Below the pieces are notes generated by a model that saw nothing but the letters and a program-made list of their open reading frames with translations, ran no database searches and was not told the origin of the DNA. The translations under genes were made by a program, and so were the position numbers. From Argyresthia goedartella (lineage: Eukaryota; Arthropoda; Insecta; Lepidoptera; Argyresthiidae), in the NCBI GenBank assembly GCA_949825045.1, contig OX463813.1, positions 434,001-498,000 of the forward strand: 64,000 bases of DNA, in the 5' to 3' direction. Below, in pieces: positions 1-64,000 of the stretch (within the stretch, counting starts at the first letter, position 1; each line of letters begins with the position of its first letter).

Positions 1-2418
1 CATTCTTGCTTTGATGGTCAGCTCAAAGGCATCAAATTCTTACCTTTGATTTTAAAATTTGCACATCATTATATATCATAAGGAATATTTTATTTTATTT
101 TTTATCTCAAGCATTCTTGCTTTGATGGCATGGTTAGCTCAAAGGCATCAAATTCCTACCTTTGATTTTAAAATTTGCACGTCATTATATATCATAAGGA
201 ATATTTTATCTAATTTTTTATCTCAAGCATTCTTGCTTTGATGGTCAGCTCAAAGGCATCAAATTCCTACCTTTGATTTTAAAATTTGCTCATAATTATA
301 TATCATAAGGAATATTTTATTTTATTATTTATCTCAAGCATTCTTGCTTTGATGGTCAGCTCAAAGGCATCAAATTCCTACCTTTGATTTTAAAATTTGC
401 ACATCATTATATATCATAAGGAATATTTTATTTTATTTTTTATCTCAAGCATTCTTGCTTTGATGGTCAGCTCAAAGGCATCAAATTCCTACCTTTATTT
501 TAAAAATTTGCACATCATTATATATCATAAGGAATATATTTTTTTATTTTTTATCTCAAGCATTCTTGCTTTGATGGTCAGCTCAAAGGCATCAAATTCC
601 TACCTTTGATTTTAAAATTTGCACATCATTATATATCATAAGGAATATTATATTTTATTATTTATCTCAAGCATTCTTGCTTTGATGGTCAGCTCAAAGG
701 CATCAAATTCCTACCTTTGATTTTAAAATTTGCACATCATTATATATCATAAGGAATATTTTAATTTATTTTTTATCTCAAGCATTCTTGCTTTGATGGT
801 CAGCTCAAAGGCATCAAATTCCTATCTTTGATTTTAAAATTTGCACATCATTATATATCATAAGGAATATTTTATTTTATTTTTTATCTCAAGCATTCTT
901 GCTTTGATGGTCAGCTCAAAGGCATCAAATTCCTAACTTTGATTTTAAAATTTGCACATCATTATTTATCATAAGGAATATTTTATTTTATTTTTTATCT
1001 CAAGCATTTTTGCTTTGATGGTCAGCTCAAAGGCATCACATTCCTACCTTTGATTTTAAAATTTGCACATCATTATATATCATAAGGAATATTTTATTTT
1101 ATTTTTTATCTCAAGCATTCTTGCTTTGATGGTCAGCTAAAAGGCATCAAATTCCTACCTTTGATTTTAAAATTTGCACATCATTATATATCATAAGGAA
1201 TATTTTATTTTATTTTTTATCTCAAGCATTCTTGCTTTGATGGTCAGCTCAAAGGCATCAAATTCCTACCTTTGATTTTACAATTTGCACATCATCATAT
1301 ATCATAAGGAATATTTTATTTTATTATTTATCTCAAGCATTCTTGCTTTGATGGCATGGTCAGCTCAAAGGCATCAAATTCCTACCTTTGATTTTAAAAT
1401 TTGCACATCATTATGTATCATAAGGAATATTTTATTTTATTTTTATCCCAAGCATTCTTGCTTTGATGGTCAGCTCAAAGGCATCAAATTCCTACCTTTG
1501 ATTTTAAAATTTGCACATCATTATATATCATAAGGAATATTTTATTTAATTTTTTATCTCAAGCATTCTTGCTTTGATGGTCAGCTCAAAGGCATCAAAT
1601 TCCTAGCTTTGATTTTAAAATTTGCACATCATTATTTATCATAAGGAATATTTTTTTTATTTTTTATCTCAAGCATTCTTGCTTTGATGGTCAGCTCAAA
1701 GGCGTCAAATTCCTACCTTTGATTTTAAAATTTGCACATCATTATATATCATAAGGAATATTTTATTTTATTTTTTATCTCAAGCGTTCTTTCTTTGATG
1801 GTCAGCTCAAAGGCATCAAATTCCTACCTTTGATTTTAAAATTTGCACATCATTATATATCATAAGGAATATTTTATTTTATTTTTTATCTCAAGCATTC
1901 TTGCTTTGATGGTCAGCTCAAAGGCATCAAATTCCTACCTTTGATTTTAAAATTTGCACATCATAAGGAATATTTTATTTTATTTTTGATCTCAAGCATT
2001 CTTGCTTTGATGGTCAGCTCAAAAGCATCAAATTCCTACCTTTGATTTTAAAATTTGCACATCATTATATATCATAAGGAATATTTTATTTTATTTTTTA
2101 TCTCAAGCATTCTTGCTTTGATGGTCAGCTCAAAGGCATCAAATTCCTACCTTTGATTTTAAAATTTGCACATCATTATATATCATAAGGAATATTTTAT
2201 TTTATTTTTTAAATCAAGCATTCTTGCTTTGATGGTCAGCTCAAAGGCATCAAATTCCTACCTTTGATTTTAAAATTTGCACATCATTATATATCATAAA
2301 GATTATTTTATTTTATTATTTATCTCAAGCATTCTTGCTTTGATGGCATGGTCAGCTCAAAGGCATCAAATTCCTACCTTTGATTTTAAAATTTGCACAT
2401 CATTATGTATCATAATGT
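1..2418. repeat. 111-bp tandem satellite array
   Basis: Twenty-two units are seen, beginning at 1, 112, 228, 339, 450, 561, 672, 783, 894, 1005, 1116, 1227, 1338, 1453, 1564, 1674, 1785, 1896, 1997, 2108, 2219 and 2330. The basic period is 111 bp; the last unit is partial and the array continues beyond the left edge. Units with a 5-bp insertion (gatggcatggtc) begin at 112, 1338 and 2330. Units ending in a tattattta variant begin at 228, 561, 1227 and 2219. The unit at 1896 has lost about 10 bp. The unit is AT-rich and short open frames across it are by-products of the repeat. There is no sign of transcription. Confidence 0.97.
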
Positions 2419-2679
2419 TATATTAATGATAATATAATGATATGAATATTAATGGGCTACATTTATTCCATACCATATTTATTTACTTCCTACTATCAGT
2501 ACCTACTCTTTGGAAATCCATAGCATTTATTAGCATAATTCATTACTTACTCTTAAGTAATATACTGTGTTGGCTAATGGAAGCATGGGTATGTTAAAAA
2601 AAAACTGTTGTTACAAAATGATAATTTTACTATTCTTTAGGTGATTATGAGGATGCATGACTGTTTTCTTAATGCGTTG
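2419..2679. other. AT-rich flank, nothing recognised
   Basis: AT-rich single-copy-looking sequence after the satellite, with a short A run near 2597. No coding or repeat signal was recognised. Confidence 0.5.
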
Positions 2680-2777
2680 CTATTCTTTCCAGTGCCCGCA
2701 CGCTCCTTTGTCCGCTGGCCGCAAATGCTGCCATGGATTTAGTTCTTCTGCCGCTAGTCTGCACTCATCGATGTCAT
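2680..2777 (-). CDS. Candidate last coding exon of an unknown host gene
   Basis: On the minus strand a pyrimidine-rich acceptor ending in ctgcag precedes an open stretch (second frame) that begins DIDECRLAAEELNPWQ and ends at a TAG at 2680-2682. Its composition is more protein-like than the AT-rich surroundings. Entry in this frame needs an upstream exon ending in phase 1. The candidate exon at 3973-4171 ends in phase 0, so the two cannot be joined directly without another exon. I do not recognise the protein. It could equally be a chance open stretch or a decayed repeat. Confidence 0.25.
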
Positions 2778-2882
2778 CTGCAGTAAAAATAAAATGTTCT
2801 ATTTTTATTGCTTTTTTTTATCTTAACTTCTTAAAACATAATATTGCCCATTAGCATGGAGTTTTATTTATTAACATTTTGT

Positions 2883-3130
2883 TGAGTCAAAGTCAAAGTA
2901 CTTTATTACTGTAGATATTTACATATACTTAGCAAACGTCATTTTTGCCTCTTCTCTACATTGGACCACTGAGGGAGAAGAAGGGCGTAGAAACTCCCAC
3001 AGATTAATTTCTAGATCTCTTATAAAAATTTGGTTGTGCTGAACTAATACAAATATGTAAAATTTCATTATTATGATTAATAAGCAGGAATAAATAATTA
3101 CAAAATTATTAACAGCAACGTCTGTGTTGA
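2883..3130. repeat. Possible 3' remnant of a non-LTR element
   Basis: The stretch opens with gagtcaaagtcaaagtac followed by tttatt. This resembles the simple 3' tail of dispersed non-LTR repeats in Lepidoptera, and the rest is AT-rich non-coding sequence. The family is not assigned. Confidence 0.3.
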
Positions 3131-3228
3131 GCTAGATTAACCCCATACAGTCCAGTAGTAGGTTATCTCACCACATACCACTGAAACATTGATGAATGAA
3201 TTAGTGATTGAGTTTTTAGTAAATAGTC

Positions 3229-3362
3229 ACCATCATCATTATGAACAGCCTATAACTGTCCACTGCTGGAATAAAGGCCTCTCCCAAAAATGAGAGAATT
3301 TGCACAAAGTAATCACCATCCTGAGCAGACGGGTTGGTGATCGCAGTACTGTAGAAGGTGGT
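3229..3362. repeat. Dispersed lepidopteran repeat fragment
   Basis: Contains catcatcattatgaacagc, then gtccactgctggaataaagg and cctctccc. That order is shared by a very abundant non-coding repeat of moth and butterfly genomes, usually linked to LINE 3' regions. No coding potential was seen. Confidence 0.55.
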
Positions 3363-3404
3363 TAAACATGTGTTAGTTTAAGATTTGACATTCTCCAAAT
3401 GTTT

Positions 3405-3642
3405 GACGAGCCGAATGGCCGAGTCGGCAGTGACCCTGCCTACGAAGCTAAGGGTCCCGGGTTCGAGTCCCGGTGGGGTCAAATATTTGTTTGATGAGTA
3501 CGGATGTTTGTACCCTAGTCATGGTTGTTTATCTATCTAAGTATAATATTTATCTATATAAGTATGTGTATCGTTGTCTAGTACCCAAGATACAGGGAAT
3601 CCTAGTTTGGGGCTAGATCAATGTGTGTAAATAGTGTCCAAC

Positions 3643-3672
<30 letters not shown>
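3405..3672 (+). mobile_element. tRNA-derived SINE (lepidopteran type)
   Basis: The head is tRNA-like, with an A-box-like TGGCCGAGTCGG at 3416-3427 and a B box GGTTCGAGTCC at 3460-3470, so an internal RNA polymerase III promoter is present. A tRNA-unrelated body follows (gatgagtacggatgtttgt, then catggttg) and a (TTA)n tail near 3650-3672. This head and body order is the common SINE of noctuid and other moths. It is not a functional tRNA gene because the acceptor stem does not close. It was probably mobilised by LINE machinery. Confidence 0.8.
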
Positions 3673-3674
<2 letters not shown>

Positions 3675-3705
3675 TATGTGTTTCTTATGAAAATAAACTC
3701 TTTTT

Positions 3706-3724
3706 GATTTTGATTTTGATTTTG
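3706..3724. repeat. (GATTTT)n microsatellite
   Basis: Three perfect GATTTT units follow gaaaataaactctttt. They probably mark the tail of another degraded retroelement fragment. Confidence 0.55.
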
Positions 3725-3972
3725 GTTGTGTATAAGGGATGCTGCTGTCCATTCGCTGTTAGGCATATTCCCTTTGACACCTCCTAATACAACCTCGGGA
3801 AGAGAAGAGGTGATGGCAATTTGTATTCTGTTCCGCCGTCACCACAAGGTGAATATTATACAAATATGTAGTACATATGTGTTGCAAATAAGAAGCAATT
3901 CAATCCTAAATCTTGCTGATAATATGTATAACCTCGTGACTGTTAACACAGGGTAATAATTATTAAACTCAC

Positions 3973-4171
3973 ATCTCCACTCCTCTCTGTTTTATGCATT
4001 CCATCAGCCACCACATTCATCGTCATTGTCAGCTGCCCCACTGATTCCGCACTGATTTTTTCCCAGCGGGCCAGTGATACAATGCCCACTGCTCTTAAGT
4101 CACGTTTCCCCTCCACGTACTCCAGCTTCATCAGGAACTGCCCCTTCGGCACAACTCGGCGTGCTGGCATG
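3973..4171 (-). CDS. Candidate internal exon of an unknown host gene
   Basis: On the minus strand a good acceptor (tttaatttcag) is followed by 199 bp of open frame and a good donor (GAT|GTGAGT). The frame reads ARRVVPKGQFLMKLEYVEG at its start and NVVADGMHKTERSGD at its end. Its balanced amino-acid use contrasts with the flanks. It needs two bases from the previous exon and ends in phase 0. I do not recognise a domain. The neighbours are repeats, so it may be an isolated or decayed exon. Confidence 0.35.
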
Positions 4172-4389
4172 CTGAAATTAAAACTTATTGAAGGTATTTC
4201 AAGTAGGGTCAGTCGGCTCCTCTAAATCCGTCTTAGCGCAGCACACTGACTTATGCTATCATAGGGCGTGGGAAATGAGGAATTCCAACTACCTCATAAA
4301 ATACAGTTTTAGTAAGCAAAAGCTATGCTTGAAATTAAGTTAAGTTAAGTTTTTTGGTAAGTGCTTCTATCACAATAATTTCACCAATG

Positions 4390-5160
4390 TCACGTGATGA
4401 GACCTGTACAATAGAAAAACACGTGGAACAGGTTATAAAAAGAGAACTTTAATCTGAGACTATAATTTAATATTGTTGGTGGATATAAATTTGTTAAGTA
4501 ATTGACAGAGGATGGGTGAGATAAGGTGAGAAGGAAGTTAGATTGACAGGAGGGGGGAATTTCGGAGGGAGTAGATCGTAAAGGGAAGTATGATTGATAG
4601 GGCATTCAAAGAATAAATGATCAGGAGTACCGTCAGCCAGGCCACATTCACACTATGATGAATCCCTTATCCTAATTTTTGCGAGATGGACAGGAGTGTC
4701 CCAAACGAAGATGACAGAAGTGACTGATTTATATAGGTCCCTAAACTTAAAGATCCAAGGACGTCTCAGAATTATTGATTGAATGGTACCGTAGGTAGTG
4801 TTTACCTTCTAAAGTTTTGGTCAGGGGCGGAAGCCCCCACTTTTTGAAATTTGTCATTTATGGTGCCAGGAGTTGTCTAGTCGAGATTTAGCTAGAGCAG
4901 CGAGATCATGAGAGTGGATCTTAAAATGAGAAGGATCACCGGTCCCCACAGCATTCCTTGCTAGCGAGTCACCCGCCTCGTTACCAACAATGCCAGAATG
5001 TCCGATACCAAGCAACGACAATATTGATGCCAAGAACATGACATCTGTATAATGCCTCACGGATCTTGAAAATAAAAGAATACTTTGATTAGATTTAAAT
5101 GGATTAGCCAAAATAGCATAGCCTAGGGAGTGCTTTTGCTTGAAATTGTAAACAAAGAGA
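4390..5160 (-). pseudogene. 3' remnant of an RNase H-bearing LINE
   Basis: Reading the minus strand from 5111, the frame gives GHSGIVGNEAGDSLARNAV, the C-terminal signature of the RNase H domain in R1/I/LOA-type non-LTR elements. Further on, near 4680-4600 in another frame, comes CGLADGTPDHLFFECP, the C-x-C-H-C knuckle that closes such ORF2 proteins. The pieces lie in different frames and the rest of ORF2 (endonuclease, reverse transcriptase) is absent, so this is a 5'-truncated, frameshifted remnant. The region 4390-4605 is probably its degraded C-terminus. Clade not determined. Confidence 0.7.
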
Positions 5161-5683
5161 AACTTGAACCTAATAATGTACTCTGTGACCTGAATTGTCG
5201 TGTTAACAAGGAAACAGTGTGCTTTTAGCGATATTAAAACGCACTTGCAATCAATGTTTTTTTTAAGCTAATAATTTTAGCATTTGACTGACAGAAACTC
5301 AAAAAAAGGTTAACAAGATACAATAAAGGTTTTTAACATTAATTTCAATTATTTCCTCAATATTTATGAGAATCTATGCAACCGATTACATTACGCAACA
5401 AAACGCAACATCAAAACATCGCTCATCGATGCACGTCCCTATTTAGTTCGTTCACACGATGCTCAGAGCTGATAGATGCCTTAGGTGATACCCCGTAATC
5501 GATGAAATTGTATGAGCATGAGATGAACCATAGACACTCGCTCTGAACTTCATGGAGTTACGCCATAAGGCTGCTGGTGTGATAAATGCAAGTTGAGATC
5601 TATCGATATGTCATAAGACTCAAAAGATATACAACTAATTTCATAGCGTGTTAGACGCGGGTGCTGACGCGCGTGGTTTGCGC
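5161..5683. other. No supported feature
   Basis: AT-rich sequence with scattered gatcgatg-like words. No open frame, repeat edge or RNA gene was recognised. Confidence 0.5.
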
Positions 5684-5962
5684 TTAGCGGGCGCGTGTCA
5701 TCTGAACAAGGCCTAAAAAGAGTAAATAATTTTTCTCACAGCTGACACTCCTTTTTTTGTAGTGTCCATATTTAGAACCGGAAGCCACTGCGTCTGCTCT
5801 TTCACCCCGTACTGAGCACACTGTATTTTTGTTTGCACCTGTAGCCTTGACCAAGCATTCGGTAATATTATTGTTCGGTGTAATATTAAGACGGTGGGTA
5901 ATTTCTAATAATAACTGTCTCGAAATCACTGCTTCTGACTTGTCGGCACTGTCTATTAACAA
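5684..5962 (-). CDS. Small ORF with helix-turn-helix-like N-terminus, perhaps a transposase fragment
   Basis: This is a 92-codon frame. Residues about 10-50 (SEAVISRQLLLEITHRLNIT, then ATGANKNTVCSVRGE) have the spacing of a helix-turn-helix followed by a basic segment (KYGHYKKRS). Similar short N-terminal domains occur in insect IS630/Tc1-like repeat transposases. No catalytic domain follows. No homologue can be named and a chance open frame is possible. Confidence 0.25.
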   Translation of the reverse strand: MLIDSADKSEAVISRQLLLEITHRLNITPNNNITECLVKATGANKNTVCSVRGERADAVASGSKYGHYKKRSVSCEKNYLLFLGLVQMTRAR

Positions 5963-6149
5963 ATTTTAACTACCTTATCTTATATTATATTTAGTTCAAA
6001 AAAGAGAGTATTTCAGTATATAAAGGATCAGTAACCGCGATTAAAATTTTAAAATACAATCAAGCATTATGTGATAAACTGTCTGTTCCAAATTATGATT
6101 TGAGTGATGCACCGGCTGTATCAGATTACCGCACCGGCACTGTTGTGTC

Positions 6150-6332
6150 GTGTGCGTCGCCCCCGCCACCGGGTGCGAGTGTGGAGTCGGCGCCGGAAGC
6201 GGCTCCGGGCCAGAGTATAGCGTTGGAAGAAGTGGACGTTCAGCTAACTCTAATGACAATGCTGATCTAGGTCCTCAACGATATGATCAAAGATTAAGAT
6301 CCAGAACTAAACATACAAATTATAAGATTTAG
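6150..6332 (+). pseudogene. Possible C-terminus of a mag-like Gypsy polyprotein
   Basis: The frame ends GPQRYDQRLRSRTKHTNYKI and a stop. Such a basic, Arg-rich end is common in Gypsy pol proteins. It lies about 200 bp upstream of an LTR-like sequence at 6531-6650 on the same strand, which is the expected order. The GC-rich middle (6130-6230) is open in a second frame too, so a frameshift is likely. No integrase core remains, and assignment rests mainly on position. Confidence 0.25.
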
Positions 6333-6530
6333 ATTGAAAAAAAAAATATAGTTTTAAATTATTTTTATTTTTACCAGTATTGTGTAGTATACTTACTAAA
6401 CTACTACTACTAAATGTACAAAAGTTTGCCATCTAATATTTATATGTATGCTTTAAAGAAAGTTTGTATTATTATAGATATTATAATTTATTTTCTGTTG
6501 TTACAGGTTTTCAGATTAGTGTGAAAGGAA

Positions 6531-6650
6531 TGTGATGTCTGCACCTTGATGTATCGATGTACGAGCTAGAGATCTTGCATCTCAAATGTAATCTGCCATC
6601 TCGCTTGCAGTAATAAAGACGTAGCCATAGCAAGCGGTCGTTTCATTACA
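6531..6650 (+). repeat. Short LTR-like terminus (3' LTR of a mag-type Gypsy)
   Basis: Begins TGTGATGTCTGC after a purine-rich gtgaaaggaa and ends GTTTCATTACA. An AATAAA signal lies inside at about 6612. Length 120 bp. TG/CA ends, a polypurine tract before the start and a poly(A) signal are LTR hallmarks, and mag-clade LTRs are this short. The partner 5' LTR was not found. Its right edge abuts LINE A. Confidence 0.5.
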
Positions 6651-8608
6651 ATATTCAAATTTTATTTTATTTTTCTTCCTGGTAAAAGATATGAAATGAC
6701 ATTTATCACAGTTTAAAAATAACTTGTTTGTGCTGCAGAATAGTTCAAAATGCAACACATCGCTTTGAAGAGCTTTACAGTCGTTTTTGTCACGTATAAT
6801 TCGATTTTTTTTTGTATCATCAGCGTATAGAAGTGAAAAGGAACTTTTGATGGTTTTTTATAAATCATTAACATATAAAACAAATAGCAATGGTCCCAAA
6901 TGAGAGCCCTGCGGCACTCCCGAGCTGATGTATTTGTATGAGGAGCAAAGACCACCCAAAACAACCGCTTGACATCTGTCTTCCACATACGGCTTTATCC
7001 ACCTAAATAAGTCGCCGTGGATACCCAGACTCCAGAGCTTCAACAATAGTGTTTTATGACAGATTTTGTCGAATGCCTTGGCAAAATTTGTGTATACCAC
7101 GTCGACTTGACATTTCTCGTTCATGGCATTCAGAACATATTCCGTAAGACTGAGTAAATTTGTTTCAACACTCCTACCCCTATAGAAGCCGTGCTGATTT
7201 GGAGAAATATGGCGAACTACAGCTGCGGATAATTGAGTTGTAAATAGTTTTTCAAAAATTTTGCTAAATTGACACAATTAAAGATTGGCCGATATTTCTC
7301 CACATCATCAATGACAGTGCCTTTGGTAATAGGTGTGATCCAAGCTCGTTTCCACATTTCAGGAACACACCCAGATTCAAGAGAGCTCATAAAAATTAAT
7401 GTAATAGCACACCGTTTTATAACAAGGGGGTGTATACCGTCAGTACCGGAACCCTTATTTGTATTTATTGTCTTTAAATATTTGAGAACTATATCTTGTG
7501 TAATTTCTATAGAACTGACATCTAGAACCGCATCCATAGGAGGGCGCATAGTATCTATATCAATAGGGTCAGAAATGGGTTTTTCAAAAACAGAGTGGAA
7601 GTTATCATTAAAAAGATTACAGATTTGCTTAGTGTCAGTTGTGGAAATACCTTTATAAGACATCAACTTTGGAAGTACCTTGTTTGAACGGATCGATTTA
7701 AGATATGTCCAGAAAAATTTAGGATGGGTTTTTAATTTTTCTTCTGAATACTTTATATAATCATTATAACAGGCTGTCTCTAATTTAGCGAATCTTTTTC
7801 TTAATAATTTATAACTTTGGTAATCTAAGGGGTTACCATACCGTTTCCAGAGTCTGTGATATTTAGCTTTTTCATTTAGCAATTTTCTCAGTGGTCTACT
7901 GTACCAGACTGGACGAGATGTAGATGTACTTAAGGTACGTTGAGGTATGTATTTAATTATTAAATTATTTAAAATATCGTAAAACTTGTGAACGATATCC
8001 CCAGTTCCCAAATTGTAAAATAAACTAACCCAATCGATACCTGATAGCTCGCTATTCAGTAGATTGTAATCTGCTGAGTCAAATTTAAAAACCTTTGCTG
8101 GGATACCCTTAATGGGAGGCGCGTATGATATTGAAATCTCCACGAGTAACGCTTTATGGTGTAAGTCTTCACCTATTAAAATTAAATCATTACTACCTAC
8201 AGTGCAACGATCGATGTCGGTCAGGATAAGATCGAGAATTTTATTATTTACATTATGAATACTATTAAATTGTTTAAAATTTGTGTAGGACATAAAATCA
8301 TATAAAGATCGGATAGCGCGGGTACCACTAGGTGCTAAAATTAAATCGTTACCATTGGCAGAAACTGTCCAATGAGCGTCTGAAATATTAAAATCGCCAG
8401 TTATAGTAAATTTATCATTCGGCCTCTCCGATATAAGAATACCGGCCAAGTCAATGAATTGTATCAAAGAATCAAGGTATTGAGGTCCATGCGGAATGTA
8501 GACGCATCCTATATTCAGATATTGCATGCCCGTATTGCGATTATGATTTGTCAGCGGTAATGATACCCATACGCATTCCGAAGAGGCGGTTGAAGGGCAC
8601 GGCCAATC
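6651..8608 (-). pseudogene. LINE A ORF2, 3' part: endonuclease end plus reverse transcriptase
   Basis: Minus-strand remnant of a CR1/Jockey-type LINE. From 8527 the frame carries the end of the endonuclease (FTITGDFNISDAHW, then ILDLILTD) and the linker and start of the reverse transcriptase (KGSGTDGIHPLVIK, EKYRPI). A shift near 7270 moves RT into a second frame (NQHGFYRGRS, AFDKICHK, SSGVPQGSHLGPLLF), and another near 6870 is needed to reach the YADD catalytic motif (about 6825). It stops at 6650 against an LTR-like sequence, so the 3' end is missing. Its 5' part continues at 17252-17535; the Gypsy element between them interrupted the endonuclease. Confidence 0.88.
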
Positions 8609-8721
8609 TGTTAGTTCTAATGGCAGCGGATAAATAGAAATACAGACGTCCTTCTATACAGAGTGCTATATTGTGACTGATTAGAGAGGAGGCGCAGCTA
8701 CCTCTCATACTTAACCTAACA
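8609..8721 (-). repeat. 3' LTR of the Gypsy element
   Basis: 113 bp, nearly identical to 17139-17251, starting TGTTAGTTCTAATGG on the plus strand. Preceded by the CAATC target duplication. Confidence 0.93.
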
Positions 8722-8753
8722 TCCCTCCACCAATATTTAACAATTATAATAAA

Positions 8754-10607
8754 CTAAACATATTTAGTTACGGGTTTCCGAACCCTTCGACTACGTCCGG
8801 CTGGTGGCGCTACCGTCCGGGCATCGGTGGCGTCGGCGCCCGTCGCTTCCGAGGCCCCCTCGCTGGCCGGCTGCGGCTGCGGCGGCGGCGGCGGCGGCGG
8901 CGGTGGTGGTGGTGGCCGTGGCGGACTAGATATCGTTTCTGGACAGTCAGCCCACTCGTCCGTATCTGTAGGAGCCGGTTGGTCTGCCTGTGACCGTGTG
9001 CTTCCTTCACTGTCCGTGGGCGGTAGGAGTTCTGGCCCCTTCATTATTACGATAGGTGGCAGATTGTCGTTGTCCTCCGTCCAGGAGTCTGGGACCTCTC
9101 GCTCTGCTACTGTGGTAGTGATCTCCACGCTGGAAGCCGGTAGTGTCAACTGCTCTCCACTTCTCTCCCCTCTTAATCCGTAAATTTGATTTGTGTGTCG
9201 CTTAATGATACGATCTACTTCCAACAACTGTACTAAATAGGCAGTTTTTGCTACTTTCTTGAAAATTGTTCCTCTCGTCCAACATGTTTTTTGATTCTTG
9301 TAATCCTTAACTAATACTGAATCTCCTATTTTAAAATCAATGTTCCGTCTACCGCCGTAATATTCAACCTGTGAGCACTGAGATTTCTTTACAGTTTCAT
9401 TCAGAGTTTGATCGGAAGAGCGAGGAGGTAATGGGTTTAATAAATCTAACCGACATCTTAAATTACTTCCGAAAAGTATCTCCGCAGGTGATCGGTTCGT
9501 GGAAGAATGACATGAATTCCTATATGTAAAGAGAAACTCATTTAACTTCGCATTAGTATCAATGCGATTAGTTTTTGATAACAAAATAGCTTTAAGAGCC
9601 CTTTTCTCTATTTTCACGTAACTTTCGGCCTGACCGTTACTTGCTGGATGGTAGGCCGGTGAAGTTAAATGAGTGATACCGTTACTGGTACAAAAATTAT
9701 CGAAGTCTACAGAGACAAAGGATGGGCCATTATCCGTACAGATTGTATGTATTAGTCCAAATCTAGCCATAAGTTCACACAACTTCTCTATGACTACCTT
9801 GCTACCATAACCTGTGCTAACATCGTAAACCTCTACCCACTTTGAGTAAGCATCTACAGCTACCAGGTACACTTTGTTGTTCATGGGTCCTAGGAAGTCT
9901 AAATGTACCCTGTACCATGGTTCGGGAGGGTAGGGCCAGGGAGCGAGCGGCGCCCGCGGCGGCGCTGGTCGGAGTTGCTCGCATGTGGGGCAAGTCAGTA
10001 TTGCGTTACGCAAAGACCCTGACATACCCGGCCACCAGAACTTTGACGCTGCTGAGACTTTCATTTTCCTATAGCCTAGGTGACCTAAATGCAATTCACT
10101 AATTATTTTGGATCTTAACGCCTCAGCAATCACTAACCTCGAGCCCTTCATCAAACAGCCTTTCTCTATTGAAAGTTCAAACCTGCAATCAAAAAAAGGT
10201 TTCATTGTCTTATCTTTGAATTTATCTGGCCACCCGTGCGCGGTAAATCGAACAACTTGTGCTAAATTATTGTCCGATTGCGTGGCTTCACCTATCTCTC
10301 TTAATGACATGGGCGGTGACGTCGAATTCCACATGAAACAGTAATACGTTGCATTGTCCGGTGCGAAGTCATCATGCGCGATAGTACTTCTACAAACCGG
10401 TTTTCGAGCCGCTGCTTCGCAGATCTTTACTTGTTGTTTACTCGGTTCGTCTATCGATACCATGGACCTACTAAGATAGTCAGCACAGTTATGTGCACTG
10501 GATACGTATTCTATCACATAATTATAAGCCGTTAAGAACAGAGCGTATCGCTGTAGTCTGTTCGCTGAGACTTCGGGGATTCCTTTACCTGGCTTGAATA
10601 TTGACAA
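8754..10607 (-). CDS. Gypsy RNase H end plus integrase
   Basis: This 617-codon frame begins in the last part of RNase H (residues 1-50, with AHNCADYLSRS). The HHCC zinc-binding segment follows at about 172-205 (HLGHLGYRKMKVSAAS, then CPTC). The integrase core has D (HLDFLGP), D (TDNGPSFVS) and E (HPASNGQAESYVK), so the DDE triad is intact. A GPY-like C-terminal region follows, then a poly-proline run encoded by a CCG/CGG microsatellite (8875-8920), and the end RRVRKPVTKYV. The frame is broken from RT near 10610-10628. It would join element cDNA to host DNA in the nucleus if expressed. Confidence 0.9.
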   Translation of the reverse strand: MSIFKPGKGIPEVSANRLQRYALFLTAYNYVIEYVSSAHNCADYLSRSMVSIDEPSKQQVKICEAAARKPVCRSTIAHDDFAPDNATYYCFMWNSTSPPMSLREIGEATQSDNNLAQVVRFTAHGWPDKFKDKTMKPFFDCRFELSIEKGCLMKGSRLVIAEALRSKIISELHLGHLGYRKMKVSAASKFWWPGMSGSLRNAILTCPTCEQLRPAPPRAPLAPWPYPPEPWYRVHLDFLGPMNNKVYLVAVDAYSKWVEVYDVSTGYGSKVVIEKLCELMARFGLIHTICTDNGPSFVSVDFDNFCTSNGITHLTSPAYHPASNGQAESYVKIEKRALKAILLSKTNRIDTNAKLNEFLFTYRNSCHSSTNRSPAEILFGSNLRCRLDLLNPLPPRSSDQTLNETVKKSQCSQVEYYGGRRNIDFKIGDSVLVKDYKNQKTCWTRGTIFKKVAKTAYLVQLLEVDRIIKRHTNQIYGLRGERSGEQLTLPASSVEITTTVAEREVPDSWTEDNDNLPPIVIMKGPELLPPTDSEGSTRSQADQPAPTDTDEWADCPETISSPPRPPPPPPPPPPPPQPQPASEGASEATGADATDARTVAPPAGRSRRVRKPVTKYV

Positions 10608-11898
10608 CAGAGGTTTATGGCCCGTTTTTAAAACGAATGGGTCCCCCTGCCGTAAAGGTATTGATGGTATTTTCTGATGCCAAAAATTATTGCAGTAGCC
10701 TCTTTTTGGATTTGGCTATACTGTTTTTCTGCTGAATTTAGTGACCGAGACGCATACGATATTGGCCTTTCAATACCATCTTCTACCTGAGATAGCACAG
10801 CGCCCAGACCCCACGGTGACGCATCCACAGTCAAAGTTATTCGCGCATCCGGGTTGTAATGTGCGAGCGTCGTATCAGCTGATAGCTCCTGTTTAATAGA
10901 TAAAAATGCATTTTCCTGCTCGTTTCCCCAGTACCATTTAACTTCCTTTTGCAATAAAACATGCAGGGGTTGTAAGATGCTTGAGGCATTTCTAATGAAT
11001 GACCGACAATAATTAACCAGACCTAAGAATGATTTCAATTCCGTCGCATTCTCAGGTCTTTTGGCTGCCGTTATAGCATTCACTTTATCGGGTGACTTGT
11101 GCAATCCGTTTTTGTCAATAGTAAACCCAGGTATGAGATTGAGTCTTGGAAAAAACTACACTTATCTCTTCTTAGTACGAGACCCGCATTTTCTAAGCAC
11201 TTGAATACCGCATGAAGTCTAGTTACATGCTCTTCCCTGGTTCTTCCGGTTATCAAAATGTCATCCAAAAATTGCAATACGCCCCCCTCTAGAATGCTGT
11301 TTCCCTTGTCTCCAATAGTTTTCTCATTTTCAACCCTTCCCGCCAGAATATTCTCTAAAGTACGCTGAAAAATAGCGGGTGCGCTCGAAAGACCGAATAC
11401 CAACCGTGTATATTTTATATAAGCCTTTATGTGTGTTGACGCAAGTCAACTGTTGTAACTCCTCAGCAAGTAACAGCTGATTATACGCCCCTGAAAGGTC
11501 CAGCTTAGTGAATTGCTGACCTCCATGCAGCTTTGAAAAGAATTCTTCGACCCTAGGCAAGGGATACTTTTCGATAATCAGCTGTTTGTTGAGCGTTGCT
11601 GAGTAATCAGCACATAAGCGTATATTGCCATCTTGCTTCAACACTGGGACTATTGGGCTTGCATAGTCCGAAAAAATTAACTGGTTCTATTATACCTAAC
11701 CCTACTAAACGGTCAATTTCCTGCTCCAGCTTTGGCCTGAGTGCGAGGGGAACAGTTCTAGCTTTAATATAAATAGGGTTTGATTCCGGTTTTAAATTAA
11801 GTTTGACTTTTAAGTCTTTACAACAACCTAGTTTATCTGAGAATAGATTAGGATACTTCCTCAAAAACTGTCCTAACTCGTCATCAGAGAAGTTGCAT
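10608..11898 (-). pseudogene. Gypsy reverse transcriptase and RNase H, frameshifted
   Basis: Minus-strand pieces at 11864-11607, 11644-11330, 11403-11080 and 11104-10628 together cover RT. Motifs seen are RLCADYSATLNKQ, FTKLDLSGAYNQL, FGLSSAPAIFQRT, the catalytic QFLDDILITG and the RNase H start TLTVDASPWGLGAV. Adjacent pieces overlap in different frames, showing at least three shifts (near 11640, 11400 and 11100). The segment begins at the LINE B junction (11898). Confidence 0.9.
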
Positions 11899-12020
11899 GA
11901 ATTGATTGATTTATTTATTTATTTATTTATTTATCATAAATATCTACCAATACAGGCTTAGACCTAATGCGGTAAATACTAATACTACACGACTACTTAT
12001 AATCTACCTAAGTACCTATA

Positions 12021-13568
12021 TTACCTTATCCTATCTTCCATATAACAAATAACAAATAGTGCTGTTCTTGTAAACTCAGACAGGGCAACCCCGAAAATAT
12101 CAACAGACTCAGATATAAAATTCAGAATCCGGATAGCCCGCGTGAGCGGCGCGTGCGTCAGCAAGTTAGTGCGCGCGCATCGCTCCAGCAGCAGCGGCGG
12201 CCGGTGGCGGCGCGTTACGTACCCGTCTGGGACACACAGGCTTACCTCGCCCAGCAATACGGAATTACAAGTTCTCCCTACCAGCACCTTATAAACATAT
12301 GATACAAGGGCTACATCCCTTCTAACTCTGAGCTCGTTGTAGCTTACCATACCCAATATAAAAAGTGTGGGATAATTTAACGGGTAGAATGGATATACTC
12401 CGTACTGCCGCAGGTACAAATATCTTAAAAACTTATTCTGTATACGCTCCAACATGAGACGATATTTTGTTTCATGTGGTGCCCATATCATTGCATTTGA
12501 TTCTAGCTGTGACCTAACCAGTGTATTATATAATATTTTTAAAGCAGATGTCCCTTTAAAAGTACGTCCCGTACGCAAAATGAAACCAAGATTCCGATAT
12601 GCCTTCTTACAAATACCCTCAATGTGCAATCTATAATTCAGGTCTGCAGTCAACCTTACTCCCAGGTCCTTGACGTCGTTTACTCTCCGCATTTGTTTGT
12701 CATTTACTTTGTACTCACGCTGGACGGGATGTTTTTTTCTTGTGAACGATATTAATGCGCATTTGGAGACATTAAATTCTAACCTATTCTTGTCACTCCA
12801 CCTCACTACCCGGTCTATATCTTCCTGTAGTTTGTCGCAGTCATCGTCACAACCCACCGCCAAGGACAGCTTAAGGTCATCCGCAAACAATAAACAACGT
12901 GCGCTTTTTACCTGTCTAGGTAAGTCGTTTATCATTATCGTGAATTTTAACGGCCCTAAAGTACTTCCCTGACTAACCCCTGACCTAGTAAAGTATGGAT
13001 CTGACCGGTATCCCTCGTAATCCACATATTGTTTTCTGTCACTCATATAACTTCTGAAAAACTTAAGTAATTGTGGAGTACAACCTACGTCCGCAAGTTT
13101 TTTCAGTAGGACATCGTTATCTACTAAATCAAATGCCTTCTTATAATCGAAGTATGCAGCATCTACCTGTCCTCCGCCGTCTACTACTGGTATAACTTGG
13201 CTCATAAGATTTAGCAGATTACTACAGGTACTACGACCTTTCCTGAACCCGTGCTGGGCCTCTGATAACTGTGGGTCCACTTGCGCTAATAATGATTTCT
13301 GAATCGCCAATTCTAGTACTTTTGCAGGCGTGCAAAGAATAGCTACTGGTCTGTATCCTTCCACGTTTGGGCTTGCCTTGCCCTTCGGTACCGGTACTAC
13401 CCTGGTCACCTTCCATCGCTCTGGAAAAATCGCTTGATCAAGACACCTATTGTAAAGATATGTCAGTGGCTCTGCTAACGCTTCACGACAGTCCCTAATA
13501 ACATAGCACGGAATGCCATCCGGGCCCACTGACCTCTTCGGCTTGAGTCGCCTGAGAGCATCTCTCAC
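12021..13568 (-). CDS. LINE B reverse transcriptase
   Basis: This 515-codon frame carries the RT core: KPKRSVGPDGIPCYVIRDC (start), YRPVAIL, QHGFRKGRSTCSNLL, YFDYKKAFDLVD, SGVSQGSTLGPL, the catalytic LLFADDLKLSL (FADD) and DLGVRLTADL. A C-terminal region (IRTLNFISE-like, ending YMEDRIR) follows. All key residues are present. Upstream it overlaps the endonuclease frame by about 74 bp but is out of frame with it. Compared with LINE C, roughly 70 codons of the linker between endonuclease and RT are missing, and that deletion appears to have caused the frame break. Confidence 0.93.
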   Translation of the reverse strand: MRDALRRLKPKRSVGPDGIPCYVIRDCREALAEPLTYLYNRCLDQAIFPERWKVTRVVPVPKGKASPNVEGYRPVAILCTPAKVLELAIQKSLLAQVDPQLSEAQHGFRKGRSTCSNLLNLMSQVIPVVDGGGQVDAAYFDYKKAFDLVDNDVLLKKLADVGCTPQLLKFFRSYMSDRKQYVDYEGYRSDPYFTRSGVSQGSTLGPLKFTIMINDLPRQVKSARCLLFADDLKLSLAVGCDDDCDKLQEDIDRVVRWSDKNRLEFNVSKCALISFTRKKHPVQREYKVNDKQMRRVNDVKDLGVRLTADLNYRLHIEGICKKAYRNLGFILRTGRTFKGTSALKILYNTLVRSQLESNAMIWAPHETKYRLMLERIQNKFLRYLYLRQYGVYPFYPLNYPTLFILGMVSYNELRVRRDVALVSYVYKVLVGRTCNSVLLGEVSLCVPDGYVTRRHRPPLLLERCARTNLLTHAPLTRAIRILNFISESVDIFGVALSEFTRTALFVICYMEDRIR

Positions 13569-14823
13569 CTGCCCCAGGTGATTTTATATATTCCCAAAAA
13601 GCCTTTGGGTCTTCACACATGTGTTTTTCTACAAGGTCACTGTACTGTTCCCTGGCTAGCATAATCAAAGATTTTACCCTCGCTCTGCACCTTGAAAATA
13701 TTTCGTAATCCGTGTCTGACTTACTACCTTTATATTTCCTATGTAAATAACCCTTTAGTTTAATTTCCTGAATCAGTTTCTTAGTGTACCACTTAGGATA
13801 TACATACTTGTCATTTAAAGTACGACATCTTTTCTTTGGAACATACTCATCAAAAATACTATTTAAGGTGGTATAAAAAATATCTATACATACTTCCACG
13901 TTAGTACAGTTGTACAATGATGCCCAGTCAATTTGCGCTATTGCCGTGTACAGCGAGTAAAACTCAGCTTTACTAAAATTCCAACCTGTCGGTTCACTAC
14001 GCGATGAGTCACCGTTCGCGTTATCAGTGGGATATCGGAGAGGCGCCCGCGATCGACCTCTCATCTCCACTATTACATCTAGCGGCGGGTGGTACTTATC
14101 CACTGGTAATAAAGCCGTGTCCGCCGCACGCACCCTCACGCACGAACCACAATCATTCTCAAACTTACTCAGAACTAAATCTAATTGACGATTGTTGCAA
14201 TTATTCACGGCGTTACCCTGTCTGAACCCACAGAATGTCGCGAAATTTTCGTAACAATTTCGTATTTCCACAGTACTAGAAAATAAATTAAAATCACCTA
14301 TAACTATTACACTACTATACCTATCACAAAATTGCTCTATTATTCTAAACATTATCATATACTCATTCAATTCAGTAGTGTTCGGAGGTATGTAGATACA
14401 GCACAATATCCATAACAATCTGTTTTGTAGGTACACCGCCCCAGCAACTAGTTCAAATGAATGATTGTCGACATTCACATTACCCGGCACAGCGACTCTG
14501 CGAAGTTCGAACCGCGGTGTGGCCACGAGACACGTGCCGCCTTGCTTTCGGCCGTCCGCTCTGTCGCAGCGCAAAATTACAAATCCTGGCGGAACTATCT
14601 CTGCATCCTGTATGGATTCAGTACAGCTTGTCTCCGTAAATGCAAATATGTCTGCCGTCGAAGAGTGAATGCTGGCATATACATCTTTAAGCTTCGTACT
14701 CAGCCCTCTTACATTTTGATAGTACACCGTGACTTCATTTCTGATCTGGTGGTCTACGATCTTCTCTCCGAAACCACACCCACTCACAGTATTCATTTTT
14801 TTCGTCCCAGTGTTCTGGTTCAT
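13495..14823 (-). CDS. LINE B endonuclease (ORF2 N-terminal part)
   Basis: This 442-codon frame begins MNQNTGTKKMNTVSG. Apurinic-type endonuclease motifs follow: VYYQNVRGLSTKL, FAFTETSC, CDRADGRKQGGTCLV, IVIGDFNL and RQLDLVLS. The start codon overlaps the ORF1 stop in an AAATGA context (14820-14823), the arrangement used for termination-reinitiation. The frame runs past FWEYIKSP into about 30 residues of shifted sequence and stops at 13495, so it no longer joins RT. The enzyme would nick target DNA for target-primed reverse transcription. Confidence 0.92.
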   Translation of the reverse strand: MNQNTGTKKMNTVSGCGFGEKIVDHQIRNEVTVYYQNVRGLSTKLKDVYASIHSSTADIFAFTETSCTESIQDAEIVPPGFVILRCDRADGRKQGGTCLVATPRFELRRVAVPGNVNVDNHSFELVAGAVYLQNRLLWILCCIYIPPNTTELNEYMIMFRIIEQFCDRYSSVIVIGDFNLFSSTVEIRNCYENFATFCGFRQGNAVNNCNNRQLDLVLSKFENDCGSCVRVRAADTALLPVDKYHPPLDVIVEMRGRSRAPLRYPTDNANGDSSRSEPTGWNFSKAEFYSLYTAIAQIDWASLYNCTNVEVCIDIFYTTLNSIFDEYVPKKRCRTLNDKYVYPKWYTKKLIQEIKLKGYLHRKYKGSKSDTDYEIFSRCRARVKSLIMLAREQYSDLVEKHMCEDPKAFWEYIKSPGAGERCSQATQAEEVSGPGWHSVLCY

Positions 14824-15815
14824 TTAGTATCATGTACTTGCTTTCCGGTACCGTCACAATAAACGACGCATAATTCCTTTTGCTTTTTATGCTTGATTGT
14901 ATCCACCTTTATCTGATCACTTTCTCCACATATCTTCCTCACAAAAGCCTCCATCTTCTCAACTGATACTTCCTTTTTTACTTGCCAGACATGTAAGTAC
15001 TTTAGTCTCTCTGTTCCTTGGATTTCTTTTGAATTTGTACATTTTCCCTTTTTTACCTCAGAACTCGGGTACCTGGTTTTCTTCCTGGTGACTGTCTGCC
15101 ACTCATCTTTCTGTGTCCTTCCCATATCTTCTTTGTTAGCTTGCTGCTCTTTGGAAGTTTCTGCCCGTTGCTGTTTCGCGTTTTTCGTGGCCTGACCTTT
15201 AGAAGTTATTTCTTTTGCAATGTTTGCATAAGTAGTAGGCTTACCTGGTACCTGAAAATTTAACTCTACCAAGCTATTTTCCGGCATTTCCGTATAGACC
15301 TTCTTTCTTAGGAGACATTCAATAACATCCAATTTCTTAGCATTTTCTACAACTACCGCCATATTTTTGCGGAGGTCATCCATTTCCAGTTGAATGTTAT
15401 TTAGCTGCACTTGAAGCCGATTAAAGTTCCTCATCTGTTCATCCTGTTGAGACCTAATTTCTTGTCGGAGCTCCTTAATATTGTGCAAAATATCCAACTC
15501 ACTGTCCGCTACCGCCAGATCCTCATTATTTTTTCGAGATCCCCGCGGTTGCATGTTCACAAAACTCTTTGGGGTAAATGTCTTGTTCATCAGTTTTTCG
15601 CTTATTGGAGTATCCACGTTGCCCCTCTTCGGTTTACTGCATACGCATGAAGGGCATTCCCACGACTCTTTGTATTCCTCACTCTGCTCCACATATTGAC
15701 CATTTGTCAATCCCATACAGCTACTATGGTACAACTTCTTGCACTCCACAATGGAATATTCCATGAACGACAAATCACATATGGCCTTGTCACAGCCATT
15801 GCACTTCGTACCCAT
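14820..15815 (-). CDS. LINE B ORF1 protein with PHD-like finger
   Basis: 331 codons. The N-terminus is a Cys/His zinc finger of PHD type: CNGCDKAICD, HSSCMG and WECPSCVC (residues about 4-60). A predicted coiled coil follows at about 105-170 (DILHNIKELRQEIRSQQDEQ). A Lys-rich region and a C-terminal domain ending VVYCDGTGKQVHDTK follow. PHD plus coiled coil is the usual ORF1 plan of insect CR1-like LINEs, where the protein packages element RNA. The frame is open and ends four bases into ORF2. Confidence 0.88.
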   Translation of the reverse strand: MGTKCNGCDKAICDLSFMEYSIVECKKLYHSSCMGLTNGQYVEQSEEYKESWECPSCVCSKPKRGNVDTPISEKLMNKTFTPKSFVNMQPRGSRKNNEDLAVADSELDILHNIKELRQEIRSQQDEQMRNFNRLQVQLNNIQLEMDDLRKNMAVVVENAKKLDVIECLLRKKVYTEMPENSLVELNFQVPGKPTTYANIAKEITSKGQATKNAKQQRAETSKEQQANKEDMGRTQKDEWQTVTRKKTRYPSSEVKKGKCTNSKEIQGTERLKYLHVWQVKKEVSVEKMEAFVRKICGESDQIKVDTIKHKKQKELCVVYCDGTGKQVHDTK

Positions 15816-15830
15816 TAATAATGTACGTAC

Positions 15831-16200
15831 GAATCAATAATGTAACGCACTTACAACCAAAAACACAACCGTTCGCTCGCGTAGACGGCGCGAAATTGAT
15901 GGGGCAAACTTGCCAGTTAAACTTTGACATGAAATCACGGCCTAATAAAGGTGGACCTCCACCTTTCACGATGTAGACATCAATGTTTTGTGTGTGACCA
16001 CGGAATGTGAATGCTAGTGTTATTTTCCCCAATATTTCTATAGGACTGCCATCGTAACTTTGCAAGAAAGTTGTACTATTACAGAGAGGAAAATTCGAAA
16101 TATATTCGTGATATACTGAATCTGATATAACTGTTACAGCGGAACCCGTGTCAACTTCAAAACACAAGGTAACATCCTCCACGATTACCGATTCCTGCAT
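15831..16200 (-). pseudogene. Gypsy aspartic protease
   Basis: The frame from 16200 has the retroviral-type protease motif FEVDTGSAVTVIS (D-T/S-G, residues about 16-20) and a downstream ILGKITLAF and PLLGRDFMSKF flap and end region. About 115 residues belong to the Gypsy; after CVFGCKC the frame runs into LINE B sequence. It would cleave the Gag-Pol precursor. RT should follow but was separated by LINE B. Confidence 0.85.
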
Positions 16201-16263
16201 TGGTTCTCCTCTTAAACTACGAATATTGAAAATTAATCTTTTACCGTCATCGCTCTCCTCGGA

Positions 16264-17094
16264 TCAACACTGTAAGAAATGATGACCACTTTGTTGAGCT
16301 TCACACACTCGCCTCAAATGGCCTTTGGCCTGGCACTTCCTACACGAGGCATTTTTATAACGGCACTTATTTGCTGTATGCCCGAAATAACCACACACTG
16401 TACACCGATCCGTGGTAGAACGCGATAATCCTCCTGCAGGTGCATTGCTAGCGGCGGCGGCGCGAGGCCGCGGCGCCGGCGCGTGCGCCATCTTGTGCAC
16501 GTCGAGCGTGGCTGGGGGCGCCGGCGCTGCTGCCGGTCCCGGCGCCGCCTACCGAGCACCTTCCCTGGCGCAACGAATGCTCTCCGCCAGCTGCAATGCC
16601 TTCTGCAGACTGAGCCCTTCTAGTGGCTCGCTAAATAGGCGATCTCTTTCTTTTCCGCTTGTCATGCCTATGACGAAGCGGTCTCTCAACGTGGCATCTA
16701 AGGAAGCGGCTGGAAACTCGCAATCCATTGCCAAACCACGTACTCGCGCTGCCCACGCCGACAAGGTTTCTTCTGCTTTCTGGACAGCACTATGGAACTT
16801 GTATCTTTCCGCAAAACCACACTTTTTGGTCTTGAAGCGTCCATCCAGTAACCCAGTGACCTGATCATAAGGTAACAGTCCAACTTGTCCCGGCAGCGCA
16901 AGGTCACGTACGAGTCTGTAAGTAGTCTCTGCTAAGCTACTTAACAAAATAGCCCTCCGTTTTGATCCGGACTTGTCCACGTCTTCGGTGAAATCATTTG
17001 CTTGAAACCACTGCTCGAGGCGATCTTTATATAAAATCCACTCTTGGGTCTCATGATTAAATATACCCAACGAACCCACGGTTACTTTTGCCAT
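16264..17094 (-). pseudogene. Gypsy gag with two CCHC knuckles
   Basis: Gag begins at the ATG at 17094 (MAKVTVGSLGIFNHETQEW), about 45 bp inside the 5' LTR, and runs through EQWFQANDF and SAWAARVRGLAMDCEF. A shift near 16550 moves the end to a second frame with CTVCGYFGHTANKC and CRKCQAKGHLRRVC, two classic zinc knuckles. An Ala/Pro-rich, GC-rich linker (16430-16560) separates them. The longer open frame (to 17535) is artificial: beyond the gag ATG it passes through the LTR into LINE A. Confidence 0.85.
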
Positions 17095-17138
17095 TATTGC
17101 ACGCGAAAAAATGATAATTAATCCCGGCTCGTTGCCAC

Positions 17139-17251
17139 TGTTAGTTCTAATGGCGGCGGATAAAGAGAAATACAGACGTCCTTCTATACAGAGTGCTATA
17201 TTGTGACTGATTAGAGAGGAGGCGCAGCTACCTCTCATACTTAACCTAACA
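17139..17251 (-). repeat. 5' LTR of the Gypsy element
   Basis: 113 bp, near-identical to 8609-8721, followed by the CAATC duplication at 17252-17256. On the minus strand a tggcaacgagccgggat stretch directly after it is the likely primer-binding site (tRNA not identified). Confidence 0.93.
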
Positions 17252-17535
17252 CAATCTCGTCTAAGCGGCTGGAATTCGCTTCGTACTGCCACGATTGCCC
17301 CGCCACCCCGCTCGGCGCCGCTTGCTTCTTCCGATCTGTCACATCGGAACACTTCATACCTACAGTCAAAATATTCCCGGTCAAAAAAACTCAATGTCAA
17401 CCAACTCTCCATTATGCATATTATATCCAAGTCCTGATGTGAGACGCTTGAGAAAAAGTTATGTGATTTTGTGCGCAAACCCCGGACATTTTTATAATAT
17501 GTGTAAATGTTTAATGTTTTAACAGCCATTACCAC
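17252..17535 (-). pseudogene. LINE A ORF2, 5' part (endonuclease start)
   Basis: The minus frame from 17535 reads MVMAVKTLNIYTYYKNVRGL, then IICIMESWLT and GGGAIVAVRSEF, the first motifs of an apurinic-type LINE endonuclease. It is cut at 17256 by the Gypsy insertion and resumes on the other side at 8603. Together with 6651-8608 it shows that the Gypsy entered an already existing LINE. Confidence 0.85.
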
Positions 17536-17539
17536 AGGA

Positions 17540-18296
17540 TGTGTCTAAATACTGGTACGCCGCTGTCTTTTTTATCAGAATGTAGGCACGAACGGGCTGG
17601 TTCGCTATTAAATAAATTCTCAGCGAGTGTAATACTAATAATGCATGAGAACCATATAGCGAGTAGTAGATGAGGTTATGAAACAGTTTCAAACGTTTGT
17701 GCCTTCCTATTAATAACAATCGCAGATAAAAATATACAGTATAGGTATACGAATAAACTAAGGGCCAGGTTTCTGTTGTATACGCAAAAGGGCTTACAAG
17801 ATTACAGGCAGTTAATATGAGTATCGTTGAAATTATTACAGCTTGATATTAGTGATAATAACAATGGGCAAGTGATGATTGCATGTTACGATTGAGAAAA
17901 ATGAATTGTGGTTTACAATAGCAGTAAGTAAAGGTAAAAAAGGTTATTCGGTAGTATCCATCCTTGAAATTTAGTGTAAAGTTTAGTGATATACCGTATG
18001 CATTAATCATTATCATATTTGATAGTAAAAACAGAAGTCACTTTATCTTTTTGAGATCCGATTTGTTGGTGATGCGAATGATGCTTGATCTTTCGTTTTT
18101 CCGCATAAGATTTTTGCTGTCCCTGACCCAAAGATAAGCGTAGTTATGTTCTGACTTCAGTTCCCGGGCACGTCTCACAGTGTTGTGATGTGACACAGCA
18201 GCAGTCAGCCGCACATGACTAATACAAAAATTATAACTGAATGCGTGTTAAAAAAATACGGACGGATCTATTGCCAATAAAATAAGAACTTACCGA
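17540..18296. other. No supported feature (possible LINE A 5' region)
   Basis: Low-complexity AT-rich sequence upstream of the LINE A endonuclease start. An ORF1 for LINE A was expected here but no PHD finger or coiled-coil frame is visible. No other element edge recognised. Confidence 0.4.
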
Positions 18297-18306
18297 ATCC
18301 ATTTTT

Positions 18307-18507
18307 TTACTTCTTTACTTCGAACTCCAACTTGGTCCAACGGGAGTCAAGAGGTAGAAATCTCGTACTCAAGCTATTCTCTATTTTTTCCGTGTTATCG
18401 CAAGTTGGACGGGTAATAACTCTCATTTTCACTTTTACTCGGTTGGTAGTCTTAAATATTCCATAGCCTTCTTTTCTTACCATGTTTTTGTTTTGCAATG
18501 GAATCAA
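18307..18507 (-). CDS. Small hypothetical ORF
   Basis: 66 codons, or 58 from the second ATG (MVRKEGYGIFKTTNRVKVKM). It is Lys/Arg-rich at the start and ends TKLEFEVKK. A GTAAGT-like donor lies just after the stop. The sequence looks more protein-like than its flanks but matches no family I know. It lies between LINE A and piggyBac, so it may be a relic of either. Confidence 0.22.
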   Translation of the reverse strand: MIPLQNKNMVRKEGYGIFKTTNRVKVKMRVITRPTCDNTEKIENSLSTRFLPLDSRWTKLEFEVKK

Positions 18508-18620
18508 GTTAAAATTTTGTACAACACCATGTCAACGACATGACAGTTAGTCAAGCAAGCAAGTTCCCAACATTGTATCATCGTTTGTCCAACGTTGAGC
18601 TGCCACGCCCTAATTTTTAG

Positions 18621-20300
18621 TTAACCTTCGGCATACAAGGTGGGGTTTTGTAACTTGCCCTACAACGTGGGGTGTGACATACCCTAATAAAACCGCGCAT
18701 TGCAGTCATCACGAGGTGGTTGCATGAAAAATATTACAATAAACTGTTTTTTTACATCATTAGGAAGGACAAGTAATAAAAATCATATTTATATTTAGTT
18801 ATTATTTATTAGTTATCAAGGAACAAAAATCAGTCTATTCTGTACCACTAAGTTTAACACACAGTCGACATGAAGGGCCTTTTTTCAAATTATTTTTAAA
18901 TTTTGCTCTGAAATACTTCTAAAAATCAACTTAATAAACTCTCAATGAGCTAACATAAAACATAAAACCTCAAGAATAATAAAAATCTCTTCATCTTCAG
19001 TCTTCATCTTTGGAACAGTTTTCGCAAAGAAACTTGCAATGTTCGAGGCACAGCGGTATGGCACATTTCTCGCATATATATTTTGTTTTGCGGTCTTTCT
19101 TCCTAGGACATTTAGAACATCTTTGCACAGCATTAGTCTTTTTTGGCGGAGTGCATGATGGTTGGCCTAGATGTTCTCCTAGTCTTTTTCGCAGTTCTGT
19201 AGATAATCTTTCGTTCTCCGATCTTTTTCTCTGGTGATCTTCTAGTAAGGCAAAACCCAATTTTTTCAGAAAGTTTCGTCTGTAGTTAGTTTTTTTGTCT
19301 GTATATTATTGTTTGACAGATAGACTATCATCGCGTTTATACCTGCATGATTCACCAAAGCAAAAAATACAGTGAGTGGCCACCGGTGCGAGTTTCGGCA
19401 AACGTCATATGTTCTTGAAAGTTTGTCAACTACGTCTACACCACTTTTTGTCGCATTATAAAATGTGATGATTTCTGGTTTTTGTTTCGCTCCAGTTTCT
19501 TCGTTTATGTTTTGGTCATGGTGTAGTGTTGACAACAAATAAAAATTTTTTTTTGGTTTTGACACGTAGGAAACCAAAGTCGTTGTCTTTTGGAATCCGA
19601 ACACAGAAGTGTGCTCCTCGCGTCTTGTCTTGAATTCAGCGGGAAGACAGGTTTTATTTGCGCGTAAAGTCCCGACAATTGTGAGCTTGTGCTTCTCAAG
19701 TAAATTCTCTGCAGTCTCCAAACTGGTGAAGAAATTTTCCATCGTTATATTGCGTGAGGTACCCGATACGCATTGCACCATCCTGTCGACCAAATCATAT
19801 GGCTTGTTGCTTACAAAGTAAGGACTACCATCGGGTTGTTTTCCACAATAGATTTCCATGTTCATCGTATAGAACGTTTTGCTATCTACAAGAGCAAATA
19901 TTTTAATACCATACTTCGCTGGCTTCGATGGTATATGTTGTCTGAAACCACATCTTCCTCTGAACGCAACAAGCTCTTCGCCTAAAATGAGATATTCATG
20001 TGGTGAATACGCATCTTGGCAATTAGTAACAAAACATTCGAACACATGTCGAATAGGTGCCAGTTTATCCATCTCAGCTCTATTTGTCCTTGTCAACATG
20101 TCATCGAACCTCAGGTGATTGAGTAAGAAAGTGAATCTATTTCGTGTCATGATACCTGTGCCATCTGTCGCCCACAAGTCTTCTAAATTTTCTCTTCCTG
20201 CTCGAAATACGCCAGCCAGTATCAGTAGTCCAATAAATGCCTTAAGCTCTTCAAGTGACGTTTCAGATCTCGCGGAATCAACAGCCTCATCGGTTTTCTG
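18621..20300 (-). mobile_element. Truncated piggyBac transposon
   Basis: The left (3') end is a TTAA at 18621-18624 followed by CCTTCGGCATACAAGGTGGG, with a near-repeat ACAACGTGGGG about 35 bp inside, fitting a piggyBac terminal and subterminal repeat. The transposase lies on the minus strand. The 5' end is lost: at about 20300 the sequence changes abruptly to BEL RNase H on the plus strand with no terminal repeat or second TTAA. The element is therefore immobile by itself. Confidence 0.85.
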
Positions 20301-20306
20301 TGACAA
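18997..20306 (-). pseudogene. piggyBac transposase, N-truncated and catalytically altered
   Basis: The 346-codon part (20306-19266) shows family blocks ELKAFIGLLILAGVFRAGRE, FRGRCGFRQHIPSKPAKYG, KLTIVGTLRANK and SGVDVVDKLSRTYDVCRNS. After a frame break near 19262 the last 80 residues carry the Cys-rich RING-like domain: CSKCPRKKDRKTKYICEKC, then CLEHCKFLCENC. The family has three catalytic Asp. The first is Gly here (LILGEELVAFRGR), the second is Glu (NITMENFFTS), and the third is kept (SGVDVVDK). With the N-terminus also missing, this cannot be an active transposase. Confidence 0.9.
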
Positions 20307-22406
20307 TAGTAAATTCGTTCGAATTATGGGTTTTGCAGATGCGTCAAAAAATACCGCTTACGGCTGCTGTGTGTATTTGCGTGTCGTCGATAAGGCAGGT
20401 AATATAAAGGTGTCTTTGCTCTGTTCGAAGTCACGTGTTAATCCAATTAAACCAGACATGACAGTGCCCCGTTTAGAACTTAATGTTGCCGTGTTGCTAG
20501 CTAAATTAGCTTCAAGAGTACATGATACATTGTCACTTAAAATGAAAATCGATGAAGTCATTTTACACTCCGATTCTCAGATTGTACTGGCCTGGATTAA
20601 TACTCAAATAACAAAGCTTAGTGCCTACGTGGCGAACAGAGTAAGGGTACTTTCAGAACTTACTAACAAATTTACTTGGGCCTACATACAGACAAGTGAC
20701 AACCCTGCTGACTGTCTCAGCAGAGGAGTCATGCCTCACGGGCTAGAGCGTCACGCGCTTTGGTGGAGTGGTCCGCGATCGTTACATTCATGTGAGTACA
20801 TGCCGGAAACAAACCCATCTGTTCCTGGCGACTTACCTGAAACTAAAGACAACTCTGCATCTTTCAGCGCAATGGTATGTTCACTCTCTAGTTGTGAACA
20901 AAATCCGAATCTTGAATTTTTTGATTATTCAAATATTAACTAAATGCAAAGGGTTCTAGCTTACGTGTTACGTTTTGTCAAAAATGCGAGGTCTAAGCAT
21001 AATAAGAATAAATTGTGCTACTTAACAAGTAAGGAATTAAATGATTCACTGTATTTAATTATTAAGCATGAACAACAAAAACATTTTAAGAATGACTTAC
21101 ATGTTTTAAAAACGAAGAATACTATTGTAAAAGGAGATTTAAGACCTTTGAATCCGTTTGTTGATGGAAATGGTCTTATAAGAGTAGGAGGTCGATTACA
21201 TAATGCTTCTATTTCGTATCACAGAAACACCCAGCGCTCCTACCTCGGGATTCTAGAGTTACAGAATTAATAATTCAATATGAACATGCAAAAAATCTGC
21301 ATGCAGGCCCGAGGTTGGTGCTTTCATCGATAAACCAAAGGTTTTGGATTGTACAAGGCATGAGACAAGTAAAAAAGGTTTTACATAAATGCATAATTTG
21401 TTTTCGCCTAAAAGCAACTTCTTCCAAGCAACTAATGGGCTCTTTACCACACGACAGAGTCAATGTTTATCGGCCTTTTCAAAAAATTGGCATGGATTTC
21501 GCCAGCCCTATTTCAGTTAAATTTGCTAGAGTCAGAAAACCAGTAATAACAAAAGGATATGTATGTGTTTTCGTTTGCTTCGTGACAAAAGCGATTCATT
21601 TAGAGTTGGCTTCAGACTTAAAAACCGAAACCTTTCTTGCTTGCCTCAATTGGTTTGTCTCTCGTAGAGGGCTACCTACAGATATTTATTCAGATAATGC
21701 GTCCACGTTTAGATGCGCTAAAACTCAGCTAGACGAATTATATAAGTTACAAAATTCTGACACTCATCAAAAACAAGTGTATGATTTCGCAGCACAGAAG
21801 GGTATTAACTTCCATTTTTTGCCTTGTTATTCTCCTAATTTTGCAGGTTTAGCCGAAGCTGGAGTCAAAAGCATGAAATTTCATTTAAAAAGAGTCATGC
21901 AAACTTCATCACTTACATACGAGGAACTTAATACGCTTTTGTGTCAAATTGAGGCTGTACTCAATAGTAGGCCGCTTATGCCATTGTCTACTGATATAAA
22001 TGATTTCTCTTGTATCATTCCTGGTCATTTCCTTATAGGAGCACCTTTAAATTCGTATCCTGAACAGGAGAACTCATGTTTATCAAGATTACAGTCTTGG
22101 AAAATTTGCAACAATCTCAAACATTCATTTTGGAAAGAATAGAAAAATAACTACTTGAATATTTTACAATTTCGTCCCAAATGGACTGATGTACATCCTA
22201 ATATAAAAGTAGGATCACTTGTTATTCTCAAAGATGATAATGTAGCACCTTTGTATTGGCCTATGGCTAGGGTCATCCAAGTTTTTCCAGGATCTGATAA
22301 TAGAGTAAGGGTAGTAGAAGTAAAAACCGCGACTGGAAAAACACACAAAAGATGTATTTCAAAAGTATGTTTATTGCCTGTAGAGTGTAACAATACAAAC
22401 GTGTAG
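20300..22406 (+). pseudogene. BEL F1-left: RNase H and integrase remnant
   Basis: Plus-strand BEL/Pao pol lacking gag, protease and RT. It opens in RNase H (IMGFADASKNTAYGCC, VPRLELNVAVLL, ILHSDSQIVLAWINTQ, TSDNPADCLSRG). After a stop near 20943 it continues with the integrase zinc region (PFVDGNGLIRVGGRLHNAS), which is broken near 21270. The integrase core is MDFASPISVKFARV, then TKAIHLELASDLKTETF, YSDNASTFRC and GLAEAGVKSMK (DDE present). The end is the conserved LNSRPLMPLSTDINDF and the last domain (VILKDDNVAPLYWPMARVIQ) after a break near 22142. It is followed by its LTR. The abrupt 5' edge against piggyBac suggests a rearrangement. Confidence 0.9.
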
Positions 22407-22628
22407 CTTACAAATCTAGATTATAAGTTACTTTATTACTAATAAGATTTTCTTTATTAAATAATTTAAAACCTTAGTGTACCTATCTTGTCAAAATATT
22501 TTGATAACAATCACCGTTCAATAAAACTGTTTTGAATTGCATTTAGCTTCAAGTAGATAAGTAACAAATACCTTCTTTGGTGGTGGTAAGACTAAACATA
22601 GTCAGTCACCAATAGTTTTTTATAACTT

Positions 22629-24539
22629 TATTTATTTATTTATTTATTTATCCACAATTACATTATCTTTACAGGCTTAATCTAACGTGATAGTGTAGTA
22701 TATCTGTTATAATTCGGTTACCTTTAATATTTCATATTTTATAGCTTATTATAGCCAGTGCTACCCTTGTGAATTCTTTCAGAGCGCAGGAGAACAGATC
22801 TATCTCGTCCGCTATCAGGTTTAGAGTAGAGAGTGCGCGTGTGAGCGGCGCCTTGCCCAGCAAGTTAGTGCGCGCGTGTGGCACCGCTAGTAAGCGCGGG
22901 CGCCGCCGCCGCTGCACGTACCCGTTTGGTACGCACAGACCCATTATCTGCAGCATGTCCGCATTGTACACCTTTCCTCGTAATATTTTAAAAAGATACG
23001 TTGCTAAAGCCAGGTCCCTCCTAGCTCTGAGTTCGTTATACCCAACCATGCCTAGAGTAAACAAAGTTGGGTATAACAGTGGATAACCAGGGTAGACCCC
23101 ATACTGCCTCATATATAAATATCTTATAAATTTATTCTGCACTTTCTCTAACATTTCAATATATTTATGTTCATGTGGAGCCCAAATAATAGCATTGCAT
23201 TCAAAATGACTCCTCACCAATGCATTGTATAAAGCAGTGATCGCTTTGATATTTTTGAAGTTTTGCACCCTTCTTAGTATAAACCCTAAGTTCCTAAACG
23301 CTTTTTTGCAGCATTTAACTATGTGCTCTTTGAATGTCATATCAGCCCTCAGCGTCACTCCCAGATCTTTAACTTCACTGACTCTTGTCATGGGCGTCTG
23401 AGTCACTTCATAGTTATGCAACATAGGAGTGTGCGATCTAGTGAAACTAATTGTGACGCACTTAGAGGTGTTAAACTGCAGCTGGTTTTCTGCACTCCAG
23501 GCCACCACTCTATCGATATCCCTTTTCATTTTCCCACTGTCCTCTATATTTGTTATAGCGAGTGATAATTTGAGGTCGTCCGCGAATAAAAGGCACTTTG
23601 TGTCCTGAACTACGTCGGGTAAATCATTAATCATTAATATGAATTGCAATGGACCCAGATTACTACCTTGACTTACTCCTGACTTCGTAAAATATGGTTC
23701 AGAACTAAATCCATTGTATTCCACATACTGTTGTCTATTTCGCATATAACTAGCAAAATATCTAAGGAGATGTGGAGTGAAACCAAAGCCTGCCAGCTTC
23801 CTCAGTAGAACATCATTGTCGACCAAGTCGAATGCCTTCTTAAAATCGAAGTAAGCCGCATCAACTTGTAGCCCGCTATCCACTGCTGGCATTACTTCCG
23901 CCATGTAGCTGAGGAGGTTGCTGGTGGTGCTCCTCTCCGGGCGGAACCCATGCTGGGCATCGGACAATTGCGGACTCACCTGTGCAAGTATGGTCTGGTG
24001 GATAGCGGATTCCAACACTTTAGCTGTAGTTGATAATACAGCAACAGGTCTGTACTCCTCAACACTCGGTCCTGCTCGACCTTTGGGTACCGGCACCACT
24101 CGTGTTTTTTTCCATCTGACTGGAAACACCGCTGTACTTAGGCTTTGGTTATATATATGGAGTAGTGGCTCGGCTAATACAAAGCGACAATCCCTGATAA
24201 TGTAGGGCGGGATGCCATCTGGTCCCGCTGATCTTTTCGGCTTGAGCTGCCTCAGTGCCCGCTGCACCTCGTTCAGCTGCAGTCTCTCCAGATGTACTCG
24301 CGCAGCCCCGTTCCTGTCACCCGCTTCCACTATTGCTGCCTCCACGTTTAAATCAGCAGTTCTTGTACTATAAACCGAGTAAAAATATTCAGCAAACTCC
24401 TTTGCACATCGCTCCCCAGTCAGAACTTCTCCGTTTTTCAAAATCGTTTGTGCATTACGTGTGCCTTGTTTTGATTTTATAAAATTCCAGAACGATTTAG
24501 GATCTTTTGATAAATTTAGTTCTACCTTACTTTGATACT
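22629..24539 (-). mobile_element. LINE C: 5'-truncated copy of the LINE B family
   Basis: Inserted in the BEL LTR with duplication TAACTT at 22623-22628 and 24540-24545. The (TAAA)n tail lies at 22629-22650 on the minus strand. It starts in the endonuclease-RT linker, so it is 5'-truncated in the usual way of target-primed reverse transcription. The uninterrupted right-hand LTR copy shows the empty site. Confidence 0.9.
22732..24441 (-). CDS. LINE C reverse transcriptase
   Basis: A 569-codon open frame covering all of RT: LKPKRSAGPDGIPPYIIRDC, VPKGRAGPSVEEYRPVAVLS, QHGFRPERSTTSNLL, YFDFKKAFDLVD, SGVSQGSNLGPLQF, the catalytic LLFADDLKLSLA and DLGVTLRADM. It ends VALAIISYKI. It retains the linker (GERCAKEFAEYFYSVYSTRT) that LINE B has lost. 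Catalytic residues are intact but the endonuclease is absent. It is about 70 percent similar to LINE B by eye. Confidence 0.92.
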   Translation of the reverse strand: MKNGEVLTGERCAKEFAEYFYSVYSTRTADLNVEAAIVEAGDRNGAARVHLERLQLNEVQRALRQLKPKRSAGPDGIPPYIIRDCRFVLAEPLLHIYNQSLSTAVFPVRWKKTRVVPVPKGRAGPSVEEYRPVAVLSTTAKVLESAIHQTILAQVSPQLSDAQHGFRPERSTTSNLLSYMAEVMPAVDSGLQVDAAYFDFKKAFDLVDNDVLLRKLAGFGFTPHLLRYFASYMRNRQQYVEYNGFSSEPYFTKSGVSQGSNLGPLQFILMINDLPDVVQDTKCLLFADDLKLSLAITNIEDSGKMKRDIDRVVAWSAENQLQFNTSKCVTISFTRSHTPMLHNYEVTQTPMTRVSEVKDLGVTLRADMTFKEHIVKCCKKAFRNLGFILRRVQNFKNIKAITALYNALVRSHFECNAIIWAPHEHKYIEMLEKVQNKFIRYLYMRQYGVYPGYPLLYPTLFTLGMVGYNELRARRDLALATYLFKILRGKVYNADMLQIMGLCVPNGYVQRRRRPRLLAVPHARTNLLGKAPLTRALSTLNLIADEIDLFSCALKEFTRVALAIISYKI

Positions 24540-24879
24540 TAACTTGATATAAGTCATTTATTTTTTAAGTAGTTTTTAACTATTGCTATTTTACAAAGGG
24601 TTGTCAAAACTTTGTCAAGCTCAATTTAAAAAATGTTTTTGTTTTGCCCTGGCCAATATGTTGGCAATACAACATAACTGCTTAATTTCCTATGTTGGTT
24701 ATACTGATTTTGACAGATTTTGACTTCCGCCTTCTTCTTCTCGTTCACATTCGTTGGTGTAACACGTCTATCTTGACGTCGTCTATATTTCTCACAATAC
24801 AACGTTTCCGTACCAATTTACTCGTGGGTTTAATAAATAAATCAGCCCTATAGACACAAAAACTTATAGTTCAAAACAT

Positions 24880-24896
24880 TGGTCCTTCGAGCCGGA
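24880..24896 (+). other. BEL F1 primer-binding site (tRNA-Tyr type) at the viral junction
   Basis: One base after the LTR end comes TGGTCCTTCGAGCCGGA, which is complementary to the 3' end of insect tRNA-Tyr including CCA (17 bases). Viral L sequence begins immediately afterwards. A match of this length by chance inside a viral gene is very unlikely. Confidence 0.8.
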
Positions 24897-25860
24897 TTAT
24901 GGAGGTCCAACAAAATTCTTCCAAAGTTCCCGATGAAATTGTAATGTACCATTGCGTTGATGGGGCTATGAGAGAAGTGAGCCACAGTGAGGGCATTTGA
25001 AGTGATGTTGGACATGGTATTCGTTAGGGTCGGGAGTTGATCATTGGTGACACATGTGACTCTAGACCAACGTTTGGTCTCTAAACCTCTGATTAAGCCC
25101 CTGAAGATAGGAACTTTCCCATAAACGAGATAATCTGCTGATTGTAGAGTTTCATCCTTGTTGATAATCAACCCTAATTTCGATGTTCCCTCTTCGATTG
25201 CAGTCATGATGTTTTGATTCTCACGAACAATCCCTCCAATTGCATCTACTAGCTCTGATTCAGTCCTAGTCGTCTGGATCTTGTATTTGCCGCATATGAC
25301 TTGATTGTCACCTTGGGCTAACAAAGTCGTCTTGGTATTTCTGTTCATTGATTCTCTCCTGATAACAAGCAAATTGACCACGCTCCATCCTTTTTGTCTT
25401 AATCCTTCCAAGCCGCCATCTGGCTCATTCCAGCAGACTGTCTCGTCTGTTTTATTTGTTACTATGTCGTTATTGACATCCATCAAGTCTGGTCGTCCAT
25501 TGTAATATATGAGACTCTTCTGAAAGAACTCATGGGTTCTTGAAATCAGACCACTTTAACCCAAGAATTGATCCATGACTTTGAAGACGGGTCTATTCGC
25601 TTGATCCCTCTGATGATTGTTCCATTTCGTGTAATCAATATGGTTCGCAATACAGATGTGATTGTAGTCACTTTCTCCCTGTCCAGAAGAGTTATCCATC
25701 AGCTTTTTTACTACAGTGTTGAGATCATCTGCCATAGTGAGTCCTTTGAACAGAGGGACGAAGTGTGTCTTAATCAGGTGTTCAGTGAGAACAAAATACT
25801 CCCTCAATCGCCATGACATGAGTGAGAAGAATCTGCCCTTTATCTTTATTTGTCCGAACG
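24897..25860 (-). pseudogene. Endogenous rhabdovirus-like L: RdRp core (copy 1)
   Basis: Minus-strand frames 25867-25556 and 25486-24848 hold the polymerase core of a mononegavirus L protein. In order: [20 protein letters not shown] (pre-A/F region), [12 protein letters not shown] (motif A), [12 protein letters not shown] (motif B), the signature catalytic [12 protein letters not shown] (GDNQ, motif C), and a downstream stretch ending in the bridge toward the capping domain. One frame break lies near 25500-25556. L is the RNA polymerase of negative-strand viruses and acts in the cytoplasm; here it is a genomic fossil with no other viral gene nearby. The last codons of the open frame are not viral: they are the tRNA-Tyr site and inverted LTR. 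The closest family appears to be Rhabdoviridae. Confidence 0.92.
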
Positions 25861-28042
25861 ATTCCACTCAAGTTCAATGATTCAGAAGTTACTGTCCCAG
25901 AGGGATCTCTCAGGGAGGTTTTAAGATCTCTTGACGACCTGACAAGTTCTTTTACCCCTTGTCCATTTTATCTTTATACAATGCAGGGAGCAATGTGGTC
26001 GAGACACTGATCATTCCAAAAAGACGTACATCATTTATGTCGGCAAATATCCATATTCGGTTGTATTGGAATCGGAAGCTTTTAGGCTCTGTGTAACGTC
26101 GTATATATAGTTGCCGCATAAAGGTCCTTCCCATTATTCCAAGATCCATGTTATTTATGGGATACGACGGAGGCACCTTCTAAGGAATCTCCATGAACAG
26201 ACTTTCAAAGCCATCTGTTCGCCACAAGGTGAGCAGAGCTGGGTGTTCACTGATTTCATTGATTAGATGAAGGCCTACTCCAAGTAATGCCTCTCTCGGT
26301 CTCTTTAACTCTGAGATAGATCGCCTGTAAATACAGTGGATGGAAGATGCTCTTATCAATCCATCCAAGACCCCTTCCATGAATGACCTCGGGACGACCT
26401 TCTTTTGAATGCTCAATGGGTATATACTTGTGTCGTCGCACCTCGAGTCCCCGCTCATCTTTAGGTCTCCATATAAGAATCCACACGCTCGTCCTATGTG
26501 GAAGCTCTGTTCAGGTGGGGAAACCTTCTCCCATTTCCCCATAGGAAGATTCTTTACTTCTCTCTTCCGAGACCAAGGTGTCTCGTCTGGTTTCCACTTT
26601 TTAATCACATTTGCCATGTTCTCATGGATGTAATCCATCGGTGTGTCCAGCTTCACCTCAGTGATTTCTCTTAGACATTCTGCACAGTCGACGTGATGGT
26701 GGAAGACTCCTTGTTCGGTGGACCCATCCATGAGCTCTGTCACAGTGGCTTGAGCGTTAATCAATAGGCTCTGATGCATGAAGTCATAATTCACTGAGTT
26801 CAAGGTCGACAGAGTATCAGTTGTAGTGCAAACCCATGTGAGTTTCGAGGGACTCTGAGCGGTATAACCTGCTGAGCTCTGTCTGGAACATGCGAATCGA
26901 TGAAGGGCCGAACCTGTCCTTTTGGCACCTTCCGATTTGCCATCCCATTTTTCTCCTGTTAAAGCTTCCAGATTCTGAAGTATCCCTTTCCCGAGATTGG
27001 AGTCTGGATCTACAAACCATCCGATAGCCTCCCTCATTTTGGCAGCACGTTTGATCAGAGCGATTTTTGTCTCTCTCTCCCATTGTCGAAGTATGCTGGT
27101 GGTTTCTGAAGTTCGAGATCCTAAGTAAGCCTTATACGGCCCCCTTTCGTCTTTGTATTTGTGGAGTCCTTCAGGAACTAGGGTGGAGACATAATACGCG
27201 TGTGGTGGGGCATCTGTACAAGGAGTGCAGGGCAACCCTTGTCGGATTGGACTCGACAACAGCTCCATTGGATGAGGCACTGTGGCACCGAAGACTTTGC
27301 TTCCCCATGACTCATGCCTTAGTGTGTCAGCTTTAGTCGATGAGCATGTCCAAATCTCGTCTGTGCATCTTCTCAGAGCTATTTTGGCTAGACCCTCTAT
27401 TGTCTGGATTTCGCTCTTTACGATGATTGTTTTGATTCTTTTATCTATGCGTTTAGAAAAAACTGTTCTTATCGTTTTCGAATTTTGGAAGAGACCCACC
27501 AAGCCTTGAACGATCCCCAGGTAAGTGGCAGACATGTATTCACTCACAAATCTGGGAAAAAGAGGCCTTATCGACCTAAGGTACTCGATCAACGGTCCCT
27601 CATTGTAATTGAGGTATTCAATGGCTGATTTCATGATGTTGTTTTCAATAGATCCGGACTGCTCGATCAATGTGTTTTTTATCTCCTCTTTAATGATGGT
27701 GTTAGGGTTTACACTTCCCATAATGTTCAGTCCGGTCGGATCTTCTAGGAGCTTCTTGAAGGATTCTGTAGACGTTGAAGCAAATCTCGGTGACCCTACT
27801 CTTGTGGCCAGCCTCTTACACATTTGATCGCCATGATGATACACCTTTTTCCAGAAAGTTAAGCTTTCAGTCACCGGATCTGGAAAGCCCCGGATTAAAA
27901 AGCGGGTGAGAGACATGCCGCACGCACCCCCTAGACACAGATCTAAATATGTCATCGTTCGGAGACGACGAAAGCGTGAATCCAATAAGTTCTTGCAGAT
28001 CTGCCGTCTCTGACGTAGATTTTGAGGATACACATAGGCGAA
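25861..28042 (-). pseudogene. Endogenous rhabdovirus-like L: capping to methyltransferase part (copy 1)
   Basis: The 621-codon frame (28045-26180) includes GGACGMSLTRFLIRGFPDPV, then PLFPRFVSEYMSATYLGIV, WGSKVFGATVPHP and YLGSRTSETTSILRQWE, hallmarks of the region behind the RdRp and of the PRNTase capping domain. A TAG at 26180-26182 interrupts it. The next part (26176-25952) continues into the methyltransferase region, and a one-base loss in a C run near 25954 shifts the frame again. The part ends around LNLSGIVRT, close to the L C-terminus. In a normal L this part follows the RdRp. Here it precedes it on the coding strand, so the gene order is permuted. Confidence 0.9.
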
Positions 28043-28045
28043 CAA

Positions 28046-28480
28046 TGTTTTGAACTATAAGTTTTTGTGTCTATAGGGCTGATTTATTTATTAAAACCAC
28101 GAGTAAATTGGTACGGAAACGTTGTATTGTGAGAAATATAGACGACGTCAGGATAGACGTGTTACACCAACGAATGTGAACGAGAAGAAGAAGACGGAAG
28201 TCAAAATCTGTCAAAATCAGTATAACCAACATAGGAAATTAAGCAGTTATGTTGTATTGCCAACATATTGGCCAGGGCAAAACAAAAACATTTTTTAAAT
28301 TGAGCTTGACAAAGTTTTGACAACCCTTTGTAAAATAGCAATAGTTAAAAACTACTTAAAAAATAAATGACTTGATATCAAGTTATAAAAAACTATTGGT
28401 GACTGACTATGTTTAGTCTTACCACCACCAAAGAAGGTATTTGTTACTTATCTACTTGAAGCTAAATGCAATTCAAAACA
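28046..28480 (-). repeat. BEL F1 LTR (right, inverted)
   Basis: 435 bp. On the plus strand it starts TGTTTTGAACTATAAGT and ends GCAATTCAAAACA, the reverse complement of the left LTR. It lacks LINE C and so shows the uninterrupted LTR. Its inner end is separated from viral sequence by only caa (TTG on the minus strand), which equals the first bases of the primer-binding site. Confidence 0.92.
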
Positions 28481-28601
28481 GTTTTATTGAACGGTGATTG
28501 TTATCAAAATATTTTGACAAGGTAAGTACAGTAAGGTTTTAAATTATTTAATAAAGAAAATCTTATTAGTAATAAAGTAACTTATAATCTAGATTTGTAA
28601 G

Positions 28602-29530
28602 CTACACGTTTTTATTGTTACACTCTACAGGCAATAAACATACTTTTGAAATACATCTTTTGTGTGTTTTTCCAGTCGCGGTTTTTACTTCTACTACCCT
28701 TACTCTATTATCAGATCCTGGAAAAACTTGGATGACCCTAGCCATAGGCCAATACAAAGGTGCTACATTATCATCTTTGAGAATAACAAGTGATCCTACT
28801 TTTATATTAGGATGTACATCAGTCCATTTGGGACGAGATTGTAAAATATTCAAGTAGTTATTTTTCCATATCTTATCTTTTCTATCTTATCTTTCCAAAA
28901 TGAATGTTTGAGATTGTTGCAAATTTTCCAAGACTGTAATCTTGATAAACATGAGTTCTCCTGTTCAGGATACGAATTCAAAGGTGCTCCTATAAGGAAA
29001 TGACCAGGAGTGATACAAGAGAAATCATTTATATCAGTAGACAATGGCATAAGCGGCCTACTATTGAGTACAGCCTCAATTTGACACAAAAGCGTATTAA
29101 GTTCCTCGTATGTAAGTGATGAAGTTTGCATGACTCTTTTTAAATGAAATTTCATGCTTTTGACTCCAGCTTCGGCTAAACCTGCAAAATTAGGAGAATA
29201 ACAAGGCAAAAAATGGAAGTTAATACCCTTCTGTGCTGCGAAATCATACACTTGTTTTTGATGAGTGTCAGAATTTTGTAACTTATATAATTCGTCTAGC
29301 TGAGTTTTAGCGCATCTAAACGTGGACGCATTATCTGAATAAATATCTGTAGGTAGCCCTCTACGAGAGACAAACCTATTGAGGCAATAAAGGCTTTAAA
29401 ATCGGAATATTTGCCACTAAAAACAGGTATGGTTATATTTGGCAACTTAGTTTGTAAGTTTTGACAAGAATGTTTGGGTTCACTTTCAGATAATTCCTTT
29501 AAAGCGATCTGTTCCAATAGCTCGTTGATC
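28602..29530 (-). pseudogene. BEL F1-right: gag start fused to integrase end
   Basis: On the minus strand 29530-29380 encodes a BEL gag segment (LPNITIPVFSGKYSDFKAFI). At about 29375 this jumps directly to integrase sequence equivalent to FVSRRGLPTDIYSDNA in the left copy, in another frame. Integrase then continues (29251-28850: NFHFLPCYSPNFAGLAEAGV, LNSRPLMPLSTDIN) and the C-terminal domain (28853-28602) is almost identical to the left copy. Protease, RT and RNase H are deleted. Its LTR lies at 28046-28480. The gag edge abuts LINE D at about 29531 with no LTR. Confidence 0.88.
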
Positions 29531-31665
29531 AAGGTACTTCACATCAAGAAAAATCTTTTTATCATCTGCATATAACAGGAATCTGCATTCACGAAATACT
29601 GTGCAAATGTCATAGAGATAGGCGTTATAGAAAAGAGGACCCAAATGAGAGCCCTGTGGTACCCCCGATGGTATGTTTATGAAGTTGGAATTATGTCCCC
29701 CAACAACCACAGCCTGCTGTCTATTAGATATATACGATGTAATCCACCGGTAGAGGTCACCGTGTATTCCCAAGTGGAATAATTTGCGCAGCAGTATGAC
29801 ATGGTCTACACGATCGAAAGCTTTCTTGAAATCTGTGTAGACCACGTCAACCTGTCTGCGTCTGTCCATCATGCCGAGAACAAAATTCAAAAATTCAGAA
29901 AGATTACTAACGGTGGATCGACTCTTAAGGAACCCGTGTTGCTGTGGGGGGATTCCGCGCGAAACAATGGGGTAAATACTGTTGTAAACGGCTTTTTCGA
30001 ATACTTTGCCAAACACATTGAGGATGGATATTGGCCTATAATGTTCAATATTATCCTTAGTGCCCTTTTTATGGATCGGAAGGATATGCGCTTTCTTCCA
30101 AATATTCGGATACGAGCCTTCCTTCAGCGATCTGTTGAACAGGATGCACAGAGGAAGACACAACTGTTTCGCGCATCGTACTATGAAATATGGTGGTATC
30201 TTGTCACTACCTGCACCACCATTGATATCAAGGGACTGAAGCAATTCAAGTATAGAGTCAGTGTGAAACTGAGTGGTACTGATAGTGTTGTTATCGTCAC
30301 AAAACGGTGGAGCCAAAGGAAGATCGGGATAGGATGTTGCTGGTTGACTGAATACTGAGCCAAAAAAATCGTTAAAACCTTTACAAATGCTAGGACCATC
30401 GGAATACTGCACACCATTGTAGACTAGTGATTGCGGGTAGGCCGATTTACATCTACGTGCTTTTACAAATGACCAAAATTGCTTAGGGTTGTTTTTTATA
30501 TTTGTTTGCATTGATTCAATATAGCGTTTAAAACATTCATCTTGAAGAGCCTTCTGCCTTTTGCGTAGTATTGAGAATTCAGTGTAATCTAAAGGATTAT
30601 TGTAGAGTTTCCATTTCTTGTGACAGTTGGCTTTAACCCTGTTTATTTTAATAAGTGCCTCGCTAAACCACACAGGATGTGACGTTTTTTTCCTTCTGGT
30701 GTCCTTAGGTATATGATCACTAATTGTCTTATTAATAGTAACATAAAAAATATTAATCGCATCATCAAGAGTGCCCTCATTGAGGCATTCGGACCAGTCG
30801 AACTTGCTGAGTATATTACAGATTGCATCATAGTCGCCCTTGTGAAAGCGGTGTCTAGGACAGTTTGCTTCGGTAAGAGGTTCGGATGTTAGGTCGTTGG
30901 CAAGTATTTCTAGGGAAGGGTGGGCTAGATCTTCCTTAATGAGCGGGACGGATGAACAAAAAAAAAAAAAAAAGAACGTGAAGTTTCAAGTGCGAAGTTG
31001 CTGAAAATTAAGTCTAAGGTATGACCGCTCTCATTGGTAATAGTGTTGAACTGATTAAATTCAAGTGCCTGAAATTCATCGACTAAATCAGTAGCTGCTT
31101 CTTGGACTGCTATAAGTTCCCTGCGCTGATGCTCAACACCGGTGGGTGACCATCGCAAGCAACGCAAGTTAAAATCGCCAGCGACAATAAAATTTGAATC
31201 AGGGTTTAAGGTTTTAACATGGTTCACGGATGAAATTAAATTATTAATGTGGAGGTGGAGAACCGGATAGAGGCCGCTTTTTTCGGGAAGATATGCAACA
31301 CATACGCATAAGTCCTTGGAAGTACCACGAAGAGCCTTAGCGGGTATGGTAACCCATAGGTATTCCGTGCTAGACGTAGTCCATTCAGGACGCGCAACCG
31401 CGTTTAGTGTGCGACGTGCGATAACCAATACTCCACCACCATCCTTCCTACCCGTGGCGATACGGTCGCGGTCAAGGCGAAATACATCGTAACGGTCATC
31501 GCATAGTTCGGAGTCCAGCACACCGTCTACGAGCCAAGATTCAGTAATAATTATCAGATCAAAATTGTTTGCTAAAATACTATTATATAATGTTAACGTC
31601 TTTGTCCTCAGTCCTCTGACGTTCTGATAATAAATATTAAATTGATTAGCCGCGAATGTAGTTCA
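29531..31665 (-). pseudogene. LINE D ORF2: endonuclease and reverse transcriptase, 3'-truncated
   Basis: Reading the minus strand from about 31665, the frame gives FNIYYQNVRGLRTKTLTLYN, DRKDGGGVLVI-like TGRKDGGGVLVIARR, FIVAGDFNLRC and HTLDLIFSNF (endonuclease). A 15-base A run at 30957-30972 breaks the frame. From 30673 RT follows: NGGAGSDKIPPYFIVRC, EHYRPISILN, QQHGFLKSRSTVSNL, YTDFKKAFDRVD, SGVPQGSHLGPL and the catalytic LLYADDKKIFLD. RT stops a few residues later where BEL gag begins (about 29531). CR1/Jockey-type, as LINE A. Confidence 0.9.
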
Positions 31666-31839
31666 AGTGAGGTTCTCCAGAGAAAGTAGTTACAATAGTG
31701 ATGAGACAATGCTTGGAACACATTAAAGCCATGATGCGGGAAGACAAGTGAGGGAGGTGTGTGTGTAATAGTGCGTGTAGAGTGGCGATTATCAAATATA
31801 ATGTTAAAATGTAGAAGCAAATAGCGGCGAAAGTACTAA

Positions 31840-33093
31840 TCACACGATTTTGTGAAAATCCACAGGAGTACGAATATGAATCAGGGGGCAGTTATCAGCT
31901 TTCCGGGCATATACATTGCAATGTTTGGTCCATACATAGGTGTAGTTATGCTTATTACATATCTCTTTTAGATCCATAAACATTTTTTTGTTGGATGGTG
32001 TGAGATGGTCGTGGACGTAAATTTTTTGCTCATCTCCAGAAAAGCCAATGTCCGATGTTTTGATGCCCTTTGTCTTGATTAGCCCTGCAACGATAGCATC
32101 TTTGTGCGAGCGGTTGCGAAGCTTTGTTATAATGACTTTAGGGCGACCAGGTTTAGCCTTCATCGGCTGTACGCGGTGCGCGAACTCAATGTCTTCGGGC
32201 TTGAGCACAACTCCCGCGTGCGCTGCTATTTTGATAGTTACATCACGTGGCGATTCATTTTTCAGCTCGGGGACTCCGGATACCTCCAGGTTGCTCATAC
32301 GTAGCCATTGTTGATGTGAGCCAAACTGGTACTCAAGTTCCGTGACGCGTTTCTCGGAAGCCAGTAAGTTGTTTTCGAGCACTGCAATTTTGTCGCTTTG
32401 TTTCTCAACTTCTACAAGTCTGGCGTCGAACTGGACAGTCAAGGATGTTACTTGCTTTTTTATTTCAGACTCAATAATTAGCCTGATCTCCTTCTTCAGT
32501 GCTTCGTTTCCCTTATGAATAAGGGCTTTGAGACGAGTCTCCAGGGAGGTGATGTCAAAAGCGCTGTTGTCCGACGACACAGGTTTATCGTCGGCTGTAA
32601 CATTAGGCTGAGGTGTGTTGGGCGAGACGGGTGAACTCACTTCGAACGTCGCGAGTTTAGCAGTGGCAGCGACAACAGCTGCGGCGGCGGCGGAGGCGGC
32701 GGCCGATGTTTGTAATGGTGGCGTCGAATCTTTAAGGCCTTCCTGGTTCAAATGACTAGTAGTAGACGGAGCACGCATAGGAGTCTGAGACCGTTGTTCT
32801 GATTAGCAACTGTCGCATTTATCCACCTTACGGTTGTCTGCAGGAAGCTTTTTGTAGTCCTTTGCCAATACATTCAAGCACAGGGGATGATAAGTGCGAG
32901 TGCAGGATAAGCAACTCATAAGTTCGGCGATGCTGAAGAATTTCCCGCAGGCTTCACATTTATGCCCTGATGCCTCGTAGTGCGCATGAGTGTACTCTGG
33001 TGCCCGTGGAGAATTAGGCCGTGTGCCAGGCGGAGGACGGGTTAAGATTGCGATGACTAATGAGGTTGACTTATTATATCTTTGCGGGAGCAA
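31840..33093 (-). pseudogene. LINE D ORF1: PHD finger, coiled coil, Baculo_FP-like domain
   Basis: Frame 33093-32803 has a PHD-type finger (HKCEACGKFFSIAELMSCLSC, then HPLCLN and CDSC) and stops. The next frame (32778-31840, 312 codons) has an Ala-rich stretch, a long coiled coil (residues about 70-155) and a C-terminal domain (WLRMSNLEVSGVPELKNES, IEFAHRV, KVIITKLRNRSHKDAI, TKHCNVYARK) of the type that resembles baculovirus FP proteins and is common in insect LINE ORF1s. A single stop separates finger and coil. The role is RNA binding in the LINE particle. Confidence 0.88.
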
Positions 33094-33264
33094 CCGATAA
33101 CACGTCTTGTTAGTTTAAGCTTCTCGGACGAACTCGATTCTTCTTCTTCGATCTTAAACTAAAGCGGTTTAATAGAATGGATCGATCGATAGCACAAAAT
33201 AAAAAATTATGGAAAAGTTGAAATCACAGAACACAACTCTGGTTGAAATCTACAGTGTTGAGTG

Positions 33265-34668
33265 ATCAACCCTAATTTCGATGTTCCCTCTTCGATTGCA
33301 GTCATGATGTTTTGATTCTCACGAACAATCCCTCCAATTGCATCTACTAGCTCTGATTCAGTCCTAGTCGTCTGGATCTTGTATTTGCCGCATATGACTT
33401 GATTGTCACCTTGGGCTAACAAAGTCGTCTTGGTATTTCTGTTCATTGATTCTCTCCTGATAACAAGCAAATTGACCACGCTCCATCCTTTTTGTCTTAA
33501 TCCTTCCAAGCCGCCATCTTGCCCATTCCAGCAGACTGTCTCGTCTGTTTTATTTGTTACTATGTCGTTATTGACATCCATCAAGTCTGGTCGTCCATTG
33601 TAATATATGAGACTCTTCTGAAAGAACTCATGGGTTCTTGAAATCAGACCACTGTAACCCAAGAATTGATCCATGACTTTGAAGACGGGTTTATTCGCTT
33701 GATCCCTCTGATGATTGTTCCATTTCGTGTAATCAATATGGTTCGCAATACAGATGTGATTGTAGTCACTTTCTCCCTGTCCAGAAGAGTTATCCATGAG
33801 CTTTTTTACTACAGTTTTGAGATCATCTGCCATAGTGAGTCCTTTGAACAGAGGGACGAAGTGTGTCTTAATCAGGTGTTCAGTGAGAACAAAATACTCC
33901 CTCAATCGCCATGACATGAGTGAGAAGAATCTGCCCTTTATCTTTATTTGTCCGAACGATTCCACTCAAGTTCAATGATTCAGGCGTTACTGTCCCAGAG
34001 GGATCTCTCAGGGAGGTTTTAAGATCTCTTGACGACCTGACAAGTTCTTTTACCCCCTTGTCCATTTTATCTTTATTCAATGCAGGGAGCAATGTGGTCG
34101 AGACACTGATCATTCCAAAAAGACGTACATCATTTATGTCGGCAAATATCCATATTCGGTTGTATAGGAATCTGAAGCTTTTAGGCTCTGTGTAACGTCG
34201 TATATATAGTTGCCGCATAAAGGTCCTTCCCATTATTCCAAGATCCATGTTATTTATGGGATACGACGGAGGCACCTTGTAAGGAATCTCCATGAACAGA
34301 CTTTCAAAGCCATCTGTTCGCCACAAGGTGAGCAGAGCTGGGTGTTCACTGATTTCATTGATTAGATGAAGACCTACTCCAAGTAATGCTTCTCTCGGTC
34401 TCTTTAACTCTGAGATAGATCGCCTGTAAATACAGTGGATGGAAGATGCTCTTATCAATCCATCCAAGACCCCTTCCATGAATGACCTCGGGACGACCTT
34501 CTTTTGAATGCTCAATGGGAATATACTTGTGTCGTCGCACCTCGAGTCCCCGCTCATCTTTAGGTCTCCATATAAGAATCCACACGCTCGTCCTATGTGG
34601 AAGCTCTGTTCAGGTGGGGAAACCTTCTCCCATTTCCCCATAGGAAGATTCTTTACTTCTCTATTCCG
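33265..34668 (-). pseudogene. Endogenous rhabdovirus-like L, copy 2
   Basis: Colinear with 25167-26565 of copy 1 and differing at roughly 1 percent of bases. Frame 34641-33880 (253 codons) holds the late L region and is open where copy 1 has the TAG (TAC here at 34279-34281) and where copy 1 lost a C. Frame 33965-33207 holds motifs [36 protein letters not shown] and [10 protein letters not shown] in one unbroken run. It contains the same unnatural joint between the L C-terminus and the RdRp start. The left edge (33265) falls inside the RdRp against non-viral sequence; the right edge joins a 47-bp BEL LTR piece. Confidence 0.92.
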
Positions 34669-34715
34669 AATAAATAAATCAGCCCTATAGACACAAAAAC
34701 TTATAGTTCAAAACA
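34669..34715 (+). repeat. 47-bp 3' end of the BEL F1 LTR attached to L copy 2
   Basis: AATAAATAAATCAGCCC to TATAGTTCAAAACA equals the last 47 bp of the F1 LTR (from its poly(A) signal to its end). It sits directly against L copy 2 on the left and LINE F on the right. The rest of the LTR is missing. Confidence 0.92.
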
Positions 34716-37700
34716 GCGGGTGTTTTCTAATCTTGATCAAACTTCAGAGTTGTCGATGTTAATGCGCAAAGCATTCACACCAGCTATGCTGACCTCCTTG
34801 TAACTTTTAGCGATCAGAACATATATGGTATTCTTATTTAGGAATATTTTCTTAAACCTTCACTTCCTCCTGCCATGTATGCTCTGCCAGGGTTCAGTCT
34901 CTATCGAAACGATAGGACGGGCAAGGCTGATGGCGGTGTAGCCATATACCTACGTCCCGACATTCCATGCAAAGTCATCAGCCAGTCGCCAAGCCTGTAC
35001 TCTGGTACCGCTGAACACATGTTCTTGGAGATTTACTTGCGTCACAATAAAGTCCTCCTGGGTGTCTCTTATCTTCGCATTGACTATTTTAACTCATTCG
35101 AAACTCTGAAAATGATCTGACTCCTCTTTATAGCGACACCCTAATTCTCGGCGACTTTAACACTTGCCTCCTCAAAAATAACGGTCGCTCAGCAAATCTG
35201 AAATCTCTTGTAAGTTCTTTAAACTTATACATTCTTCCCCTGGGTGCCACCCACTTTCAAACACACTGCGCCACTTCTCTTCGAGATCTGATGATTACTT
35301 CTAACATATCCAGGGTTGATGTACATGGCCAACTTAACGCCCCCTTCTCCTATCATGATTTGATTTACCTTTCATTCAAGTTAAGGCCTCCCAAGCGCGC
35401 AGCTAAATTCCTTGACATACGTAGCTTCAAGGGCATGGATCTTAACTCCCTTAAATCAGATGCCGCCTCTGTTGACTGGTCCCCTGTCGTTGGTAGCGAG
35501 GCCGTTGAAGACAAAGTTTGGAACTTTAACTCTATTGTCCTGAGCTTGTTTGATAAGCACGCTCCGGCCAAGAGTGTTTAGGTTAATCACCTACCTGCGC
35601 CGTGGCTTACTGACACCATCAAGGGTCTGATGGCCAAGATAAACCGTGCCAAGAGGAGATATAAGTTGGATCCGACTGACGCGAACATTTTAATTTTCAA
35701 ACGCCTCCGTTATATTTACACTCGTCTATGTCGTGATGCCATACGTCGTCACATCTACGAGGGTATTGAGAGCTATACTCCAGCACAAGTTCTGAAGACT
35801 CTTGGTGTAGGTAAGTCCCAGGACTTGGCTGCTGAAAATGTCGAGCTTAACGGTCTCAACTATTTCTTTGCCATCCCCCCTGTCGTGATAGACCCCCTCG
35901 TCAAGGAAGCCACCCTTCGTAACCTACGGTCCAAGACCACAGCATACAATTCACCCTTCAACTTTAACCATGTCGGAATCGGCGCAGTAAGGAGGGCAAT
36001 ATTAGCGATCTCTTCAAAGGTCATAGGTAAGGACAAGATCTGTTATCAGATGATAACCAGCGATCATCGATGAGCTATTACCTATCATCAACCACATAAT
36101 TAATTTGTCGCTTGAACAATCTTGCTAACCCACTCAGTGGAAACAGGCACTTGTGATTCCCCTCCCTAAAACGTACAATCCCGTCTCATTTCAAGAATTC
36201 CGTCCCATATCTATTCTGTCTATCCTCTCCAAAGTCCTGGAATCAATTCTTGACATCCAGCTCTCCTCCTGCCTTTCCTCAAAAAACTTATTAAATCCCC
36301 ATCAATCAGGTTTCAGGCCGGATCACAGCACTACCACGGCTCTGCTTAAAGTTACTGACGATATTCAATTGGCTATGGATCAGAAGCAGCTTACGGTCCT
36401 TACACTGCTTGATTTCAGTAGCGTCTTCAATTGAGTCGATTTCGATATCCTGGTTAAAATTCTAAAGTCGCTTAAAGTCTCCTCGCACTCGGCTCGCTGG
36501 TTTGACTCCTACTTGAGAGACCGCCAACAGCGCATTAAGTCTGAGGAGATCTCCACAGTCTGGTGTGAGCTCTCCACGGGTATCCCGCAGGGTGGAATCC
36601 TTTATCCTCTCCTCTTCTCAGTATTCATAAACTCCATATCTGACGTTCTTACTTCTTCTTATCATCTCTACGCAGATAACCTTCAAATATATCGTCACTT
36701 CTCTCCGTGTGATGTGAAACTGACTGTAGAGGCGTTGAATGCTGACCCCAAAAACATCAGGAAATTGGCTATTTCATATGGGCTGCAAGTCAACCCGGGA
36801 AAATCTCAAGCCATGATTATAGGTACCCGGCACTCGTTTAACTTGTTACAGAATTCGCCCGTCGATCTTTTATGGTATGATGGTACCATAATTACTTACA
36901 GTGAGAAAGCTAAGAATCTTGGGGTTTTATTTGACAACTTGCTGTCCTGGCCGCCTCATGTTTGTGAGGTTAGCAGACGAGTCTTTGCGTCATTTCACTC
37001 CCTCCGAAGATTGCAGTTCTTCCTGCCACGGCAGACTAAAGCCACTCTTGCTCAGTCCCTTCTACTACCTTTAATAGACTATGCGGATGTTTGTTGGGTC
37101 AGCGCGAACGACGAACAACTGAACAAACTCGAACGACTTCAAAATCTCGGGATTCGGTTTATCTACGGATTGCGCAAGTATGACCGTGTCTCCCAGTATC
37201 GCAAGGAGCTGGGGTATCTCCCGATCCGTCTTCGCCGTGACATGCACATTCTCTCCTATCTGTTCAATATTTTGCAAAATCCCCGATTCCCCACATATCT
37301 ACGCCAACGCTTTGACTTTCTTTTCCCCAGGGATAGCAATCCGAGATCCCACACGGTGTCTCTCCTTTTAACTCCTCGGCATAACACTGCCGCTTTCGAA
37401 CACTTGTTTAGGTTAAGAGCAATACGACTGTGGAACGCACTTCCCTGAGCTATTAGGGAAAGTCCCTCAATTTTCACTTTTAAGAAAAGATTGAAAGTGC
37501 ATTTCCTTTCTCTTCTGTAAAAGGTACTTTATCTATGTAGGTATTTGTATGATTTATTATAGGTTATGTATGTTCATGCCATATATTGTATTTTATGTAG
37601 TTGAAGTATATATTTTTATTTTATATTTGGTATAGTTTATATATATTTTGAAAATAATTTTCGTACGTATGTATAGAGTGTTATTGCGAACTAGGACTTT

Positions 37701-37845
37701 TCTGTATCATTAACTCTCCTGTATTGCCTAGGTTTGCTGGAAGAAATATCTTTTTAGAGATAAGCTCGCCTTTGCTTATAACATTTCTTTTAATTGTCTG
37801 TAACTTTATATTATCTATGCAATAAAGAATATGAAATGGTTTTTG
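34716..37845 (+). pseudogene. LINE F: endonuclease and reverse transcriptase, decayed
   Basis: The endonuclease starts near 34740 in a broken frame (NAQSIHTSYADLLVTFSDQN) and continues YALPGFSLYRNDRTGKADGG and LILGDFNTC. Later pieces give the linker (PWLTDTIKGLMAKINRAKRR) and RT: LVIPLPKTYNPVSFQEFRPI, NPHQSGFRPDHSTTTALL, LLDFSSVFN and STGIPQGGILYPLLF. The catalytic box reads YHLYADNLQIY, so the second Asp of YADD is Asn. The C-terminal part (DYADVCWVSANDEQLNKLER) is typical of CR1/L2-like LINEs of Lepidoptera. Stops and shifts occur at about 35120, 35580, 36073 and 36434. A 3' UTR with gataagctcgcctttgc and a gcaataaag tail ends near 37845. Confidence 0.88.
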
Positions 37846-38343
37846 TTTTAAGTCATTTGGATAAGTTACAACGAGTTTGACAGCGAGCTAATTGAAAGCA
37901 GAAAAATATAATAGATGCACGCCATTCCAGCGGAAGCATATTATTTCAGTTTCAGTTTTCCGGGTGAAGACTGTCTCTGTATCCTTCTGCCTTTATGTGT
38001 GTATGCCTCAACTAAACAATCCAGTATATTCTGAGCAAATGGCCTGTAACAGTCGCACGGATGGATCAAACGGACACCTGAGTGATCCTAAAAGGGTTTC
38101 TCCCTTAAAAATAGCCCTTTACTTACTTATTCGTAATATGAGGCTTTTTCAGGTACACTTGTTGTTTTCCGTTTGTTCAAACGCCACCTACACATTGATT
38201 CACGGGACTAAAACAACGAAATTCAACAACGTCTAACACCCTCACAATAGCATCTAACAGCTGTCTGTAACTGTCAGTCAAATCACCTCAAGCAACTGAC
38301 AGCTACCAGTGTGGCCAGACATACAAATTGTGAGAGGAACGTC
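37846..38343. other. No supported feature
   Basis: Sequence between LINE F and the errantivirus-like LTR. A 114-codon open stretch at 37892-38236 has no recognisable motif and I do not believe it is a gene. Confidence 0.4.
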
Positions 38344-38617
38344 TGTTATGTCCAGGTATTGTTCCGTATTACCGATTTATCATCAGTTTTACTATAATTT
38401 TCCACAATGCACCACGCGGCTATAAAAAGGGAAGCCGCTTGGGCTCCAGTTAGTTCAGACATAAAATTCATCGGGTTGCTTAGGTTTAGGCGCATAGCTC
38501 GCCTCGCGGTATAATTAAAATAAGGTTTGTTATTACTGTTTGTACTGTGAATCTAATAAATCCTTCTCCGGCGAATTTTTTTTTTTTAAAAAGTCACTTA
38601 GGGCGGGCCGCCTAACA
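38344..38617 (+). repeat. 5' LTR of an errantivirus-like Gypsy element
   Basis: 274 bp with TGTTATGTCC start and CCTAACA end. It holds a TATA box (TATAAAAAGG, 38421-38430), an initiator-like cagttagttcag about 30 bp downstream, and a poly(A) signal AATAAA at 38555-38560: a complete LTR promoter and terminator layout. A primer-binding site follows. No 3' LTR was found in the window. Confidence 0.75.
38421..38430 (+). promoter_or_regulatory. TATA box of the errantivirus-like LTR
   Basis: TATAAAAAGG lies about 30 bp upstream of an arthropod initiator-like TCAG context near 38450, as in many LTR promoters. Confidence 0.65.
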
Positions 38618-38621
38618 GTTT

Positions 38622-38638
38622 TGGTGTCAGAAGTGGGA
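38622..38638 (+). other. Primer-binding site
   Basis: TGGTGTCAGAAGTGGGA begins four bases after the LTR end. The leading TGG pairs with a tRNA CCA end. The tRNA was not identified. Confidence 0.6.
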
Positions 38639-38715
38639 TGCTGTAAGAGGTTTCCGATAAACCCTGGCATCTCGCACCCCTCTGGTCACCCGTTCGCGAA
38701 AAGTGTTCAGTGCTG

Positions 38716-38905
38716 TGGCCGACGGTAAGCCTTGACCCCCTCGTGGTTAAGCCCGCGCTGCTCACTCCAGCCCTTGTGGTCGACGTTAAGCCTCAACCCC
38801 CTCGTGGTTGAGCCCGCATCACGCCAGCGCAACCAGCCTAGCAGCCAATTTCCCTGGGTCGACGGTAAGCCTCCGCTATTTTGCGTGAGCCCGCATCCAT
38901 CACCG
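38716..38905 (+). other. Three structured leader repeats before gag
   Basis: Three units share CGACGGTAAGCC, a small hairpin, then AGCCCGC. The stems are CTTGACC/GGTTAAG (38731-38737 with 38745-38751), CTCAACC/GGTTGAG (38792-38798 with 38806-38812) and CTCCGC/GCGTGAG (38871-38876 with 38883-38889). One stem position changes as a pair (U-A to C-G) between units 1 and 2, which favours selection on RNA structure. In this position they could serve RNA packaging or translation of gag. Confidence 0.55.
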
Positions 38906-39304
38906 GTCTCAACTCCGCTTCACCTACTCGATTTCTAGCATCTGTCTGAGGAAGGCAGTCTTCGGGTCCTCACATCTTCAAAATCATCGAGTAAAATCTA
39001 TAAACAAGTGCAGTGAATACCTAAAATAAAAGTGAAGTGTAAAAATCAAACTATATAACATAAAGTCTTGTAACCTCCGTCTCATATTCGCGTAAACCGT
39101 GGAACACTACTCCAAGCGATTCTTGGAATTAAAAACTATAACTAAAACTCTGAAATTAATCTTAAGGCAAACTACTCTACTACGTCGACTCATCTGATAT
39201 TGTAAGTAATTTTATTTCTGTTTGTATTGTCTATTCAGTGCTATTGTTTTTCTATATCTCAATCTTTGCTCTCTAAACCCCAACGTCTAAATCACTATTT
39301 CAAA

Positions 39305-40130
39305 ATGTCTACTAAATTAAAAAAGTCAGAAGAAAAACAGGATAAAATGGATCTAATGTTTTTAAGTAAATTCGTGAAATCATTTAATGGTGATAGAGAA
39401 TCTCTCCCCGCCTTCCTGACTAGCTGCAAAAATGCAGTGGATCTGTGCATTCCGGATCAAAGGCCAATTCTGTGTAAATTCATTATTTACCAACTGCAGG
39501 GAAAAGCTGCCACAGCATGCAGCCTCAAAGATTTTAGAACTTGGGACGAGCGAAGGCGCTTTCTAAGACATACATTTGGTGAAAAGAAACACCTGTCCCA
39601 TCTCCTCATTGAACTGCAAAACAGCAGACAACTCTCAAGTGAAACAGTCACCCAGTTCGGTCTCCGCGTCGAGTCATGTCTGACAAAGATTCAGGCGGAC
39701 CGGAACCAACTACTCGGTAGAATATCTGCAATGGAGGATCTCGCGTTAAATGCATTTATTCTAGGCTTACACCCCAACGTCTCGACTGTACTAAGATGCA
39801 GAAATCCCTCCTCACTAAACAATGCTATCTCTCTAGCCTGCGACGAAGAAAAGGTCGTCTCTACAAAGAACTTTCCAATGGCTCCCTTTCAAATCTTGTA
39901 CCATATGCAACAAACAGGGCCATTCTAATTCGGAGTGCTTCCGGAATTAATCCCGGCCTCCAAAACAAATATCTCGTGTCCCTCAACCTTCGGGTTCTCA
40001 AAACTCCAATTACCCTGTGAGAAATAATTCTATAAAATCATGCGTAAAAACAAGGGTCACACGATAAACGAATGCCGTAAGCGCGAATACAACAATCGTC
40101 ACCGCACCTCGCAACCCGATCCTCCTGACT
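39305..40130 (+). pseudogene. Errantivirus-like gag
   Basis: The better start is the ATG at 39305 (MSTKLKKSEEKQDKMDLMF) rather than the one 78 bp upstream. The body has FVKSFNGDRESLPAFLTSCK, DERRRFLRHTFGEKKHLSHL and SETVTQFGLRVES, the pattern of gypsy/17.6/TED-type capsid proteins. The frame stops at 39928. In shifted frames two zinc knuckles follow: CTICNKQGHSNSEC (about 39897) and KNKGHTINEC (about 40045). Gag would form the capsid and package RNA. It is broken again by a LINE insertion at about 40133, and continues poorly after 45919. Confidence 0.75.
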
Positions 40131-40132
40131 CA

Positions 40133-40828
40133 GGCGCAGTGGCACCGCGTGTTTGTCCTGCAGAAGCGCGCCGTGCGGTTGCTGGCACGGGTACCGACTG
40201 ACGAGTCAGCCAGACCGCACTTTAAACAACTTAAGATTCTCACACTGCCTAGCCTACTCATTCTCCAAGTGGCCACGTATATGTGCGAGATAATATTCAC
40301 CTATACAAACGACTTGGAGAAGGGCATAGGTAAGAAAAGCGCAACTCCAACAAAATAGCTACAATCGCGCACAAACTGGAAAAAACTAGAAAAACAATCC
40401 ACTCTATGGGTCCGGTAGTGTACAACAAGCTACCTGGAGCTATCACTGATGCTCCGAGTGTGTCCATCTTTAAATGTAAATTAAGAACATGGCTTATTGA
40501 GAAGTCCCTGTACAGCTGTGATGAGTTTTTAGCATTAGGTATGTAACTAGTGAACTAGTCACATAATTTGACATTATAATTTACAATTACCATTGACATT
40601 ATTATTTACAGTTTGTTTTTTTTTTCTGTGACATATACTGACTTATTTAATTTACTGCGTGTAAGTTATTTTAAAATTGTTATCAATTGCTTATTATTGT
40701 ATAGACATGAGTAATATAAACATCCCTATGTACCAATTTATACTAGGTACATAACATTGAATTATGATTCATGTCATGACGTGTAATGAATATTATCAAT
40801 AAATGATGTCTATGTCTATATCTATGTC
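40133..40828 (+). pseudogene. LINE 3' fragment (end of RT)
   Basis: Plus-strand frame from about 40133: AQWHRVFVLQKRAVRLLARV and RPHFKQLKILTLPSLLILQV. In another frame come VVYNKLPGAITDAPSV and FKCKLRTWLIEKSLY, the last part of a CR1/Jockey-type ORF2. A tail of repeated tatgtc units ends the element, and E1 inserted in that tail. The LINE sits in gag of the Gypsy element; imperfect caggcgc/caggtgc copies at about 40133 and 45924 may be its target duplication. Confidence 0.78.
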
Positions 40829-41372
40829 TGTTCGATTCCAAATCGATATTCGATCGATGGTTTCGGAACGGCCATTTTGAATTTGACGTTGCTGCCAACC
40901 TAGCAGTTTTTGACAACTGAGAGACGAAAAGCCCTCGCAATGTAACGCGTATTGATTAGGGCATTGAAATTAAATCGCAAGCCATCTGGAATGTATTCGG
41001 GTTCCCCTCAGGATTGTCTATATAGCTGAGTGTGTTGTGGTTCCCCGAACCAGATAAAGTTCGCATTTACGTGGCCGATTGGTTTTTCCCACGTAACATA
41101 ACCTGTGTTGGAACACTGTGCTCGTCGAAGCTGGCCTGCCAGCCATACCTGGTTGGCTGAAGAACCTGTCTACCAAGAAGAGCCTAGGGTGCACCCGGGC
41201 CTTGCAGAGAGACAGGAGTTTGACGGGAACGAAGCACAGACCAGGTTAGATCGACTCCATAAGTATTAGCTCGGTGAATCGCCGACGTTCACACTTCTTG
41301 GCATCTGATCGCTACGCTACCTCGTAGCTGATGGGCCCCTGCGAGGTCATTGGGTGCCGAGAGGCCTGAACA
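40829..41372 (+). repeat. E1 5' LTR
   Basis: TGTTCGATTCC to GGCCTGAACA, 544 bp, followed by TTT and the primer-binding site. Confidence 0.93.
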
Positions 41373-41988
41373 TTTTGGTAGCAAGAGCGTGGTTTCCTGA
41401 GATTTGCAGCCGTCAAGGGCTCCAGGAACCCACGATTTGGGACTATCAATCTGTAGGTATAGGCGGTTATTAGCTAACTTGGTGTTGTTCCTGTATCCAC
41501 ATAGATTGGTAGTATTGTAAGCTATAAGTCTATTGCTGGTAGTAGACAGACAGATATTACAGTTTTCCCTAAATGACCAGTTGTACTGAGATGTGACTCA
41601 GAATAGTAGGTACTCAACTTAGGTACATTGTAGGTGAATTGAAATTTGCATTGAAGTACCAGTTAGTCAATCTATTAGTGGTCTAGTAATGCTAATGAAT
41701 GTTTGGTTAACATAGGTAGTTACATCTATTGATAGCAGGCTATTACATTGTTTTCAGTTTATAGCAATTTATAACTTGAACTAATATTGACTATCTGTGT
41801 GTGTTATAATGATAAAGGGAAACTAAATTGTATTTACAGAATTTATATAGATATAAAACTCGGTTCCTATTGTTTAAGGAAAACAGCATTGTTTAAGTTG
41901 TGGTTTAGGGTTCCCTCGTTTGGGTTATAGACTGGAGGGTCCAATAAAATTGAGTTACTGCAAATTGTGAGTAAGTATCGTTCCGATC

Positions 41989-43740
41989 ATGTCGTTATCT
42001 GAAATCCAGAAGGGTGTTTCTAAGGAACTCAGATGGTTTTCCTCCGCACACGGTCTGATAGACCGTTTAGATAGGCATGATGTGGTATTGGAGCGGTCTA
42101 TGGACGTTAAGGAACGTTACAACAGGGTGCTCGAATTGTCCGCGCAGGCGGAATCAGTTGATGGTTGCGCACCTGACAGGCTGTCACAGTTGCTAGGGGA
42201 TGTCGACCAATGTATGGAGATGGCAGCTGCTATCACGCAGAAGGCTGCGGACATACGTAGACAGCGCGAGTCCAGCCATGGTGGTGACATTGAAGCACCT
42301 CTGCCGCTTCAGGGTTCAGGGTCCAGGTTACCTGCCATAACTATGCCTACTTTTGACGGAGTGTCCGGTGAATGGATGAGCTTCATCAATCTGTTCGACA
42401 GTTTGGTGCACATGCGATCGGACATTACCAAGTCTGTCAAGATGGCTCAGCTGGTGGCAGCATTGAGGGGTGAGCCTAGGGAGCTGGTCGCTCATTTGAC
42501 AGTTACGGAGGGTAACTATGAAACGGCCAGACAATTGTTGGTCAGACGTTACCATAACAAACGGAGGTTGGCCGATGCCCAACTGAACCGTTTGTTTAGT
42601 ATCCCGGTTGTGAACAAGGTCGGGGCCATACAGACGGAGGTTTTGAACCCATTGTTGTCCGTCACCAAGGCTCTAGAGAATCTTGGACTTCCGGTTGGTG
42701 AATGGTCGTACCTACTGTTGTACATTGTACTTTCCCGCCTACCCGCTGACGTGCAGACTCGTTTCGAACAGTCTCACGGGAGGTCGGCCGAGGACCTGCC
42801 CGCCTTCTCCGACTTGGTCGGATTCTTGGAAGAGGAGGCTCGACGGGCAGAGAATTTGGGGTTGACGGTCACCCATCCTTCGGAGCCACAGAGAGCTGCC
42901 GGGAGCGCTGTGAGTAGGGGCCCTCCGACGAGGAAGGACCGCACCAACCGGCAGTCGTATGGGACTGTGAGTGCATTGACCCCACATAGTGAGACCTGCC
43001 CATGTTGTAGGCAGATTGGCCATGCTGTGGCCAATTGCAATAAGTTCGGGGAACTTAGGGTTGAGGGACGGCGCCGGATGGCCAAGCAGCGGAGCTGGTG
43101 TTTCCTGTGCCTCGGGCCACACATGGCTAGGGACTGCACGCGCACAAAATTGTGCGGATATTGTGGTGGGGCCCACAACAATCTGTTGTGCATGAACCGG
43201 TCCGGCCAACAGCCTCCACAGGGCCGTATCCAGGGTGACACGGCATGGGGCCCTGAGAATTCGTTTGCGACTCGGAGCGCAACTCAGGGGCCAATGTCCC
43301 CACGTGCACAGGGCGGTACTAGGGTGCAGGGCCGCACTCAGGGTCATCACATGGGGGGCCCTGAGTTTTCGGTTGCGACTCAGCATCCGACTCAGCGGGC
43401 AATGGGGCCACAAGCACGCAGCCACCCAGGGGTGCAGGGCCGCACTCAGGGTCATCACATGGGGGGCCCTGAGTTTTCGGTTGCGACTCAGCATCCGACT
43501 CAGCGGGACATTGGGTATGTTGAGCAGGCCGTAACGGGCGGGTGGCATGGGACACCTTCGAGCTATGCGGATGCGGTTCGGACGCCGCCTCAGTTGTCGC
43601 CCCGCTCGTCGCCTCGTCCTCGTCGGTCGCATGTGATGTCTCCCCCGCTCATGGAGCGGCCACGGTTGAATTCACGCCCACCCCCCTTCGGGGGGCGTCG
43701 TAGGGTGGCAATGGAACCGGCGCGTGGGCCATTTGTATAA
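41989..43740 (+). CDS. E1 Gag
   Basis: 583 codons starting MSLSEIQKGVSKELRWFSSA. The capsid-like region includes LPAITMPTFDGVSGEWMSF and YHNKRRLADAQLNRLF, typical of BEL/Pao gag. Three zinc knuckles lie at about residues 337-400: CPCCRQIGHAVANC, CFLCLGPHMARDC and CGYCGGAHNNLLC. A Gln/Gly-rich tail repeats a unit containing GRTQGHHMGGPEFSVATQ twice, with a related shorter unit before. The stop TAA at 43738-43740 replaces a CAA of E2, cutting 24 codons that E2 still has. Confidence 0.92.
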   Translation: MSLSEIQKGVSKELRWFSSAHGLIDRLDRHDVVLERSMDVKERYNRVLELSAQAESVDGCAPDRLSQLLGDVDQCMEMAAAITQKAADIRRQRESSHGGDIEAPLPLQGSGSRLPAITMPTFDGVSGEWMSFINLFDSLVHMRSDITKSVKMAQLVAALRGEPRELVAHLTVTEGNYETARQLLVRRYHNKRRLADAQLNRLFSIPVVNKVGAIQTEVLNPLLSVTKALENLGLPVGEWSYLLLYIVLSRLPADVQTRFEQSHGRSAEDLPAFSDLVGFLEEEARRAENLGLTVTHPSEPQRAAGSAVSRGPPTRKDRTNRQSYGTVSALTPHSETCPCCRQIGHAVANCNKFGELRVEGRRRMAKQRSWCFLCLGPHMARDCTRTKLCGYCGGAHNNLLCMNRSGQQPPQGRIQGDTAWGPENSFATRSATQGPMSPRAQGGTRVQGRTQGHHMGGPEFSVATQHPTQRAMGPQARSHPGVQGRTQGHHMGGPEFSVATQHPTQRDIGYVEQAVTGGWHGTPSSYADAVRTPPQLSPRSSPRPRRSHVMSPPLMERPRLNSRPPPFGGRRRVAMEPARGPFV

Positions 43741-43812
43741 TGGGACCCTCTGGCGTATAGCTGCCTACCTGATCGGTTACAGGCACAGTGGGGCCCCGGG
43801 GGCCCTCGCTAG

Positions 43813-45337
43813 GAATTTGCGGCCCAACAATTTGTTGCCCCCCAACCGGAGACGGTGGTGTTACCGATCGCCTCTGTGCTTGTTTGGGATTTGGCGGGCA
43901 ACCCAACATATGTTCGCGCCCTATTAGATTCTGGAGCTCAGGGCTGCATTGTATCGAATGATTTAGCAAAATGGTTGGGCCTCAATATAATTAATGTATC
44001 GCTGCCGAGGAAATTGGTCCCTGCTGGGGATTACAGGGCAACCCTTCACGGGTTTTGTGATGCCTCTGAACGAGGGTTTGCGGCAGCGGTTTATTTGCGA
44101 ACCGTCACCTCCACCGGGGAGGTCGAAGTGCGTTTGGTGTTGGCAAGGGGCAAGGTAGCGCCTATTCGGACAAGGATGACGATTCCAAAACTGGAACTGT
44201 CCGGGGCTGCTCTTTTGACCAAACTTTTGAATCACACTCTAACAGTGTTGCGTGGGTCAGTGGTTTTGGAGGATACGGTGTACGCGTGGACGGACAGCCA
44301 GATTGTTTTGTGCTGGCTGAAGGCTTCGGTCCATAACTTAGAGGTTTTTGTTGCGAACCGTGTCTCCCAGATTGTGTCGTCTGAGGTCCCACTGACCTGG
44401 AGACATGTACCAGGAGAATTGAACCCGTCTGATTGTGCATCCAGGGGATGTCGGGCTCCTGAACTCGTTAGACACCATTTGTGGTGGGGACCACCCTGGC
44501 TTGCCAAGAGAGAATCGGACTGGCCCCACAGCTCCACCAAGGCGGTACATCTCGAGCTCGTTGCTGATCTCTCGACAGAGGCTTTCATTGCTTGTTTGGA
44601 TAGGTTTGTTTCTCGAAGGGGACTTCCAACTTTGATCCGCTCTGATAACGGCACTAACTACATCGGTGCGGAGCGATACTTACGAGAGATAGTCAAATTT
44701 TTTGAATGTAAATAAAGTGGATATTGGAACGGCTCTCTCCCGTCGGGGTATACAGTGGACCTTCAGCCCACCGATTTGCCCCCACTGGGGTGGGATTTTT
44801 GAGGCCGTAGTTAAGTCAGCTAAGACGCACTTGGGGCGTATAGTAGGTCAGACCGCGCTGACTTTTGAGGAGCTCGCGACATTGTTTTGTAAGATCGAGG
44901 CCGTTCTCAATTCGCGACCGTTGTGTCCGCTCAGCTCGGATCCAAATGACCTGGAGGCTCTGACCCCAGGCCATTTCTTGATAGGACAGCCACTTAACGC
45001 GTTGCCCGAGCACCCCTTCGAGGGAGTGAAATTGTATCGGTTGTCAAGGTATCAGATGTTGCAGCAGTTTACTCAGAATTTCTGGAAGCGTTGGTCGCTC
45101 GAGTATCTGCATATCTTACAACAGCGCCTTAAGTGGACTGACAAAACCAGCCCCCCTAGTGTTGGTGACCTCGTTCTGGTTAAGGATGCTAACCTACCGC
45201 CACTACGTTGGCGCAGGGGGCGCATTGTTAACTTGTTCCCTGGCAAGGACGGGACCCCCCGGTCTGCGGAGGTTCTAGTAGGAGGCTCGGTCCTTAAACG
45301 AGCGGTAGCAACGTTGTCTCGGCTGCCCGTAGATTAG
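43813..45337 (+). pseudogene. E1 Pol: protease, RNase H, partial integrase; RT absent
   Basis: After a TAG at 43810-43812 the same frame as gag runs through protease (RALLDSGAQGCIVSNDLAKW). It then passes directly into RNase H (ATLHGFCDASERGFAAA, IPKLELSGAALLTKLL, YAWTDSQIVLCWLK, PGELNPSDCASRG). No RT motif exists between them. Next a second deletion joins DWPHS to STKAVHLELV, removing the integrase zinc domain and first catalytic Asp that E2 has. One extra T near 44700 shifts the frame, and the end of integrase (HWGGIFEAVVKSAK to LSRLPVD) is read at 44702-45337. E1 cannot make RT or a full integrase. Confidence 0.92.
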
Positions 45338-45369
45338 GGGACAGGTGGGTGCCTGTCCGGCTGGGTGAT

Positions 45370-45913
45370 TGTTCGATTCCAAATCGATATTCGATCGATG
45401 TTTTCGGAACGGCCATTTTGAATTTGACGTTGCTGCCAACCTAGCAGTTTTTGACAACTGAGAGACGAAAAGCCCTCTCAATGTAACGCGTATTGATTAG
45501 GGCATTGAAATTAAATCGCAAGCCATCTGGAATGTATTCGGGTTCCCCTCAGGATTGTCTATATAGCTGAGTGTGTTGTGGTTCCCCGAACCAGATAAAG
45601 TTCGCATTTACGTGGCCGATTGGTTTTTCCCACGTAACATAACCTGTGTTGGAACACTGTGCTCGTCGAAGCTGGCCTGCCAGCCATACCTGGTTGGCTG
45701 AAGAACCTGTCTACCAAGAAGAGCCTAGGGTGCACCCGGGCCTTGCAGAGAGACAGGAGTTTGACGGGAACGAAGCACAGACCAGGTTAGATCGACTCCA
45801 TAAGTATTAGCTCGGTGAATCGCCGACGTTCACACTTCTTGGCATCTGATCGCTACGCTACCTCGTAGCTGATGGGCCCCTGCGAGGTCATTGGGTGCCG
45901 AGAGGCCTGAAAA
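45370..45913 (+). repeat. E1 3' LTR
   Basis: 544 bp, differing from the 5' LTR at only about three positions, including the terminal CA changed to AA. Followed by the ATGTC duplication. Confidence 0.93.
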
Positions 45914-45918
45914 ATGTC

Positions 45919-46242
45919 TATGTCAGGTGCCGGTCACTCTGCCGCTGATAATGCGCGCCTCCATCATTGTTGCGCCGCCGACAATAATGCGCGACCAGAA
46001 CATTTTTGCGACACTGATAATGCGGGTCCAGAACCTTGTGTGACACTGATGCACAAAATTATGACTATGGAAATAATACTAACGCGTTAAACTAAAACCG
46101 ATTTCGGATAAGTGCCTACCGAAGTCGATAGTTCAAGACGGCACTACTAAACCTACCAAGTTTTGTTCTATATCGAGTGCTAAGTCGTGTAATAAATCTA
46201 ATACATCCCAACTAAATATGTTGAGTCTTACTAAATCTCATT
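45919..46242 (+). other. Probable continuation of the errantivirus-like Gypsy
   Basis: Sequence to the right of the LINE/E1 nest, beginning caggtgccggtcactctgcc. It repeats gataatgcgcg/gacaataatgcgcgacc-like words. It is only weakly protein-like and may be decayed gag or leader sequence. No pol motifs follow. Confidence 0.3.
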
Positions 46243-46359
46243 CATCTCGACCCAACGAGGCGAGTCACACTGAATCTTATACATCTCGACCCAACGAGGC
46301 GAGTCACACTGAATCTTATACATCTCGACCCAAAGAGGCGAGTCACACGGTCAGAGTGT
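46243..46359 (+). repeat. 39-bp minisatellite, three units
   Basis: Units start at 46243, 46282 and 46321 (catctcgacccaacgaggcg, then agtcacactgaatcttata). 39 bp is 13 codons and the frame stays open (SRPNEASHTESY), so it may once have been a coding repeat. The third unit is degenerate at its end. Confidence 0.85.
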
Positions 46360-46539
46360 CGATAAGGGGGCGAAAGCCCCTACTTGGTTTGAAAATGTCA
46401 AGATTTCCCTCCCTACAATGTTTCGGATAATACTATGTTACGCCCAGGATATAGAATACTACTGGGCAAGATTTCAATGTAGCTAATACAAAGAGGAAAT
46501 GATCATAACCGAGGCCACAATTTGGGAAACAATAGTGGC

Positions 46540-46800
46540 GAATGAAATAGACAAACAAGAAAATCATGAACGAATTGGTGGTCCGGCAGAGTTGTCCAGA
46601 TCGATGAAAGCAAGTTTGGAAGGAGGAAATATAACCATGGCAGACAATTGGAAGGCCCTTGGGTGCTGGTAATGATCGATGAAACAACAAATAAACTCAG
46701 ATTAGAAGTGTCCCCCGATATTGTTAAGTCGGCAAAGGTATTAATACCTATTATAAAAAACATGTGGAACTAGGCACAACAATCCATACAGATTACTGTA
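46540..46800 (+). pseudogene. Merlin/ISXO2-like transposase remnant
   Basis: From about 46573 the plus strand reads WWSGRVVQIDESKFGRRKYN, then HGRQLEGPWVLVMIDETTNK. This is the ISXO2-like (IS1595/Merlin) DDE core with the IDESKFG signature. A stop follows MWN, and TTIHTDYCMD in a shifted frame matches the second acidic motif. Upstream and downstream parts are decayed and no terminal repeats were found. Merlin is a cut-and-paste superfamily known in invertebrates. Confidence 0.7.
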
Positions 46801-46934
46801 TGGACTGTACACCGGGAACCGGGCAAAGTAGAGCGGAGTTAGGCGACCTCATGTAGTTTCACAGAACCAAACTGGATGCTGTAGGTACCTGTATGACTGA
46901 AAACTGAGAATTTTCTGCGAAAACTGCACTAGGT

Positions 46935-47165
46935 AAATTTGAAGGTCAAAGACCTCGAGGTCAATGAATATTAAAGAGCAAAATTGACAATTTTCTGCAG
47001 ATAAATCTATAAAGTTCTAGGTCAAGATCAATGACCTTATGTTTCAAGGTCGCTGATCTCGAGGTCAATGAACGTTGACCGATATCACTTGATTTTTCTG
47101 AGGAAAATGAGCGAAAATTCAAGGTCAAGGTTGATGTACTCGAGGTCGATAAACTTTGCACTATA
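46935..47165. repeat. Degenerate tandem repeat rich in AAGGTCAA/CTCGAGGTC
   Basis: Three imperfect units begin near 46938, 47039 and 47113. Each has aaggtca, a variable stretch, then ctcgaggtcaatgaa or a close variant. AGGTCA is also the half-site of nuclear receptors, but here it seems a by-product of the repeat. Confidence 0.5.
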
Positions 47166-47189
47166 TCTGACGTCAAACAATCGGACAAC

Positions 47190-47749
47190 TCTGTTGTTTC
47201 CTCACCCTAATACTCCCACATCCCCACGTGTTCCAAATGCTTGAAATGGCGATTAAAAAAAATATATATCTCGAAAACTAATAATTTCCGACGCTTCGCG
47301 TATATTGCAATCATCTAAGAATAAACTAATAATGCATATAAAAAATCAGCACAAGCATCTGAAACCGCAGTCTTTCTAAAGTCCTTCCAATTCTTTTCTT
47401 TAATGCTACATGTAATAGGTAAATAGGATCCAGATATATTTATATTCTAATATAAACTTTTCTGAAATTATATATTTTTTTCTATCATATAGGATAGCCA
47501 TTGGTGAACCAAGTTGTTATAGCATTTTAGGCAATACATAAAAACAGTGGTAGTGGACAATGAGTGTAAAGTGAAACCCAAAACATATACCTAAAACAAT
47601 TATAATCCCAATTTGATCACCAACAGTTAATATTATGAAATAATTATAAATTTACCTGGTTATTAGCTTTTCTTTTAATTGGCTATTGTCTTCTATGTAT
47701 CTAAATCGCTCTGAAGATGATATCTGAAATGAGAAGTGTTCAGTTTATT
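47190..47749. other. No supported feature
   Basis: AT-rich sequence without recognisable coding or repeat signal. It may include outer flank of BEL F3. Confidence 0.4.
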
Positions 47750-48110
47750 TCAAAAATTTGTGGCTGTTCGTGAAGGAACATAAATAAAATAGTTTTAGGT
47801 ATAAATTCACACTTTTATTTGATAAAACGGATTAAAAAGTATGGAGCACATACAGCGAGTTAGAGAGAGAGATTTGAAGAGAGTGAATGAATGGTAATGC
47901 CTAATTTTTACATTCATTCATGCTATTTGAGTGTTCGTTGCGAACATATTCCCGAGAGGCGGGTAAAACCCAATTTCAAGTTAAATAGAAAAGGTACAAT
48001 TTTAATTTTATTTCTAGGTACATGCACCTGACGTTTGTTTGTACTAACAACTTAATATTAAATAAATATTTTGTTACATATACAACATTTTTGATTTAAA
48101 AGTTTACAAT
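47750..48110 (-). other. Probable 3' region/LTR of BEL F3
   Basis: It follows the BEL F3 integrase stop on the minus strand. A purine tract gaaaggaa precedes TGTTGTAAATTG near 48115, and an AATAAAA signal lies near 47815. These suit a 3' LTR, but the edges could not be fixed because no second copy is in the window. Confidence 0.4.
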
Positions 48111-48124
48111 TTACAACATTCCTT

Positions 48125-48600
48125 TCATATATCTATAGGAAGCAAACATAGCTTATTTATAGCTCTACGGGTCGTGCCATTGGCAGTTTTAATATCGGCA
48201 ACTCTTATTTTTTCATCAGGCTCTTTGTAAACCTTAAAGACTCTGCCTGTTGGCCAATGCAAAGGCGCAGTATTGTCGTCCCGTAACAGTACTAAGCTTC
48301 CCTCAGCCATGTTTTCTTGGCTATTGTGCCATTTAGAACGGCTATTTAGCTGCGATAAATATTGCCTATGCCGGGCTTTCCAAAAATGCTGCTGTATTTG
48401 TGTGCAGCGTCTCCAGAAGCGAAGCCTGTTTGTAGGAATGGACGTTATGTCAGGCTCTGGTACAGCTGTTATAGGTCTGCCCAAAAGAAAATGGCCGGGC
48501 GTTAATATAGAAAAATCAGAGATATCGTTAGACATTCCTGTTATTGGCCTTGAATTGAGAATGCCTTCTATGCTAAATATAATCGTATTGAATTCTTCAT
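48125..48600 (-). pseudogene. BEL F3 integrase C-terminal part
   Basis: On the minus strand, from the T1 junction: YEEFNTIIFSIEGILNSRPI, then FSILTPGHFLLGRPITAVPE, FWRRCTQIQQHFWKARH and SLVLLRDDNTAPLHWPTGRV, ending INKLCLLPIDI. This is the conserved end of BEL/Pao integrase plus its last domain. It joins, across transposon T1, to the integrase core at 62577-63392: LSLFT there is completed by YEEFN here. Confidence 0.9.
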
Positions 48601-49066
48601 ATGTGAGGAGGTAAAAAGCAAAAAGCGTTTTGTCCGTCACCTCTAAATGTTGGGAAAACAGAAAAAACTTCTAATTATCTCATACCTTGCAAAAACAATT
48701 GGATGTTTAGTTTTTATGAAAGATTATCTTAGGGAGCATAAAACTGTTCCGTTTACTTTTAGATTCAATCTGATTTGGATAAAACATAGAAAATAAAATT
48801 AGACAAAACGTTTTCTGCACGAACTTCAGGGACAAATCACTTTTTCCATAGATGGGCCTTGGACATATATTGTTTTGCATGAAACTAAATAAAATAACTA
48901 AATCAAATAATAATGGTTTTTATTATAATTAAATATTTATCTTAATTATAGGTAAGTATTTCTTTTATATTCTTATGGATTCTACCTGTTCTAAACAGTC
49001 TCAAATTAAAATTACAGCGATAGTTCTCAATAATATTATTTATTTCTTTTATATTCTTATGGATAC

Positions 49067-49590
49067 TTAATCTTCTATACAGTCACAATTTACTTCTTCC
49101 TGTTCATTTTCAGCTGTTGGTAAGCCCAGCACAATCCTATACCAATCAAAGCGATCGTCTGCCTTGTTTTTCCACTCCTTTCCAAACATAGTACACAATA
49201 GTTGCTCCACGTCTTTCTTCTTCTCTGCAGTGATAGCATGACTTAAGGGAAAATCATTCAAATGTACTCTTGAAAGTTGAGTATTTTTAACATTACGTTT
49301 AACTAACGATACAAACGACTCATCTGATTCAAATACAAAGTTCTGGAACCCCTTAACTTTGACTGAACATTTTCCAGATGTTACAGTCCTTTTGATGTAA
49401 ATTCGTTTCAGATCACTGATATTAGGTAGGTCTTTATAGTATTTCTGGAGTGATTTTGTGTCTTTTATTGTCCAGTCAACTCCACATTTTTTCACTTCGC
49501 CTATTTCCGCGTAAATGTTATAATACTCAATCTTCCCTTGTAATTATTATTGGTTCCTTTTTCAGCAATTTTTCAACTCTGCCAAACACT
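49067..49590 (-). pseudogene. T1 transposase-like gene, C-terminal part
   Basis: After T2 the minus strand resumes with VFGRVEKLLKKEPIIITRE. A one-base shift follows, then YYNIYAEIGEVKKCGVDW, and the end LPTAENEQEEVNCDCIED. It continues the T1 protein from HFPVRGHSYL at 55133. The block around HAITAEKKKDVEQLL resembles the equivalent C-terminal block of T2 (ITKSKYNDLKKL). Confidence 0.7.
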
Positions 49591-49619
49591 ATATCGAGGG
49601 CTTCCGGTCTATTTGGCTG

Positions 49620-50850
49620 AAGCGACACTTTTGAAACTTTACAGGAGAGAGTTTTAAAAATTAAATTTTTAGAAAAAAAAACATAACGAAAAATGTATTC
49701 ATTATTTTTCCAAAAAAATACCTAAGCTGTTTTCGTTAATAAAATCCCTACAGTTTAGTTTATATTTCATTTGTTTGAAGCCATTATTACAAGAAATAAA
49801 TGTTGCTTGATACAAAATGACCTCAAAACAGAAACAGGTAAAATGATTGAAGCGACATAGAATGTAAATTATGAATTCAAGAAAAATGATTTAAATGTGA
49901 CTCACGCATTGTATTAGTGTCAGGCAAAATGTATGAACAGCCATTGTTATAATAAAATATAAACAGGCTATTAAGCTTAAGCCCTTGGAGAATCAAAAAG
50001 TAGGTGCAGATCTAAATGCTTCAAGTAACACTTTGTGCTAAAAGTAATTGGCTTTAAATGACAATGAATTTGTACCGTATAAGAAATATTGGCTGTTAAA
50101 ACAACATTATTTTGCAGTATTTGTGAAGAAGAGTATGTTGTATTGTAGGTATGTACTTGAATAAAATGTTAAAATCAAACATAGTTATAATCCAATGAGT
50201 ATTTATTTTTATTCTTATATCGGCATTAGAAATGTTTTTATTATTATTATCAATTAGTTAAAATATTTCAGTTCAGAGCTGGTCCTAACAAAATTATAAT
50301 GTTTCATATCAATCTTTAATCTTTTAGTCTAGTCTTAATCTTAAACCAGTCTTTTAATTTACTTTGTCTTTATATGTTACTAAAAATAAAATATAGCTTT
50401 AACATGAAATACAATTTTAGTAGGAACATTTTTAGGAACAGTACAGTCTTTATAGATACCTAGTATCTTGTCGGTTTAAACACTTAAAATTTGTTTTATT
50501 AACAAAATAACAATTAAATCTCTGTCACAACAGTCTAGACTTCACATATAAAAGTCTTTCATTTAACTTTGGCTTGTTAATTATGTATAATGAATTTAAA
50601 TCTAAATAGGAACACTTTTGGAAACAGTGAAGCACATTGCGTTTTGTGAGTACCTAAGTACGCAGGTTAACGCATTAGACGTATAAGTTATCTAAGTAAT
50701 ATAAAAAGTTAAATCTTCATGCATAATCAAGATAACAAAACATTTTCCACAAACAACAAAGAAAGTTTCTTATAAACATCAAACACAAACATCTTATAAA
50801 CCTATTTGTAAATTAGGAAAAATACTTAAAAATTAACAGCAGTGTCTACT
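49620..50850. other. T2 subterminal non-coding region
   Basis: AT-rich, no open frame. It contains tgaagcgaca-type motifs at about 49613 and 49850 that also occur at the other end of T2. The remainder shows nothing. Confidence 0.5.
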
Positions 50851-53297
50851 CTATTCATTTTGTATTTCTGGTTCATCTTCAATATCAGTGTCAATCAGAT
50901 AATCTTTACCATTGACGTTCGGGAAATTCAAGAATTCCGCGTGAAATATTTTTGGTATGACACCTGTGTCACATAACTTCTTCAGGTCGTTGTATTTGCT
51001 CTTTGTAATTGGCAAAGCAGATTTAAATTTAGCATTGATTGGTTTCGGTTTGGAAAGAGATATTGATTCTTCTCGCGCGTCTTCTTTCATGCTGTATTTT
51101 ACAGTCATAACAGTCGGGGTAGATTTTTTGAACGTTGCCACTCGTATCTTGCTGATTTTACCAACGAGGTTACTCTTGAAATATTTGTCTGCAAACTCCT
51201 CGTAGTTTTTGAAGTCGTCGTGAGTAAGTGCTTCCACTTCATAAGGTTTTGGGTCTATTCTAGCCAGCTGGCATACAGTGACCCACTGCGATGGTGCCCA
51301 CACGTTTGTATTCCGAACAGAATTTTCAATTGTGGCATGAATACTATCTACGGTCATTTCAGTATGTCCCGGAAGTAAATAATTCATCTGTATTGTTTCA
51401 AGATTATTTGAAACTAGCAGATATGAATCGCTGCGAGTACCATTCTGTTTTTATTTTGACCGGCACACGAGTCCGAATACAAAATCATACTTTTAACAGT
51501 GCCTCGTTGATCGCAGGTGTCTATATATTTGCTTATTATTGTCGCTATTTCGTTGCCTCCCCTCTTTCCTTATGATTCTCCCCAGACATATCAATAACCG
51601 TTTTTTGTTACGCATTCATAAAAACACAAGTTATACACTGTGTATTTTCTCGAATAGAAAAGTAGCATACTTTTTCCGTAGGGCGTGTTTAAAACCTTTT
51701 GCAAATCAAACGTGGCACAAACTATAGAAGGATTTTTTTTAGGAAACTCATAATAACATTCCTTCCTCTTTACCGAAGCATCCTTTTCTTCTAGGTGGTT
51801 CTTCATCTCTGCATTTTCAGATATGTCTTGGCCTTCAAACCGCAAACACTTTACACACTTGTCCTTTTTTGGATTATGGAAGCCAAGGTTATTGAAAATT
51901 TCACGAAAAATTCTCTCTGATACAATGTCCACGCATTGGCTTAGTTTCTCATCCTTATAAATTCGGTATAAGTTCTTGATGTTCTTCATCCCCACTGGTA
52001 GATACAATCTGGTACTATCTTTTCTTGCATAGTGTGAAGGTAGGGCTGGTAAGCTCTTGATGAAATTCACCGCGGACAGTTTGACGGTCTCTGTAGTTTT
52101 GTTTGGAGGTACAATTTTACCTCTTTCATCAGCTTTTGCTATTCCCATAGTAGCATTTGTCAGAGTGTAATAGATGAATCGCTGACTCACATCAAGTGTA
52201 TTCACAAGAAATTGCTGGCATACTCGTCGTCGTCCTTCTCCTTCGTTAATGAAATATTCGAATGTATTTGTTCTTTTTGTGGTATCTTTGCATCGTTTCC
52301 TTTTTATTTCTGTCCTACACGGCATTGCTACTACCCAATCTTTTCCTTTTTCCGTTGTCAAGCTCCAGTAATAATCAAATATATCTCTCCTTTTCTGTTC
52401 GTTAATATTTTCGCAATTGTTGCCACATTTTTTTACCACACAAGGATTTGCTTGAAGTTCTTTTGCTCTAATCGTTGAACCATCTTTTTTCTTGTATTCT
52501 TTCCCGGTTTCTCTAGCTTTTTTCTTAATTAATCTTTTTTTTTTTCTTCTTTCTTAGGCCATCGTCGCCTACTATGCCTTCTTGTGATCTTTTCTTACGC
52601 TTCTTTATTTTCTTACCGTGACTCTCGAGCTCACTAGAAGCAGATTCATCACCTGTTTCTTTCCACGATGTTGAGTCCCAAACAAAATCTTCATCTTCAG
52701 ACAAAAAGTCCACATAACTTTTTTTCATTATAACTCGGTGTTTTCTTTTCTTAGCAGGTCATGGTTTATGTGTCCATGTAATTCTTCAGGAGAATCTGCA
52801 ACATCGTGTATTTCATTGTCCTTTTTATGAGGAGCTGTGGCATTGTCTTGTCCAAAAACCTCTACATCAACAGGATTTTCGCAGGTTTTGGTAGAATCGC
52901 CATCTCCCATCGAACCTAAATTTGAATCATCTTGTAAGGATTTTTGTGGCCATGTATTTCTTCAGGAGATTCTGCAACATTGTATATTCCATCGTCCTTT
53001 TTAAGAGGAGCTGTGGCAATGTCTTGTCCAAAACCCTCTACATCAACAGCATTCTCGCAGGTTTGGGTAGAATCGCCGTCTTTCATAGAATCTAAACTTA
53101 TTGCTTTTGAATCATCTTCTAAGGATTTTCTTAATATGGCCATTTCTTTATCTGGTATTTCTACTCCAATAGATGGTGTAAGACTCATCACACATGTTTC
53201 AAGTCGTTTTATGGTGTCATTTTTGTCTGGTGGATCTACGTTGACATGTGAATTCTGAAATGAATAAATCATAATTAATAAACTACTCGTACGATAG

Positions 53298-53472
53298 TAA
53301 AGGGCTCTACTCAACTTGTTGCATGCAATCTGCAACCTGCCTACTCAAGATGCAATCTCGCTGCAATCGAGGCATGCAACCTGCAACATGCCTACTCGCG
53401 ATGCAATGTACCTGCAATCTGTTGCAAGGCAACAAGTTGCAAGACAGATTGCACCGTGAGTAGAGCCCTTTA
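53298..53472. mobile_element. MITE-like 175-bp insertion with TGCAA array
   Basis: Perfect 16-bp inverted ends TAAAGGGCTCTACTCA and TGAGTAGAGCCCTTTA enclose about 140 bp packed with TGCAA/TTGCA words. It sits in the intron between T2 exons. A TA target duplication may be included in the ends. Confidence 0.8.
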
Positions 53473-53689
53473 GACGGCTACAAGGGAACAATGTCCTATG
53501 GGCACCTTCGGTCTCCATCATGACATTTGACACTGATCATCATCATCATGCCATTACATACAATAGAAGCTGCTAGGGTAAAGGCGGATGGTACTCGTGC
53601 AGTATCGATCGATGTCGATAAAGGTGTCGAACTGGATCATTGAAAATAATAAATGATAGATAACACAAATATTTGTGTGGTACACGATA

Positions 53690-53820
53690 GGCTTATTACG
53701 ACAACTTAACCACAAACTCTGTTGTGAGATAAGCTCGCCTTTGCCATTTAATTTCGAGTGAAACATATTTTTGTATTTTTTCTGTGCAATAAAGAATTAT
53801 TATTGTAAAATTGTTAATCA
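53690..53820 (+). repeat. LINE 3' tail fragment
   Basis: Contains gataagctcgcctttgcc and tgtgcaataaagaattatta, matching the 3' end of LINE F (37755-37845). A short, 5'-truncated copy within the T2 intron. Confidence 0.6.
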
Positions 53821-53964
53821 GATCGTAAAGCTAATAAACTTAATAGTAAAATCGCACGTACCTCTTCACGTAAGTTCTTAATCTTTTGTTTAAATATTAT
53901 TTGCCTTTTTGAAGCCATTTTATCATGGTTCCGGATGTCGCTGTAAGCATAAAATAACAATTAG

Positions 53965-54070
53965 GTAAAAGTAAAGTAAAAGTAAATTTAGCTCATTAAT
54001 GTCCCCACCTAGGGACACAGGCCTTTACCCGGATACGAGTAAGATTGAGCCATACTCCATAACAATTAGG
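53965..54070. repeat. Dispersed repeat fragment
   Basis: taaaagtaaagtaaaagtaa is followed by ccacctagggacacaggcct and ttacccggatacgag. It looks like a tail fragment of a common lepidopteran retroelement. Family not assigned. Confidence 0.4.
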
Positions 54071-54265
54071 TAAATAGGAATAATAATGAATCGTTGTTCT
54101 AAATCATTTATCCTACAACTATGGCTAGGCCGTTTTTGGTAAATAGCCGATAACCTTTTGTTATCCCTATGCACATAGGACTTTGATAATTAGACACAGT
54201 AGACTTTAAACAGTTCTACGGTAATTCTCTGCAATTTAAATAAGATACACAATAAAATAACTTAC

Positions 54266-54374
54266 CTTTCGTAGATATTTTTACGCGCACTCACAAATAG
54301 TATGCACACACAACCTCACTTTGTCACGGTTCTCACTGACTGAAGCGCCACGGGGGGTGCGGGCGGTATTTATA
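54266..54374 (-). promoter_or_regulatory. T2 promoter and non-coding first exon
   Basis: On the minus strand TATAAATA (54374-54367) is followed about 30 bp downstream by TCAGTCAGTG, an arthropod initiator. The transcript then reaches a strong donor ACGAAAG|GTAAGT at 54266. The matching acceptor tgcttacag lies at 53941, just before the exon with the start codon. Confidence 0.6.
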
Positions 54375-55132
54375 CTGACGCGCTTGGCGGACGCAGGAGT
54401 CGAAAACGTTTGACTTAACCGACTAACAGACAAATGTTTCATATAAAATATTGGCTGCCCTAACGAACTTAGCTTTCCTAATTCCGGTATAGGAATAATG
54501 TTTTAACTTCTATACTTTCAATTTCAATATGTCTGATGCGACAGATGTTAGTGAATTAAGTTTAAGAAAATTTGTTTAACAATCTTACAGTAACAATTTT
54601 GATTGAAGGTCAAATGTTTGATATTCAAGTGCATAATAAATTCTGGTGCAGGATAAATGGTTGAAGCAACATTGGGCGTGGCATTTAAGTTACAGACTTA
54701 TTGTTATAAGCGACATCAAGTACGGATTTCAGGTTCAAGCAAAATGTTTTAAACGACTGTGCGTATTAAAATAAGATGCAGGATATATGTTTTAACCGAC
54801 GTAAAGTATAGATATCAGATGAAAGAAAAACGTTTCAATCACCCTATGTTAGCAAATGTATGTCAGGGTAAATAGCTTAAGTCAAAATCACAGAATGTTT
54901 TGTCTGTATGATGTCCAACTTGTATTTTTTTTTGCATAAACTGTGTCGCATCAATCAAAGCAGATTTAAACTAGAACGAAAAATACGATTGTTTTAAGCG
55001 CCAACAAAGTGATCCAATCGGTCCGAAACCGAGCTCAAACGACGCAGAAAAATCAGGCGATTCCGAATATGTATATAACTCAATATCGGCCAGGATGTCG
55101 CTTCACACAAATAGCCCGGAAGCCCTCGATAT

Positions 55133-56397
55133 GCAAGCAGATAGCTGTGGCCACGAACAGGGAAATGCAGTTGTATTTCATCGACAGGGCAATCCTTTTT
55201 TGTTTGTAGAAAGTGCATAGCTGTTCTCAAAACAATGTTATTTTTATTTTGGGCTACGCATCCATCGCAAAAAAAACGGTTGAGGTTGTGGGAAAACGTA
55301 GTGTTTGGCAAAAAATGCAATAGGCCAGAAGATACCTCTAGGCTTCCTTTGCCTGCTTGCTCCTCAGTCTAAGCGTAAAATAGTGGCTTTACACCCTCCA
55401 GATCACATATGCACAAATTGTAGAAGTTCAATTGCCGACTGTAAAAGGCTTCTTGAATATTGGTTTTTGGCAAAGACTGTATTTGTTGAAGGTCGAAACA
55501 GTAACTATGAGAATTCGGTACTTCTGTTTTCAATATCTTGTAGAAAGTATTAGCTCTCTGTTTGTGAATTCTTTTTTCAATTAAATAATCATTCCTTTGT
55601 TTTGATCCCATTGGAGATTATTTTATTTTACTTTTCATCAAAGAATAGTAGTTACAAACATCTGTGGCCGGAGACCTAAAGCCGAGGTTAAATTCGCTAA
55701 CAAAGATCTGACGAAACATTCCGATATGTACTTTTTTATCTCTTTCAACACTTTCATTGTAGATCTGATGCAGCTTGTTTACACTTAGCTCACAACTAAG
55801 ATAAATTCTTTGCGATTTCCTCCTATTATAGTGGCTTTTCCTCTGAGCTTTCCTATGAAGGTTCTCACACTATTCTTCTTTTCAACAGATTTGTGACTGA
55901 TCCTGTCTCCTCCTCGCTTTTCTTCAATGGGATTTCCAATATTCTTCTCTTTAACAATATTTTGGACCCTTGTTCTGCCCATTCGCAACACGGTGAGGAA
56001 GAGCGTTTTACATACAAAAAACCTTTATGTTTGAGAAAGTACTTCACATTGCAACTATGCGATCCTCCCGGTTTCTGTTTTTTGTTGAGTGCTGTGGGCC
56101 GTGGCCTTCTTCTTTTAACAACCGTCAATTCGATCATGTTAGCAACTATGCTGTCCTGTCTAAGCTTGTCGGGAACTTTGTAAAAGTTTTGTCTTATTGC
56201 TTGAACCATATTTGGTGTTATCTTGCTGCATTGAAATCTTTTATTAGAATCATTGTGATTACAAGGCACATAGACTTTACTGCCAGAAGGAGCAGAGTGC
56301 CTTTTCATCTTCGCTTCGGCTCTTTTACCTCCTGTTGCTTTTCTTTTTCTACTTCCAACGCTAGGTTCTTGAACAAGAACCGTTTCAGTTTCATCTT
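55133..56397 (-). pseudogene. T1 transposase-like gene, central part
   Basis: From the E2 junction: ETETVLVQEPSVGSRKRKAT, VYVPCNHNDSNKRFQCSKI, LRMGRTRVQNIVKEKNIGNP and IEEKRGGDRISHKSV. Further on come RRKSQRIYLSCELSVNK-like text, CFDLQQIQSLPKTNIQEAFY, FYNLCICDLEGVKP, DGCVAQNKNNIVLRTAM and IQLHFPVRGHSYL. Pieces lie in several frames. The motif order matches T2 (RLYLP, CATFDLQ, AGQNKNRMV). It is cut at 55133 by T2 and at 56397 by E2. Confidence 0.75.
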
Positions 56398-56918
56398 TGT
56401 TCGATTCAAAATCGATACTCGATCTATGGTTCCGGAACGGCCATTTTGAATTTGACGGAGCTGCCAACCGAGCAGTTTTTGACAACTGACAGACGAAAAG
56501 CCCCCGCAATGTGACGCGTATTGATTTGGGCATTGAAATTAAATCGTAAGCCATCTGGAATTGTATTCGGGCTCCCCTCAGGATTGTCTTATAGCTGAGT
56601 GTATTGTGGTTCTCCGAACCAGATAAAGTTCGTATTTACGTAATATAACCTGTGTTGGGACACTGTGCGCGTCGAAGCTGGCCTGCCAGCCATACCTGGT
56701 TGGCTGAAGAACCTGTCTACCAAGAAGAGCCTAGGGTGCACCCAGGCCTTGCAGAGAGACAGGTGTTTGACGGGAACGAAGCACAGACCAGGTCAGATAG
56801 AATCTATTTACTTTAGCTCGGTGAATCGCCGACGTTCTTGCTTCTTGGCATCCGATCGCTACGCTACCTCGTAGCTATGGGCCCCTGCGAGGTCATTGGG
56901 TGCCGAGAGGCCTGAACA
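56398..56918 (+). repeat. E2 5' LTR
   Basis: 521 bp, TGTTCGATTCAAAATCG to GGCCTGAACA. It differs from the E1 LTR far more than the internal regions do. Confidence 0.95.
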
Positions 56919-57538
56919 TTTTGGTAGCAAGAGCGTGGTTTCCTGAGATTTGCAGCCGTCAAGGTCTCCAGGAACCCACGATTTGGGACTATCAATCTGT
57001 AGGTATAGGCGGTTATTAGCTAACTTGGTGTTGTTCCTGTATCCACATAGATTGGTAGTATTGTAAGCTATAAGTCTATTGCTGGTAGTAGACAGACAGA
57101 TATTATAGTTTTCCCTAAATGACCAGTTGTACTGAGATGTGACTCAGAAAAGTAGGTACTCAACTTAGGTTCATTGTAGGTGAATTGAAATTTGCATTGA
57201 AGTACCAGTTACCAGTTAGTCAATCTATTAGTGGTCTAGTAATGCTAATGAATGTTTGGTTAACATAGGTTACATCTATTGATAGCAGGCTATGACATTG
57301 TTTTCAGTTTATAGCAATTTATAACTTGAACTAATATTGACTATCTGTGTGTGTTATATGATATAGGGAAACTAAATTGTTGCTTACAGAATTTGTGTAG
57401 ATATAAAACTCGGTTTCTATTGTTTGGGGAAATCAGCATTGTTTAAGTTATAGTTTAGGGTTCCCTCGTTTGGGTTGTAGACTGGAGGGTCCAATATAAT
57501 TGAGTTATTGCAAATTGTGAGTAAGTATCGTTCCGATC

Positions 57539-59362
57539 ATGTCGTTATCTGAAATACAGAAGGGTGTTTCTAAGGAGCTCAGATGGTTTTCCTCCGCACA
57601 CGGTCTGATAGACCGTTTAGATAGGCATGATGTGGTATTGGAGCGGTCTATGGACGTTAAGGAACGCTACAACAGGGTGCTCGAATTGTCCGCGCAGGCG
57701 GAAGCAGTTGATGGTTGCGCACCTGACAGGCTGTCACGGTTGCTAGGGGATGTCGACCAGTGTATGGAGATGGCAGCTGCTATCACGCAGAAGGCTGCGG
57801 ACATACGTAGGCAGCGCGAGTCCAGCCATGGTGGTGACATTGAAGCACCTCTGCCGCATCAGGGATCGGGGACCAGGTTACCCGTTATAACTATGCCTAC
57901 TTTTGACGGAGTGTCCGGTGAATGGATGAGCTTCATCAATCTGTTCGAAAGTTTGGTGCACATGCGATCGGACATTACCAAGTCTGTCAAAATGGCTCAG
58001 CTGGTGGCAGCATTGAGGGGTGAGCCCAGGGAGCTGGTCGCTCATTTGACAGTTACGGAGGGTAACTATGAAACGGCCAGGCAATTGCTGGTCAGACGTT
58101 ACCACAACAAACGGAGGTTGGCCGATGCCCAACTGAACCGTTTGTTTAGCATCCCGGTTGTGAACAAGGTCGGGGCCATACAGACGGAGGTTTTGAACCC
58201 GTTGTTGTCCGTCACCAAGGCCCTAGAGAATCTTGGACTTCCGGTTGGTGAATGGTCGTACCTATTGCTGTACATTGTACTTTCCCGCCTACCCGCTGAC
58301 GTGCAGACTCGTTTCGAACAGTCTCACGGGAGGTCGGCCGAGGACCTGCCCGCCTTCTCCGACTTGGTCGGATTTTTGGAAGAGGAGGCTCGACGGGCAG
58401 AGAATTTGGGGTTGACGGCCACCCATCCTTCGGAGCCACAGAGAGCTGCCGGGAGCGCTGTGAGTAGGGGCCCTCCGACGAGGAAGGACCGCACCAACCG
58501 GCAGTCGTATGGGACTGTGAGTGCATTGACCCCACATAGTGAGACCTGCCCATGTTGTAGGCAGATTGGCCATGCTGTGGCCAATTGCAATAAGTTCGGG
58601 GAACTTAGGGTTGAGGGACGGCGCCGGATGGCCAAGCAGCGGGGCTGGTGTTTCCTGTGCCTCGGGCCACACATGGCTAGGGACTGCACGCGCACAAAAT
58701 TGTGCGGATATTGTGGTGGGGCCCACAACAATTTGTTGTGCATGAACCGGTCCGGCCAACAGCCACCACAGGGCCGTACCCAGGGTGACACGGCATGGGG
58801 CCCTGAGAATTCGTTTGCGACTCGGAGCGCAACTCAGGGGCCAATGTCCCCACGTGCACAGGGCGGTACTAGGGTGCAGGGCCGCACTCAGGGTCATCAC
58901 ATGGGGGGCCCTGAGTTTTCGGTTGCGACTCAGCATCCGACTCAGCGGGCAATGGGGCCACAAGCACGCAGCCACCCAGGGGTGCAGGGCCGCACTCAGG
59001 GTCATCACATGGGGGGCCCTGAGTTTTCGGTTGCGACTCAGCATCCGACTCAGCGGGACATTGGGTATGTTGAGCAGGCCGCAACGGGCGGGTGGCATGG
59101 GACACCTTCGAGCTATGCGGATGCGGCTCGGACGCCGCCTCAGTTGTCGCCCCGCTCGTCGCCTCGTCCTCGTCGGTCGCATGTGATGTCCCCCCCGCTC
59201 ATGGAGCAGCCACGGTTGAATTCACGCCCACAACCCTTCGGGGGGCGTCGTAGGGTGGCAATGGAACCGGCGCGTGGGCCATTTGTACAATGGGACCCTC
59301 TGGCGTATAGCTGCCTACCTGATCGGTTACAGGCAGAGTGGGGCCCCGGGGGCCCTCGCTAG
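57539..59362 (+). CDS. E2 Gag
   Basis: 607 codons from MSLSEIQKGVSKELRWF to EWGPGGPR and a TAG at 59360-59362. The layout is as in E1: capsid region, three zinc knuckles (CPCCRQIGHAVANC, CFLCLGPHMARDC, CGYCGGAHNNLLC) and a Gln/Gly-rich tail with the GRTQGHHMGGPEFSVATQ unit twice. About 98 percent identical to E1 Gag. Pol continues in the same frame after the TAG, so a fraction of ribosomes reading through would make Gag-Pol. Confidence 0.94.
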   Translation: MSLSEIQKGVSKELRWFSSAHGLIDRLDRHDVVLERSMDVKERYNRVLELSAQAEAVDGCAPDRLSRLLGDVDQCMEMAAAITQKAADIRRQRESSHGGDIEAPLPHQGSGTRLPVITMPTFDGVSGEWMSFINLFESLVHMRSDITKSVKMAQLVAALRGEPRELVAHLTVTEGNYETARQLLVRRYHNKRRLADAQLNRLFSIPVVNKVGAIQTEVLNPLLSVTKALENLGLPVGEWSYLLLYIVLSRLPADVQTRFEQSHGRSAEDLPAFSDLVGFLEEEARRAENLGLTATHPSEPQRAAGSAVSRGPPTRKDRTNRQSYGTVSALTPHSETCPCCRQIGHAVANCNKFGELRVEGRRRMAKQRGWCFLCLGPHMARDCTRTKLCGYCGGAHNNLLCMNRSGQQPPQGRTQGDTAWGPENSFATRSATQGPMSPRAQGGTRVQGRTQGHHMGGPEFSVATQHPTQRAMGPQARSHPGVQGRTQGHHMGGPEFSVATQHPTQRDIGYVEQAATGGWHGTPSSYADAARTPPQLSPRSSPRPRRSHVMSPPLMEQPRLNSRPQPFGGRRRVAMEPARGPFVQWDPLAYSCLPDRLQAEWGPGGPR

Positions 59363-61639
59363 GAATTTGCGGCCCAACAATTTGTTGCCCCCCAACCGGA
59401 GACGGTGGTGTTACCGATCGCCTCTGTGCTTGTTTGGGATTTGGCGGGCAACCCAACATACGTTCGCGCCCTATTAGATTCTGGAGCTCAGGGCTGCATT
59501 GTATCGAACGATTTAGCGAAATGGTTGGGCCTCAATATAAATAATGTATCGCTGCCGAGGAAATTGGTCCCTGCTGGGGATTACAGGGCAACCCTTCACG
59601 GGTTTTGTGATGCCTCTGAACGAGGGTATGCGGCAGCGGTTTATTTGCGAACCGTCACCTCCACCGGGGAGGTCGACGTGCGTTTGGTTTTGGCAAAAAG
59701 CAAGGTAGCGCCTATTCGGACAAAGATGACGATTCCAAAACTGGAACTGTCCGGGGCTGCTCTTTTGACCAAACTTTTGAATCACACTCTAACAGTGTTG
59801 CGTGGGTCAGTGGTTTTGGAGGATACGGTGTACGCGTGGACGGACAGCCAGATTGTTTTGTGCTGGCTGAAGGCTTCGGTCCATAACTTAGAGGTTTTTG
59901 TCGCGAACCGTGTCTCCCAGATTGTGTCGTCTGAGGTCCCACTGACTTGGAGACATGTACCAGGAGAATTGAACCCGTCTGATTGTGCATCCAGGGGATG
60001 TCGGGCTCCTGAACTCGTTAGACACCATTTGTGGTGGGGACCACCCTGGCTTGCCAGGAGAGAATCGGACTGGCCCCACAGCCATGTAGTAGTATCTTCG
60101 GATCATGGCCCCAGAGCGGCCGTGCATGTTACCCAGAAGGCTGAGGACCCTGACGCCGGGTTTCTGCTGGACCGGTATAGCTCACTTGACAAGTTGATAA
60201 ACGTGTCCACTTGGATTAGGAGATTCGCTCGAAATTGTCGTACTCCTCGCGATCAGCGAACGTTGAACCCTATTCTGACTCCGGCAGAGCGAAACGAGTC
60301 GCTACTGAATTTGGTCCGGTTGGTACAGTCCTCGAAGTTTGGGGCAGAATTGGAGACTATACGAAGTGGACGTTCGAAATTGAAGGGAGCCGTCGCGCGT
60401 CTCAACCCCTTTGTTGATTCGACCGGGTTACTTCGGGTAGGAGGAAGATTGCGCAATGCGAATCTGTCGTATTCGGCTCGTCACCCACTTCTGCTCCCCA
60501 AGGGGGGACAGTTAGTTGAATTGCTGGTGACTGATCGTCATATTAAAAACGCGCATGCCGGCTGTAACGCGTTGTTGGCCACGCTCCAGCGGGAGTTTTG
60601 GATCTTATCTGCCCGCCGTGTCATACGGAACATCGTGTTTCGGTGCATGCCTTGTTATCGACTTAAGGCTGCCACGATGCAACCTCTCATGGGGGACTTG
60701 CCCCCTGATCGTGTGAATGAGGTCAGACCGTTTTCAGGTGTTGGTACGGATTTTGCAGGACCGTTTATGGTGAAGAGTTCACGATTGCGTAACGCTAAGC
60801 AATACAAGGCGTACCTGTGTGTGTTTGTTTGTTTATCCACCAAGGCGGTACATCTCGAGCTCGTTGCTGATCTCTCGACAGAGGCTTTCATTGCTTGTTT
60901 GGATAGGTTTGTTTCTCGAAGGGGACTTCCAACTTTGATCCGCTCTGATAACGGCACTAACTACGTCGGTGCGGAACGATACTTACGAGAGATAGTCAAC
61001 TTTTTGAATGTAAATAAAGTGGATATTGGAACGGCCCTCTCCCGTCGGGGTATACAGTGGACCTTCAGCCCACCGAGTTGCCCCCACTGGGGTGGGATTT
61101 TTGAGGCCGTAGTTAAGTCAGCGAAGACGCACTTAGGGCGTATAGTAGGTCAGACCGCGCTGACTTTTGAGGAGCTCGCGACATTGTTTTGTAAGATCGA
61201 GGCCGTTCTCAATTCGCGACCGTTGTGTCCGCTCAGCTCGGATCCAAATGACCTGGAGGCTCTGACCCCAGGCCATTTCTTGATAGGACAGCCACTTAAC
61301 GCGTTGCCCGAGCACCCCTTCGAGGGAGTGAAATTGTATCGGTTGTCAAGGTATCAGATGTTGCAGCAGTTTACTCAGAATTTCTGGAAGCGTTGGTCGC
61401 TCGAGTATCTGCATATCTTACAACAGCGCCTTAAGTGGACTGACAAAACCAGCCCCCCCAGTGTTGGTGACCTCGTGCTGGTTAAGGATGCTAACCTACC
61501 GCCACTACGTTGGCGCAGGGGGCGCATTGTTGACTTGTTCCCTGGCAAGGACGGGACCCCCCGGTCTGCAGAGGTTCTAGTAGGAGGCTCGGTTCTAAAA
61601 CGAGCGGTAGCAACGTTGTCTCGGCTGCCCGTAGATTAA
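59363..61639 (+). CDS. E2 Pol: protease, RNase H, integrase; RT deleted
   Basis: Open from directly after the gag TAG (EFAAQQFVAPQPETVVLPIA), in the gag frame. Protease: YVRALLDSGAQGCIVSNDLA. At about 59580 (KLVPAGDYRATLHGFCDAS) it passes straight into RNase H with no RT. RNase H: IPKLELSGAALLTKLL, YAWTDSQIVLCWLKAS, WRHVPGELNPSDCASRG. Integrase zinc region: HIKNAHAGCNALLATLQ and CMPC. Core Asp-Asp-Glu: GTDFAGPF, RSDNGTNYVG and GGIFEAVVKSAK. The end (VGDLVLVKDANLPPLRWRRG to LSRLPVD) is complete. Protease, RNase H and integrase look usable; RT must come from elsewhere. Confidence 0.94.
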   Translation, partial: EFAAQQFVAPQPETVVLPIASVLVWDLAGNPTYVRALLDSGAQGCIVSNDLAKWLGLNINNVSLPRKLVPAGDYRATLHGFCDASERGYAAAVYLRTVTSTGEVDVRLVLAKSKVAPIRTKMTIPKLELSGAALLTKLLNHTLTVLRGSVVLEDTVYAWTDSQIVLCWLKASVHNLEVFVANRVSQIVSSEVPLTWRHVPGELNPSDCASRGCRAPELVRHHLWWGPPWLARRESDWPHSHVVVSSDHGPRAAVHVTQKAEDPDAGFLLDRYSSLDKLINVSTWIRRFARNCRTPRDQRTLNPILTPAERNESLLNLVRLVQSSKFGAELETIRSGRSKLKGAVARLNPFVDSTGLLRVGGRLRNANLSYSARHPLLLPKGGQLVELLVTDRHIKNAHAGCNALLATLQREFWILSARRVIRNIVFRCMPCYRLKAATMQPLMGDLPPDRVNEVRPFSGVGTDFAGPFMVKSSRLRNAKQYKAYLCVFVCLSTKAVHLELVADLSTEAFIACLDRFVSRRGLPTLIRSDNGTNYVGAERYLREIVNFLNVNKVDIGTALSRRGIQWTFSPPSCPHWGGIFEAVVKSAKTHLGRIVGQTALTFEELATLFCKIEAVLNSRPLCPLSSDPNDLEALTPGHFLIGQPLNALPEHPFEGVKLYRLSRYQMLQQFTQNFWKRWSLEYLHILQQRLKWTDKTSPPSVGDLVLVKDANLPPLRWRRGRIVDLFPGKDGTPRSAEVLVGGSVLKRAVATLSRLPVD

Positions 61640-61671
61640 GGGACAGGTGGGTGCCTGTCCGGGCGGGTGAT

Positions 61672-62192
61672 TGTTCGATTCAAAATCGATACTCGATCTA
61701 TGGTTCCGGAACGGCCATTTTGAATTTGACGGAGCTGCCAACCGAGCAGTTTTTGACAACTGACAGACGAAAAGCCCCCGCAATGTGACGCGTATTGATT
61801 TGGGCATTGAAATTAAATCGTAAGCCATCTGGAATTGTATTCGGGCTCCCCTCAGGATTGTCTTATAGCTGAGTGTATTGTGGTTCTCCGAACCAGATAA
61901 AGTTCGTATTTACGTAATATAACCTGTGTTGGGACACTGTGCGCGTCGAAGCTGGCCTGCCAGCCATACCTGGTTGGCTGAAGAACCTGTCTACCAAGAA
62001 GAGCCTAGGGTGCACCCAGGCCTTGCAGAGAGACAGGTGTTTGACGGGAACGAAGCACAGACCAGGTCAGATAGAATCTATTTACTTTAGCTCGGTGAAT
62101 CGCCGACGTTCTTGCTTCTTGGCATCCGATCGCTACGCTACCTCGTAGCTATGGGCCCCTGCGAGGTCATTGGGTGCCGAGAGGCCTGAACA
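61672..62192 (+). repeat. E2 3' LTR
   Basis: 521 bp, no difference from the 5' LTR seen on reading; followed by the ATCTT duplication. Confidence 0.95.
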
Positions 62193-62225
62193 ATCTTCGT
62201 CCATTAGGTACTTTAACTGATCAAA
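62193..62225 (-). pseudogene. T1 transposase-like gene, exon start
   Basis: An acceptor aaaaacag precedes FDQLKYLMDED on the minus strand, which continues across E2 into ETETVLVQEP. This shows that E2 entered an exon. Upstream exons of T1 (62230-62572) were not recognised. Confidence 0.5.
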
Positions 62226-62576
62226 CTGTTTTTAATAAGAAACTTACGAAATTGCACTGCTTAATGAATAAAATGAAGTTATAACCTCAAAGTTGTCAAT
62301 CAGTCAGAGTGAGTTCAAAAAGTGTTTTGTCCATCGAAAACTGACGCTCTGATTGGAGGAACGGACAAATCACTTTCTGAACGAAACTTAAGCTTCGACA
62401 AAACATTTTTTGCTTGTAAGTTTCTTTTTTTTAGCCAAGATTTGTATAGGACAGAACACGTTTTGTAAAGAAACAAAATCACAGAAATGTAGCTATTTAT
62501 TAAATGGAGGGAATGGCAATCACATTTTTTTTTACTTTTTGTGACAAAACACGTTTTGTTTTTTACCTCCTCATGT

Positions 62577-64000
62577 GAATAAACTAAGTCCTACCATTCT
62601 TTTGAAATGATACTTAATGCTTTTCACTGAACTTTCCCAGATCCCACCAAAGGTCGGGGAATAGCTGGGTATGTATTGAAAATTGATACCTTTGGAAGTA
62701 GCAAAATTATTCATTAAGGCTACATGTTCATTCGACTTGTTAAGCAAGTACAAATCTTTTAATATATTGTCAGCCCCTTTAAACGTTTTAGCATTATCGC
62801 AATATATTGTATTGGGCATTCCGCGCCGTGCCATAAATCGTTTTAATGCTGCAAGGAAGCATTGAGACGTCATGTCAGACACAAGTTCTAAGTGAACCGC
62901 TTTGGTGACAAAGCACACAAATACAGCAACATAGCCTTTGGTGATGACAGTTCGTCGCAATGACGATTGCTTTATTTGAAAGGCTCCACAGTAATCTATG
63001 CCGACTATACTAAATATTTTGGCTTCGTTTACTCTATCAGAAGGTAATGAGCCCATTAACTGAGAAGCGCACTTGGCTCTAAATCTGTAACATTTAATGC
63101 ATTTGTTTATTATTCTTTTAACTTCTCTGTTGCAATTAACGATCCAATATTTTTGGGACAAGTTACACATCATTAATTTTAACCCAGCATGCATTGAGTT
63201 TAAGTGCTTGACTTGTATAACTATATCTGTTACATGACATTTTTTTGGTAAAATTATCGGATATTTTTGAGAATACGGTATTGACGAGTTTTGTAAACGA
63301 CCACTTACTCTCATTACACTATTGCCATCTAAGAATGGTGCTAAGCTTTTTAAGCTCGATTTAATAGGTAAATTGTTTTTTACATTTTTCATTTCCTCAT
63401 GGAAATATATATTCTGAATAACAGATATTATTTTAAATCGGGCATTTTCTAATTCTTTTGAAGACCCGTGAGTTTGTTGTTTCTGTTTTTACAGTTATAT
63501 TTAAATCGCAATATCCAAGCAAATATTCTTTGCATTTTGAACCATGATGAATATTGGTTAAATATTGATGGTTCATTGACACCCAAGTGTGCTGCCTGCT
63601 CACGCGCGGCTGGCGATATTTTGGCGGCGGCGGCCTCACATAGCGTATGGAAACCGAAAAAGGCAGCGGCTTATAGTTAGGCAAGGAAATCTGAGGAGGC
63701 CCGCACCACCATAAGTTATTTTTTAGCAGATCAGCAGGATCACAGCCCCGAAATAAGCAGTCAGTAGAGTTGGATGCTTCATCTATGTGGAACCAGTCAC
63801 TATCTGATGTAATAGAGTTGATAACATTCACTCTGTTTTTGACATAAACAGGGATGGTATTTCTTTTCGACTTTAACCAACATAAGACTACTTGTGAGTC
63901 TGAAAACAAGTATTTTCCATGAAATTTTATTTTAGAGTACACAGTCATTACTTTATTGTATAACCTTGCTAATAATAATGCCGCATTAAGTTCGAGCTTC
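62577..64000 (-). pseudogene. BEL F3: RNase H and integrase core, running off the window
   Basis: The minus strand from 63948 gives RNase H (YLFSDSQVVLCWLKSKRN, IDEASNSTDCLFRGCDPADL). After a break at 63433-63392 the integrase follows: PFLDGNSVMRVSGRLQNS, then HLNSMHAGLKLMMCNLSQ and CIKCYRF (zinc region). The core is GIDYCGAFQIKQ, TKAVHLELVSDM, YCDNAKTFKGAD and GGIWESSVKSIK (DDE). It is cut at LSLFT by T1 and resumes at 48600. It is a third BEL family, distinct from F1 and from E1/E2. The 5' part lies beyond 64000. Confidence 0.9.

Follow-up and report, generated by a model that had tools for sequence, protein, structure and literature searches.

The lepidopteran Argyresthia goedartella carries a chimera of a BEL retrotransposon and the polymerase (L) gene of a rhabdovirus, which was probably generated by BEL reverse transcription with viral nucleic acid as a template, through a strand transfer at the primer-binding site (PBS) and probably also at the R/U5 end. 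This suggests that the element's own copying machinery made the joint and carried the virus sequence into the chromosome. The chimera was found in a window of 64,000 nucleotides (assembly GCA_949825045.1, contig OX463813.1, positions 434,001 to 498,000), where L occupies 24879-28045 on the minus strand, between two inverted BEL LTRs at 24659-24878 and 28046-28265. The initial annotation's negative-strand RNA virus polymerase between inverted LTRs of one BEL family was confirmed; the virus is a rhabdovirus, and the two inverted BEL copies around L are 97-99% identical. The features, with L in VSV numbering, are as follows.

20320..22405, plus strand: left arm, with the 3' part of BEL pol from the protease/RNase H region through integrase (Pfam Peptidase_A17, Integrase_H2C2, rve; 98-99% copies in C12)
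22406..24658, plus strand: BEL 3' UTR with a later LINE inside (about 22630-24551), delimited against the uninterrupted right arm; RVT_1 in the LINE
24659..24878, plus strand: BEL LTR, 220 nt, TG...CA, corresponding to nt 1-220 in an ordinary copy of the element
24880..24897, plus strand: 18-nt PBS, complement of the tRNA-Tyr 3' end; joint J1 with L
24898..25845, minus strand: L from ~853 down to ~533, RdRp part
25838..25865, strand unassigned: internal junction J2, L ~1575 to ~533, A-rich, identical in nine copies
25846..28045, minus strand: L from ~1575 down to ~854, comprising connector, capping and RdRp end; last ~30 nt at the LTR not securely L
28046..28265, minus strand: inverted BEL LTR; joint J3 with L
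28266..29392, minus strand: BEL 3' UTR and pol end, inverted arm
29393..29554, minus strand: BEL gag fragment fused to the inverted arm (internal deletion)
33256..34668, minus strand: second L copy, sharing J2 (at 33921-33971): ~762 to ~533 and then ~1575 to ~1340; 98.66% identical to 25159-26570
34669..34715, plus strand: terminal 47 nt of the LTR, possibly R-U5, between L on the inside and GCGGGTG flank on the outside; joint J4

RdRp and capping domains of Mononegavirales were recognized in the L piece (Pfam PF00946, PF14318 and PF21080), and proteins of Timema and of sigmaviruses were among the 14 matches. The piece is closest to rhabdovirus L, with VSV L being the best solved chain for all four L pieces. 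While L had been taken for one stretch, a single linear piece of ~3.15 kb is ruled out by the non-collinear domain order. Instead, L is circularly permuted, with VSV L ~854-1575 first and ~533-853 following, and the capping part preceding the RdRp part; the second copy at 33256-34668, bearing the same internal junction, had been missed. Both LTR edges fall at approximately L ~853/854 in a ~3.13-kb unit and are neighbours in circular L coordinates, if perhaps not exactly contiguous, with as many as ~30 nt beside the right LTR unassigned. The distance from the NPA/DPA motif to YLD is 25-26 residues in five relatives with the motif and in two L fossils, and about 35 codons in the window. A search of IMG/VR for a relative of the 225-aa RdRp piece gave no match. 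Tandem L arrays of another virus occur in other regions of the genome.

Assignment of the retroelement to BEL/Pao is supported by matches to PF05380 (5e-24) and Integrase_H2C2 (5.7e-8), with rve at 25.8 bits, below its cut-off, and by a 220-nt TG...CA LTR with a tRNA-Tyr-type PBS beside the 5' LTR. An LTR of ~560 nt was considered and rejected, as the real LTR is 220 nt and the remainder of the ~560-nt repeat is BEL 3' UTR; it is inside this UTR, and not as an interruption of the LTR, that the LINE sits. The reported coincidence of LTR and viral edges holds insofar as the LTR edges at L are clean on both sides (...CA / TG...), but the PBS stands between the left LTR and L, and ~30 nt on the right are uncertain. 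Flanking sequences compared across the two LTR edges contain no direct duplication, in agreement with the claimed absence of a target duplication, and this fits joint reverse transcription; one ordinary BEL pair has a 5-bp target duplication, TTTCG. Edge coincidence proves little by itself, since two BELs inserted in a larger L fossil would also give LTR-bounded L. The initial reasoning from edges was thus incomplete, and joint reverse transcription is retained as what best accounts for the PBS-L joint.

At the left edge, the LTR and a T are followed by the complete 18-nt PBS, after which L begins directly. This 18-mer has a single occurrence in the window, against 0.01 expected in shuffles, and is complete in seven of seven LTR(+)-L joints. 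Ordinary BEL copies match the PBS over just 9-10 nt, and a different leader follows after 10 nt at six of the eight five-prime-type LTR loci listed (the other two being L joints), as well as at C12:427403. In all seven copies of J1 the virus lies on the inner side of the LTR, at PBS/internal sequence, as expected of a reverse-transcription chimera. Plus-strand strong-stop DNA of retroelements ends at the PBS end, which is where L starts here. The last ~10 nt of the PBS at J1 may be L too, common to both. Moreover, a full PBS with a related LTR but without L is present at four sites of C19, so the PBS need not have been copied from tRNA in this event. At the other end, the LTR is broken at nt 174/175 in J4, and nt 176 is where a further truncated LTR, ahead of PBS-L, begins; these truncations suggest a putative R start near LTR nt 174-176. 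Of the natural ends of reverse transcription, the PBS end coincides with a joint, and the R start would do so if the truncations mark it.

A 16-nt tRNA motif was found at 328 places (reversed control, 0), and none of the five retrieved was a tRNA gene. A 22-nt pattern occurred at 12 places; of the four retrieved, one was a tRNA-Tyr gene that has an intron of 16 nt, whereas three were tRNA 3' fragments with CCA, and a tRNA-Tyr gene bearing the PBS-complementary 3' end therefore exists in the genome. A standard ARAGORN run on these four places called no tRNA-Tyr, and one tRNA-Ser at the same place. The tRNA motif had no match in IMG/VR.

The structure is not unique to the window. The suggested same-genome search for LTR-L joints found them in two paralogous stretches of C12 as well, for totals, window included, of seven copies of J1, nine of J2, six of J3 and three of J4. 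The three joint-bearing places lie on two chromosomes and have differing nested insertions and private mutations. Because the joints are common to paralogous stretches, they point to one origin followed by duplication, and this single origin leaves the reverse-transcription reading without an independent repeat, which counts against it. Transposition of the chimera as a family of its own was rejected, since the seven L-joined J1 sites are all confined to the three paralogous stretches and the listed BEL copies from other contigs differ beyond the LTR. The window, which arose by segmental duplication from an amplified array, is not a pristine record. The claimed "direct trace" of virus entry is an inference. 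The insert's right end reads CA/GCGGGTG in 3/3 loci and its left end in C12 lies at BEL nt ~585, without an LTR. Canonical integration, by both LTR ends and with a target duplication, is thus not what the insert displays, and this too counts against the reading.

Among the plus arms, minus arms and ordinary BELs, distances form a star-like pattern (0.7-2.3% for chimera arms, mostly 1-3% for ordinary copies and about 7-10% for L037 and L038), which does not separate fold-back from independent insertion. Substitutions were counted in 19 rows, L037 and L038 having been dropped beforehand and L032 having given no row. In C12, the two arms of unit c have in common one substitution absent from all the others, favouring fold-back. 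Against simple fold-back, the plus arm of unit c has another substitution, also present in three plus arms, that is missing from the unit's own minus arm; some minus-arm variants also occur in ordinary BEL copies; and a 20-nt insertion is present in the window's minus arm, absent from its plus arm and lacking in the plus and minus arms of unit c alike. The inverted BEL on the right does not have to represent an independent molecule.

Three features carry the case for reverse transcription: a PBS that sits at the joint, the permutation of L, and edges that fall at nearly one L coordinate. In the proposed sequence of events, rhabdovirus L nucleic acid would have served as a template in a BEL reverse-transcription complex. 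BEL plus-strand DNA, with the copied tRNA primer at its end, would have annealed to L-sense cDNA through about 10 nt and been extended, a second strand transfer misdirected to viral cDNA. If the 47-nt LTR piece is R-U5, minus-strand strong-stop DNA would likewise have jumped to viral RNA, as a misdirected first strand transfer. The product would then have joined the chromosome by its U5 end at GCGGGTG, and tandem and segmental duplication would afterwards have given the copies on C12 and C7. More tentatively, the template may have been a circular L-sense viral cDNA, ~533-1575 self-closed, with the inverted arm a fold-back copy of the primer strand, although we regard this as doubtful. The BEL plus strand, primed via the tRNA-Tyr copy, would have been extended for one turn to its own annealed end, and a switch over a few bases of homology to its own LTR flap would have copied that strand back. 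If so, a single molecule would account for the permutation of L, for edges that lie next to each other, for the one-sided PBS and for the inverted BEL arm, and what the germline preserves as a fossil would be circular viral DNA trapped when strand transfer went wrong.

Ordinary nesting, in which a tandem L-fossil array came first and two BELs then inserted independently in opposite orientation, followed by deletions and duplications, is unlikely, even though the region is dense with nested elements, copies of L that share one junction stand in tandem (two in the window, nine overall) and the other virus also forms tandem arrays. It would also be in keeping with the star-like differences, as of BELs active at that time, and with the inverted arm in C12, which is part of a longer BEL(-) with a leader and partial 5' LTR (its far end is cut short in C12 and missing from the window). 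Two insertions would put outer LTR ends at L and give each BEL a 5-bp target duplication; what they cannot yield is the left edge, where the inner, PBS side of the LTR faces L. Moreover, both edges fall at nearly one L position, expected in about 1-2% of cases by chance on our own estimate, and the 20-nt insertion is common to two inverted arms and one chimera arm, against 0/9 ordinary BELs with a readable site.

Joining at the DNA level, whereby some other reverse transcriptase produced extrachromosomal viral DNA that was then end-joined to BEL DNA or to the broken leader of a BEL, is quite improbable. It could account for the left end of the insert without an LTR, and for a unit joint in C12, LTR minus its first 8 nt fused to pol, that resembles end joining; however, the break must coincide with the end of the tRNA match in the ordinary leader, with the next 9 L nt extending that match, a coincidence that we estimate at about 1 in 50 with the conserved NPA codons allowed for. 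As for misjoined inverted repeats, to which repeats of 97-99% identity are prone, an assembly error is hardly credible, since the joints recur at three places, spread over two chromosomes, that differ in their nested insertions and carry mutations of their own.

That BEL/Pao elements can capture RNA-virus sequence has been published before, and the present case is an unusually informative variant. For example, eBxnv-1 is a nodavirus RdRp within a nematode Bel/Pao element, for which copy-choice recombination during reverse transcription was proposed (PMC5177903). Both cases place RNA-virus polymerase sequence inside a BEL/Pao element, but eBxnv-1 has one positive-strand virus RdRp copy between two direct LTRs, whereas the L described here is from a negative-strand virus, permuted, antisense and PBS-joined, with an inverted arm and nine copies. 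In Aedes cells, viral RNA is converted to DNA with LTR retrotransposons, yielding hybrids and partly circular viral DNA, and a germline CFAV EVE is flanked by a Ty3/gypsy LTR and gag (PMC6797480). That evidence is mainly episomal read pairs, and nucleotide-level strand-transfer joints are not described in the part of the paper cited here; by contrast, the present joints are chromosomal fossils, PBS and R/U5-like, and involve a rhabdovirus. Finally, the Anakin elements of mosquitoes similarly combine BEL-Pao with a negative-strand RNA virus gene, the chuvirus glycoprotein gene, in many copies (PMC7642597). Theirs is an env-like gene in potentially active elements, while the L here is broken and antisense, and the copies found sit within stretches that were duplicated, where nothing indicates that they transposed as a unit.

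The entry into animal genomes of RNA viruses that lack a DNA stage has mostly been inferred from nearness to retroelements. A joint at the priming site of reverse transcription, together with a permuted viral piece, gives nucleotide-level, testable predictions for a strand-transfer route, one that may have passed via a circular intermediate and is comparable with the circular viral DNA of infected insect cells.

Rhabdovirus polymerase (L) sequence occupies the minus strand at 24879–28045, and its left and right flanks belong to the same BEL/Pao family (Peptidase_A17 and integrase by Pfam). The initial annotation's claim that L is bounded by inverted copies of one BEL family is borne out by Pfam and by comparison of the two arms, which are inverted relative to each other and 97–99% identical. 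The viral assignment also held on alignment to a known rhabdovirus L, with four open pieces matching VSV L (chain 5a22, the reference used). The true LTR, as read from 5′-end BEL copies, is 220 nt long (TG...CA).

Features of the chimera (BEL plus L), with L positions in VSV L numbering
about 22630–24551: LINE inside the BEL 3′ UTR
24659–24878, plus strand: left LTR
24851–25555, minus strand: open L piece, VSV L 633–858
25559–25867, minus strand: open L piece, VSV L 533–630
near 25838–25865, in minus-strand L: internal L junction (J2)
25955–26179, minus strand: open L piece, VSV L 1468–1535
26183–28054, minus strand: open L piece, VSV L 870–1457
28046–28265, minus strand: right LTR

In minus-strand order, L extends from ~854 to ~1575 and then from ~533 to ~853, and the Pfam domain order agrees with the VSV alignment in placing the RdRp after the capping and connector domains. 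By this order, the L piece is circularly permuted, with its two outer ends close together in L coordinates; the chance of two independent edges falling so near in a ~3.13-kb unit is estimated at about 1–2%. A butterfly protein (P0013, Pieris macdunnoughi) has L RdRp-side sequence after capping-side sequence, and may be either a further L fossil of permuted or tandem form or an artefact of the gene model.

At the left joint (J1), the left LTR is followed by T, by the 18-mer TGGTCCTTCGAGCCGGAT and then directly by antisense L, which starts just where this primer-binding site (PBS) ends. The 18-mer (one occurrence in the window vs 0.01 expected) is complementary to the 3′ end of tRNA-Tyr, including CCA, and the same genome was confirmed to hold one such tRNA-Tyr gene, which has a 16-nt intron. 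All seven LTR(+)–L joints, in three chimera stretches, carry the full 18 nt; an additional L segment at C12:9383711 has lost its J1 edge. In ordinary BEL ends, the leader matches for 10 nt past the LTR and then diverges, at six of the eight five-prime-type loci listed (L046 and L048, the remaining two, being L joints) and likewise at a further end without L (C12:427403). Genome-wide, the LTR end plus PBS occurs at 11 places with ≤1 mismatch (reversed control, 0): the seven chimera joints and four sites on contig C19. Since these four have a related LTR (87–88% over its last ~120 nt) and the full PBS followed by non-L sequence, the full PBS also exists outside the chimera. The C19 sites (C19:23559500–23630650, L060–L063) have their non-L sequence in common, and about 2 kb downstream at L060 there is an inverted piece of the same related LTR, so that inverted LTRs occur here with no viral sequence. 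Loci L055, L057 and L058 hold tRNA-Tyr 3′-half fragments of about 40 nt with CCA, which are not tRNA genes; they may be either longer copies of the primer or PBS relics derived from tRNA.

The right joint (J3) reads from the inverted LTR end CA through three bases common with the BEL leader, and then through sequence into L at ~854. From the NPA/DPA motif to YLD there are about 35 codons in the window, and 25–26 residues in five relatives (VSV, Muscina sigmavirus, Timema, P0010 and P0011) and in two unpermuted L fossils (L001 and L002); related proteins P0007 and P0009 cover the region without the motif and were left out of this count. As many as ~30 nt at the J3 edge may belong to this virus alone, or be an insertion or filler.

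A second L copy at 33256–34669 is 98.66% identical to 25159–26570, J2 included, and continues into LTR nt 174–220, ending in CA and followed by GCGGGTG (J4). The same end and flank occur at C12:435612–435658 and C12:9411657–9411703. Elsewhere in C12, another truncated LTR has nt 176 as its first nucleotide and stands directly before PBS–L. Two LTR cuts at one place suggest an RNA 5′ end, in which case the J4 piece would be a putative R-U5.

The window lies at C7:434001–498000 in a 1.1-Gb assembly with 89 contigs. A search of this genome for the LTR–L joints, as the initial annotation had proposed, found them again in two stretches of contig C12 (392–440 kb and 9.368–9.428 Mb), where chimera units also occur in tandem. 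Copies, including the window, number seven for J1, nine for J2, six for J3 and three for J4 (up to four errors per match). Searching the genome with the BEL repeat yielded 41 matches (66 candidates, 40 scored). Over window 7.8–48.7 kb, the main single-copy blocks are 97.6–98.9% identical to C12:9.368–9.428 Mb; window 7773–48706 is a segmental duplicate of C12:9368001–9428000, its blocks interrupted by different insertions. Divergence is 0.66–1.62% among L copies, with few variants in common (eight of nine segments compared, one being too short), and 0.7–2.3% among chimera arms. The simplest history to be read from these copies is a single origin with duplication soon afterwards; the seven sites do not represent seven captures.

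The genome holds 27 capping-domain matches, seven of them in the three chimera stretches; the remainder lie on other contigs or places, and those compared (L001, L002 and C22) are more distant L fossils. The C22 locus (C22:30950506–30978797, L059) has six matches, most about 4.6 kb apart, with two near-identical units at a spacing of 4645, each with a 1136-aa open L frame of normal domain order from a distant virus (~22–24% identity); it is a young tandem L array. On C31, three L matches in 894-aa open frames lie about 15.8 kb apart (C31:17163692–17195991), and one at C31:23860011 lies in a 1602-aa open frame. The window itself also contains a tandem satellite (1–2415; 111-bp period, 21.7 copies). 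Another BEL-like element is present there twice, at 40829–45915 and 56397–62194; the copies are about 94–96% alike, the first being shorter through an internal pol deletion.

The best supported mechanism is misdirected strand transfers during BEL reverse transcription. At J1, a plus strand ending in the tRNA-primer copy would pair with L cDNA and be extended; at J4, less surely, minus-strand strong-stop DNA would transfer onto viral RNA. The left end of the C12 insert is at BEL nt ~585 without an LTR, which implies either non-canonical integration at that site or later loss of the end. A bolder proposal has circular L cDNA copied for one turn before synthesis switched to the primer's own flap; this single scheme would account for J2, J3, the closeness of the edges and the inverted arm. 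As to the inverted arms, those of the window and C12:423778 have a 20-nt insertion in common with one chimera plus arm; two other chimera plus arms carry 6 nt of it, and none of the nine ordinary BELs that could be read there (of 12 rows) has it. This pattern favours copying inside the chimera lineage. Against such copying, the insertion is missing from the window's own plus arm and, on both arms, from unit c, a chimera unit in C12; the two unit c arms also differ at a site common among plus arms.

Published work already describes LTR elements capturing RNA-virus sequence (PMC5177903, PMC7642597, PMC6797480), for example in eBxnv-1, a Bel/Pao element with a nodavirus RdRp (PMC5177903), in BEL-Pao elements with a chuvirus glycoprotein (PMC7642597), and in Aedes cells with virus/LTR hybrids and circular viral DNA (PMC6797480). 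Among the titles and abstract starts listed from an open-literature library, none describes a permuted viral fragment attached at a PBS. The structure in the window is real, and it represents a known kind of capture in a new variant with unusually many mechanistic marks.
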